A DNA stretch of 64,000 nucleotides from Xestospongia muta. Taxonomy: Eukaryota > Porifera > Demospongiae > Haplosclerida > Petrosiidae. How positions within the stretch are numbered: position 1 is the stretch's first letter; each line of letters begins with the position of its first letter. Positions 1 through 64,000 of the stretch are shown piece after piece. The notes beneath the pieces are model-generated. The model did not search any database. It was not told where the DNA came from and saw only the letters and a program-made list of their open reading frames with translations. The position numbers and the translations under genes are program-made. The DNA lies in NCBI GenBank assembly GCA_963693285.1, contig OY848920.1, positions 64,501 to 128,500 of the forward strand, written 5' to 3'.

Positions 1-3000
1 CTCTGTCAATAACTGACCATACTCCACCTGACTTGGGACGTCTTATCATCCATAGTGTTGGGGAACTACAAGTATGTCACATGACTATCATTATAGATCA
101 CATGACATGACATGCCTTGCTATAGTACAATATGCAACCTCCTCTGGTACATTATTAACTAGAGATAAACCAATTCCTTCAAGTGAACAGAAAATCTGTA
201 AATCTGAGGAGTCCTTGCGTTGTTGCAGCTACAATGAGTTCAAATAAGGACACTTATAAACTTGTGATATACCTCCATTAGATAATCATAGTCTTCTTTA
301 TGATCAAAGAATCTTAAAACAAGCTGTGATCCTTCAAACAAAGTTACCCAATAACAAATTTTCTCTTCAACAACAGTTTTTCCTTTATCATCATCAGTAA
401 TAACTCTCAATGACAAAGAACCATTTTGTTTTGTCTGATGTCAAAGTCAAACATGACATAAGATATGTAACACTTTGAGTGTACCTGCTCCATTATTAGT
501 GGATACCATGTCATCTCTTGAGCTCCAATAACTTGCCACTTAAGTTCTCTTTTACCAGTTGGGCTATCCCAGGTATATAAGATAGATTGATTAGGGGAAA
601 GAGCATATAGTTGGCCTGAACCACTAGTCATCCTGTAATGTGATAATTCCATGAAAAGAATATAGTGGAAGCTAACCCTTGAACAAATTTAATACTTAAT
701 TCACGACATAAATTCTCCACTTGTAATAATGCTCCTGTGTCAGCATAAGACAGCAAGGAAATGATAGCTGTACCTTTAAGAGGATCACGTTGGATTTTAA
801 CAGTTAATACTGGTAAATTCTGTTAAAGGCAATGGAATGATTGTACATCTAAAAAAACTATTACTCTATCTTCCATTGGAAACACCATTGAATTAACAAC
901 ACTTAAAGAAAATTTTCTAGAACGTGGACTAACATCACCCACACTAACTCCAACACGATCAAAGGTCCCTGGCCAAAATGGTCGTAGCTAAGTGGAAAAT
1001 TAACTGTTAAGACATAAACTATTTTTCACAAACTTCATTTGGTAGAAGTCTAGTAGCTGTCTGTGTACGACCTTCCCCATCTGGTCCCAGTGACATACAA
1101 AGAAGTGGTACCTACATATTGTAATGTTAATTAGCATACATAAAAGATGTAGCTAATTAACATACATATGTTTGATTGAGAATGGAGTATTTGGGTAGAA
1201 TATATACTATTTCAGTTAGTGTGCTCTTTAAAAGCTGTGTCTCCACTGAAAACTAAAACAAAATGACATCATTATTATATGAGTATATGATGTCATTATT
1301 ACCTCATAAAGATGGTCTCCTCTTTTTGATGAAACACTGTATGCTTTACCTACTGCACCCACAACAAATGGCTTTGACCAGTCTCCATCGAGGACTCGTA
1401 ACTTCACTTTTTGCTGTTCATCAGGCTTCCCAGCTTTGTGATGTGTAAGTAGAGTAGGGACATTGTCTCTTGCCTTGTTAGTAGATTTATAAGACTTTCC
1501 TTTACCAGACTAAAGAGATATAGCGAGACTTTATAAAAATGGGTGTTGTCATATACCTGATGTTCAAACTCTAAATCTACGCCAGTCTTATTAACAATCC
1601 AAAATGGTACATATATATGTAACAATGCTGTATTTTCTTGATCAATACAAAGACTGACATACTATATTGTTAGAGAGGTAATAACAAACATTAGCAAAGA
1701 CAGCCAAACCATTTTTGATATACTTCGTCCAGACTCATTAAACCCTTCTAGAGGACAGGAAGCCATTACGGGTAATCCAAGATGTAGTTCACAGTAACCT
1801 TGCCAATGTAATTCATGATATGAAAACTAGATAACAAAACAAATGAACTAAAATTAAAAATGTCCGACATATAGTTAATACCTGTATTTTAATAACGATA
1901 TCTCCTTTTAATTGAAACTGGTAAATTTGATCTTCTTCACCAGGTTCTAATTCATATGGTTCACTCGGTTGTGTAGTTTTTGTAGGTGTGGCCTATAAAA
2001 ATATGTAATTCTTGTTTAGAAGTCATATGCTTGTACTTGTAGAATGACAGTAATTGGAACAGGAAGATGGTTTTGCAGTATAAGAGGAGCCCCCAATGTG
2101 ATCATGTGACTTGGGGAATAAGTAGTTAAATTAATAGCAGGTTGAGGCTTAATATTTGCCTATAACATATCAGATATTAAAGGAGATACACTATTAAATG
2201 TAACATTACTCTTATGTAAAATTCTTCTCCATCTAACATATTTTCTGGACATGTCATTATAATAGGTTCGTCACTGCTCATATCTCGCCAATTAAGTGAT
2301 TCTTGACAAGCAATACCACTAGACCTTGGAAAAAACATTATGTCACACATCAAGTGACATGACTTACCCAACACCAAAAGTAAGTTCTTGTTGGTTTGCC
2401 AAAACCTTTAATGGAACATGAAAGATCTTGTCTCTATCAATTTCTCCAATTTTTTCAGCAGGGCTGAGGGGGCGATCCTTTGTGTACACCGTGACAATAA
2501 CTGGTAATTCATTTTTAATCTGATGAAGACAGCAAAATAAATTATATTTTATTTTGACAATAACCTGAAGTCCAGAATGGATAGTAACTTTACGTACTCC
2601 TTGTTTTATTGTGACCTCACAGACTACAGATATCCAACCATACTGTTGAAAAAAACATGTACATGTTGTCATGACTACAGGAACCATAAACTAACAATAG
2701 TGTGATGTATTGGGACCACAAATACTCCTGGATGAGATACTTTTATTGACTTTGATTTGCTACTGTCATCCATCTAATAGTGACATAATAATGACATCAT
2801 AAATTGGACTGATAAATTATTACTTGTAGTCTAATTTTGTGAGTTTTAAAAAGAGATTTTGGTCGCCAATAGTTGAGCTTTACCGAAGATGTCACACGAT
2901 CACTGTGTCTTGATGACATTGACCTCATACGGGACACAGATCGTCTTCTGACACGACCGGTACCTTTAGCTTCTTCCTTTGCTTCCTCAACTCCAGAATC

Positions 3001-6000
3001 TGTTTCCTCTTTGTCTTTAGACCCGCTCTTTTGCTTTTTTCCACTTTCCCCTCCTCCTATATCTTCCATGCTCCCCTCAATAACAGGTAATTCCCCCGTC
3101 AATTTTCCAATAGTATCACGAGGAGGTGGGTAGGGGCTAACAGAACGACTTGTTATTGATATATCAGAGTCACTATCTTCATCATCATCAGCTGTAATTA
3201 GAATGTCATATGATGTCAAATGATGTCATGACATACCAAAATCCAAGGAGGTTGTGTGTCGTTGAAAATATAAAGGTACACCTCCAATTGATGAATCTTC
3301 TGCCCTAGCAACCACAACGTCACTATTTTCCATTATTGTCCCTAGTTTCCTCCTGATATTTAGAGATAGACTGAAGCAGCATTAGAACGAGACTACTTAC
3401 CTTCTTTTCATATAGTCAACTGTCTCATTAGCTTCCACAACACTTGGAAAGTGTCTCATAGTGTGTGTAGGAAGAAGAACAGAAGTATTATACTTTCTTT
3501 GAGTTTCTCCATCCTATCATATTATAGTAAAAAGTCATGTTTTTTGTACATGTATTATAATATGCACCTGGAATGTTGGGCCAGGATATACAAACATATT
3601 CATACCAGTCTGTACAATGAACATATGATAACTAGACAAGATTAGTACTCATTACCTTATTATCAACTCGTACCGGTGGCCGTGAATCATGAATGGCACT
3701 TCGTATGTTACTCATGGCAACAAAATGCTCATTGTTTTGAGCCTAAAGTTGTTATTATAACAAACTGTGCCTATTTTAATATGTGTACATTACCTCAATG
3801 TAATCCTTAATAGTATGAATGGCAGATGGAGTAAGAGATAACTCAAGATGATCATCAGAAGTACATATAACTATATATGCTGGTTTCTTGTCTTCTTTTG
3901 ATTTTGTCATTGACTGTCCTTTATTTGTTATACCAATAAGAGATAACTGAGAAATGTTTTCCATTAAACTAGAATTATCTGTATCACGTGGAACCTTTTC
4001 CTCACTTTCTATAAGTCATGTGATAATCACATGATTATATAAATAATTACAAACCTTGTTCAAGGTTGATACTGGCAGTAGGTGAAAGAGTTCCAGGAGA
4101 AAATGGTGCCACTCCTTCTTTTGGGTCTACCATCAAAGCATCATAGACCTGAAACATCTACAAAGATATGTTGTACAAGAGAAATGTTATTAATAGTTTA
4201 CCTTTGCATGTAGTTGATAAGGTCGATATCCCCCAATCCGGATATCCTCTAATGGTTCTATCAATGGTTCCCATGACGCCAAATTCTCATTATAAATGAA
4301 TGCTTCTAATGTTAACTGAAGATCCATTGACAGCTACAAGGGGACAATAGATACAGTTAATAATATGATGTCAATCTTACATCATTCTCCCATTGTTTTA
4401 GTTCCATACGAGTGGCAGTATGGAGACACATAACACTTGAACTATCTCCACCACACATAAGATCAAAGTTCACTAGAAATTCACTCAATTCAATGGTTGC
4501 CTATAGTTATCAGACTCAGTCACACAAAAATGGTTACTCAAATGATACAATTACCTCTTGTTGCCTGTCAATTATTTCAGGAAGTTGATGTTTTCTAACT
4601 GTTTCTTCTTCTTCAAGTTCATCAAGGTCATCTTCATCAAAATTTGTAGTTTCATCCTGAGCACGCACTAAATAAATAGCTAGAAAGGCTGTTATAAAAA
4701 TACAGCTGTACCAGGTAAGATGGCATTTCTATCAATGTCTTTAATAGTCCCAATGTCAACACTTGATACAGTTGTTGTTGACTCATACTTTACTGGAGAC
4801 TGTAAACAAAATATTAATATTGGTTTATTATTTATAACTTACCAGTATATCAATATTCTGATAGAAATTAGTAATGATTTGTCTAAGTTCATTAGTAAAA
4901 TTGACTACCATACGAGATACTAATAATATCATTCTCTCCAATGTATCAGATGAAACATAATTAAACTCTACAGAGCTTGGTGGAATAACCTAAATAGAGA
5001 TTATCACATAATGTTGATTGCATATATATAAGGACATACTTGATTAAGAGGGATAATAGTTTCTCCATGTAAGCACAAACTAGCTCTAAGTTGACAAGGA
5101 GAGAGAGTAATACCCCATTGAGTGGGTGTGGTTGTATAGTCACAAACAGCAGCATGTGAGAAACCAATACGATATGAATGAAACTATATATAAAAATCAG
5201 TATACATGTGAATACATGTATGTCTATGGCAGTAATCAATTACTGTACACATAATGTAAATTATATTCCAGGGATTTTATCAAACCTCAATGAACATTCC
5301 AGGAGTTATAATTTCTTGAGGGACTGGGTTTTCTAATATTGCAATAATACATTCATCAAGAATCATTCTCAAATTAAATCTAGTTCCAGAACTTTTAGGT
5401 GTAGACTCAGACTCAAAAATTGATTCCTTCTTCTTCATTTCAGCACCATTAGTTCCAGGAGGTTCCAAATTAGGCTTGTTAATAATAATAGTTACTGGAG
5501 TAGCTACAAATAATTATAATACAACATTTAATAGACTAGTATGTATACTTAGTATTTCTAATGTGCTCTTTCGTTTGCTTTGTCTTCTTTTCCACCATTT
5601 AGTAGACTTACTCTCCTTTACTTTACACTGTCCAATAAACTTTATTAATGTATTAATAAAGTTTGGCCAAAGACAGACACAAACAGTAGACATAATAGTG
5701 GTTACTAAAAAAATAAAAACAACAACAAAAAACAAAACAATAAATTTATCAACTTTTAATTGAATACGGATACTTTTACATGTACATGTGACAATTGTGT
5801 CCATTACTTAGAAACCAAACCTCTTATTTCACCATCATTTTGTCTTGAAATCATTAAGTCAATTAGTGGACGCTCTCTACTTTGTAATGAAAGGTGATGT
5901 CTATCAGACAATACAGATCGGCAAAGTACTCTGACAAATTTAAGAGTAAATTAAAGATATAAAGAAAGAACTTTAAATACTTTCTATTTGAGTGATATGA

Positions 6001-9000
6001 ATCACTATATGCACCTTCAACACCAACAATGTCTTGGATACAACCTTTAAACCACACCCCTTTATTATTAGCAGCATTTGTACCAAATCCGATAATGGTT
6101 TTGTGAAACACAATCGTTGTTATAATCATGCGTTGTTGAACCTCTTCATGATACAATACCCATGTCCAGTGTTCAGTAACTAGTTCAATCATCGGAGGCA
6201 AATCATCTTCAGATTCATCAGATTTGGTATCTGTAGAAGCTTTACGATAACGTGGACTCTCTGATTTTAAATAGGAGGCGTGGTCAGATTGTATTTGCTC
6301 CTGTGATGTTGTATGTGATTTATAGGGCAATCCAAGTGGCTCTGGTTCAGTAAAGTTACTATTTATAATAACAGGAATTGTTGCTACACTTTCTGCAGTC
6401 AATGTGACCTAAAAATATCATATAATTATTATGTCATTATTACATAATAAAGTACTTCAAGATCTGGAATAGTCACTCTACATGGTGATGGTGGTGTTGC
6501 CATGAGAGACGATGTAAATGGTGGTTTTATTTGAGAATGAGACATAGATAATTTTACAATCTTTAATATCGTTTTCTCTTGTCCTCCGACCATCCTGAAT
6601 ATTTATTTAAAACAAGTAAATGATGTGTATAGTATATGTACCAATCCATTGTGATCATTTCTGCTAATGCATTACATGTCACTTCATTTCGAGGTTGAGT
6701 TTCTCTCTTCATAGAAAGTCCCGAACTCAATCCATCTGTTTCCTCAACTAATAAAAGACAAGACATATTTTAAGTATTTCTCAATACAGTATGTCTTACC
6801 ATGTGATGATGATTGTTTTCTACATGGTCTACTTTTACATTTAACATTGAATTTGTTCATGGACAGTCTAAGAGTGTCAGGACTATAACTATCTTTAGGA
6901 AGTAGTAAAGATGGTTGTTCAAAATATATATCAATTTCATAGACCATCAAAGAAGTTACAAGCTAAAAACGATAAAATATTTTAATGTACATATTCTCTT
7001 AGTTACTTTTAATGTACATATTCTCTTAGTTACTTTTAATGTACATATTCTCTTAATTACTTTTGGTTTAGGTTTCAGAGGTTGACGTGGAAATCGTTTT
7101 GACCTTTTCATTGTTCTGACAGCAGCTGTCAGTTTCATGTCAACCCGTTCAACCATTTCACGCCAATAATGTATTAATTCTGAAACAAAAAGCTACAAGC
7201 GTTATCATGACAACATTTATATTATCATTGAATATATTACATGTATTGTTGTAGTCATTTTATGAAGATACACTGCTCTAAGTGACCCAATATTAATATT
7301 TCCCGTTAAATGTTTACGATTTGATTCATCACATTTCCAAGACAACTGAGAAAATAATTATAAAAACAAACTTTATCTGTTAATGACTAAACCTCTGTTT
7401 TAATTAGTTGTTTGTCTGGTAGATTTGACAATACCTGGAAAAGTGATAATACATACATGTAATAATATGACATATATATAACGTACAAGATTATAAGGTG
7501 AATTTGTAATAAGTTTATCCACTAAAGAAATCCGATTAATACTGTTATACAAAAATAACTACTTAACAAAATATCCACATGTCACATGACTTACTGTCCC
7601 TGGAATTCCCCCATGTCATACTTGTTAACATATAAGGTACCAAGGTCTATTGACATTATATTAATATTAAACTAACAAACACGTATAAATAATTGTACCT
7701 GTTATTGTTACCATAGCAACAGTGCTAGCTAATTCAGTTGCTATAGCAACTGTAAATTCATGAATTTTCAAATGATGTATCATATGAATTGCACCCTCAT
7801 CATGTAGTGGTAGAGACGACACTAAATTTGCAATATTAGAAGTGATGTCATAATGACATCATTAATTTACCAGGCAGAAATTTTGAAGGTAATGATATAT
7901 GTTTGTTTTTGGCTGGATTAGATGTGTCCACACCCATAAGAGATCTTTTAATTTAAGTATAAACTAAACTTATTACAATGACAACCTGAATGTCTTACTT
8001 GAAAGGAGGTAAGCTGAGGTTCATAAAAAACGCCAAAGCATCACAAAATGTTTCTCTGTGAAGGCAGAGAGTAAAAGGGTTAATATGAACAACGTATTCC
8101 TCTTCAATGGACTCATATGCTGATGAGAATAAAGGCATCTTTGGATTTGCCTGTATATGTTATTGGTCATGTGATCAACACATGATAAATCACATGACTC
8201 ACATAGGTATTTTTGAGCTGTAGAAAGTCTTTATTAGTGACTAAAAGTTGAATAGGTTTTCTGTCTCGACCTAATAATTTAAAAATACTAAAGTAATGAA
8301 CACTTTGACAAACCAAAGTAAGTGTGACATTTTAAAACAACTTGTGAAAGTTGTACAATGAGTCGTGAAGCTTGTTCTCGCCACTCATTGACCATCCCTA
8401 TTTCTTGTATCTCCATAGAAACAAACAGTTTTACCCAATCTTCTTTACGTCTTTTCAAATTAAAAACAACCTAAAAAATACGAGAAATAAATTAACGCAG
8501 TTATATATTTTGTAAATATTACTTTATCAATGAGAGCTTTACAAGAGAAAACGATATGATCATCTGATTCAGTGCTATATGTAAATGAATATAGTTGTTA
8601 TAATAAAAATTATTGTACCCTATATTGGTTCCTTCTAGTCCAAGTTCAGTCACTGAACGTGCTAACAATGGAGGATGATGTGTGATTGTAAATCGTCTTA
8701 AATCACGATATACAGTTGATGCTAAAGGTTGAAGAGTAGAACCTGACAACTGGGACCTCTCTTTTAACACATCACTATCAATCTATAATAATTATCACAT
8801 TTTATCATTATTGTCATATAATACTAACTTCTTCGAATCCTGGCACTTGTAATGACATATTATTGACAGTTGCTTTGGCAAGATAAAATGAAGATAACTG
8901 ACCATAACAAAACTGAAGAAGATTATCTAGCTGTCCATCTGAGATGGAAGTATACAATTCAGGTGTATGAATGTCCATACATAAGCTATAACGTACAAGA

Positions 9001-12000
9001 TCACATGATTATCACATGCATGGATATCACTTACTTTGATGGTATTGAAGGACTGTAGTATGTATTATACATTAAAACAGTATTAAGAGTACCAACTCGT
9101 CCAATAATGGTTTCATCTTTCATAGCAGCTTCAGTATTTTCTAAATATGACATCCATTCATTCCAAAGAGGAGCAGGATCTAATAAATAACTAAATAATT
9201 ATCCATAATTTTGATATATACCAGTTTCTTGAAATAAAATTCTTATTCCTTTAAGAACACAATCATAAATTTGACATATTTTATTCTTTTGTTCAGACTG
9301 ATCTTCTGTAGTAGTCAGAGATAAATGACCCAATTTTATAGCAACATGTTGAGATTCATTCCTACAAAATGACATACACATTAAATGTGAACCCTATATA
9401 AAATCTTTATTTTTTATTTTTTTAACAATAATGACATCATTTAATTGTAGCGACATAGCAATTGTTAACACTGACCCAAATGTATCTGTTAATACAATAA
9501 GTGGTAAATGTAAATCTGCTTTTACTGATGCTAGTTCCTTGTTAGCAATGAAGTAACGTAACTTCAACTGACTCTCTCTTCCAACTCGTTTAACTCCTTC
9601 TTTTACAGCATCTTTCAAACTAAATAATTATAATATTTAATAACAAATAGATGTGTTATATAATGTACTCTTTATGTGTGCTTGTTAACAAAGAGGCAAA
9701 TTCTGCCAAACACTGAGCAGTTTTCCAGTCAAAAATAAAAACTGATGGACGTAGTAAACAATTAATATTATGATGATAGCGGGTAGCTGGTTTTATTTTA
9801 GTAGATCCGTCCGTAGTTGTCAAAATGACAGATAAAACAGGAAGTGCTAAATAGTTAATTAATAATCAGATCACAATTAATACTATCATACCTTCATTTG
9901 ACTCCACCCACATTAGTAAATCAGGACGAGTCTGCAAGTCTTCATTCCTTTTAGCCACACCTACACATTTGACATCACCTAGTGTCACTTCCACACTGAA
10001 ATAGATAGATGGTCACATGACTGATCACATGATATCATACTTTATCATCTGTTTTTGTTTCATCACTTCTACATGACTCTTACACACTTGCAGGGTAAAA
10101 ATCTCTTTGTTGCTATAACGATAAATAAAAAATGGTTAAACCAGTTTGAGTGATTATAAATGTACAATTCATTTCCATTTGTATCCTCAATTAATGACAG
10201 TTCAATATCAGTAATAGAAAATTGAGCAGACAGAGAACAAAATCCCTATGAAATAATCATGTGACATGTCACATGACAATATTATGATTATACCATTTGA
10301 GTTTTGTCATTCTTCCAAGTTGGTTTGTCTAAATTGTAAAAAAATTAAATTATAAAAAAATTTAAAAAAATTAAAGAATTTGCTGACTTTTCCATTTCCT
10401 TCGGTAGAAAGTCCACGAATGTTTTTTCTTACGTCTCTCGGCTTCTTCTTTTAATAAATTTTGGTTTATTTCTTCTTCAACTTTTCTTCTCACCAACAAA
10501 ATATTTAACAAACTCATCTCATCTTCTAGTAACTAAAATACAGTGTTATTCCAGACATTATACAGAAATGACTAGACATTATTTCTAATTTACAAACATG
10601 ATATTATTGAGGTCAATTATACAATATGACATCATAATGATAATGTCATATAGTTTAAGAAATATCATATGTTTAATGTGACACGCCTTTCTCATAACCT
10701 CAATAATGCAACAAGCAAGACATGATGTCATGTGATGTGATATGATATCATCTATTGTTAACACACCTGAAGCCTTTTCTTTAACCGTCTGGGTGCTCCT
10801 TTTTTCAAAAATAGTTGATAATGTGTAGCATATGTTTTACGTAGTTCACTATATAACAAATACAATATTCCCTATTGTCTATATTAACATAATTACCTCT
10901 GTTCTTTAACTTCTAACCAGTCCCATTTGCTTCGTCTCAAGTGTATACTAATACACTTCTGAGCATATAACCACCTAAAATGGACATATGAGTATATAAA
11001 TGAACATATGAGTATAGAAATGGACATATGAGTATATTAATGGACATATGAGTATATACAATAGACAAAGACAATAAGTAAATGTATCAATGAGAAATGT
11101 AAACAATAGATGAATGGATAATTAACCATTGTCTAGCATGGCCTATAATAGGTTGTTTAGGCCTGTGTTCAAGAAATATATGAGTATTTTGTAAATGTTT
11201 AAGAAATCCCAGACTTTGGCTGGACACTCGGATCTGTTAAATAAATGGTTAGAACCACTGTTATAATTAAGGGGTGTGTCTATACCTGCTCCTTTGAGAG
11301 CTGGAAACAAATTCCTTTTAATTCCAAGGTAAATTGGAGCTATTTTTTAGAGGATAGTAAAAATATTAGACAAAAAAATGAAACTAGTAACCTGCAAAAC
11401 ATATTGCTTTCCATGATCAAGAAGAACAGTTGATGAAATGGATGATGGTTTTAAAACTAGATATTAACAATTATGTTTATAATTATATTTTATATTGTGG
11501 TTACCATAGCAATAGCCAATTGTTTGGACATAAGGAACAGTTCTCAACTTTTCCTAATAATATATTTTATAATTCATAAGATTAAATATGAACAATTTCT
11601 TACAATACTCTCTGATAAAGGTAAATACGAGAGAATCTGCTCTTCATGTGGATTCAAATAGAAAGAGATGTCTTCGATATTAATAGTTTTTGCTGAACCA
11701 TTCCCTTTTAAATGCCTTTGTCTCAATATCTACATAATACAGTGTTTATAAACAATCAAGGACATTATATAATATATTCACATTATCTTCTCGTAAAGCA
11801 AACTGTCTTAAAGAAAAACCAGCTGATGTTTTTTCATTGACAAGTGATACCTATATAAGTACTTGAATAATTTGTTTCAGCATTAAATTGTTTATTCTAT
11901 TGGAAAAGTCATAACATATATTATTAACTTACATCATCCTCAATTCTAATATGAACCTCATCAAAATAGATCTTAAAACAACAATATAATAGTATATATT

Positions 12001-12792
12001 TAAAAAATTGAAAAATAGTACCTCTACTTTTCTAAGAAGACATAGTATTAATTTAATGATTAATCTAGAACAAAAACCAGTATTCTCATCAGATATGACA
12101 GGACCTGTAGTGTATATATAACATATGCCCAAAGTTAACTCAAAAAACACCCACCATCTCTTCCTCCTAAATGCTCAAATTTCTTAAGAAGAAATCTCTT
12201 CAATTCCAATGCTTTCTTTATTTCCCAGCTGGGATCATGATATCTTTCTGTTAATAAATATTAACACATTAAATATAAATTATTATAGTAGTGATGATGA
12301 CACACCATTAGTAGTATGTGTTAGTAAAAACAGCCCTCTAACTTGTAAACGTAACTTGCCTAATAGTAACCAGCCAAATCGGAACTCTATGTGATCTATA
12401 AATTAAATAAAATTAATAATAGCTAAAGGTTTCTGATGTCTGACCAATGCCTCCACATTTGATTCTTACTGGAGCATTGATAGCATGAAGAAGAGAGTTC
12501 TAGAGAGAACCAGCGGTCATCAGGTCACTAATTGTTGTAAATACTTACCCATCCTTCAGGATTGACTTCAAGATTTGTAGTAGATGATGCGACACCTTAG
12601 AATGAAGAAGATATATATATATAGTTGTGTAGTTTGCAACAATATCTATACGTTTTACAAACCTAGAAGTCCAGACAAATGTAAAGACTCCTTTTGAACA
12701 GTAAATAATCTTGATAACTGTAGTCCTAACCAACGAAATAACAAAGATATAACCCAGTAAACGATTTGGAACGCCAAGTAAGCGAGGACCAT
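1..12792 (-). CDS. VPS13: VPS13 (A/C-type) bridge-like lipid transfer protein, 3' end outside window
   Basis: VPS13 proteins are rod-like lipid conduits at membrane contact sites. The start is the ATG at 12792: exon 1 is 12663-12792 and exon 2 is 12549-12595, and they join in phase to give the chorein-like start. Further along, GFCSRLIIKLILCLLRKVE...HIRIEDD (about 11780-12080) matches the VPS13 motif ending HIRYEDD. RWLYAQK...WDWLEVKEQR (about 10910-10980) matches the conserved WW-containing segment. In the C-terminal half, IYVPFWIVNKTG (about 1560-1620) and LYTWDSPTGKRELKW (about 540-600) match VPS13A/C and not VPS13B or D. The gene is cut into dozens of small exons with roughly 50-bp introns. 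An acidic, Ser/Arg-rich exon lies at about 2870-3200. The first 32 residues are unusually hydrophobic. The last part (APT1, DH-like and PH-like regions of the family) would lie left of position 1. Family assignment is firm; A versus C is not resolvable, as expected for a pre-duplication gene. Confidence 0.9.
6981..7061 (-). repeat. 27-bp tandem repeat x3 at a VPS13 exon-intron border
   Basis: Three nearly identical 27-bp units lie side by side. On the gene strand each unit opens with GTAA(C/T)TAAG, a plausible splice donor. The reading frame stays open through all units, translating as repeats of ICTLKVTKR, so the donor choice is uncertain here. Confidence 0.85.
10981..11059. repeat. 20-bp minisatellite, four units, in a VPS13 intron
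   Basis: Four imperfect copies of TGGACATATGAGTATATAAA with single-base differences lie between two VPS13 exons. They are intronic and carry no coding signal. Confidence 0.85.
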
Positions 12793-13039
12793 GATGAACA
12801 GCAGGTGGAGCTCGTAAACACCAACCTATCAGCTACTGAATACGATTAATGTCAATGATTTTATAATAATCTTTTAAAATAACTGAAAAATATAATCAGT
12901 AATGACAAGTAATGTCAAATAATTCTAAGTTTGTGCAGTTCACTTATATATTGGGTAATGTGATAAATGAGCAGGTGCATAAATAACAGTTTAAAAAAGA
13001 ACAGCTGTGACTACATGTAAGATTTCATGGATGGGTGGA

Positions 13040-15253
13040 CTACGAGATGAAGGAAGGGTGATACACTGTTGTTGCAGCCTCTGTCTCAAATAGCACTGTA
13101 TCAAATAAATGATACATGACCTTTTTTCCTCCTTTAGGAGTTGGACTCCAGTTAAATGAATAAACACAACAATCTAGACGTGGTGGTTCCTTTGCCGGTG
13201 TAAATTTCAAAAAGGGGTCACGTCCAAATAATACCACAAAACGTTCATTGACATTATCGCGAGCAGCATTGTCCAAGTACAAGTTAGTTGGAGGGAGATT
13301 GGCTAGAAAAAGGTTTGCATCGTCATCAGTAACTTGTACAGAAATCAGGCCAGTGTCGTCTTGAAGATATAATTGAAATACATAAGTGTATTTCAATAAG
13401 GGTACATTTGCCTCACTTGGTAACCTTTTCTCACATAGAGGACATTTGCTTCCTGCTTTGAGGTAAGTATTAGTTGATACTGCCTTTATAGTTTTTGCTA
13501 TAGCATATGGCGCTCGACACTTGGAACAACGAAGTTGTACAATCTCTTCAATGCATTTAGCAGATATTCCAATTGGTTGGACATCGCAACGATATTTATT
13601 AGGAATTTCAGTTGAGGCAAGAATATCACTGATTTTGGTGAAAGGATGAGAAGAATGTCGAGTGTATGTCACATACTTCATAAATGGAATCTTGGTCAAC
13701 GGATGACTTGAAGGAGTAACTAAGGTCTGTAGTGTTTTTTTAAGAGACAATACATCAGAATCAGTCTCTGGAAGCACAGAGCACGAGATTCCTTCTCCTT
13801 TTGGGCAATTTACTAATAACTGAACAACTGTAACTTCATCTCCATTGGTATTCTTACAGTAGTATAAACAAGCACGCACATTGTGTAAGTAGATATATTG
13901 TCCAGGTTGAAGTTTTGATACACGAACAGCTAATGCATTTATGATTATGATGTCATAAATATAATCTCCATATTTATTTACTAATGTTTGGTCTGTTATG
14001 GAATCTTCCTTTTCATGAACATTGTGGGCCATAAATTTAAGTGATGATCTGGTACCATCACAAACAGACAAACACATTGATTTCTCAGCTGCAATTGGAA
14101 GAACAGATACTAAATGACATACCATATCAAAACGATCACCAGGCTGTACATCAGTGAGCTTACATAATAATTTCCTTGATGTGTGTTTAGCTGACCATTG
14201 TTTAAGTTTAGTGACTACATTTTTGTCAAACTCTGTGAGTGATGCATTAGAAGAGCTCTTATATGGATGTAAAGGTTGGTCAAGTGAGCCATTAAAAACA
14301 TGAAAAGATGAGAAATGAAAAACAACAGCTTGTGGAGATTGATTAAAGTTATTAATTTTCACTCGACGTAAGATAACTATATCTCCTACCCTTTGAATAT
14401 TAGGTAATCCTTCAAGAGTTTTATGGAAAGCGGTCACATTGATTCCATCTTCAGGTTGACTCGGGTCAACTAGTACAAATGATGTACAAAAGTCTGTGCC
14501 TCTAGATTGATAACAAGGCTTAAAGAATTTGACTACTCCTGCTATATTAGTCTTTAATCCAATCTCAACATCTTTAATTGGAACATACTGATAGGAAGGA
14601 AGAACAGGAGAGGATTTTTGTCCTGATATCTTTTTTGGAGAAGCCTTTGATTGGGTATGTGATGATGATGGTTTTTCAAATGAGGAAGAGCTTTGCTTTT
14701 TCTCTTCACTTTTTGAAAACAGAGAAGAAACATATGGTTTCTTTGACTGTAACTGTCTATAAACCCAACGATTTATGAGAATACAAGATAAGTTATGACA
14801 GTCATCAGTGCAGTCAAGTGAGACAACACAATCCTGACTCTGAGTCTCCAAGTCCATATTTCTACTAACTTTAGCTCCATAGATATACAAGTGCGTATTA
14901 GATGGTTTTATGCATGGAAAATCTTTAGCAGACTCCCCATTAAATGACACTCGTACTTTCACGTCACTTTGAACATCTCTTAAGAGAACAATGAGATGTT
15001 TTAAATCACCACTTGTAGGCGTCTGACCAAATGGTATCCCCAGTACACACGTATGAATAGGGTCACTGTTTTCCTTGCATTCTCGGACATTTTTCCATCC
15101 TTGTGGTAATTTGGACAAGAAATCTTTGAGATATTCGTTTTTATGACTAGGTACCACATAAAGACGTTCATTGATTTGAATAGGCTTGGTTGTCCAAAGA
15201 CTCTCATGAGCAGGACCTAGAGATCTAGAGCCAGAAGAAATTGAGGCCGCCAT
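13040..15253 (-). CDS. POT1: Protection of telomeres protein 1 (POT1), single exon
   Basis: POT1 binds the single-stranded telomeric overhang within shelterin. The 737-residue frame is uninterrupted. Residues about 221-345 form OB1; GVVKFFKPCYQSRGTDFC aligns almost residue for residue with human POT1. OB2 follows (LTDVQPGDRFDMVCHL..., then a WDGTR-like CDGTRSS). The C-terminal OB3 has a four-cysteine zinc site, C576/C579 and C604/C607. Two features are odd. First, about 220 residues precede OB1, which in human POT1 starts near the N-terminus. Second, the two cysteine pairs are only 24 residues apart, while in human POT1 they are separated by about 117 residues holding the Holliday-junction-resolvase-like domain. 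The remaining length (about 517) equals human POT1 minus that insertion. The gene has no intron although its neighbours have many. Its start lies 123 bp from the divergent TRAPPC3 start. Confidence 0.95.
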   Translation of the reverse strand: MAASISSGSRSLGPAHESLWTTKPIQINERLYVVPSHKNEYLKDFLSKLPQGWKNVRECKENSDPIHTCVLGIPFGQTPTSGDLKHLIVLLRDVQSDVKVRVSFNGESAKDFPCIKPSNTHLYIYGAKVSRNMDLETQSQDCVVSLDCTDDCHNLSCILINRWVYRQLQSKKPYVSSLFSKSEEKKQSSSSFEKPSSSHTQSKASPKKISGQKSSPVLPSYQYVPIKDVEIGLKTNIAGVVKFFKPCYQSRGTDFCTSFVLVDPSQPEDGINVTAFHKTLEGLPNIQRVGDIVILRRVKINNFNQSPQAVVFHFSSFHVFNGSLDQPLHPYKSSSNASLTEFDKNVVTKLKQWSAKHTSRKLLCKLTDVQPGDRFDMVCHLVSVLPIAAEKSMCLSVCDGTRSSLKFMAHNVHEKEDSITDQTLVNKYGDYIYDIIIINALAVRVSKLQPGQYIYLHNVRACLYYCKNTNGDEVTVVQLLVNCPKGEGISCSVLPETDSDVLSLKKTLQTLVTPSSHPLTKIPFMKYVTYTRHSSHPFTKISDILASTEIPNKYRCDVQPIGISAKCIEEIVQLRCSKCRAPYAIAKTIKAVSTNTYLKAGSKCPLCEKRLPSEANVPLLKYTYVFQLYLQDDTGLISVQVTDDDANLFLANLPPTNLYLDNAARDNVNERFVVLFGRDPFLKFTPAKEPPRLDCCVYSFNWSPTPKGGKKVMYHLFDTVLFETEAATTVYHPSFIS

Positions 15254-15376
15254 ATTTTTTAAAAAGAAGGTGGATAATAACGTCTTATATTTTAAGCCAC
15301 ACCTACTACTTATTATTGTTAGTTTTTCTTATCACATTTTATAGAATTGTTATATATTTTTCGATTAATAGACAAT
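15254..15376. promoter_or_regulatory. Shared divergent promoter, POT1 / TRAPPC3
   Basis: Only 123 bp separate the two divergent ATG codons. Both promoters and both 5' UTRs must fit here or overlap the genes. The stretch is AT-rich with a CCACACCT element. No TATA box is convincing. Confidence 0.6.
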
Positions 15377-16189
<813 letters not shown>

Positions 16190-16258
16190 AATAGCAGTAT
16201 TTGTTACTAAATATTAATAATTATAGTGTGTTTACAATGAATATAATTAACTAGTTAT

Positions 16259-16282
16259 CACGTGACGTTATGACTAACGTCA
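16259..16282. promoter_or_regulatory. E-box overlapping a CRE-like palindrome upstream of akirin
   Basis: CACGTG (16259-16264) overlaps a perfect inverted repeat: TGACGTTA (16263-16270), spacer TGAC, TAACGTCA (16275-16282). It lies 122 bp before the akirin ATG and just after TRAPPC3. The words resemble bHLH and CREB/ATF sites; binding is inferred. Confidence 0.5.
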
Positions 16283-16403
16283 TTAAATTGAACTTCAAAT
16301 TTGAAGTGCATGTGAATTTGTGAAAAAGCCACACTTCTTCCAATCTGTAACTCCCTTATTTTCTTTCATCAGTTCTTGTTAGGTAAATATAGAAGCTGTT
16401 AAT

Positions 16404-17128
16404 ATGGCGTGTGTAACGTTGAAGAGACCAGTAGACGTTTTGGGTAGTCCTCACGTTGAGCAACAGCCCTTACCAAAACGTAAAAGATGTGGTCCTCCAT
16501 TGTTTCCATCTACGCCACCATCTGAAAGTTCTCCTGGTAAAAAAAAAAGAAAAAGATTTTTAGAAGCAGAAGATATGCCAATATCCCCTCCAGCTAATAC
16601 GAAACAACTTGAGTCACCATTTTTACAAGCAACTCCACCCCTTTATACTGGTAATTCTTGAAGAAATAAAAATATTTCAATACTTATCTTCTCTTTCATA
16701 GATAAGTTAGTAGCTAGTATAGAGGCTGAATTGAAGAGGCTCCAACGACGCAAACTATTCAATGAGTCACAAGGAAGTCACATGACATTACCTGTCTCAT
16801 CTCCGACTGCTCACGGTAAAGATCAGCCTTTATTCACGTTGAAACAAGTGACAATGGTTTGTCAACGAATGATGAAGGAACGCGAAGAGTTAGTACGAGA
16901 GGAGTACGATAAAGTTTTATCAGCTAAATTAGCAGGTATCTTTATATAATAGTGGTTTGATGACATTACAAGCATCTTTCATTTTCAGAACAATACGACG
17001 CGTTTGTTAAATTTAGTCATGATCAAGTAGAAAGAAGGTTGACAGAGTCTACATTTAGCTGTAAGTATCATGAAGAAATTATTATTAGCAGAAATAATTA
17101 TTCTCTTTTCTTTATAGACGTCTCATAG
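16404..17128 (+). CDS. AKIRIN: Akirin nuclear protein
   Basis: Akirins are nuclear cofactors of NF-kB-dependent and developmental transcription; vertebrate akirin-2 also bridges proteasomes to the nuclear import machinery. Four exons (16404-16650, 16702-16935, 16989-17060, 17118-17128) give 187 residues, close to the family's roughly 200. Visible landmarks are the MAC...TLKRP start, a basic nuclear localisation signal PKRKRC followed by a second basic patch KKKRKR, the conserved QPLFTLKQV and KEREE(L)VREEYD helix, KLAEQYDAFVKFSHDQ, and the extreme C-terminal SYVS. In akirin-2 that C-terminal motif contacts the proteasome. The last exon encodes only that tail (11 bp including the stop), so correct splicing of a tiny exon is essential. 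The start was chosen because MAC matches the family. Confidence 0.95.
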
Positions 17129-17427
17129 TTGGGTACTTGGTTCAGTCTATTGTCTCATATATCACTAACTAACTAACTGTTTAATTCAAAACTTGTTTCT
17201 AGTATTTGTAATTATAACTATTAAAAGTAAAGAAACTATTATGACACGTTATTTTAAAAATGATATTGAAACAGTTAATGATGTTTTATTAGTGACATAT
17301 ACACACGTCAACATATTTTAACGTACTATTAATACTCAAATTCATAGGGTGTTTCCTCTATATAGCGAGCTGCTAACGAAGGATTATTTTCATTTTGAAA
17401 ATAAGGAAGATATTAACTGCTCTGAGA

Positions 17428-20400
17428 ATGTCTACAGAATCTTACACTTGTTTGGTGAGCGTCGTTGGTTATTCAGCACACGGTGCTACATACTCGACTA
17501 GTACAGCAGGAGTAGGGAAGTCGTGTCTCTGTAGTCGATTTCGTTACAGTGGTGTGGATGACTATGTTGCAGATCATCCATCTTTGTTAGCTCTGCACGA
17601 GTTTGAAAGTCAAGTGGTAAGCACGGAACCTTTTCTTTATTGGGGACCACAGAAAGTGACTTATCCTGGAGCTAGAGGGAAAGATATTGTAGTCACATAC
17701 GAGGTAGTTGAGCACACTCTGTTTTATCACGATGAAACATCTCAACCCTTTTCACCTTTAAAGAAACTTTTAAATGATCGTGAATATGCTAAAAGAGCTC
17801 TTGTGTCTCCTGATTCTTCACGTAAGATAAGTTATTATGCCCGAGATGCAATTGGTTTTCCAGATAAATATACTTGTCTACCTTATCCAAGCAATGTTAA
17901 CAGGTTATCTCGAGGATTTATTATAGTAGTAGATATTTCAATGGATGGTATGGAGTTTGAGCGTCAATTAACAGCAGTAGAAACTATTGCTTATGAATTG
18001 AGAAGGCAGACAGTAGTCATTGCAGCTACTAAAAGAGATTGTTACAAGGAGTCTTCATTACGTAGACTTAACGAATGGGCTAATAAACAGAAATTACCTA
18101 TTATTGAGACATCAGCTAAAGATAATGTTAACGTGCAAGATGCTTTCCGTCTTGTTGCATCGAGAGTTCTTAAGAAAGCCAAGATATCTGATACATGCAA
18201 TGATTTTGCTTCTGCTACAGGTTACCAGTTGACTTTAAGGTCAAGAGCAAAAAAAGAATTCAAGGAGTATTTGTCAAAACGTATTCGTTCATCTACTGTT
18301 AGTTTTGAGATAATTGAAAAAGTGCCAGAATACCAAAAAGTCCTTGAGATGACAGGAAAATTTGCCACAGATGAGATTTTGGCACAACACCTGTTAGAAG
18401 TACGAAACACTGAAATAAGTACCTATCCCGGAGTAGAAGACAACCCCGATATGAGAATTGAGATGCTTGAGGAGTTTATTGATAGTCTAATTGACTTTGT
18501 AGCCCACCAGAAAACACTATACACGTAAGTTGATTGATACATATATCTTATTAACACTAACATTGCTTAATTACTACAGATATCTATTTGTTGGTTTAAT
18601 TACATTATAATTGAATGTAGACGTGACCTCTGACAGGAACATATAACTATGTAAACATGTCTTGTTGACAACTCAATGCCCCTTCTCATTAAATGCATAA
18701 CGTAAACACATCTTTTTCCTAAATATGATTGTTGCTTGTCGTGTTAGTCTCTATAGCAAACATTGTCATCAATATTTGTCAAAACATTGAAATGGTTTAT
18801 GTCTTTTATTGTTTGTATATTGAGAATAACATGAATTGTTGATATACGATAATACTCGTTTGGAAGAGCGGTGTATTTTATATATTTCCTTTGAAAGATC
18901 AACAATTACCACATTAATTAGTAGATTAAAAGAAAAAACCTACCAACCATATGTTAGTACATTAAATTTAAGAAAACCTGTTGACCAATAGCCATGAATA
19001 CTAGTTTATCACAACATAGGAATTACCCGGTCATTGACTGCCAGGAAATGTCTGTTTATCAGATAGTAACCTGATTTTAGTTTGTTAGTACATCAAATTT
19101 AAGAATAACTATTGACCAATAGCCATAAATACTAGTTTATCACAACATAGGAACTACCCGGTCATTGACTGCCAGGAAATGTCTGTTTATCAGATAGTAA
19201 CCTTATTTTAGTTGTTTGTGTATAGCTTATGTAGGAGGACATCATGTCTATAGCTTTAAAAACATCAGCACATTGTTAATCTATAAATGCTAAATGTTGT
19301 TCTTGCTGATAAGAGTAATAGTATAAGATATCAAAGAGTAGTACTCACGTTTCTAAAGAAACCACTCACAACTAAATTTAATCAATTTACTACAGTTTCC
19401 ATAGCCTCACTATTATATACCATATATGGTCATAATTAAGGCTCTAACCTCTCCTTCACATCCTTTGTAAAATTTAACCTAGCCTCTCTTTCCTTGTTGT
19501 ACTTTTTCCTTTTTCAAGTTCATGTATCATAGTCCTTTCCTTTTTATAATTTTATAGGATAATGACTTCCTATGTTACTGAAGAAGCTGTGTACTACAAT
19601 GAAACCTTTCCTTCTTCTAATTCAACTACATTTCATCCTGATACAACTTCTACAGAATTAGAAGTCAAGGAGACACCGGTATTAAAAGAATTTGAAGAGC
19701 CCACTTCTCCTATGAAGAATTATGTTAAACTTCAACGAACAGATAATGATATCAGTTCATCGTCATGCATTGGACAAGAAGAGACTCAAGAATTTGAAGC
19801 AGATATGAGTAAAAATACAGAGGAAGAAACAAATAAAACCATTACTGTTCCTACAGACCAACCAATAAAGCAAGCATCAGATATTGAAGACATTTATGAT
19901 TATCAGGAGCCAATGATGTCTCATGTGGCCCCTTCAATTCCTGCTTCAGAAGATGTTGATCAATTAACGACAATGTCAATTAAAGAACGTGCAAAACTAC
20001 TAAAAAGTCAAATTTCAGGAGAAAAAATCAGCATTGAAGAGTTTGTTAAAAATGAACTACCAAAAACACAGACAACAGAAGATAAAGGGGTAGTTCCTAC
20101 GTCCGAACTAGCCTCCAATATAAAGCACATTCACACACCACCCCCTTCTGTGCGTTCTTCAACTAAAATTCCTCCTCCTTTAATTTCTCCCAAACAGAAG
20201 AAAAGAGATTATTCTGATACCAAACTACAAAAACATAAGAAAAATAAATCAATTGAGATATCTTCACCATTACCTGCAATACTTCCATCTGGAATTCCTC
20301 CACCTGAAACACCTGCAACAGGGCTCCTTCCAAACAATACACCTCCTATAAAACCCAAACCAACTATTTCAAAGAAACCGGTAAAGTATTCAGTTCCATT

Positions 20401-22447
20401 AATAATAAATGTTAATCCTATGATGTCTGGAACACCACCTTTGAAGGAGAAACCCCTTCCTCCACAGTCTACACCCCTTCTAAATCCATCTACTCCTGGG
20501 ACAACCCCTCCAAATCCATCTACTCCTGGGACACCCCCTCAAAAACCATCTACCCCTGGGGCATCCCCTCAAAAACCATCTACCCCTGGGACTCCCCCTT
20601 TAAAACCATCTTCTAAGACACCATCATCTACTCCTGAGATGCCTCTAAAATCTCCATCAATCCTAGAAACAAAGCCTGATCAATTTTCAGTAAAACAGCC
20701 CTCACAGTCATCACCCGATCAAAAATCTATTCGAAAAAGCTATGAACGAGCTCCTCTTCCTCCACAACAAAAACAAGAAAGTTCTGTTATTGCTCCAAAG
20801 ACAGAAGCACGCAAAGCTAGATCTAACTATGAACCAAAGTTGCCAAAACTACGTGAGAAAGTCATGCAACAGCAAAACCAGGTTAAAAACACTTCTACAA
20901 ATGTTACATCATCCTCAGCTCCTCCTCATCCTCCATTGCATCCTCCTCCTTCCCATTATCCATTGCACCAAGCTCCATCTCCTTCCCTTCCTCCATCATA
21001 CCCGCCTCCTCCTCTTAGTACACAGTCTTTATCACACGAACAAGACCAGGCTCTTCGTTGCTCATTACCACCTTCGCAACCTCCCTCACAATCACCTTCA
21101 CTTCATTCAATTGCTGAAGAACAAATTAGAATGAATGAAATAAGAGAGAGCTCACCACCACCTCCTTTACCTCCACGTACTGATGAGATGTTAGAAATCA
21201 CACAAAATCAGGTTGACAGTCAAGTTACTGGACCATTACCTGTTTTACCACCAAAAAACACATCACCAAAGAAGGAGAAGGCTTCACAAAGAAAAGACAA
21301 CTACTTTTTAAGTTTATTCAAGCGCAAGGACAAATCCGAGGAAGAAAATATATCAGATAGGTCTACACATCAAAGTGGTCCCAGACGATCTACTATGGTT
21401 AACATGAGAATTCGACCACTCCCAGCAGAGCCTAGAATCCACACTGACCATGATGAGGATGATTATGATCGACCTGATAGCATTTTGTTTAGACCTCCGA
21501 TGCCTCCTCCAACAGAATCACAGATATCCCCTTTCTTCCTTCCATCCTCACATATTACTTATGGACACTCTGTACTTCCTCAGAGTGTACCTGTCAATCA
21601 AAATTTCTTTGACTCAACCCAAGGGAGTCACCCTAGTCACCAATTTCTAGTTCCCCAACAGTGGCACCATTTCTCCTCTCCCCAACAAAACCTCCGTCTT
21701 CCTCCCCCTGTGCAAGGCAGACCGCCGAATACTCAAATTGGTTTTGCAGTGCCTAAAAGAAGTCAGTCCTTTAATGTTAGCAGTAATGATGGGTACGTTG
21801 ACGTTGATGATGATGGTTATGAAAAAACAGACATCATTGAGCATATTAGAAAAACAGTAGGTCCAATGGCACAAATCCTTGATCCAAAAGACTCTTCCCG
21901 CAGTATTGATTATGATTATCCTGAAATTAGAGGGTTTCGTAGTCTTCCTCGTCAAGCTGCACGTAAATCACAACCTCTTCCACCCAGAAGTCCTATCTCT
22001 CTTGATATGCAGGATAGACCATCAACGCATCAACCCCTTGTAAAAGAAGACAGTTATGTTAACATGGATATTGAAACAGTCGAGAGTGACTATTATAATT
22101 CTGATGTGATACAGTCATTAGTGGATCATGATACCCTACGGAATAAACCTAAATTACCTCCTAAATCAGGTTCAGTTGATGACATGAGTATTTATTATAA
22201 TATCAGAGCTAGGGAATTTTCACCAACTGAAGACTCACATGAAGAGATGAAACCAGTAGTTCCACCTAAGAGACGAAGTCATTCAATTATTCCTTCCACA
22301 GACCCTTCTCCAGAGAAGTTACCTCATAAAGAACTTGAAATAGATACGGGTATTGATGCTGAAACTGGTCAGATGCGTAAACCACTTCCACCGAGAAATA
22401 TTCCACGACGAGGGTTTTTACTTGATCAAGCACCTTCAATTGGTTGA
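17428..22447 (+). CDS. p190RhoGAP-like N-terminal GTPase protein with Pro/Tyr-rich tail, no RhoGAP (paralogue 1)
   Basis: Exon 1 (17428-18524) and exon 2 (19558-22447) join in phase to 1328 residues. Residues about 8-260 resemble the N-terminal GTPase-like domain of ARHGAP5/ARHGAP35: a P-loop with an insertion before it (AGVGKSCLCSRF), FLYWG, VVEHTLFY, an ATKRD element in place of NKxD, and ETSAKDNVNVQDAF. The next ~110 residues align with the first FF domain (PEYQKVLEMTG...). The large second exon is disordered: many SH3-type motifs (PPPLPPR, VLPPK, KPLPPR), candidate SH2 docking tyrosines including YVNM (PI3K type) and YVDV/YEKT, and a 10-residue PSTPG repeat. There is no RhoGAP, PH or transmembrane region. 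A poly(A) signal AATAAA lies at 22670-22675. By inference it is a signalling scaffold. The ATG at 17428 is the first in frame that leads into the conserved strand. Confidence 0.85.
18953..19213. repeat. 131-bp tandem duplication in the paralogue 1 intron
   Basis: Two copies of a 131-bp unit (18953-19083 and 19084-about 19213) stand head to tail, over 90% identical by eye, with CATTGACTGCCAGGAAATG fully shared. They lie inside the 1.03-kb intron between the GTPase exon and the tail exon. Confidence 0.9.
20483..20602 (+). repeat. 30-bp coding minisatellite, four units (PSTPGTPPQK type)
   Basis: Four 30-bp units encode variants of a ten-residue proline-rich repeat, N/K-PSTPG-(T/A)-(T/P/S)-P. 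They stay in frame within the tail exon of the p190-like protein and probably vary in copy number. Confidence 0.85.
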
Positions 22448-23303
22448 ATCATAACAATATTTGTTTTAAATACTTTGTAAACATTTATATATATATGTAA
22501 ATATTTACTTATTAATTTTTTATTGTTTGTGTGTTTATAATTAAGTTTTATAAAATCATGTTTGTTGTTTTATTTGAAATGATGAAGTTTTTTGGAATAT
22601 ATTTTGCACTGATTGAAAACATGCTAGTGAGTTACACATAGTCTTTTAATATCAATCTCTTTTTTCTACAATAAAGATAAAGAAAGGTTGCTAGGATTGA
22701 TTTATTATAATATTTGGCAGTTGTATACAACACAATCCACATTGTTAAAATGTTACTTTATTAACCTATGTAAGAATAATTTTTGACTAAAGCATACCAT
22801 TCAGTATGCAACTCTGTTACTAAGTTAAAGTTCACTTTCAGGAAGCAACAGCATTGCATTTCTGTATCTCCTAGCAACAATGTTACTCAGAACATAACAT
22901 TCAAACGTTTAGGCAGACATTTTTTATGACTCATGGTGAGTAGTTTTGACGTTTCAATTGTGGTATAGTGCCTAGAGCTACACATATTGTTGCACCAAAT
23001 ATAGGACTGTATTCTGTTTGGTGCAACAACATTACCAGGACCCTACTACATGTAACATGTATCTACTATCCACTGTACAATTTTATTACAAGCAACATGT
23101 TGTAATTGAATGTTTACAAAAAGTTGCACAGTTGATGGTAGTCTTAATATTTCATTTTAGCAATAAGAAAGTTAGGATTCATGTAGGCTGGGTCAAATGA
23201 ATCTGGTAATTGTTATGTTAATTGGTATACCACATTGTATTAATAAAAACTACGCAAGGATATCTCGTATTAGTGAGTCGTTGTATCTTTACTACTACAG
23301 TCT
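22448..23303. other. Intergenic spacer between the two p190-like genes
   Basis: This 856-bp spacer holds the 3' UTR of paralogue 1 (AATAAA at 22670-22675), a 13-bp inverted repeat at 22987-23029 and the promoter of paralogue 2. No further gene is supported. Confidence 0.7.
22987..23029. repeat. Stem-loop with 13-bp perfect arms
   Basis: TTGTTGCACCAAA (22987-22999) and its exact reverse complement (23017-23029) are separated by a 17-nt loop. It lies 275 bp upstream of the paralogue 2 ATG. It could be a hairpin RNA, a MITE remnant or a protein-binding palindrome. Confidence 0.7.
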
Positions 23304-26300
23304 ATGATGGCGCTTAAAGTGCACCGAGTGGTTGTAGTTGGTTGTCCTCGTTGTGTATTAACAGGAGATACTGGAAAAAGAGAAGGAGTTGGCAAAAGCT
23401 GCTTCTGCAATCGATTCGTAAGGCCTGACACATTCTCTTTGCATCACGATTCAGTTTTCAGTGAAAGAGAATGGCGAGATAACTCTGTGTACAATCAAGA
23501 CCACTTCATTTACTGGGGAGCGGCTACAAAGAGATTACAAGATGGTACTAGAGCTAGATTCCAAGTTGTAGAACAAACCGAATTCTACAATATAAATAAT
23601 GGAAATGTATCTTTCCCTGCAGAGGAAGATTACATCTCTAGAGCTTGTTCTACTCACTTTATCTCCAGAGGTAAAGTAGCATACAAGCTTCACAATGAAG
23701 AGGAATACACCATACCTAGTTCACTAAAGCATAAAGGTTCATTGCCTTCCCGAGCAACGCAGCTATTTCCAAATAATGAATTCAGTGAAGGGAAAGGAGT
23801 TACTGGTTTTATATGCTTATTTGACCCTACCTTACAAGGAGAAGACATTAAGCTTCAAGTTGACTTCCTTTCTAAACTCATCCAAGAACTTGTTAAAACT
23901 AAACGTAAGGTAATACTTGCCTGTACCAAATGTGATGAAGCTAATGAGGACCGAATACAACTTGGCGCCAACTTGGCAGCCACAGTCATTCCGAAGAAAC
24001 CAATTCCTTTTGTTCAGACATCGGCAAAGGAAGGTGTCAATATTGAAGATGTCTTTTTCCATGTCGTTAGCCCTAACAAAAAAAGGAGTTTTGCCCTAAA
24101 TAGTAAGAACACTCTTGCAGGTCTCCTGCCTACTTATTCTGAAGTTGTACTTTCTCGTGGTCACAATGAAACATATGCTATGAATACATTCAATCGTGTT
24201 ATAAAAGAAAGTGTTCAACAGTTTTCCACGGAATGGAGTGACATTTGGCCTTTTTTACAAAGTAACCCAGAATGTGTCAAAGCTGTTGAAGTTCTTGGTA
24301 TAGAGAAGGCACGTAAAATATTTTGCCAGCGTCTCATGGAGATCAAAGTCAATGAAGTACGAGAAACACATCCTAAAACTCGAAAATTAGACCAGCAACG
24401 AACGAAAAACATTCAGAGTGAGCTGATCGAAGCATTTAACGGCCATCCTGACTTGGGGTAAGTGTTAGAGTACATAGTTGTGATGTTATTGCAATTGTAA
24501 AAACAGTACAAGTAATGTGCTAATGTGTACTTATTAGTTGGATTCTGTTTGACACTAAACAGGGAAAGTATGTTAATAATAACATTTTTACTTATATTTT
24601 GGTGGTCTAATCAAACCTTGTCTGTACTCTATTAGGATTGATAGTGAAGAGTTGTAATTAAAATTTGAAGGAAGCAAGGATGCTACTAGTTGTTTTGATC
24701 ATGTAACTTTGTCCTTAAAATTAGTGTTAATAGTAAAGTCTTAAGTTACAGGTGGTATGCTCATAGCTAAAGTCCACGTAACAACAATAATAAAGGAAGC
24801 AAAGTTGATACAAATCTACTCTGTTAAACCACTTCTTGCTAATTAGCAATGTTATGTTGGCAACTGACACTTAAGATTACTTGACAGGTCTGCATTAGTT
24901 GTGTGACCAATTGGTTTAGTTGTAAAAACTTATGAGTAATATACAAGAGGTTTTGTTTAATAAGGTCTTCCTCCAGACACTATCACATAGTTGTACTGTA
25001 TGTCCTTTAATAAAAGGATATAATATATATGAGCAGGTACAAGACAAATAAGGTATATATATAAATGTGTGTGTGTACCAAGATGAGGTCAACTTCATAT
25101 GAACCTGACCACAGCTAGATACAATATAAGGTCTACCTCCAATTATGGTTTCTCTTTCAAGTGGGTAGGTTAAATCAACAATTTGATAGAGAAGCAAAAA
25201 AGTGTTATGCTAGTCTGGCAGTGTTAGGTGTTCATAGTAACAAATGGAGGAGGACAGTAGTTCAAGTTATATATTACAACTACTCACTTTTGAGGTATCA
25301 AGTGAATAATTGAACATAACATTTTGTAGTAAAAAAATTATTAAAGCACCAGGATCCATAATAAGAAATTTGACCTGAAGGTATTATTGGTATTGCAGGT
25401 TCAAATTAACCAAATATATGTGGTTTCCTTATATTCAATAAAATCATAACCACATATGGTAAAGACGATTAACATCATTTTACTATAACATGAACTATGT
25501 GGATATCCTGTCCATTTGTCAGTAAGAATGATCACATTTGTTTAAGGTGTAGAGACTCAAGTCATTTCTATAGAAGATTATTGGATATTCCCTATATTAG
25601 TATAGTTACTGTGATATCCATTACTATAATAGTGTTTGTTTAAAGATAAATATGCCAAAGGCACATGACACAATTGTTCAATTTACATGTACGTGCAATC
25701 CTGTGTGGAGTTGATGAATATTTTTTATTCATGTTGATCTTGAACACATAACAAAGGTATAGATCAGCTGACCTGACTGCTTATTTCAAATAGTCAGCTG
25801 TGTGGGAAACAAGTGTCCTTTGTAATTTTGTTACTGTATATTCCCAGGACACTGATCCTTGGAATGCTACTTATTTGTGTAGGGTGATGTTCACTTAATA
25901 CTGTATAAACATATAGCATGCCATGACTTGTTATAGTATAAGGGTAAATAGCTGTAACTCAATGATGAATATTAAACTATGCATAACATGAGTACAAACT
26001 CAAGAACACATTATTATTTCTTTTTGTTGTTTCTTTTGATAGGAGTGATTGTATGTATGACTTTGTGTACTCTCCAAGTCCGGCTAGTACACCTAAGAAT
26101 GGCAAATCCTCTTCATCTGATGCACCAACGCCTTCTGTTACACCATGTAATACTCCAATTAAAGGCTCAAGTGTTCCTGGTTCTTCGTCTGGTTTTTTCC
26201 CAAAGTCTCCGCCCCCTCCACCACCTACTAGTAGCATACCATCCTTGTCAATGGAAGGTACACCAACTAGAACAGCACTCTTTTCTCCAACTAGAACCAG

Positions 26301-28747
26301 TCAAACTCTTCCCTTAATGACTGCCACAAAACTAAACCGATCTACTGAGCTATTAGCGTCTTTACCAAAAATTGATTACGATCTAGATAGACATTCAAGT
26401 TTACGATATCGTAACCGTACCCTCCCTCCCTTACCAACAGTAGAGCAGTTTTCTCCAACAAAACGGCTTTCAAATGCATCTTTAACAAAATCACAACCCC
26501 AACTTGATGACTCTGGAAGCTTTACCAGCAACAGTACACTTGACAGGCAGCAACGACGTTTATCATCATCAATGGATTGCTTGCTAAATGATGATATATT
26601 ATTTGAGGAAGATGAAATTGATTGTGAAGTTAAAGAAGATGCTTCACCTTATCTACAGCCTGTTGAAATACGAAATGTTATGATCAAATATTACAGTGAT
26701 ACAGAGAGACCAGTTGTGTCATCAATGAAACTTCCAAGACAAAGAACGCACTTTCCAATACCTTCTGATTTTTTAATGAATGGCCAACGTTATTCTCTTG
26801 AAAGGTCAAAATCGTGTAGAGATAGGTCAAATACTATGCCTGCCATAGGTTCAAATCCTCACTTGAGCACAAGTAAGTTAATTGATATTTTTATGGACTA
26901 TTAGTAATGACTTTATTTATTTAATAGCTCCTAAACCACCTCTTCCTCCTAAATCTCTTACAATGCGAAGTGAGAGTCCCCTGCTAGCTATGACAATTGT
27001 TAGTCCAGGAGGAGGTCAAACATCATTAGATTACCCTTCTGAGAATGCTCACAATATTCTTAGTGATAGCATCTCTCCTAATATACTACTGGATTCTCAT
27101 AAACCAGTTGACGACACTAGTTCTGTTGCTAGTGGACCCTTTGCTGAAATTGATGATGAACAGGATCGAACATCAGTTTGCTCCAATCCACGTGGGGAAC
27201 AACAAAGTTCAATAAATCACACTCCTGACCATTCCCATTTCTTTGCTACTTTACCACTAAGACGGCATGACTTAAACAGGAGTCTTAGCCCTCTTCCTCG
27301 TGGAAAAGACATTTCTCCTTATATAACAACATCTAGTACAAGAACATCTCCTGAAAGAGAGAATCTCTATGCTAGTATACCTGCTGATGATGAATATTTA
27401 ACTATGAAACCAGGTGTTAGCTTGGAAGAACTTTTGTCAGATTCAAGGAAACCTCGCAGTACATCATTACCAGCTGTTCAATCAGTTATCAAAAAACTTC
27501 AGTTTGCCACAAGAAGTGAGAGTGAGGCTAATTCGTCACCTGCCCGACGAAAACGAGGGTCAGATATATCAGTCCAATCTATTAAAACAACAAAGTCATC
27601 ATCTATTGTTGAATCAGTAATTGAAGAGGATTCCCCATTCTTTTCTTCACAACGTCCTTCTGTTGTCTCAGTTGACCGACCACTTCCGCCTTCTCCTACC
27701 AAACTTCGTCGAGTTGTCTCTAACTCAAGTAGACACGGAGATAACAACATCTATGAAAGTATAGATGAAAACGAAGAGTGGTTACAGCAATTAAAGAGAG
27801 AAAGATCGCTACGGTATCACCAAAAGATGGATCAATTGGCTCAAATCAGTCCTGTTCTGGCCACCAATTGCAATCAAATAATGGAAAATTTGTTATCTTC
27901 ACCAGAATTTCAAGAGTTATGGTTGAAGACAGTAAAGTCCACTTTGCCAGACTTTCAGCCACCTACTGAAACAACAATTCAGCCATTAACCGTCAATCCT
28001 GAATACTTTATCAGTTATATTAAATCACATTCCAAAGCTCCAGTTGTTATTACTGATACATCTGTTGACCAGGAAGATTATCACAATGATGAGGATAATG
28101 AAGATGATAAATTGCTTTCATCGGGGCATCGGAAATTAACAGTTACTGATAGTGTACTTGAGAGAATGAACCAAGAACTACAACAAAAATCGAGTAGCTC
28201 TTCAGAAAGTGAAGGAGAGGAGGATGACGTTGAACTAGACAATGATGATGAAGAAAATGTCCTGGGAAGTCCTACTATTGATTGGGCCACATTACTAAAT
28301 CATGGTGCTGGACAAACAGACAGTCTTGGTAGTGAAATAGGAAGAGCACTATCAATCATTCATCAGAAATTCAATGAAAGTTATAAAAATGACGATCACC
28401 TTGATATAAATGAAGGCGATGATGACTCAGAGAATGACAACTTTGATAATAATGAGTCAGAAGGTGAAGGACATTATACCAGTAGTGATGATGAGTACGT
28501 AGAAGGTGGTATATCAGATATGCCAATACTACCTTACTCAAGTGGGTATCTTGCATCTCCAGCAACTTCAAGTATTAACACAATATCAGTGAGTCCCATC
28601 CATCAAATAAAACAGAGTTCCTCTGGTACTCCGCCTTTATCTGCCACATTATCCGATAATCATACTAGTTCTTATGTTGTTCAAAATGGCCATTTATCTG
28701 TTTGTCAACTCAACTCACTCGACTCTGGTATTTCTTCTAAAGAATAA
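23304..28747 (+). CDS. p190RhoGAP-like N-terminal GTPase protein with Pro/acidic tail, no RhoGAP (paralogue 2)
   Basis: Exons 23304-24457, 26043-26872 and 26928-28747 join in phase to 1267 residues. The GTPase region is closer to vertebrate p190 than that of paralogue 1: EGVGKSCFCNRFVRP, an HFIYWG element, VVEQTEFY, a canonical CTKCDE (G4) and QTSAKEGVN (G5). An FF-like segment follows (SNPECVKAVEVLG...ARKIFCQRL). The tail has polyproline stretches (PKSPPPPPPT, KPPLPPKS), candidate SH2 sites (NIYESIDE, NLYASIPADDEYLTM), then strongly acidic Ser-rich blocks, and stops without a RhoGAP domain. One well-ordered patch (about 27770-28070; EEWLQQLKRERSLRYHQKMD to EYFISYIKSHS) looks helical and is unidentified. 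Poly(A) signal AATAAA is at 28893-28898. The 1.59-kb first intron is long for this locus. Same strand and same order as paralogue 1 indicate tandem duplication. Confidence 0.85.
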
Positions 28748-30608
28748 TAATAATATATTATTTTAAAATATTGTATATGCATAATTATTTTTCTTCACTC
28801 AATCAATTTTTCAATTAACTTATTTTGACTTCAACTAGAAAATGGTTTGTAAATGTGGTTTATATGTGTGTTGATGAAATGTTCTCTTTTATAATAAAGG
28901 AATAACAACTAAAAAAGGAAATTAATTATTGATTTCAATTTAAAAGGTTTTCTCATGTGATTATTTACAATAGTTTGTTGACAAATTATTACAAATTTGT
29001 GAGCAAACTTGTAAATTCACGTGAAAGAAAGTTTAGATTTAGACAAAGCAGGAGTTTTAAAATCATAATTTAAAGTTCAAGAGTTTTGATAATTTATACA
29101 ATTGGTTAATACAGAAATACTACTAAAATAATATGTGACCTGTAGGAGAAATAGAGAGATGAAATATTTAACTAACTAAAAAAAGCAGATATTTAAATGT
29201 TTTAAGGCTTTAAGAATTAGTCATATTTATCCACTGTAAAGTCATTCAGTGGTTCTTAAAATAGAACTAGTATTACATCTCTCGATGGCAACAGAATGTC
29301 TCATAGGATGATCTGCTCAGCTCACAATTTTTTTTCCCTCTTTCAGCCTTATCAACCACTTCACCGATTTCTCCTGTGGCTAAAGGAGTTTAAGAGACTG
29401 CATCAGAACATATAGCATCCCCATATCAAAATTTTCCATGAAACCAATGTAACTCCATGTAGTGGTTTTCCATTCAGTCTGTGTAAGTACAATGGCTACA
29501 TTTTAAATGGGACATCTATGATGGATAAATAATGTCATTAGACAAATGAAGGACATGGAGCAAAACCATAGACTCCTTGTTCATTGCTGCAAGGTGAGTG
29601 CTAGATATGGTGTTAGGAGAATTTTCTAACAAAGAATTGAAGGTACCTTGTATCATTGGTGCATCCTATACACTCTGGTGATACAAAAAGATGGAGGTGG
29701 ATGATCATGGCTTTCAGACCAACTAACTAATGCATTGTTAATTGTTTATTAATTGAAGAGAATGGTCACATAATCTAAGTAGGAAGATATGTTAAAGTAG
29801 ATAAATCAACAGAACCAGTAGCTGAAGTAAAAAGGTGGAAGGAGCAAGCTGAACTGTACTTCTTATACCCAAGCCACCATACCTCATTGGTGAAGAAACT
29901 TGTGACCAGCTGAGTACCTACCATATCGATGTCATAATTTTATTCAAGATATATCTAAACAGAGTGTTGTAATGTTTAGACTGGGAGATAGTAAATATGG
30001 TGGCAGTTTGTAGAGAGTATAACATCTTTGGACTTGTAAGGCTTATTGAGTAATAGAATAAGATGGTTACCATGGAGATTGGTGAGTCTGTCTCCTAAAA
30101 TAGATAAAAATCTATATATTTTACCTATACTAGAGTAGATACAGTTCTAGTTGCCAATAGGTGTACCAAGGAGTGTGACATTATTAGGGTAGATCACATA
30201 AAACACTGATGACTACCAGTACATTTGGCAACTAGACAACAAAATGTACAACCCACACCAATAAGTCTTACTCTTTCAAGAGCAACTAGATTAGCAACAA
30301 AAAAAGGTACACAGACAGACATGGGGATAATACCTAGAATGAAGTGAAAATCAGAAGTCTGGCTCCCTGCTAGCTGATGTCATGATCTTGTAAGCATATA
30401 TATCTTCATACAAGATGAAATAATAATCATTACTGTTAATAGTATAGGACATGTGATAACAACATACGATAATACATTAAATAATACTGTTAACTTAATA
30501 CAAACTTCAAATAGAAGGTATACTTATACAAGTTGAAAACATGTGCATATAACACTCTAACATGTATTGAAAACTCAAGAAGCACAAAGTACTGAGGAGA
30601 GATAACTA
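28748..30608. other. 1.86-kb intergenic region between convergent genes
   Basis: After the 3' UTR of the p190-like gene I see no open frame, RNA gene or repeat array that can be supported. The sequence is AT-rich and of ordinary composition. The 3' UTR of the minus-strand RhoGEF/RhoGAP gene must occupy the right part. Confidence 0.6.
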
Positions 30609-33600
30609 TTACTTAGAACTATGGTACGCTCGGAGGTTTATTCGTCTGATCTTTTTTGGAGTTGGAAGTTCATAGCGTATGACTCTCACAGTTTTTACAT
30701 TGGACGAAGAGGCAAGTGTTCTAGTTGTTATCCTCTTATTGTAGTCCGGCATTGATCGCGATTTATGTTCATTAGAGGAACTTAACTGTCTTGTACCCTT
30801 GTGTGGAATAGAAACTGGAAGAGACTTATCAAGTCTAGAACTCCCTTTCTTGTCCTCTGGTGGTTGACTGCTTTGTGGTAATGTTTCAGATCGTTTTTCA
30901 TGAACTGTTCCGTGTTCCAAATTTTCTGTCATTCCCTTTCCTTTGATGGGTGTTCCAGCGACTGTTTTTCCAGTGACTGTTTTTCCAGTAAAAGCACCAT
31001 GACCTACTGTTAAAGCCCTTGATCGATTTGATTCTAAAGACTGAGAAGACAAAGGCGATTCTTCATTAGAGGATACCATTCTCTCTTTGGTTGTGTCTTC
31101 TACTATTGAAGGAGGTCTTTCTAATGAGTCCATGCTGCGAAGTGATGACATGCTAGTTTGAATGGTAGAATCACTTAACCTTGAATATCTCTGGGGTAAG
31201 GAAGATCTTATTGAGTGTGGACTGCTAGCCACTTCCTGAAGCTTCTTGTCTTGACGATTCAGAGTTCTACTCGGTGATGACTCCGTATCTGAATTGTATC
31301 CACCACTAATAATAGTCAAACGGGACCCAGCCTCTTGGCTGTAGCCTAGTGGCATCATTTCTGCAGGCCCAAAGACTCCACGGCGGCCAAGAGAACCACT
31401 GGATACAAGATCAGAATGTTCTTTATAATCAGTTCGGCTTCGTGGCAAGCTGTTGAGGTGGCGTTCAGCTTCAGGTCGATCATCAATACTTGTATTGGTT
31501 TCTGATGACTCCATTCGTTTCATTCCTTGACGAGGCCTTATGTTAAGCTCATCTTTACTCAATGGAGAAGAAGGAGGAGTCGCTTCCGGGATAGGATTAG
31601 GTGGGTTGAAGTCTGAAGCACGATTTTGTGGACGATCAAGTCCAAACCGGTGACTTATAGCATGTTTAATGAACTCAGAATCCATTTTTGACAATGGAGT
31701 ATTTGCTAATTCAGAAAGAGCATCTGGAGAGGCACTACGGTGACTACCAGATCCACCAGACCGATTTGATAAAAGTGATGTTGTACTTGTAGGTTGATTT
31801 TGGGACCATGTTGTTCTAGACTGACTGGCAACACTTGATCCTGATCCTCTACTATTAATGGACTGGTTGCTTGTACGATGAATACCCTGTTCAAGTGAAA
31901 AAGTTAAGTCATCCGGTGGTCGGGGAGTGGAAGAAGCCACCGTGTGACTTCGAGGCCGATCAACAGGCAGCAGGGAATCATAATAAGAGAATGAGGTTGA
32001 CTGAGGAATTGTAGCTTCCTTGTATTGAAGGTCTGAGGCTTTCGAAAAGGAATTAGAATGACCAGGTTTGGAACGCTTCTTTCGACTTGGACGAGGACCT
32101 GATGGTTCAGAACGATGTCCTCCACGACCTGACCCATCTGAATCATGATGCTCAATACGATGAGGAAACATTGGTGAGTAACGTGATCCAGAACTGTGAG
32201 AGGAACCCCGAGAATGAGGTGAGGATGGTCCAACAGGTTGTAATTCAGGGGAGAAGTGTTTTAAGTTGTGTGACATAGGATTGCCTTGCGTAGCAATAGA
32301 GCGTCGTCGACCCATTGAGTCTCCACTCTTATGTCTTATGCGAGATGGATTAGGAGCATATGGACTATGCCGAGGCCGTTTAGGATCAAAACTAGTGTCT
32401 TCATCTTCAGAATCAGACCGGTCTCCTTCATTACCTGTAGTTCTTTCACTACGATCACTCATAAGTAAGACTCGTCCTACTCCAGGTGGTCCATATTCAT
32501 CCACTTTAGAATCACTAGCAGTGTGATGAAGTGGAAGTCTGTGTTTTGTGGTTATATCATCTTCATCTATAGAATCATCACTTGTACAAGTGTCCATGCT
32601 ATCGATGCGACGATGACCTCGGAATCCCTCTTCAAACATTTCTGTATCTTCATCGTCTTTAACTGGAATAAGCTGAATATGTTCTCCTGTTTCTCTCTCA
32701 CTCTCTGATGTCTCACATACGACACTTTCCAGCTGTTTAAAAAGTTCTGGAATCTCATTGTTATATATGTTCATAGCGTGCTTGATCATAAAATCAATTA
32801 AACTCGGAGCTTCATTTTTAATGACTGCTAATGAATATTCTGGCTCTAATAATGAAGGGGCAAAGCATATGGCAAGGTTTGTTGACGTCATGTGGTTGAT
32901 CTCTTCATGGAGTGATATGTGATTAAGTAGAAGAAGAAGATAACGAAGGAACAGTTGGTTTGATGGGGGGAGTTTGTTTAAGATCCTGTATTAAAATATA
33001 ATAATTAAAATACTAGAAAATATTCATAAGTTACTTTCTGATTTGTTCTATTCTCATGTCATCATTATTAATATCAAGTGTTGCTACAAATTCAGTATAA
33101 CGAGATGAAGGTAAGACACCACCAGGAACATTTCTCAATAAATCCTAAAATAATATATTAATTAATTATAAATTAATGATAGGGTTATAATAAATTACCT
33201 TTAGCAGAGAACTAATAACATGTAAGTTAACATCAGAGATATCAACAATTTTTCCTATATAAGAGAAGAACAACAGCGTCATGTCTTTGTTAATAATAGT
33301 GACCAACTTACGTCCATCAATGGCTTCTTTTACTTCCTTTATTTTCCTGGCATTACCATTAAGTCGAAATATTCCAAATGTTCCAGGAGCCTCTACCCAT
33401 AAACGAATGAGGATCTCCTGTAGTTTCTCCGGTAATTGATTGTTAATAATTAATTCATCAAGTGGTACACTAAACATCCTAAATAATATATTCTATGACA
33501 TCATATGACATCACAAATAACACCATACTTTTCTTGTTTTGGTGTCTTCAAATCTTTGCTGCCGCTTGTACCACGTTTGAATTTCATTTTTCTAAAAATT

Positions 33601-36600
33601 GATCTTGAACCAGATGTTGGTGCTATTATAATAGAGTGAAATTAATGGGTGTGGTCATTATCTTACTTGATGGTATTAGCTTTTTTCTGACTACAAATTC
33701 AAGTTGTTGTGGTCGTACGTCATTACTAAGATCTAATTGTTGTCTATTGTGGTTACTTTGTATAGCAAATGGGCTCTCGTAACCTAAAGGGATGTGGCTT
33801 AAAGGGAATAAATAGACATTATTAATACACACCATGTAATAACTCTTCTTTGTCTTCTTTTGCTAATTTAACACAAAGTTGAAACTCTGATATATCCTCC
33901 TATAGAGATTGTTATAAATTAAGATGATATATGACGTAATGTAACATACTGTCATTTGAAAGTGCTTAAGTGCCTTTTTGAGGATATCTGCACATGTTTC
34001 TGATACATGGACTTGCATAAACTGTGGCACAACATTCTATGATAATGATATTAAGTATAGTAATAAAGTATTAAGTGAGCTAACTTGTAAACTGTTAATA
34101 GTTTTGGTCATATTATGGACTTGTATTGATACAGAATCAGACACAGCTAACTGTTGTTGGAGTTCAATGTTTCTATAATAAGACAAATTAAAGTAATTAA
34201 AAGGTAACAAGTGAAAATATAGTACATACTTTGATACCAAGTTAAACCACAACACTTTCTCAGCTTCACAACTAAATAAAAATAATAACAACTTATTACA
34301 TTTAAATATCTATTAAATCTTACCCAAAAACTGCTATACAATTTGTAATAGGCCATCCAATGGTAAATGCAGATCCACATTCGTGAGGTGGTAATACAGC
34401 ATCTACAGTCTCTGAGACCCACATTTCTGATAAACGAATTCTGTTTTTTAATCGATAAACTCGATGTTGTTGTGTTCTGTGTATAATAAGTGAAGGTGAG
34501 GTCGCTTTACTAAGTTATATCTAATGTACCTTGATTTCCCTCCTTTAGCTATTAACATTAAATCACTGAATAAAAACAAGTAACGTTCTTGAGATTGAAG
34601 CATGCTTTGTTTGTTCACCTGCAGATCACATGATAATCACATGACAAATATAATCACATGACTTACAACTAATAGCTTCACAGGACCTTCTTGAATATAC
34701 ATCCGCAGATTTTTACGACTACCAGGACTGTCAACAAAATCACCACTATTTGTAACTGAAGGAGAGCTAACAAATAGAGTTAACAATGATAAGATATATG
34801 ATTTTTTATTAATACCTTGTTTTATATTTTGCTGACATCAAAGGTACTGAACCTTTATTCCCTGGCACAGGAGGTTGACCAACACTTTTAGAACGTTTTG
34901 GAGTTGAAGCCTACAGCAAAAAGAGACAGTCAGTACAATTCACACTATGTTATAAGCTAGCTCATTAAGTTATACACACAAGGAATGAAAAGTATTTATG
35001 ATAAAGTCTACAAGCCAGGTGTGAGTGAACACGAGTATCAATAATAATATATAAAGTAGAATCCATTAAATGATAGGATATCAGTAAACGTAAGAAATTA
35101 CACATACGTGACCACAACATTCATAATTGAAATATTTCTTACCTCAATAACTTCAAGCTTATCAAATAAACACAAATGATCGTTTGGAAACTGAAGCTGA
35201 ACATATTCGAGTTTTGATTCATTTTGAAGATACACTAACTCATCAGCTCGTGCTTGAATAATCTAATTATACAAAAAAATAATATTAAAATACTTTTAAT
35301 AATAATAAGATAATATTTACTTCATCAGTTCGAGCTACAGTAACTCTGATATGTTGGTAATCTGGATGTTCTCGACTTGTAAGACTCAATAATTGGGCAA
35401 GATAACGATGATAGTCAGATACTCGTTGAACCTGTAATATAATTGTAATATCACTATTCTATTAATTAATGGGTGTGGCTTACTGGAAGGAGCATGAGAG
35501 ACTCTAATGTGTGCATAGCTGCTCCACGTTTAATGTCCAAAAATTTACTAAATGATTCGTCTTTTCTTTTCAGTTTGAGAAGTCTACAATAAACACAATT
35601 ATATTTTAGATTTAATAATATAACTAAAGTATTAGGGTTTACCTCATTGCAATAGTATAACTTTGTGCATATTCTACATACATGTCCCAGAATGATGGAT
35701 ATTGAGTAAAAATACCTCCAATCAGAGTGGAACCAGTGTTCCAAGATTTGACTGCTAATTCCAACTAAATAATTATAGAGATAATAATTTATTAAATGTA
35801 GATTTCATCATGTTATACCTCAGAGAAAAAATTCATTAATAGATCACAGAGTCGACTGAGAGGAATAAAGAGTGTGTTCATGTCCGTTTGCGGCATACCC
35901 CAGTTTCTATGGAAACAATACATAATTCATAATCAATGGTTAACTATTTAATTAAAATGACCTTAATATATGAATATCATTAAGTATTATTCATAAAAGT
36001 GAGAACCACATGTTACAAAATTGTCAAAAATTCATGTAATATTCAGACCGGCTATGAATATCATTATAGCGTTGTTGGATAGCATTGTTCAATGTCATAT
36101 ATGGCAAAACAGTTTGATAGGTTGTTTACAAAAGAAGAAATACTATAAACAATTAATTTATTTAAATGCACGGTCACAGTCTTATCATAAAAACACCACA
36201 AATACCTCATTGGATCCATATAAACATCAAATATGTTTTTCAAGTGCTCTAAGTAGGCATCTTCAGTTCTGTATAACTCTTTAACAACAGCTAATCTCTC
36301 ATCACCAACTTCCTCTGTAAAAAAACATATTATCAATAATTATTTAACATAGCCTTTTACTTGTAATTGGCTGAACTCTACACTACCTTAGTAAACAGTA
36401 GAGTCGTGTACAAAGGAACTATTACTAGAATATTTAAAGTTAGTGATGTCAGCACAAACCAAAAAACATTCTTTTAAAAATAGATATATATTATGACTAA
36501 CATACTTCATCGTTACAATATTATTTTGAGCGATATTACAATTGATAATAAATACTTCATTAATTTAATGTATACAATAACAACAATTACTATGTGAACA

Positions 36601-37244
36601 CATATTGCCAAAGAATGTCAAAACTCTTCATTCCTATACACACCTACAACTAAACTGTACAAACATGTCCTCTAGTACCAGACTAGCTACCACTGAAGCA
36701 AAGCAGAAAGCACTTATTTCATATCTACATACCAAGTCTTATCAAATTTCAACTATTAACAGCACCAATCAGACAAGATTGACAAGGGGATCATTTCAGA
36801 TAATATTACTGACAAATTAGATAGCACTATTTATTTTACAATGAACATCAAAGAAACGACAACTTATTTAGGCTGTCACAATGTGATGTCAATGTTACCA
36901 GTAAAGCAGTTAGCATTAGCTTAAATGTTGTGTTACATTGTGATACTGTGAGACTATATTGTGACATATTAATCTTTGTTATGTATTGCTGAGCTATGAT
37001 TTTGGAGAAGTAAACAACACAGGAATGTATATATTGGACAATACGTTAACATAATTAGTGTCTTATAATGATTTATAACTAGTTGTTGTCAACAAAATGA
37101 CTATATATGGTGTTGAAACTAATGCAAGAATGTTACACCAACATGTGTGCTGTGATAAACTTCTTGTTAGTGTAAAAAGTAGTAATGTTATTAAGACATG
37201 TTTTCCCCACATATTTTACACCTATAAGTATTAAGATCAACAAC

Positions 37245-37289
<45 letters not shown>

Positions 37290-38606
37290 TTTCCCTCCCT
37301 CTCTCTCCCTCTTTCCCTCCCTCTCTCTCCCTCCCTCCCTCTCTCTCTCTCCCTCCCTCTCCCCCCCCCCTCTCTCTCTCCCTTTCTCTTCCTCTCTCTC
37401 CCTCTCCCTCTCTCTCCATTTTAGTTTGCTCTTTTAGTGTCTCTGTCTCTGTCTCTTTCTCCATGTCCAGTAGTAAAGTTATGATGCGTACATAGAGTTA
37501 GATGGGGGAGAAAAATATGGTATGTCAGACATGAGAGTAGTTGACAAGACAGCAGACACGCATCAACATCACTACATTCATAGTAGCGTAAACATGATTG
37601 ATTACCAAATGAAGAATCTACTTCAATACACAATCTATTGAACTTAAAACTAGTTCAAAATAAACACAGAAAATAAAATTGAAAGTGCACAATTACAAGA
37701 AATCCTAATAAATCATCACTTTACCAGCTAATAGACTCATTTACTAATATATTATGTAATGCTGATCTCACCTGGACTTTGAATCCTAGCTGGTTCAATC
37801 CAGATTTCTTGATCTTGGAGAACACTAGCTTCCTTTTCTGGATTAAGTAAAGCTCTTGAAGGAAACTGGTAGACAACATAGGGCTTGTCAGTAATATAGG
37901 GAATTTGTGAATCAATGACTTGCTGAACAGTCATACCAGGATGACAGTAAAGCTGAGAGAGAGAGAGAGAGAGTATATTGTACGCAGACATACAGTAACA
38001 TTAGTAGACTCAAAACAAATGAAAATTAGTTTTGACTTCTGTTTCACTAATAACAACAGCTGGCTATCAAACACAATGTTAAGACTAGTGCTGTGAGAAC
38101 TGCTAACTTCATTGAAAAGCTATTGAGGAAGGTTACAGACCACAACTATGTTAATAGCCACATCATCAGTCAACAACACTATTTTAGAACTAGTAGGATA
38201 CCCACATAATTCAATGTCATAAACCATATATATAAATATAATATTTCCTTTATTGTATCCACATCCTCTCAACTTTAACACCCAAAACATAAGCTAACCA
38301 TACACGTACACAATTGTTTTTCTACGTCAACTTTCAGTGATAGTCCTCAATAAGGTATAGTTACTCATCATACTTATTAAATGAGCTCATTACACTACCT
38401 ACAGAGACTACAGGATGACTAGTAGCTTAAGATGTCTTAGTTAACCATCTGTTAAGACAAACAATGTATTGTTATTCACATAACTAGAGTATATTGGGGC
38501 TTTGTCAGCTGAATCCATCCCTGTACATTAATATTAGGATAATACTTAGTGTAATTTGAAGTGGGAATTCAATTACTGTTACGCTATGTGTAACGTGTCA
38601 AAACAT

Positions 38607-38658
<52 letters not shown>

Positions 38659-40198
38659 ACATACACACATGCACGCACAGATGTACAAGAGAGGGAAAGA
38701 GAGAGAGATAGAAGTACATGTTGGCTATTTTTCAATACATTTTATAGTTTAATAGTTTAGTAATTACATTAATTATAGGAGTTAAGGTAAGTTGGCAGGT
38801 GTTAAAGTTAAAATAAACTCACTACCAAAAGGATAAACAACTAGCTATCATTAATAGCTCTAGTCTAGTAAACATGTGTACTGACAACGTATGTGGTTAG
38901 ACGTACGAGCCAAAGCTAGTAAATGTTATTGTAAAATATACTTACTTTAAAAGCTGTCTATAACAATGTAGATTTAACTAAGTATAATGATCTTAGAACT
39001 AATAAAGCTTTTTTTAACTGTTTGTTTAGTTTTGTTGTCAAGAAACAAAATTGCCAGCTGTATTATCAAGGGATTGGATGGCAGCTGGAGAGCCTAGACT
39101 AACTAGAAGTCATGTTTACGCTAACTACAATTGCCTAGAGATTGAAGACACAAAGTATTACATTACAAAAATGAATCGCTCTTTAAATAATACAAATTGT
39201 AAATATTCATAACACCACAGTGGGTAAAAATGAATAAAATAATAATATTTATAAAAAGTTATTGGGTGCATAGTTTAATGCAGTGCTAAGTCATTTATAT
39301 ATACCAGTATTGTGACACTTATATTGTGCTTCTCTTAACTGTTAAATGACATACACAGCACACGATGACAATGTTAAGAGAGCAGTGAAAAGTTGTTCAC
39401 ACTTTGTCTCTGTATGATAATGACCATATCAGCAGATAGAATAAAAACCTTAAAAGGTGATTTGACAGTGTGTTCATTAGCATAGTTAGCACGTAGTAAT
39501 ACAATGTAATTAGAATATCCTATAAATTTATCGATTTAACAATACTGAGTATTAATGAGTCACCTTGCACATCAGTCAGTAAACAAAACACTTTACATTC
39601 CTCTCTCTCTCTCACCCTCTCTCCTTCTACCTACCTACCTAGCTATATACATCTCTCTCCCCCTACATACCACATATAAAAGTTGGCATTGAAATAATAC
39701 TTCTGACTATTATCTGTTGATCAATACACAAATTCCCTCCCTTGTGTACTTAACACAAACATGTAGTTATGATATGCATATACATTACATGATAAAGATA
39801 TAGTTGATACAATTGTATTGGTCAAACAATCCACCTCCTACACTTGTTGTTTTTCACAAACTTACCTTCAATCTTTTTTCACCTTCGACACCTTCGTTTG
39901 GTAAATACGCTATAATAGTGAACATATGTGGATCGTAATGAGGAAAGGAGTCCGCCATGTCAATGCTATTCTGTTGTTTAGGTTTGACTCTGGCTGGACT
40001 CTTTAGTGTATCAGGTCTCTCTCTTTGTCCTTTTCTGAGAGAAGGGCGAGTTGGTCGTGGAGAATGTCTATTACTTGTAATCATGTCTCCATCACTTTTA
40101 TGTCCACCATTGGTTTCTTGTGAAATACGTAGCCTCACTGCTGGAGGAGGTTGTCCTTGGTTTGCCATGTTGGTGAACTCAAGTTCAATGGTCGTCAT
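30609..40198 (-). CDS. RhoGEF-PH-RA-RhoGAP protein, ARHGAP20 family with an N-terminal DH domain
   Basis: The start ATG is at 40198. Exons I could fix are 39866-40198, 37772-37952 and 36206-36314, a fourth beginning at 35906, and a last exon 30609-32986; small exons lie between. In order: a ubiquitin-like/RBD-like fold (FTIIAYLPNEG...LYCHPGMTVQQVIDSQ), a DH RhoGEF domain (VVKELYRTEDAYLEHLKNIF...FIPLSRLCDLL...LMLLPVQRVSDYHRYLAQLL), a PH domain (SQERYLFLFSDLMLIAK...SEMWV...FTIGWPITNCIAVF), an RA domain, and a RhoGAP domain with an intact arginine finger (GTFGIFRLNGNARKI) and MTSTNLAICFAPSLL. A Ser-rich tail of about 720 residues follows. PH-RA-RhoGAP order and the PH sequence match human ARHGAP20, which lacks a DH domain. 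It should both load and hydrolyse GTP on Rho-family proteins, with Ras/Rap input through the RA domain. Introns of 1.9 and 1.5 kb hold CA and CT microsatellites. Confidence 0.87.
37248..37460. repeat. (CT)n polypyrimidine tract
   Basis: About 200 bp of nearly pure C/T on the plus strand, mostly TC dinucleotides with CCCT interruptions, lie inside an intron of the RhoGEF/RhoGAP gene. The gene strand therefore reads as a GA-rich purine tract. Confidence 0.95.
38608..38672. repeat. (CA)n microsatellite
   Basis: A pure CA run followed by ACATACACAC variants lies in the first intron of the RhoGEF/RhoGAP gene. Confidence 0.95.
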
Positions 40199-40624
40199 TT
40201 CACAATTCACAGCTAAGTAGTTTCATTCAGGGAGCGAGAAGGCTCACGCTGCTAACTAGTAAATAAAACAAAGAGAAAATAGACAGAACGAGACAGAATA
40301 GTCCCAGAGAACAGTACAACGGACAGAGAACAGTAGATAGATACTAAATGAATCACCAAAAGACTGATCTGGTTAATGTTGACTTTACAAAAATGGGCTT
40401 CAACACGCTTTTTGACTTCAAAGCTCCGCCATCTTCATTTGAACATTCTCTAAATGTTTGCGGTGGCACTTATTTTATTTTCATCACGTGATCAATAGAA
40501 TAATTAGAATATTACGGTAAGGAAAAGAGAAAGAGGGCAAGTAGTCTGGTAAGTTTGATTGTGTTTATAATCAATTTGTGTTTATTTTTAGTTAAGTGTC
40601 AAAATTGCCTACAGAGCAGCAGCC
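40199..40624. promoter_or_regulatory. Divergent promoter with palindromic E-box, RhoGEF/RhoGAP and aminopeptidase
   Basis: A 426-bp head-to-head spacer. It contains ATCACGTGAT (40483-40492), a ten-base palindrome with a CACGTG E-box core. No TATA box is evident. Sharing of regulation is inferred from the geometry. Confidence 0.55.
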
Positions 40625-43600
40625 ATGGCTGCTCAAAGAGGTTTTAAAAAAATGGAAAATTCTTCAGACACAGAAGGTGATCTCCACCTTGAGGACATTG
40701 ATGATAAAGGTACACTCAATAAATATAGAATATTTGTGTTATCATTTTTCAGGTAAAAAGAAACTCTATAAAGTTAGTAATAAGGATGACGATGACTACG
40801 ACTCGTTCTGTAAACGACCCCGCCTTACCAAACGAGATATTATCTGCATTATCATTGGTGCCATAATTCTTGCTGTACTTGTTCTAATATTTATAATATT
40901 AGCAGTAGCTTTACGTAAGAGTAACGAAGAAACAGAGCCGTGGAAAAATGTCCGCTTACCTTCAAGTCTTGAGCCACAATTATACACTATCAGATTGGAA
41001 CCTAACTTGGTTACATTCAGTGTACAAGGAGATGTTACCATCAATGTTGGTGTGTTACAAGCCACTAATGTAATTATATTACATGCTAAAGATATGGATA
41101 TACACAGAGATAGTGTGTCAGTTCAATTTAATTCCATCGAGTTATCTGTGTCAAGAATATTTACGTATTCTGATAACGACTTCTATGTTATCTCATTGGG
41201 TGATCAAATACAGAGCGGCAACACAATACAAATATCAATGAGATTTAACTATACTCTCCGAGATGATTTAGTAGGGTTTTATAAAAGTTCATATACGAAC
41301 GACAATGGAGAAGAACGTTATTTAGCAACTACCCAATTTGAACCTACAGATGCCCGCACAGCTTTCCCATGTTTTGATGAGCCAGGATTAAAAGCCAATT
41401 TCTCACTAACATTAACTCATCCGTTTGGATATAGTGCTGTATCTAATATGCCAGTCAAAACAGTCTCCACAGAGAGTGGGAAATTAGTCACAACTTTTTA
41501 TACCTCTTATAAAATGAGTACATACTTAGTAGCTTTTGTTGTCTCTGACTTTAATTGTAGTGCTCCTGAAGAAGTTAATAAACATATTAAGGTAAACAAT
41601 AACATTTATTTTATATAAAATATGTAAACTTTAAATAGGTTCGTGTTTGTGCTAGTCCTAACGTGTTCTCTTCTACGTCATATGCACAAAATGTCTCCAG
41701 TATAGTCATTGGTCATTATGAGACATTTTTTGGGGTAGATTATCCGCTGCCAAAACAAGGTAATGGGAAGAAATACATCCTGTAACTTACTCCTACTTAA
41801 ATATGCAATAATTGTGACATTTTTGTGACAGTTAATATCTTTCTTGGTGTGCTTTTAATGATGTAGTGTCGTCCATTTAGGCAACCTTATAAAATTTATG
41901 TATTTATAATTGTCTAAGATATTGGTAAACAAATTCTTCCATATTGTCAAACTAAATACAATTATTATGAAGCTGACTCTGTAGATTCTTGTTAACTAGA
42001 ATACTTAGTTGTGCTCAGAAATATTATAAAATAAAGATAGACTCAATAATAAAATAATTTCTCTTTTCTCTCCTCAGATTTATTTGCCATACCTGACTTT
42101 GCAGTAGGTGCTATGGAAAATTGGGGGCTCATTACATATCGAGAGACTGCCCTCCTCTACAACGAAACAGAGAACCCTGTTAACAGCCAACAACGAGTTG
42201 CCGTGGTAATAGCACACGAGCTTGCTCATCAGGTATGTTCTGTTATGATTATAATATTTTAAATATGTCCAGTGGTTTGGTAATCTTGTTACTATGGAGT
42301 GGTGGGATGGCCTCTGGCTCAATGAAGGATTTGCTACCTATGTGGAATATATTGGTACTAACTTTGCTGAACCATCTTGGCACATGGTATGCAATGTAAC
42401 CTATCCATCCATCCATGATCCATCTATCCATTTATTTTTCTATTCATCCATTTAACCATCTTTCCATTTAGATGGATCAGTTCTTTGTTGATGCTGTTCA
42501 GACAGCATTTGAAGCAGATGGTCTTAATTTTAGTCACCCTATAATTCAAGTTGTATCTGATCCTGATGAAATAAATTCACTATTTGACTCTATTTCATAT
42601 GATAAAGTGGGTGTGGTGATATGTATGATGTCATATGATGTCATCGATTTAGGGTGCCTGTTTGATACAAATGTTAAGAAGTGTAGTTGGTGAGAAAAAC
42701 TTTACTAATGGATTGAAAGTACATTATTATGATACATGATTGTCATGTGATCTCAATATTATAGCATTATTTGTTAACACATCAGTTTAGTAATGCAGTT
42801 ACTAAAGATTTGTGGGAATCAATAAACAATGTAAACATTATAATGTTTTATTGATGTATTCATTAATCTTAATATTTACAGGTAAATAATCTTAATGGTA
42901 TAACAGTTACGTCTATGATGGATACATGGACAAAACAAATGGGTTATCCTGTAGTTACTGTAGACACCAGTACAGGTCAAGTAACACAGACACGATTCCT
43001 ACAGAACCCTCTACCTGAAGGTGGAGTAATGGCACCGTCTCCATACAAGTGAGTACAACCATGATGTCTTTAAATAACACTATTATTTTGTGCTTGTTTT
43101 CCCATTCAGCTATATCTGGACAATACCATTTACATTTATTACTGAAAATAATTCTACAGGACATAAATTAATCACCTCAAAACAAGGTAATAATAAAATA
43201 TTAAAATTATTTTATAATTTAAATATTTCAATATAGATACTGTTAATTTTGGATCAACTGGTCAATTTGTTAAGGGTAATATGAAACAAAATGGATTTTA
43301 TCGTGTCAATTACGACCTCAAAAACTGGAATGCTATTATTAAACATCTCATGACATCACCTCAAACAAGATCTAAAGTTAGTAGCATGTATTTTATTGTT
43401 AATATCTAATAATATACCAGGTACTGTCAGCTGTTGATAGAGCTGGATTATTGGAAGATGCTTTTGCATTGTCAAGGTAAGTTTTGTAATACTTTGGAGT
43501 TTATTCTTTTGTTTTCAAAGTGCTGGACTCCTCAATATAACAGTAGCATTGGATTTGAGTCAATTTCTTAAAACTGAAGAGGATTTCGTTCCATGGAAAG

Positions 43601-45327
43601 CTGGTCTTCGAAGGATCTTTGATATCGCTGGTAAATTGTCCCTTAATCCAATATATGGAAAATATAAAGTAATGCATATAACGGTCATTATGATGTCATT
43701 ATGATGTCATATATAGCATTATATATCAACGTTGCTGAGTAATATTGTTGCAAAGCATTTTTTCAATAGTACTGAGCTGGATCATGTTCACATGTAAGAG
43801 TATAACCCTGTTATTAAGAGGAAATAATTAAATTTTTATTTAGATTATTACAGACTCAAGTTTTAACTGCTGGATGGGAATTTGGGGATCAGTCCATTAT
43901 TGATATCTCATTGAATATGTTTAGAAAATGGATGACTGATAGGAGCCAAAGGTAAATAGTGATAGTACGATAGTTCTCATATATTTCTGAATTGATATCT
44001 TTTTTTGTATGTTTGTATTGAACATGTTAAATTTTTGATGCTCTGATTATTTTTTTCATCAGTGTCCTGCCCAATTTTCGTCTGGTAGTATATAGAGCTG
44101 CTATTGCTTACAGTGGAGAAAAGGAATGGGATTTCTTGTGGAATTGGTATCTTAATACTTCAAATCCTTATGAGAAACTAATTTGTCTCTCGGCTTTGGC
44201 TCAATCTAGAGAACCTTGGATTCTCAACCGGTTTGCCATCCATTTTTTTTCTATTGTTATTATTTCCTTTGTCTAGTTATTTGCAATACTCTTTAACTGA
44301 AGTACGTTCTCAAGACACACTGTATGTCATTGGTAGTGTGTCTTTAAATGTACATGGACGATATCTTGCATGGAATTTCTTTAGGAACAATTGGGACTAC
44401 TTTTTTAAAAGGTAATAATTACAGTGTATCTTCTCATTAAAAAGTAAATTATTGAGGACACATTGAGTACACCCTCTAGTCCCAAATTGTCTTGATGTAG
44501 TGAGGTTTTACAGCATGGATCCTCACTATACAGTACACTAGTTGATCCTTATAGCCTTATAAGGATTAAGATGGCCCTTACTCTCATTCTCATACTGATA
44601 CCTATAATACTAGCCCCATTCCCAGACTAATGCTTGGGAAAAGGATTTTAGAAATAAGATGTTCTCATTCCCGTACTGATACCTAAATACTAGTTCCATT
44701 CCCAGACTGATGTTTGGGAAAGGGATTTTAGAAACAAGGCGGTCTCATTCCCACACTGATACCTATAATACTAGTCCCATTCCTAGACTGATGCTTGGGA
44801 AAGGGATTTTAGAAATAAGGTGGTCTCATTCCCATACTGATACCTATAATACTAGTCTCACCCCAGACTGATTAAAAATGAGACGGTCTCATTCCCATAC
44901 TGATACCTATAATACTAGTCTCACCCCCAGACTGATTAAAAATGAGACGGTCTCATTCCCATACTGATACCTAATAAGGCAGTCTCATTTTCATACTGAT
45001 ACATATAATACTAGTCCCATCCCCAGACTAATGCTTGGGAAAGGGATTTTAGAAATAAGGTGGTCTCAATAATAATTTGAGTGATTTTATTATCATTATC
45101 ATAGGTATGGCTCGGGTACTTTCAGTTTTTCACGAATTATAAGAACTCTTACTCAGTATTTTACTACTGAGCAGGAACTAAAACAAGTGGATACATTCTT
45201 TTCAAATCACACAAAAGTCGGTATAGCTACACGAGCTGTTAAACAAGCCAAGGAAGTAATACAGGGCAATATACAATGGATTAACACTAACATTGGTGCA
45301 ATGGAAGACTGGCTAGATACACACTAA
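40625..45327 (+). CDS. Membrane-bound M1 zinc aminopeptidase (aminopeptidase N-like)
   Basis: Eighteen exons join in phase to 959 residues, normal for the family: 40625-40709, 40753-41591, 41639-41759, 42078-42232, 42273-42386, 42472-42606, 42653-42718, 42765-42830, 42882-43048, 43110-43186, 43237-43376, 43421-43476, 43521-43668, 43717-43793, 43844-43951, 44063-44230, 44277-44411 and 45105-45327. A short basic cytoplasmic tail precedes a single membrane anchor ([20 protein letters not shown]), so it is type II with an extracellular catalytic part. M1 hallmarks are complete: exopeptidase motif GAMENWG, zinc site HELAHQ with the downstream [12 protein letters not shown], and FPCFDEPG. The C-terminal ERAP1-like helical domain follows. 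It should trim N-terminal residues from extracellular peptides. The exact human orthologue is unclear. Poly(A) signal is at 45464-45469. The last intron contains a minisatellite. Confidence 0.95.
44580..45067. repeat. About 82-bp minisatellite, seven degenerate units, in an aminopeptidase intron
   Basis: Units share TCTCATTCCCATACTGATAC, a CTAGTCCCAT block and CAGACTGATGCTTGGGAAAG. Four units are near full length (about 82 bp), two lack the central GCTTGGGAAAGGG part, and one is strongly shortened. The array fills most of the 693-bp last intron. Confidence 0.9.
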
Positions 45328-46080
45328 TATACATGATTTAATAATTATTTTGTAACATCTGTCAAATCTTTTAATTGTAGTATATTAGTACTGTAAATAC
45401 CATTTAGTATACTGAGCTAAATGACATTAGTGTTACTGCAACATTTTATATTTTTGATTACTCAATAAAAGCCTTATAGCTAACTACAGATTCTCTAGTA
45501 TCTAGCAAACAATACTATAATGGTTACCATGGTAATGTTGTTTAGTGACAAATGCTGTTGCTATGGTAATGATTACCGTGGCAACCTTCCTCCATGATGT
45601 TTTTAAAAAGACCCTGTGTTATATATAGTACAGGGTTCTATTTAAAAATTGAGAATTTGGTCCACGACATGAATGAAATGACTGTTGAAGTACTGCTCCT
45701 CAATGTTGCATTAATTTTTTTAAAAACTATAATAATCTTGTTATACTAGTACATGTATGTATTAGTTAGAATGAACAACATGTATATTACCAAGAAAATA
45801 GTACATTTACTAGTAAAAAACAAGATTAATATAATTTTAAAATAATGCAATATTTAAGAGCAGTAATATTTATATTATATAGCTCTAACTTCAAAAATTT
45901 GAAGTCATTTCATGTCATGGACCAACTTACCAATGTGCCATTTGTTATTTTTACACGTACTGAACCAGAATATTTTCTTTGTACAGTTGATTTATTTAAT
46001 AGCTACTTGCAATCCAATCCAGCATGAAAATGCTGCTCTTGCAATGAAATTACTTATCAGTCACACCCACTTTTAAAGGC
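45328..46080. promoter_or_regulatory. Spacer with three clustered RFX X-box-like palindromes
   Basis: This 753-bp spacer holds the aminopeptidase 3' UTR, then three X-box-like sites: GTTACCATGGTAAT (45523-45536), GTTGCTATGGTAAT (45557-45570) and ATTACCGTGGCAAC (45572-45585). The consensus is GTNRCC-spacer-RGYAAC. They lie about 500-560 bp before the next ATG. A short open frame here is not supported as a gene. Confidence 0.5.
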
Positions 46081-47002
46081 ATGGGCTCTCAATGCTGCAA
46101 GAAGAATGATGGCGACCGATATGTAGACGACCAACAAGAACCTCGTCGTGTAAGCACAGTTCACTATATCATAAACATATTTCATTCTTACTTTGATTTC
46201 TCTTTAGAGAGAAAACACGCCCCTCTTACCACCTGCTAGAGACACTACTTCTCCATTGTCAATAGAGCTTTCTGTTTCAATGAAAGGTCTTATAAATGAA
46301 GACACAACACTAGCTACATCAGTACCTCTACCATCGGTAGCTCAACCTGTTCCCAAACCAGTAGGTCCAGCCGTTCCCACTAAATTCGATTATCTAAATC
46401 CAAATGAAGTTTACAATATAGATCGTCCTGATTTACCAATACCAGCAATACAAGAGGTTTTCCTTAATATGTACCAGTCATATCAGGAAAATGCACTAAT
46501 GCACAGACAAAAAATTGATGAGTGTCTAAGACGTTTTAAAGATATCTTAGGATTACACCCTCGACTGCACATGACTGAGTGCTTTAGAAGTTGGCGCGAC
46601 AGGTTAACAAACCCTGTTTTCACTATTGCGTATAAAGAAGGAAAGAAGAATGTTAAAGAAATAAAAGTAAGGGCAGAGGTCAATCCTCGAGAAATTTGGG
46701 AAGCACAAAAATATATACGTGAGCTATTGTATGGATGTCATTTGTTTCTTGATCAATATGACTTCTTTGATCATGAGTTGCAGACTGGTATAATGAAGGT
46801 GGAACGTCTATTACAAAATCTCACTTCTCTCGAAACCTCAATGCCAGGCCAAAACCAACAACATGTTCAGATGGAAATCAACCGACTCTTAACTCAATAT
46901 CGATACAGAGTATCTTTTCTTTCAATGTTCAAAGAACATGTTAGAGCTTTAACTAAAGAAATTGATGACTCTGTGGATATTTTACAAGAACCTAGTGATT
47001 AA
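46081..47002 (+). CDS. Unrecognised helical protein with N-terminal MGSQCC acylation motif
   Basis: Exon 1 (46081-46149) and exon 2 (46208-47002) join in phase to 287 residues. I do not recognise the family. The N-terminus MGSQCCKKND fits N-myristoylation at Gly2 with palmitoylation at Cys5/Cys6, which would tether the protein to a membrane. A proline-rich linker follows to about residue 95. The rest is charged and probably helical (VFLNMYQSYQENALMHRQ, EIWEAQKYIRELLYGCHLFL, QMEINRLLTQYRYRVSFL). There is no signal peptide or transmembrane segment. The first exon supplies the whole acylation signal, so an alternative first exon would give a soluble form. Poly(A) signal AATAAA is at 47272-47277. 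It converges with IBTK, only 297 bp away. The start is supported by the motif itself. Confidence 0.75.
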
Positions 47003-47299
47003 ATGATTTTAATATGACCTTTAAATATTGTGGTTTTTATAAGTGTTACCAGTTTGTGGTTACTATAGTTATCACAAGCGTTTTCAATGTTTTTATAATT
47101 TTTGTGTGATATAAGTATTAATGATTTTTATTTCTCTATTGCATTTTAGCACGTGTCTCATGTGCCTAAGGTACTATATGTAGACAACATAGGAATGCAA
47201 GTAGTCAAACCAGTTTGACGACAAATTTGTAATGAATTTGTTGTCAGAGCAACATAATATAAGCAACCAAAAATAAAGATAAATCGTTAGTACCTGTTT

Positions 47300-50200
47300 T
47301 TAATTGAACTTAGCCTTACCACTCCCCCACACTGAAGTAGAAGTGGGTGTGGCTTTCCATTTAGTGGGGGTGGTAGTTTTAGTATCTTGTGGTATTCTTT
47401 GTATTGTAATAAACTCATCAGGATTACTGTCAGCATTATACAGTTGTAGTAACTGTTGTATAGCTTCTTCTTCAATCTAAAACAAATATAATATATACTG
47501 TTATATATAATGTTATATTAATTTTAATAGTAATTTTAAATGACAACAAAAACCACGTTACTTTGTTGTTTTTTAGATAGCAAATAAACAAGATGATCCT
47601 TATAGTAACATGAATAATGGTGTCATTTAAAAGAAAAAACTACAATTCAATCAATAATTTATAATATTACCTGTATCAATTGTAGTGGCTTCTTTAATGA
47701 TCTACATTGTTTAGTAAATAAAAAAAGATTTTAATATCTCTATTACAAATACTTGTATTTATAACATGTATTTATAATTTGTATTATTTATAACTTGTAT
47801 CTATAACTTACTTTTGTCGTGTTATTTTGTCCATTTCTTTTTGCTGATAATTTACGATATCAACAAATGACATACCTTGAGATGATTTTATTCTGTAACA
47901 TAATTACAACCTATACTTATTACATTATAAAATAATTTACTTCATTTCATTGGCTGTAACAGTGCTAGGACACTCATAGCTTAAAGAACGTTGTACAGGT
48001 AGTGAGGGTGATATCTTCTCTTCAGCTTCAGCTTCTGCCATTAATTCTCTTAATGATACGTGAGTTGTAGGAGAAGTAGTGTTAAGACCCCTTTATTATT
48101 ATTATATTATTATAATATATATTGTTAATTACCATGGATTTATTGGATCAGTAGGTAGAGTATCACTCCAGGTCCTTTCAAGTTGTTTAGATGTATCACT
48201 GAGATTATTATCAGGTCTATTTTAAAAGTTAGTATAACAATATTTTCTTACTTTACTTGGTGAACAGGTTTGACCAGTTTCTTTTTTTCAGTTTTCTTAT
48301 TTTCTTTTTCCTGTTGTTCAGCCATTATTTGTCTTAATGAATTATCTGAACTACTTACCAACAAAAATAAATGTAAAGCTGTTAATTACTGACCTTTGAC
48401 CTTTGACAGACCATGGACTAATATCTACATGTATTCCATTGGTCTTCTCTTGCTTTTCTTTGTTAAGTGATTCTAACGACAGGGGTTCCTCAATATTAAG
48501 GGGATGTTCCTCTATCACTGATTCAGGAGACATTGGTGGAGTATCAGTCACGTGACTAGGAGTAGAAGTCACATGACTTTTCTTATCTTCTCGACTAGTA
48601 CTTGATCTTCTTTTCTTTTTCTTACGTGAACTGCCAGTGGGTGTGTCCACCAGCGGAGACCTAATACATACTAGTTACTTAATTATTACATTTCAATAAT
48701 TACATACTTAGCTCTAGTAGCTCTAGTGGGTGTGGTCATATAGGTAGTCCTAGCATCACAATTATCCTCCTCAATATCTGATATTTCTATTATTTCATTC
48801 AGTAAATAGCTCTGCGGAAGTTCCTCAGTACTAGGCTCTATATAATGGTCATAATATTATAATACATTAACTATAATTTTATAGAAATAATACCTTGAGT
48901 ATCAATACTCCTCCCACCAACAGCTGAAAACTAAAAGGGATGTAACCATGACAACCACATAGAGCTCACCATGGTCTGATATGTTTGGGAGAGAAGGTCC
49001 AATGACGATGATATAAGTGGTTCTAACAATCCTCCTTCTAATAATACAGGAAGGTTAAGAGATATAAATTGCAAAGATGACTCTTGTAATTGTTCTGCAT
49101 TAAATGTTGAAGAGAACTCTAACATCTCAGCAACATTTCTAATATTCACTGTAAAGCAGAGAAATAGATAACTTTAAAATTTAAAACATTGACTGAGCAT
49201 ACAGCACTTGGCTAATGACTGCTCGCATATTGTCTTTAATCTTGATAGCAAAAACTATAATATTATTTCTTCTGAAAACAGCATAACAAGATTATAAAAC
49301 TGTTTTACCTGATCTGCTACTATAAGAGCAGAAGACAGCAGATCTGTAGAGTTTGATTCTGCAAAAAATAACGTGTAAAAAAAAAAAAAGAAGCTCCGAA
49401 GCGGGGAATCGAACCCCGGTCACCCGCGTGACAGGCGGGTATACTCACCACTATACTACTTCGGACAACTTATAGTCTAGATGGACATTATTGATAGTAA
49501 TTTTACCTAACAATGGAGCAGCTGTATCACTATATAAGTAATTGACAACTATTTCCATCAATTCAAAGACAATAGGTAAGTGTAATCTGGTCACTTTCTC
49601 CTCTGAAGTTGACTATAAGTAACAAAAATAATAATGACGTGTCATTTTACAACTGACCTCTCTCCATCCCCTCAATAACATACTTTGAAAATAATCTACA
49701 ATAATAATTATATTAACTATTTTATTTTATCACTAACTGACCAGAACGAGCTACTAAAACACACTTATGACAACCTATCTCTTTCCCTTCTTCAGTTACC
49801 AAGACAACATCATATGGGACAGAGTTTCGCTTCAATATTGGACAACCAAATGTGAGAGTCACGGGAGAAGGCTTTCCTTTACGAGACAATATAGACTCAA
49901 CACTATTAATAGATATTATAAGTTATACAATACATAAAACTATCTTACTTTTTAACTAGATGTTTCACTTTAAAAGTAGTGCCCAATAAATGAAGCATTT
50001 CCAAATCCTGAGTCCAAGTTGTTGTATTATGAATTCGTATTTCAATATTTCCTTTATATTTAGCGTTAGGACTTGTACTTTCTGGTGTCATTGTCTCCCC
50101 TTCTGTAACCTGTTGACTTAACAGGTCAAACGAGTTTTTTTCCAACCCAAACTGGTCATACAGGATATTCCAGTCTGTGGTTGTACTAGTATCCTCACCA

Positions 50201-50760
50201 CTTGTGTTATCCAAACTGGTTTTACTATTAGTTTGAGTAGGTGGGGACTCGAGTTGAACTGGTTTCGGAGATGACTCTGATGGCTGAATAATAGTCTGAC
50301 CTCCATACATATAATGAAGAAATAACTCAAATATAACTGAATTTTTAAAATCTAAGTCTATACTCCATTGTGAGTTAATGACAGAGAAAGACTTGATGAG
50401 GCTAGCCGAAGAGAGAGATAATGTTGAAGAGAATAAAGAAGAAAATACACTACTACATGAAGACAAAATAACAGAGTTTGCTATAAAGACAGAACCACTA
50501 ATCTGTAAAAGGAAAAAGGACTTTATGTGATCCATAAGTCATTGTACTTACATTAAATTGTACATCTGCCACAGTTCCTATAAAACCATTTTCAGATAAC
50601 AAATTATGTACATCAGTAGACAAAGTTGATGTCTCAACTAACGGCAGTGTAGTCGAGCTAAAAAACATGTAATAATATAATAATAATAATAATAATAATA
50701 ACAACAACAATAATAATAATAATAATAATAATAAGAATAATAAGAATAATAAGAATAATA

Positions 50761-50819
<59 letters not shown>

Positions 50820-53243
50820 GTACATGGTATAATAATACCTGTACACATTTTGTAGTACTGCTAAGTTCGTTGTCTTATAGTCAGTAAAGACTTTCTTTGC
50901 TTGCTGGATAAGTGGGACACGAGTAAGAGAAAGAAGTGATGGTGTTGTAGTTACAGGACCAGTATAAACTTCACCTTCTACTGTCACTATAGTTAAATTC
51001 TTTGTTAAACAGAAATGAGAAACTAGAGGAAAAAGTAGAGAGTAATATAAATAGTTTCTAGTGCTAGTACTAACCAGAACATTTTGTAGCGCCATTAATA
51101 ATTTGTGGGGGAACACAACCTTTTTTAGTATATTCTGTCCATTGACAAAACCACAACTAGAACAATACAGTTATTATGACATCATAGAGACCACACCCAA
51201 ATATTACCTGATGTTCTGAGTCTAATAAAGCAACAAGAAGACCACGCCCACTAGAAGTCTCTTTAGATTCCTTCTTTTTATTTTGTTTATGTTCCAATTC
51301 ACCAAGATTAGCACAGACACAGAATTGAATTACTGATAAAGACTCAGGAAAGTTATATCTGAAACAGAAAACAAGAGATAATAACATTATAACATTTACT
51401 CTTTCACAATACATCACTGATAAGTGATAACAATAATGTCCATTGTATCTCATGTGTGTGATTTACCTTTCACATCGTAGTACAATATAGTTAATACATA
51501 CAAATATTTGATGTCTTCTACTAGTGATGCAAGCAGTGGCACCATCACTAATTGATAAGTGATCAATACTGTCACCGTCATCAACAACAATACTAGTGAT
51601 CTAAAATATACACATATATAAATGTACATCATTACTGTTATCTTACTAGTTTTGGAGTCGTCTGCATTTCTAATGTTTTGACATAACCAAGTTGGCCTAA
51701 ATTTTTTCCACAACTATATACTTCAGTCATTGTACAGATTACTGTGTGATAACGTCCTGCTCCTATATATCGAATATGTTTTGATTTCAGTGCTTTAATT
51801 AGAGTTGGGGATACTACAACAGAACCTGCTTTAGACCCTACGCCAAGTTGATGAGCATCATTGATACCACAGGATAATACAACACCACTATATATAAAAA
51901 GTATATGGAGTTAGATATTGAACATATGTAGCTATATTTTAATTAATTACTCATTTCAATAGGGGCTAACTCTATGTTATAATGTACTTAATATATGTAC
52001 CTTTCAAGCAGAAATACACTGTGATTTCTTGCAGCTGCTACTTCTAAACATTTTTCAGTTCGTAAGCCTTCTATCAGTTTAGGTGACTAAACAATAATTC
52101 CAATTAAAAGTGGGATGAGTTATGGGCGTGGTTTTCTTACCACAACACTACGCTCATTGCCATGACCTAATCGTCCACCAGGTCCATGACCACAACTGTA
52201 GACACACCCACTTTCTGTTAATAAAAGTGTATGGAATTTACATAATACGACCTATATAAGAATGAATGAATAAAAGATGGATAAATGGATCAAAGTACTT
52301 GACTAATATTGCCGAGGGGTGGACTTGTTTCTAATAACTCTGGTGTAGACCGTGAGTGATCATGACCCAATGTCATGTTAACATTCATACCCCAAATATA
52401 AAGACACACCTCTGAGATAGCTATAGTGCATATTATAAGTACATTATTGCCATGGAAACGTGGACATACCTGGATATGTATCAATAAGATTGAGGTTAGC
52501 TTGCAGAATATTTAGTGGAGAAGACCCTTCATTATCTAGTAAGTTGATATTGGCACCAGCCTATCAAATAATAATAGTAACAAAAAATGTTTGGTTTATA
52601 TAATGACAAAATATTACAAATACTTAATTACATTTATTAAGGACTAGGTATTATAAATGTATTAAGCTGTGTAGTAATAGGTAGGAGGAAGTTGATACTA
52701 TATGTTGTTACCAACACAACCTACACATTAAAATATGAGGAAAAAATGGTCTTTTTACAAGACCAGTAGTGACATTATTGTATATACATTAAACAAAAAG
52801 GACAAACAGACAATGAAGGGTCTACCTTTACTAAAGCAACCATAACTCCTGGATGTCCATTATAAGCAGCACGATGCAGAGCAGACCAATGTGAATCAAC
52901 ATCAACTACATCTACATATATAGACCTCCTTTTCAATAACCACTCCACTAAACCTAAATGTCCCTTTGAAGCAGCCACATGTAATACATTACGACCAGCT
53001 TCATCACTAGAGTATTGAGAAATAGAGATAATATAAAAGAATACTGCACACACTCATAAAAATATACCTTATATTCCAAGGATTACCACATATTGTAGAA
53101 CAATGCTTGAGTAGATCTAAGTTACCCAAAGCAGCACATCGTAACACTATATTAGCATGAGGAAGATGCTGGCATTTACTAGTACAATCTAGAACTGTGT
53201 CGTGGGAGCAAGTGGAGGCTTTTTTATGCCTTTTGGCAGCCAT
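47300..53243 (-). CDS. IBTK: Inhibitor of Bruton tyrosine kinase homologue (ankyrin-RCC1-BTB-BTB)
   Basis: IBTK is a cullin-3 substrate adaptor with ankyrin repeats, RCC1 repeats and two BTB domains. The start is the ATG at 53243 and the stop is at 47300-47302. Near the N-terminus, DCTSKCQHLPHA matches human IBTK. Ankyrin repeats follow (GRNVLHVAASKGHLGLVEWLL, WSALHRAAYNGHPGVM), then RCC1 blades (VCLYIWGMNVNMTLGHDHS; GYGHGPGG-like and QLGVG elements at 51800-52240), BTB1 (about 50000-50530), BTB2 (VVLVTEEGKEIGCHKCVLVARS, about 49740-49810) and a basic/Ser-rich tail. The C-terminal EEEAIQQLLQLYN...PDEFITIQRIPQ matches the extreme C-terminus of human IBTK. Many short introns occur; one contains a tRNA gene and another AAT/AT microsatellites. 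A reverse-strand AATAAA at 47127-47132 lies inside the 3' UTR of the convergent gene, so the two transcripts probably overlap. The start lies 274 bp from a divergent RING gene. Confidence 0.95.
49394..49465 (-). tRNA. tRNA-Asp (anticodon GTC)
   Basis: The minus strand gives a 72-nt cloverleaf starting TCCGAAGTAGTATAGTGGTG and ending CCCCGCTTCGGAG. Acceptor arms TCCGAAG/CTTCGGA pair fully. The anticodon stem-loop CCGCCTGTCACGCGG shows GTC, the T arm has GGTTCGATTCC, and A and B box promoters are intact. A poly-T run follows on the minus strand as a Pol III terminator (plus-strand A run 49379-49389). It lies in an IBTK intron on the same strand. Confidence 0.97.
50671..50817. repeat. AAT trinucleotide run and (AT)n microsatellite in an IBTK intron
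   Basis: An AAT/AAC/AAG trinucleotide run (50671-50762) passes directly into about 50 bp of pure AT (50766-50817). Open frames across it are artefacts of the repeat. Confidence 0.95.
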
Positions 53244-53517
53244 AATGACAGGTTAGCAGCACTAGTGTGACGCCATAATCCACCTGATGTTGTGTGAGTA
53301 GTCCTATAACGTTGTTTAAAAAGCGCCGGCGCCAAATAACGAAACCACGCCTTCTGTATAGTTAATTTCATATGAGTGTGGTTTCAATTATAAGCCCCAC
53401 CCTTTTCTTCAATTACGTTACCGCATGTAATTTTAAGGGAACTCTCCTATTGTTAACAAGTGAGTTACATATTTTTCTTTGTTCATAAGTTTATTTTCTT
53501 AATAGATTGATAAAGAA
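53244..53517. promoter_or_regulatory. Divergent promoter, IBTK / RING-FN3-Gly-rich gene
   Basis: A 274-bp head-to-head spacer with a GC-rich island around AAGCGCCGGCGCCAAA (about 53320-53335). The island is a near-palindrome (GCGCCGGCGC) and includes an E2F-like GGCGCCAAA. Confidence 0.55.
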
Positions 53518-55740
53518 ATGCAGTGTCCACGTTGTAGAGACCATTACACAACTGAAGGTGATCTTCAGCCAAGGATTATCACCATATGTGGACATAGTTA
53601 CTGTCGAAAATGTATTAACATACTTCGTAAAGACTCTGGTGTCCTAACATGTCCACAATGTGGCCAGTTAAGTTATGAACCAGACGCACCTAATGTTGCA
53701 TTAATGAGTTATATTGCAGTCCAGAGTCAGAGAGCCAAACCACATAAAGTCCGTGAAATCAATGCACCACGACAAGCAATAGTCTGTCAACATTGTAACG
53801 AAAGGGAAGTAGCATTTATATGTTATCAATGTTTGACTATAGGCTTTCGATTTTGTCAACAATGTTCAGCTATTGAACATGACAGACCATTTGGTCCTGT
53901 CCGAGAACATAAGCCTATTCCTATAGAACAAGTGAAGTATGGTGCCATTTTACCAGATTGTCACCGACATCCCAATCGTGTCTGTGAACTTTTTTCATTT
54001 GTCGAGAATCGATTTGCTTGTGAAGAATGCGTACATGATTTCGATTACTCTCCAGAGTTGTTTGTTGATATTGAGACTGCTGTCCTTGATGTTCGTAAGA
54101 GCCTTCCTCCTCTTATGAGTAGAATGTCTACTATAAGAGATCGCCTTCAATCTACTCAAGAAAAGTTATCGGAGCAGCTTGGACGTATGGATCAAGCCAA
54201 ATTGACTGCCATTGACAAAGTGAGAGTTGAGTTTCAAGATTTTGAAATGTCTTTGAGGAAGAGACTTGCCTTTGTTGAGTCACAAGTTGAAGAAGTGGTA
54301 AGAAATATGGAATAATTTAATTTTCACTATTAGTAATTATTTGAGTAATTATTTGAGTAATGCACTTTTGTAAGGGGTCTTTCCTGTGTAAAGTGTACAT
54401 AATTAATTGATGTCATAGTAAGTAATAATTATGTTTATTTTATATAGGCCAGTAATCAGAAGAATTTAGTTAATGAGCAGTTGGAGCGAGTTGAAGTAGC
54501 ATTAGGATCAACAGCAACTTGTCTGATTCAAGCTAATATGCTTAACCAAATGCAGGATTATAGTTTATTACAAAAGGCAGCTACCATTTTGGAACAGATG
54601 AAGACACAGATTACTGATCTCCATGACGACGACCTTAGCGAACCTGTAGTATCAACAGAAATTTCAATTCATGTCACACCTGAATTTCAAACAGCTATTA
54701 ACGAGCTTGGATTAGTAGGAGGAGGACAAACACCACAAGAATTCACATGTTCTACTGACGCTGGTATGGTTCTCTTGACGTGGACAACAAGAGAAAAAGG
54801 AATTTTAGAATACGAAATAGTTTGTGATTTAGTCTTTACTGAACCAGATGATCCAGCTATGACGTCATCTCCAAATCAACCTTTTCCTCGACATTATACT
54901 GTTGATAAGAAAACTGAGAAACGAATTGATAACCTGTTTCCCGGAAAAAAATACCGGTTCCGTATCCGAAGTCGTAACAGTAGTGGGTGGGGCTGGTGGA
55001 GTCCTTCAATTTATGGGACCACTCCTGATTTTCCATTAGAAATTGGTTATATTGGTGAGATAGTTAAATTACCATTACCATGTGATGGTCTTTATCGTAT
55101 TATTGCAAAAGGAGGTAAGGCAGCTGACGGAGAGAAGAAGAAGGGTGGTAGTGGTGCTATAATCGAGGCCAGTTTTTTCTTAAGTAAGAATGATTTTCTT
55201 GAAATACTAGTTGGAGGTATGTCTGATAGAAAAGGTCCCTGTAGCGGTGGTGGTGGTGGCACGTTTGTTGGTCTTAATGGACGACAGGATCTTTTAATAG
55301 CTGCTGGAGGAGGAGGAGGGACACGTGGATATGAGGATGAGGATCAACATGGTAAAGATGCTAACACCACTCCTAATGGACTTGGAGGCCATGGAGAACA
55401 GTGGGCTGCCGGAGGTAATAGTGGTAAATCTGGACGAGATGCTATCTGGACTGGACCCTGTTGGGGTTATGGTGGAGCTGGACACGTTGAAAACTCAACT
55501 TCTGCTCAATCATTTGTAGCTGGAGGCACTGGTGGTGAAGGAGGAGGATTTGGTGGCGGTGGTGCTATTGGTGCCTATGGGGGTGGAGGAGGTGGTGGAT
55601 ACTCTGGTGGGGGAGGGGGACGAGGTGGTGGAGGAGGAGGAAGTTATGTCAGAGAAGATGGTTTAGAAGTCATGAGAAGTACAGGAAATGAAGACAATGG
55701 AATAGTTATTATTGAGAAAATCAAGGAAGCTGAGAAATAA
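53518..55740 (+). CDS. TRIM-like E3 ligase with FN3 and ALK-type glycine-rich domain (copy 1)
   Basis: Two exons (53518-54297, 54448-55740) join in phase to 690 residues. A perfect C3HC4 RING uses C3, C6, C24, H26, C29, C32, C45 and C48, so it should be an E3 ubiquitin ligase. Cys/His-rich B-box-like modules follow (CQHCN...CYQC...CQQCSAIEHDRPF; then CHRHPNRVCELF...CEEC). A coiled coil covers about residues 185-325. An FN3 domain occupies about 355-452 (KKYRFRIRSRNSSGWGWWS). Residues about 457-687 resemble the glycine-rich domain of ALK/LTK: strand core GLYRIIAKGGKAADG, GSGAIIEASFFLSKNDFLEI, then GGGGGTFV, LLIAAGGGGGTRG, PCWGYGGAG and a long Gly run with single Tyr and Arg, closing in a strand (NGIVIIEKI). 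No signal peptide or membrane span, so it is cytosolic or nuclear. AATAAA lies at 55874-55879. Confidence 0.9.
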
Positions 55741-56197
55741 TTTTAGATGTACTAATTTTTTATGCAACTATTTTACGTGTACTTATTACATAACTTTCTG
55801 GTTGTCATAGCAACATAGATTCCCAATTTCCAACATGTTTTTTACATGTAACAATTCATTTGAATTAATAGTAAATAAAATAATATACAAAATAATATGT
55901 ATATTATTATTATAATAGAATAAATTGTTTATCATAAATTCTACCAATAAAGTTCAGTACTGCCCAGTATAACAGAGCCTTCTAAAAATCCTCGACTGGA
56001 TCCTCATGAGTAAATGAAAAACAGCTTTACTTGACATAATTGTCAAGTATTAACTGCAAAATTAAGAAATTAATGACTCATATAATTGAGTCATAATTAG
56101 AGGAGTGTCTCCAAAACAGAGATCTAATGAGAGCCTCATGATAAATTTGAGTCTTCATTGAATTAAAAAAGAACTTGATATTGTTAGAGACTTGGAT
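55741..56197. other. Tail-to-tail spacer with two perfect hairpins
   Basis: Between the convergent RING genes lie TACTTGACA-TAAT-TGTCAAGTA (56028-56049, 9-bp arms) and ATGACTCA-TATAAT-TGAGTCAT (56073-56094, 8-bp arms; each arm an AP-1-like TGACTCA). They may be 3'-end hairpins or protein sites. No gene is seen. Confidence 0.65.
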
Positions 56198-58464
56198 TTA
56201 ATTGAGACCAGTGCTAGTGGGAGAGGTCTCAATGGGAATAGTGCTACCACTCGCATTATCTTTAATAAGTGTCATTGAAATCAATGGGTCTAGATCTTGA
56301 CTAAGACGCTCAATTGAAACATAACCATTTCCATCATTTTCAACCTTCTTAGTAACATTTCTAGCCTTCTCACTCACATAACTTCCACCTCCTCCTCCAC
56401 CACGTCCACCGCCTCCACCAGAAAACCCTCCTCCTCCTCCACCTCCCAGGAAACCAACACCTCCACCTCCACCATAACCTCCACACTGTCCACCTTCCAG
56501 ACCTTCATTGTAACATTTAGCAGTTTTAGAACTTTTACTAAAACCAGCTCCACCATGACCCCAACAAGGTCCTTGATAAGAAGCCAAGTTAGCATCCATA
56601 CCAGGAAATCCATCTCGTCCTCCCTTGCCGTGCTCCTTCCCACGTCCGTCTTTGCCTGAAGGTTCCAAACTTGCGTCACATCCGTCTTCATCCTGGTCAT
56701 CATATCCTCGAGTTCCTCCACCACCCCCGGCTACAACAAGGAGATTTTCAACTTTAGCAGAACTGCCTTCACGTATTAAAACAAATGTCCCTCCACCGCC
56801 TCCTGAGTGACCCTCTGGTCCCATTTGTGACATCCCACCAACAGCCACTTCAATTCTATCATTGAGTTGAAGACTAAAAACAGCTGAAATCACAGCACCT
56901 TGTCCACCTTTGAACTCTTTACCTCCATCAGCAGCTTTAGCACCTGCAGAAGTAATACGATACTCACCAGACTCAGGGATCATTATAGATACTTTTTCAC
57001 CAGTAAATGGAATACGTACAGGAAATCCTTCAAAACGACCAGTAATACTTTTACTCCACATGCCCCAACCAGCAATACTACGAGAACGGACTCTAAAACG
57101 ATACCGATATCCCGGATATAAATCATTCATTACATGAGCTTGAGCTTTGCCTGATTTTGGTACAACCATTGGTTTAGATTGGTGCATATCAATGGGACCA
57201 GTATTATTAGGACTTGGGGGCCGTCCATCAGGGACGTGTTCATATTCAATTTCATACTGATTAACATTAACTTCAGTGGCATAAGAAGGTAACGCCCACG
57301 ATAATTGAGGTAAAGTCGATTGCTGATGAGGCACTTTATGACATACTAAATTTTGAGGAACGGGACCACCTCCAACAGCTCCGTGGTTAGACAGTTCTTG
57401 ATCCATATTAGTCCGGAAAAAACATGGAATATCGCCAGGGGCAACAGGTCTTAAAAGGCTACTGTCTTCAATGACCATGAAATTCATAACTCCATCCATA
57501 ACATGAGCATAACCACGAAGGAAGTCAGCATTAGATTTTTGTAGCAGCGTCTTGAGATTTTCATGATGGCCGCTCAAGACTCCAGAGTGATGAAGTATGC
57601 TTTGTTTCTGCTTCTCAATATTTTCCTTCCGACTTGCATACTAAAAAAATAAATAAAATAAGAATATTGATATGATAATTTGCTAACCTCTTCTTCGACT
57701 CGATGTATTAATGCTTGTTGACGTTGCTGTAAAACCTCAGCTAATTTCGAAAACTCCGCCAATATTAACACTTTAGCGGCACTGGCTGATTCTGATAACT
57801 TAAACAACATCATCTCTAATTCTCTCTGAGTATCATAAAGCGATTTCATTGTGTTATTACAGTGATAGTTAACTTTTCCTGCTCTAATCCTCATACGCTC
57901 AGCAGCATCCTCAACATGAAGAAAATTTTGAGATCTTTCAGGCCAGTCTATTTCCTTATGACACTGGATACAGGCAAACTGGTTTATCTTCTCGGAATAA
58001 TGCGTAGCTGATGTTCCAGAGTGACGGGAACACATTATTGTAAAATCGTATTCTTGTAAAGGGACTCTACGATGAAGTCGGACAGGTTTAAAAGCTCGGT
58101 CATGTTCTAGTTTATCACAATCGGTACAAAATTTAACACCTAAAGGTGAACAGGACACACATACAACAGATGCAGGTGCAACACAACATGCCTCACAATA
58201 ATCATTTTGAGGTTCAGGTTGTGGTTGACTCACAACAGCTAACATATCTAATATACCATAATTAATAGGGATACGAGAAACTTCGGAAAACGTCACTCTG
58301 GTACTGGTAGAACAAAAAGGACAAAGTATAGCATCGTTACGTAAACATTGATTCAAACACGAATGACAAAAAGTATGTCCACAATTCAAAACACGAGGCA
58401 CCCTATCAGAAGCTAGTCCGTAATCCAATGTGCATATACTGCATTCCAAAAATATGCCAGTTGG
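56198..58464 (-). CDS. TRIM-like E3 ligase with FN3 and ALK-type glycine-rich domain (copy 2)
   Basis: Exon 57688-58464 joins exon 56198-57640 in phase, giving about 739 residues from the acceptor at 58464. No ATG lies in frame after the acceptor near the RING. The start must be in an upstream exon; one candidate is an ATG at 58611-58609 followed at once by a GTAAAA donor. The architecture equals copy 1: C3HC4 RING (CSICTLDYG...CGHTFCHSCL...CPFC), B-box-like zinc modules (CEACC...CTDCDKLEHDRAF; CHKEIDW), coiled coil, FN3 (GYRYRFRVRSRSIAGWGMWS) and the glycine-rich domain (GEYRITSAGAKAADG, GAVISAVFSLQLNDRIEVAVGG, LLVVAGGGGGTRG, PCWGHGGAG, Gly run, NGYVSIERL). About 40 extra residues follow. 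It is diverged from copy 1, so that duplication is old. A recent partial duplicate lies at 61908-64000. Confidence 0.87.
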
Positions 58465-59307
58465 CTATAGTGAAGATACAATGTTAAGATAATAAGATAA
58501 GCAAGGGACTATACCTATGACACATCATGTGGCCATATAGAAGACTATGAACTGTATTATAGTGGTAATATTACTTAATAAGTCATGATTTATATTATAA
58601 GGTTTTACCATGATCAGGTGATCTAAGCTCTGCCTACTTTTATTATTCAGGACAATAGCTACTACACATATACATATGATAGTATTGTATTACATTAATG
58701 TAGTAAGTTGTAGTAATAATGTCTGGAGTACCAGTAATGACGTGGGGACAAGTAACACTAATTGTAGACACAATAAAATAAAATATTGTAGTATAGAATT
58801 TATTACTATCTCAATAAAATTTGACATTTCTTAGAAGCACTTGAGATATTACAATTCAAAAAACAACTATACATTAAATTTGCTGTAAAACAGTTCCTCA
58901 AACATCAGTATAACTTGTAAAGACAGTCTTTTAAGCAACACTTTATAACCACACTAAAAATTCATACAATGACATATATTATTACAAAATAATTTAACAC
59001 TTCGTATATTGTCTAATTACTTACAACAGGGTTAGTCATATTGAATAAATTGCCAGCCAAATAAGTTAGTTAAAGCAGCCAGGGTGTCTTCTCTTGTCAT
59101 CTACTGATGTAACCTCTCGCCTCCCCAAACTTTCTGCGCATGCGCAATAGCTCTTCGGGGGTAAGTATAGCGAGTTAATTAAATTTATCTCTATTATATT
59201 TCTATACAAAATTTAGCATCTTTCCAGTATACAAGTTTGTTCTTTTCCGTATATTGTAACCTTTTGTACTTGACCTACGCTCCAACACCCCCTCAGATAA
59301 AGAAGAC
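58465..59307. other. Spacer between RING gene copy 2 and PFK
   Basis: This 843-bp stretch must hold the 5' exon and promoter of the minus-strand RING gene and the promoter of PFK. Its left 409 bp (58465-58873) recur at 63592-64000. The part near 59140 (CTGCGCATGCGCAATAG, 59138-59154) has an NRF1-like GCGCATGCGC palindrome about 160 bp before the PFK ATG. Confidence 0.6.
59138..59154. promoter_or_regulatory. NRF1-like site upstream of PFK
   Basis: TGCGCATGCGCA is a perfect 12-bp palindrome matching the NRF1 consensus, in an otherwise AT-rich region. NRF1 controls metabolic genes in animals; use here is inferred. Confidence 0.55.
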
Positions 59308-61662
59308 ATGGCAAGTACTCAACGCCCCAGCTTGACAAAACGTGTCTCGTTTCACTCTCAACTTACTGACGGAGGCCAAAGCCCAACAGAAAAATGTATC
59401 GCTGTTTTTACAAGTGGAGGAGACTCGCAAGGAATGAATGCAGCTCTGAGAGGTGTGGTAAGAATAGCGATTTATAAGGGACTGAAAGCCTTTTCAGTTA
59501 ATGAAGGGTACAAAGGTTTGGTTGAGGGAGGTGACCATATCAAAGAGTGTCAGTGGGGGTCTGTTTCTTACATTTTACATCGGGGTGGGACTGTTATTGG
59601 GACAGAACGTTGTAAAGAATTCAGGGAACAAGAAGGTCGGTTGAAAGCTGCTGAAAACCTTATAAAAAAGGGTATTAATAATTTAGTTATTATCGGTGGA
59701 GACGGAAGTTTAACTGGTGCAAACATTTTTAAAAATGAATGGACAGAATTACTTGATAAACTACTTGTACAAGGCCGTATCACTTCAGAACAAGCAGATA
59801 ATTTCCCCTATTTGAACATTGTGGGTTTAGTAGGTTCTATTGATAATGACATGTGTGGTACTGACATGACCATTGGTACCGACTCTGCTTTACATCGTAT
59901 TGTTGAGGCAATGGATTGTCTCTCCAGCACTGCTTCAAGTCATCAGAGAAGCTTTGTTATGGAAGTGATGGGAAGACACTGTGGGTATTTGACGTTAATG
60001 GCTGGTATCGCAGGTGGTGCAGACTGGATACTTATTCCAGAGAATCCTCCGAGACATGGATGGGAGGATGCAATGTGTACCAAGTTAAAACAATGTCGAA
60101 ATCTTGGAAGACGACTCAATTTTGTGTTAGTTGCTGAAGGAGCTGTTGACATAAATAACAAGAAGATAACACCAGAGTATGTCAAAGAAGTCATCGAGGC
60201 TAAACTGGGTTATGATACACGTATTACAGTTCTGGGGCATGTTCAACGTGGGGGCAAACCCTCAGCTTATGACAGAGTGTTGGGGTCTAGAATGGGAACA
60301 GCAGCTGCACTAGTGCTAGCACGAGCTGAAGGAGAAATTGATCCCGTTATGATAGCGTTACAAGGAAATGAAATTGTCGAGGCACCACTCATGGAATGTG
60401 TTGAGAAGACCCACAGTATTGACAAAGCTTTAAAAGAATGTCAGTTTGATCAAGTGCGTGAGCTTCGTGGAGAGAGTTTCCTAAATAATATCAAAATATT
60501 GAAAAAGCTTGAAGCATGCTCGGGCCCAGAATGTAAAGATGACACTTTCTCCGATACTCCTAATTACACAATAGCTGTAATGAATGTTGGTGCCCCAGCA
60601 TGTGGTACCAATAGTTGTACGCGTTCCTTTGTTCGCTTACTTTTATATCATAACCATACAGTCCTTGGTATACATGAAGGTTTTGTTGGCTGTGTTAAAG
60701 GAAATATTGACAAGATGACTTGGTCTGGCGTTAGTGAATGGGGTTCTTTGGGTGGATCCAATTTGGGGACGAATCGTGATCAACCAACAGATGACACCTT
60801 GCCAGAAATAGCAGCAAAATTTGAAGAACATGGTATTCAAGGTCTACTTGTGATTGGAGGATTTGATGCATTTGAGAGCCTTTTAATACTCGAAGAAGCG
60901 CGTTCAAAGTATCCAGCATTTCGTATCCCTATTCTCCAAGTTGCTGCTACTATTAGTAACAATGTTCCAGGTACAGAGTATAGTTTAGGATGTGATACAG
61001 CACTTAATGTCATCGTATCGGCTTGTGATGTGTTGAAACAGTCTGCTACTGCTAGTAGAAAACGGGTTTTTGTTGTCCAAACCATGGGAGGTTACTGTGG
61101 TTACCTAGCAACTATGGGAGGTCTTGCTGGAGGTGCTGACAGTGCTTATATTTTTGAGGAACCATTTAGTCGCTCAGATTTACAACATGACCTCGACTTT
61201 TTAGTAGGAAAGTTTCGTGAAGGCTACCTTGAACGAGGAATCATTATTCGTAATGAAAACTGTAACGAAAACATAACAACCGAACTTATGACACAAATGT
61301 TATCTGAAGAAGGGAAGGACTTCTTTATTTCTAGAAGCAACGTGTTAGGTCATCTTCAGCAAGGAGATCGTCCCAGTCCATTTGACCGGATACTTGGCTC
61401 TAAATATGCCTCACATGCTATGTCACACCTTCTCTCTCAAATTGGTGCTTATGCTGATAGCGAAGGAGGTTTGAGGGTTTCTACTCCTGACACTGTCTGC
61501 GTTTTGGGACTCATAGGAATTCAATACGTAGCCACACCTGTCTCTACTTTAAAGGAGTCTAGTGATATGGTACATCGTATTCCTAATAAACAATGGTGGA
61601 TGCAGCTCCGCCCACTAGTACGTGTTCTTTCACGACACGTTGAGCTGAGAGACTCATCGTGA
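59308..61662 (+). CDS. PFK: ATP-dependent 6-phosphofructokinase, animal two-lobe type, intronless
   Basis: The enzyme phosphorylates fructose 6-phosphate to fructose 1,6-bisphosphate, the committed step of glycolysis, in the cytosol. The frame has 784 residues; human PFKM has 780. The N-terminal catalytic lobe has the ATP loop TSGGDSQGMNAA (35-46), GGDGSLTG (130-137), the catalytic SIDNDMCGTD with Asp179, MGRHCGY, and HVQRGG. The C-terminal regulatory lobe has GAPACGTNSC in place of the ATP loop, IGGFDAFE, ATISNNVPG, MGGYCGYLATM, EEPF and HLQQGDRPSPFDR, ending in HRIPNKQWW...LRPL as in animal enzymes. All catalytic residues I can check are present. There is no intron in 2.35 kb, in a locus where most genes have many; retroposition is possible, although no poly(A) tract or flanking repeat marks it. 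It lies between two direct copies of a RING gene. Confidence 0.98.
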   Translation: MASTQRPSLTKRVSFHSQLTDGGQSPTEKCIAVFTSGGDSQGMNAALRGVVRIAIYKGLKAFSVNEGYKGLVEGGDHIKECQWGSVSYILHRGGTVIGTERCKEFREQEGRLKAAENLIKKGINNLVIIGGDGSLTGANIFKNEWTELLDKLLVQGRITSEQADNFPYLNIVGLVGSIDNDMCGTDMTIGTDSALHRIVEAMDCLSSTASSHQRSFVMEVMGRHCGYLTLMAGIAGGADWILIPENPPRHGWEDAMCTKLKQCRNLGRRLNFVLVAEGAVDINNKKITPEYVKEVIEAKLGYDTRITVLGHVQRGGKPSAYDRVLGSRMGTAAALVLARAEGEIDPVMIALQGNEIVEAPLMECVEKTHSIDKALKECQFDQVRELRGESFLNNIKILKKLEACSGPECKDDTFSDTPNYTIAVMNVGAPACGTNSCTRSFVRLLLYHNHTVLGIHEGFVGCVKGNIDKMTWSGVSEWGSLGGSNLGTNRDQPTDDTLPEIAAKFEEHGIQGLLVIGGFDAFESLLILEEARSKYPAFRIPILQVAATISNNVPGTEYSLGCDTALNVIVSACDVLKQSATASRKRVFVVQTMGGYCGYLATMGGLAGGADSAYIFEEPFSRSDLQHDLDFLVGKFREGYLERGIIIRNENCNENITTELMTQMLSEEGKDFFISRSNVLGHLQQGDRPSPFDRILGSKYASHAMSHLLSQIGAYADSEGGLRVSTPDTVCVLGLIGIQYVATPVSTLKESSDMVHRIPNKQWWMQLRPLVRVLSRHVELRDSS

Positions 61663-61907
61663 GAAATCTCAAGATGCACTCGACACTTTAAATACTGAGA
61701 AGAATACAAGTCTGTTTCAAGACAAACACTAATGGGTACCTCCCCTAATAATGATTGGCCTAATTATGGGGATGACCCTGTTAGCTAGTTTCAATAAGAT
61801 ATAAAAGAACAATGTAGTGTATTGTTATCTGAATTATAATATAGTGAATACAATATAGTATTGTATCTAAAAACAAATTAAACATTCATAGAATGATAGA
61901 AAAGACA

Positions 61908-63591
61908 ACAAATGTCCCTCCACCGCCTCCTAAGTGACCCTCTGGTCCCATTTGTGACATCCCACCAACAGCCACTTCAATTCTATCATTGAGTTGAAGA
62001 CTAAAAACAGCTGAAATCACAGCACCTCATCCACCTTTGAATCCTTTACCTCCATCAGCAGCTTTAGCACCTGCAGAAGTAATACGATACTAACCAGACT
62101 CAGGGATCATTATAGATACTTTTTCACCAGTAAATGGAATACGTACAGGAAATCCTTCAAAACGACCAGTAATACTTTTACTCCACATGCCCCAACCAGC
62201 AATACTACGAGAACGGACTCTAAAACGATACCGATATCCCGGATATAAATCATTCATTACATGAGCTTGAGCTTTGCCTGATTTTGGTACAACCATTGGT
62301 TTAGATTGGTGCACATCAATGGGACCAGTATTATTGGGACTTGGGGGCCGTCCATCAGGGACGTGTTCATATTCAATTTCATACTGATTAACATTAACTT
62401 CAGTGGCATAAGAAGGTAACGCCCACGATAATTGAGGTAAAGTCGATTGCTGATGTGGCACTTTATGACATACTAAATTTTGAGGAACGGGACCACCTCC
62501 AACAGCTCCGTGGTTAGACAGTTCTTGATCCATATTAGTCCGGAAAAAACATGGAATATCGCCAGGGGCAACAGGTCTTAAAAGGCTACTGTCTTCAATA
62601 ACCATGAAATTCATAACTCCATCCATAACATGAGCATAACCACGAAGGAAGTCAGCATTAGATTTTTGTAGCAGCGTCTTGAGATTTTCATGATGGCCGC
62701 TCAAGACTCCAGAGTGATGAAGTATGCTTTGTTTCTGCTTCTCAATATTTTCCTTCCGACTTGCATACTAAAGAAATAAATAAAATAAGAACATTGATAT
62801 GATAATTTGCTAACCTCTTCTTCGACTCGATGTATTAATGCCTGTTGACATTGTTGTAAAACCTCGGCTAATTTCGAAAACTCCGCCAATATTAACACTT
62901 TAGCGGCACTAGCAGATTCAGATAACTTAAACAACATCATCTCTAATTCTCTCTGAGTATCATAAAGCGATTTCATTGTGTTATTACAATGATAGTTAAT
63001 TTTTCCCGCTCTAATCCTCATACGTTCAGCAGCATCCTCAACATGAAGAAAATTTTGAGATCTTTCAGGCCAGTCTATTTCCTTATGACACTGGATACAG
63101 GCAAACTGGTTTATCTTCTCCGAATAATGCGTAGCTGATGTTCCAGAGTGACGAAAACACATTATTGTAAAATCGTATTCTTGTAAAGGGACTCTACGAT
63201 GAAGTCGTACAGGTTTAAAAGCTCGGTCATGTTCTAGTTTATCACAATCGGTACAAAATTTAACACCTAAAGGTGAACAGGACACACATACAACAGATGC
63301 AGGTGCAACACAACATGCCTCACAATAATCATTTTGAGGTTCAGGTTGTGGTTGACTCACAACAGCTAACATATCTAATATACCATAATTAATAGGGATA
63401 CGAGAAACTTCGGAAAACGTCACTCTGGTACTGGTAGAACAAAAAGGACAAAGTATAGCATCGTTACGTAAACATTGATTCAAACACGAATGACAAAAAG
63501 TATGTCCACAATTCAAAACACGAGGCACCCTATCAGAAGCTAGTCCGTAATCCAATGTACATATACTGCATTCCAAAAATATGCCAGTTGG
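61908..63591 (-). pseudogene. Partial nonsense-bearing duplicate of the RING-FN3-Gly-rich gene (copy 3)
   Basis: The exons correspond to 62815-63591 and up to 62767, collinear with copy 2 at a constant offset of 5127 bp. RING, B-box, coiled-coil and FN3 regions stay open and nearly identical (replacements such as Ser to Phe in the CxRHSG segment, Arg to Cys in the coiled coil). At the start of the glycine-rich domain a GAG codon has become TAG (62090-62092), and further on a Gln codon reads TGA (62027-62029). Homology stops at 61908, so about 190 residues of the domain and the original 3' end are missing. If transcribed, it would give a RING-B-box-FN3 protein without the glycine-rich domain. 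I call it a pseudogene, with a truncated functional paralogue as the alternative. Confidence 0.8.
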
Positions 63592-64000
63592 CTATAGTGA
63601 AGATACAATGTTAAGATAATAAGATAAGCAAGGGACTATACCTATGACACATCATGTGGCCATATAGAAGACTATGAACTGTATTATAGTGGTAATATTA
63701 CTTAATAAGTCATGATTTATATTATAAGGTTTTACCATGATCAGGTGATCTATGCACTGCCTACTTTTATTATTCAGGACAATAGCTACTACACATGTAC
63801 ATATGATAGTATTGTATTACATTAATGTAGTAAGTTGTAATAATAATGTCTGGAGTACCAGTAATGACGTGGGGACAAGTAACACTAATTGTAGACACAA
63901 TAAAATAAAATATTGTAATATAGAATTTATTACTATCTCAATAAAATTTGACATTTCTTAGAAGCACTTGAGATATTACAATTCAAAAAACAACTATACA
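61908..64000. repeat. Segmental duplication, direct repeat of 56781-58873
   Basis: At least 2093 bp match 56781-58873 with a 5127-bp offset and, as far as I traced, no net length difference; a few percent or less of bases differ. The left breakpoint is sharp at ACAAATGTCC (61908). The right end is outside the window. The two direct copies bracket the PFK gene. Confidence 0.93.

What the first reader, a model, noticed from the sequence alone, without database searches (positions are those of the whole stretch)
53518..58464. TRIM-like E3 ligases carrying an ALK/LTK-type glycine-rich domain
Two divergent paralogues combine C3HC4 RING, B-box-like zinc modules, coiled coil, FN3 and a C-terminal ~230-residue domain whose strand core and glycine blocks follow the ALK/LTK glycine-rich domain. 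In ALK/LTK that domain is extracellular and binds cytokines. Here there is no signal peptide or membrane span, so it would work inside the cell as the substrate or ligand-sensing end of an E3 ligase, in the position where TRIM proteins carry SPRY or NHL domains. Both copies keep the same non-glycine core (e.g. AAGGGGGTRG/VAGGGGGTRG and PCWGYGGAG/PCWGHGGAG) despite divergence elsewhere, which argues for selection on a fold rather than drift of a low-complexity tail.
Basis: partly seen in the sequence, partly recalled or inferred. Interest (0 to 1): 0.88.

Follow-up and report, generated by a model that had tools for sequence, protein, structure and literature searches.

The report
TRIM-like ubiquitin ligases with ALK-type domain
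Two neighbouring genes in a sponge-like genome encode probable ubiquitin ligases whose C-terminal end looks like the signal-catching domain of the ALK and LTK cell-surface receptors, and relatives show this domain attached to other types of ubiquitin ligase as well, including in green algae.

Summary

The GRD does not group with ALK/LTK. It falls on a separate branch (100/97), marked by GGGGTRG and usually DxDGxDAS, together with BTB-BACK proteins (one from the green alga Coccomyxa) and one incomplete HECT protein: three ubiquitin-ligase classes. Best explanation: the GRD is the substrate- or ligand-binding end of an intracellular E3. Architecture is shown by sequence and models; function is inferred. 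A third, truncated copy of B was missed.

The parts
53518..54297 (+). gene A exon 1: start codon, RING, B-box 1, second B-box-like module, start of coiled coil (260 aa)
   Evidence: open frame and splice donor; Pfam RING above cut-off; TRIM32 RING in PDB E 2.8e-5
53521..53667 (+). gene A RING (C3HC4)
   Evidence: Pfam zf-RING_UBOX 31.8 bits, cut-off 25.2; coordinates
53785..53910 (+). gene A B-box 1 type zinc module
   Evidence: eight Cys/His positions invariant in 7 of 7 aligned sequences; Pfam zf-B_box 15.4 bits, below cut-off 24.1
53959..54030 (+). gene A second B-box-like module (four ligands C-H-C-C kept)
   Evidence: coordinates
54298..54447 (+). gene A intron (GT..AG, phase 0)
54448..55740 (+). 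gene A exon 2: coiled-coil end, FN3, GRD, stop
54739..55026 (+). gene A FN3
   Evidence: Pfam fn3 27.7 bits, cut-off 25; coordinates
55027..55719 (+). gene A glycine-rich domain (residues 454-684)
   Evidence: 105.1 bits to a profile of other GRDs, shuffles at most 13.7; coordinates
55321..55365 (+). gene A TRG motif and acidic loop (departs from DxDGxDAS: DQHGKDAN)
59025..59039 (-). probable first exon of gene B (MTNPV, GTAAGT donor)
   Evidence: best-scoring phase-0 candidate; resembles N-terminus of P0005; prediction only
57688..58464 (-). gene B exon 2: RING, B-box 1, second B-box-like module, coiled coil
   Evidence: Pfam RING 34.8 bits, cut-off 27.9; PDB TRIM23 RING E 4.6e-12
58309..58446 (-). 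gene B RING (C3HC4)
58072..58197 (-). gene B B-box 1 type zinc module
57961..58032 (-). gene B second B-box-like module
57691..57915 (-). gene B predicted coiled-coil helices (start)
   Evidence: helices at residues 184-222 and 225-258 of a moderate model
56198..57640 (-). gene B exon 3: coiled-coil end, FN3, GRD, tail, stop
57032..57355 (-). gene B FN3
   Evidence: Pfam fn3 37.8 bits, cut-off 25
56306..57028 (-). gene B glycine-rich domain, ALK/LTK fold
56663..56713 (-). gene B TRG motif and acidic loop TRGYDDQDEDGCDASLE
61907..63591 (-). truncated copy of gene B (GRD cut off, in-frame stops)

Best explanation
A and B are TRIM-like (RBCC) RING ubiquitin ligases of an intracellular kind. The RING recruits a ubiquitin-charged E2, the coiled coil makes a dimer, FN3 is a spacer or docking module, and the C-terminal GRD, in the ALK/LTK fold, binds the substrate or a ligand that marks it, the job that SPRY, NHL or Kelch domains do in other E3s. 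The GRD belongs to an old eukaryotic branch of the fold, separate from the receptor branch, that has been joined to E3 parts at least three ways: RING-B-box-coiled coil-FN3, BTB-BACK (CUL3 adaptor type) and HECT. Shown by sequence or model: architecture, fold, branch, gene structure. Inferred: ligase activity, dimerisation, location in the cell, and substrate binding by the GRD, most likely on a face near the conserved DxDGxDAS loop.
Against: Neither window copy reaches the Pfam ALK_LTK_GRD cut-off of 24.5 bits: B has 14.2 bits, A is not listed at E 1; of the full-length relatives P0005 and P0026 are not listed for it at E 0.1 and P0023 has 17.5. In the PDB profile search the LTK and human ALK matches rest on the first 60-100 residues; the glycine block alone is not significant in the alignments shown. 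B-box and TRIM_CC models are below cut-off wherever listed. The RBCC model is moderate (pLDDT 73.6, pTM 0.34, 7 sequences). In pair B-P0005, FN3 (77%) is better kept than the GRD (72%), and without glycine RING and B-box 1 are too. One hydropathy window in B reaches 1.8, inside B-box 1. One incomplete HECT-GRD protein is a thin basis for the third class. No substrate, ligand, activity or location data. The GRD fold also occurs in phage and giant-virus proteins, so the fold alone does not say what it binds. Gene A departs from the acidic motif.
Confidence: 0.7

Rival explanations
1. The GRD is an assembly module, not a substrate receptor: its TNF-like core and polyglycine helices oligomerise the ligase, and FN3 or the coiled coil chooses the target.
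Against: The RBCC already dimerises in TRIMs (recalled). In the HECT protein the GRD is N-terminal (residues 138-372 of 975), in the BTB and RBCC proteins it is C-terminal: each time the end where substrate domains sit.
Confidence: 0.15
2. They are immune sensors: the GRD binds a microbial or viral surface molecule that reached the cytosol and the RING then marks it, as TRIM21 or TRIM5 do.
For: TRIM-like architecture. Related folds in phage and giant-virus proteins. In other assemblies different family members are listed with the same longest-contig length, for example P0076, P0078 and P0084 at 1186303 bases, which suggests tandem families.
Against: Only two intact copies found in this genome, within the limits of the search. 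The GRD tends to be the best-kept domain, not the fastest changing (5 of 6 pairs), unlike TRIM5-type restriction factors (recalled). No expression data.
Confidence: 0.2
3. The C-terminal part is a low-complexity glycine tail and the ALK/LTK likeness is composition.
For: High glycine content; weak Pfam scores of the window copies; glycine-only matches such as antibody linkers among the weaker PDB hits.
Against: Glycine-preserving shuffles score at least 86 bits lower; confident fold whose significant PDB matches are ALK/LTK alone; conserved non-glycine core.
Confidence: 0.02
4. The proteins are receptors or secreted, with the GRD outside the cell as in ALK/LTK.
For: The solved animal GRDs of this fold are receptor ectodomains. 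Two exon-only ORFs of relatives, P0160 and P0167, begin with a hydrophobic stretch, which I read as upstream non-coding sequence; not tested.
Against: No hydrophobic N-terminus in A, B and the complete relatives checked; B's one window above 1.6 lies inside the zinc-binding B-box 1. RING and B-boxes are cytosolic modules. The most conserved Cys column of the GRD is kept in 48 of 66 rows, so no disulfide is general.
Confidence: 0.02

Closest known systems
ALK/LTK extracellular TNF-like plus glycine-rich domain (PDB 7nx1, 7nx0, 7lrz, 7lir)
   Different: No receptor, membrane span or kinase; no generally kept cysteine; has GGGGGTRG where human ALK and LTK have AGGGGRAY; own branch of the tree
TRIM class with RBCC-COS-FN3-SPRY (MID1, TRIM9, TRIM67; class recalled)
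   Same: RING, tandem B-box-like modules, predicted coiled coil and FN3 in the same order; NCBI names the Dysidea relative Midline-1-like
   Different: The SPRY position holds a GRD; no SPRY match in either protein at E 1; the second B-box keeps only four ligands
BTB-BACK-Kelch proteins (CUL3 adaptors)
   Same: In P0124, P0143 (Coccomyxa), P0144 and P0145 a GRD of the same kind follows BTB-BACK
   Different: The window genes have RBCC-FN3 instead of BTB-BACK
Phage and giant-virus glycine-rich proteins
   Different: No E3 parts known to me; apart from the top two hits (33 and 29% identity) lower TM-scores

Membership tests
ALK/LTK-type GRD fold | TNF-like beta core plus polyglycine-helix block, fold match to ALK/LTK | tested here: met
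ALK/LTK-type GRD fold | Pfam PF12810 curated cut-off reached by the window copies | tested here: not met
   B 14.2 of 24.5 bits, A not listed; relative P0015 25.6 bits; 48 of 77 members scanned match at E 0.01 or less
ALK/LTK-type GRD fold | Sequence homology beyond glycine composition | tested here: met
   (0 of 200 glycine-preserving shuffles for each of A and B)
ALK/LTK receptor family | Signal peptide, membrane span, kinase | tested here: not met
   no kinase at E 1; no hydrophobic N-terminus
ALK/LTK receptor family | Binds ALKAL-type cytokines | not testable with these tools
   needs binding assay
TRIM / RBCC | RING at the N-terminus | tested here: met
TRIM / RBCC | One or two B-boxes | tested here: inconclusive
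   B-box 1 ligands invariant in 7 of 7 sequences and tandem B-box folds matched, but Pfam scores below cut-off and only four ligands kept in the second
TRIM / RBCC | Coiled coil after the B-boxes | tested here: inconclusive
TRIM class with FN3 and SPRY | FN3 | tested here: met
TRIM class with FN3 and SPRY | C-terminal SPRY | tested here: not met
   none at E 1 in the Pfam scan; GRD in its place
TRIM class with FN3 and SPRY | COS box | not tested
   -
Active E3 ligase | Ubiquitin transfer | not testable with these tools
   needs in vitro assay

The most novel reading that the evidence does not exclude
There is an ancient intracellular branch of the ALK/LTK-type domain, marked by GGGGTRG and DxDGxDAS, that serves eukaryotes as an interchangeable target-recognition module of ubiquitin ligases (RBCC, BTB-BACK, HECT). 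Animals' ALK/LTK receptors use only a distant cousin of it for cytokines, and its conserved acidic loop is a binding or metal site.
Probability: 0.5. Interest if true: 0.85.

Novelty: new variant of a known kind. Interest (0 to 1): 0.74.

Why it matters
The GRD is best known from two human receptor kinases, where its origin and its glycine-helix architecture are a puzzle (recalled). Finding the same fold on the likely target end of three types of ubiquitin ligase, from a green alga to sponges, gives the domain a second, intracellular life and a clear, testable role. It adds a candidate recognition module to the short list (SPRY, NHL, Kelch, MATH) that E3s use, and it offers a conserved loop to mutate.

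Tried and rejected
Low-complexity tail: rejected by shuffles and fold. Separate transcripts: rejected by single-protein relatives. Descent of the domain from ALK/LTK receptors: not supported; 39 rows stand apart from 28 other GRD rows, which include ALK and LTK (100/97). The root is not inferred, so the direction of descent is open.

Limits of that comparison. The tree used 24 of the RBCC-FN3-GRD relatives plus the two window copies and left out P0145, whose best GRD piece was under 150 residues. Four rows were picked because they carry the TRG motif, so its presence in 39 of 39 is partly selection. Among all 194 proteins with a GRD match 169 have GGGGG[TV]R[GD]; of the 25 without it, 12 are the other-type proteins and 13 belong to the RBCC-FN3-GRD search results. 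A looser GGGGxR also occurs in 6 of the 28 other rows. The 28 other rows come from 12 proteins found by a search with a family member plus ALK and LTK, so they are not a random sample of GRDs, and they are not proven extracellular row by row. The group I call sponge-type has one named organism, Dysidea avara; the other rows are unnamed contigs and one transcript (P0026), so that label, and the window's own assignment to a sponge, is inference.

A Pfam-family search of the own genome found nothing, even though the window holds the domain, and its control genomes gave nothing either, so it says nothing.

Literature: ten searches listed no paper whose title or abstract start speaks of a GRD in an E3 ligase. 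Several of the lists were capped (20 of 7,395, 15 of 955) and only open-licence papers are held, so earlier work may exist. The ALK/LTK structure papers were not held. Read by passages only: PMC8242945 (its TRIM hits were words such as trimming) and PMC10605310. All others were seen as search listings only.
Full report
Observation. Gene A (53518-55740, +) and gene B (56198-58464, -) lie tail to tail. Each has an exon with RING, B-box-like zinc modules and the start of a predicted coiled coil, and a second exon with FN3 and the glycine-rich domain; both introns are in phase 0. A has its own ATG. B needs an upstream exon; MTNPV at 59039-59025 with a GTAAGT donor is the best candidate and resembles the N-terminus of relative P0005. 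RING and FN3 pass Pfam cut-offs in both. A third copy of B, cut off inside the GRD and with stops, lies at 63591-61907 in a 5.13 kb, 97.6% identical tandem duplication that also copies the phosphofructokinase gene.

Is the C-terminal domain real? Direct Pfam evidence for the window copies is weak: ALK_LTK_GRD scores 14.2 bits for B (cut-off 24.5) and is not listed for A at E 1. Among 77 family members scanned (the two window exons and 75 of the 120 proteins listed), 48 match it at E 0.01 or less and 73 match fn3; 14 of the 120 listed carry it precomputed. A profile of 10 family GRDs finds LTK, ALK and scd-2 as its first 9 of 15 PDB hits (E 1.8e-5 to 3.8e-4); the LTK and human ALK matches rest on the first 60-100 residues, and the next hits, a Tet4 variant at E 0.001 and antibody fragments, are matches to glycine runs. 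A profile made only from other GRDs (28 rows: 26 from 12 proteins found, among them a coral protein, plus human ALK and LTK) gives A 105.1 and B 107.3 bits, against shuffle maxima of 13.7 and 20.6 when glycines stay in place, 0 of 200 reaching the real value in each case. A coral GRD used as query finds B at E 1.9e-8 and A at 1.4e-7 in the genome, and nothing else.

Wider family. Starting from one relative (P0124, itself BTB-BACK-GRD), a search found BTB-BACK-GRD proteins in Coccomyxa subellipsoidea (P0143, a green alga), in a record with the prefix Chlat1 (P0144, probably Chlorokybus, recalled), in P0145, and in fragments (P0146, P0147, P0155), and one HECT-GRD protein (P0161) whose HECT match is incomplete (positions 35-206 of 306). 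The GRD rows of these proteins without P0145, the window genes, their relatives, two proteins with a PA domain and four others (39 rows) form one side of a branch with support 100/97 against 28 other GRD rows, and the result is the same when the signature columns are dropped. The RBCC-FN3-GRD rows (26) are one group (99/92); the BTB rows are not (3 changes). GGGG[TV]R[GD] is in 39 of 39 and 0 of 28 rows (partly by selection, see Tried and rejected); DxDGxDAS-type loops after it are in 32 of 39 and 0 of 28. Window gene A is among those that depart from the loop. An autotransporter-domain protein (P0190), with a TRS..QDGTDAS version, is the nearest outsider.

How it most likely works. In all three E3 classes the GRD sits where substrate domains sit: after FN3 in RBCC proteins, after BTB-BACK, and before HECT. 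The GRD is the best-kept domain in 5 of 6 pairs compared among A, B, P0005, P0023 and P0026 (A-B: 54%, against 19-34% elsewhere); in B-P0005 FN3 is better kept (77 against 72%), and with glycine positions left out the GRD leads in 4 of 6 pairs. The complete proteins show no hydrophobic N-terminus; B has one window at 1.8 inside B-box 1, and single internal windows above 1.6 occur in some relatives, including at the broken end of P0161. The inference is an intracellular E3 whose GRD recognises the substrate, or a ligand that marks it. What it binds is unknown. That the fold binds cytokines in ALK/LTK and also occurs in phage and giant-virus proteins shows only that it is a versatile binding platform.

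Limits. No expression, activity or location data; most relatives are unnamed contigs; the HECT case is one protein; the tree is unrooted; the literature held is open-licence only and its lists were capped.

Noticed in passing
56780-61895 and 61907-67040 (second unit runs past the window; L004): 5.13 kb tandem duplication, 97.6% identical, carrying part of gene B and a phosphofructokinase gene; the B copy lost most of its GRD.
   Followed up: yes
59260-61662 (+) and L004 2811-5450 (+): The two phosphofructokinase copies differ at the C-terminus: the first ORF ends early (a small length difference near 61650), the second runs on into a hydrophobic C-terminal tail (WVPPLIMIGLIMGMTLLASFNKI), which looks like a membrane tail anchor and would be unusual for this enzyme.
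   Followed up: partly
49945-53252 (-): Exons with ankyrin repeats, RCC1 repeats and a BTB domain, an IBTK-like gene (a CUL3 adaptor, recalled), head to head with gene A, whose ATG is about 270 bases away.
   Followed up: partly
P0190 (protein): Autotransporter-domain protein whose GRD carries a TRS..QDGTDAS version of the signature and is the nearest outsider of the E3-linked branch; a possible lead on the origin.
   Followed up: no
BFVD hits: GRD-fold proteins in phages and in algal giant viruses (Pyramimonas orientalis virus, Tetraselmis virus 1); the top hit A0A0P0YMU3 has 33% identity to gene B's GRD.
   Followed up: no
13043-15328 (-): ORF with POT1 and POT1PC domains, a telomere-protection protein.
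   Followed up: no
17377-24458 (+): Two ORFs with Ras-like pieces, the second also with a p190 RhoGAP FF1 match below cut-off; they may be tandem p190RhoGAP-type genes.
   Followed up: no
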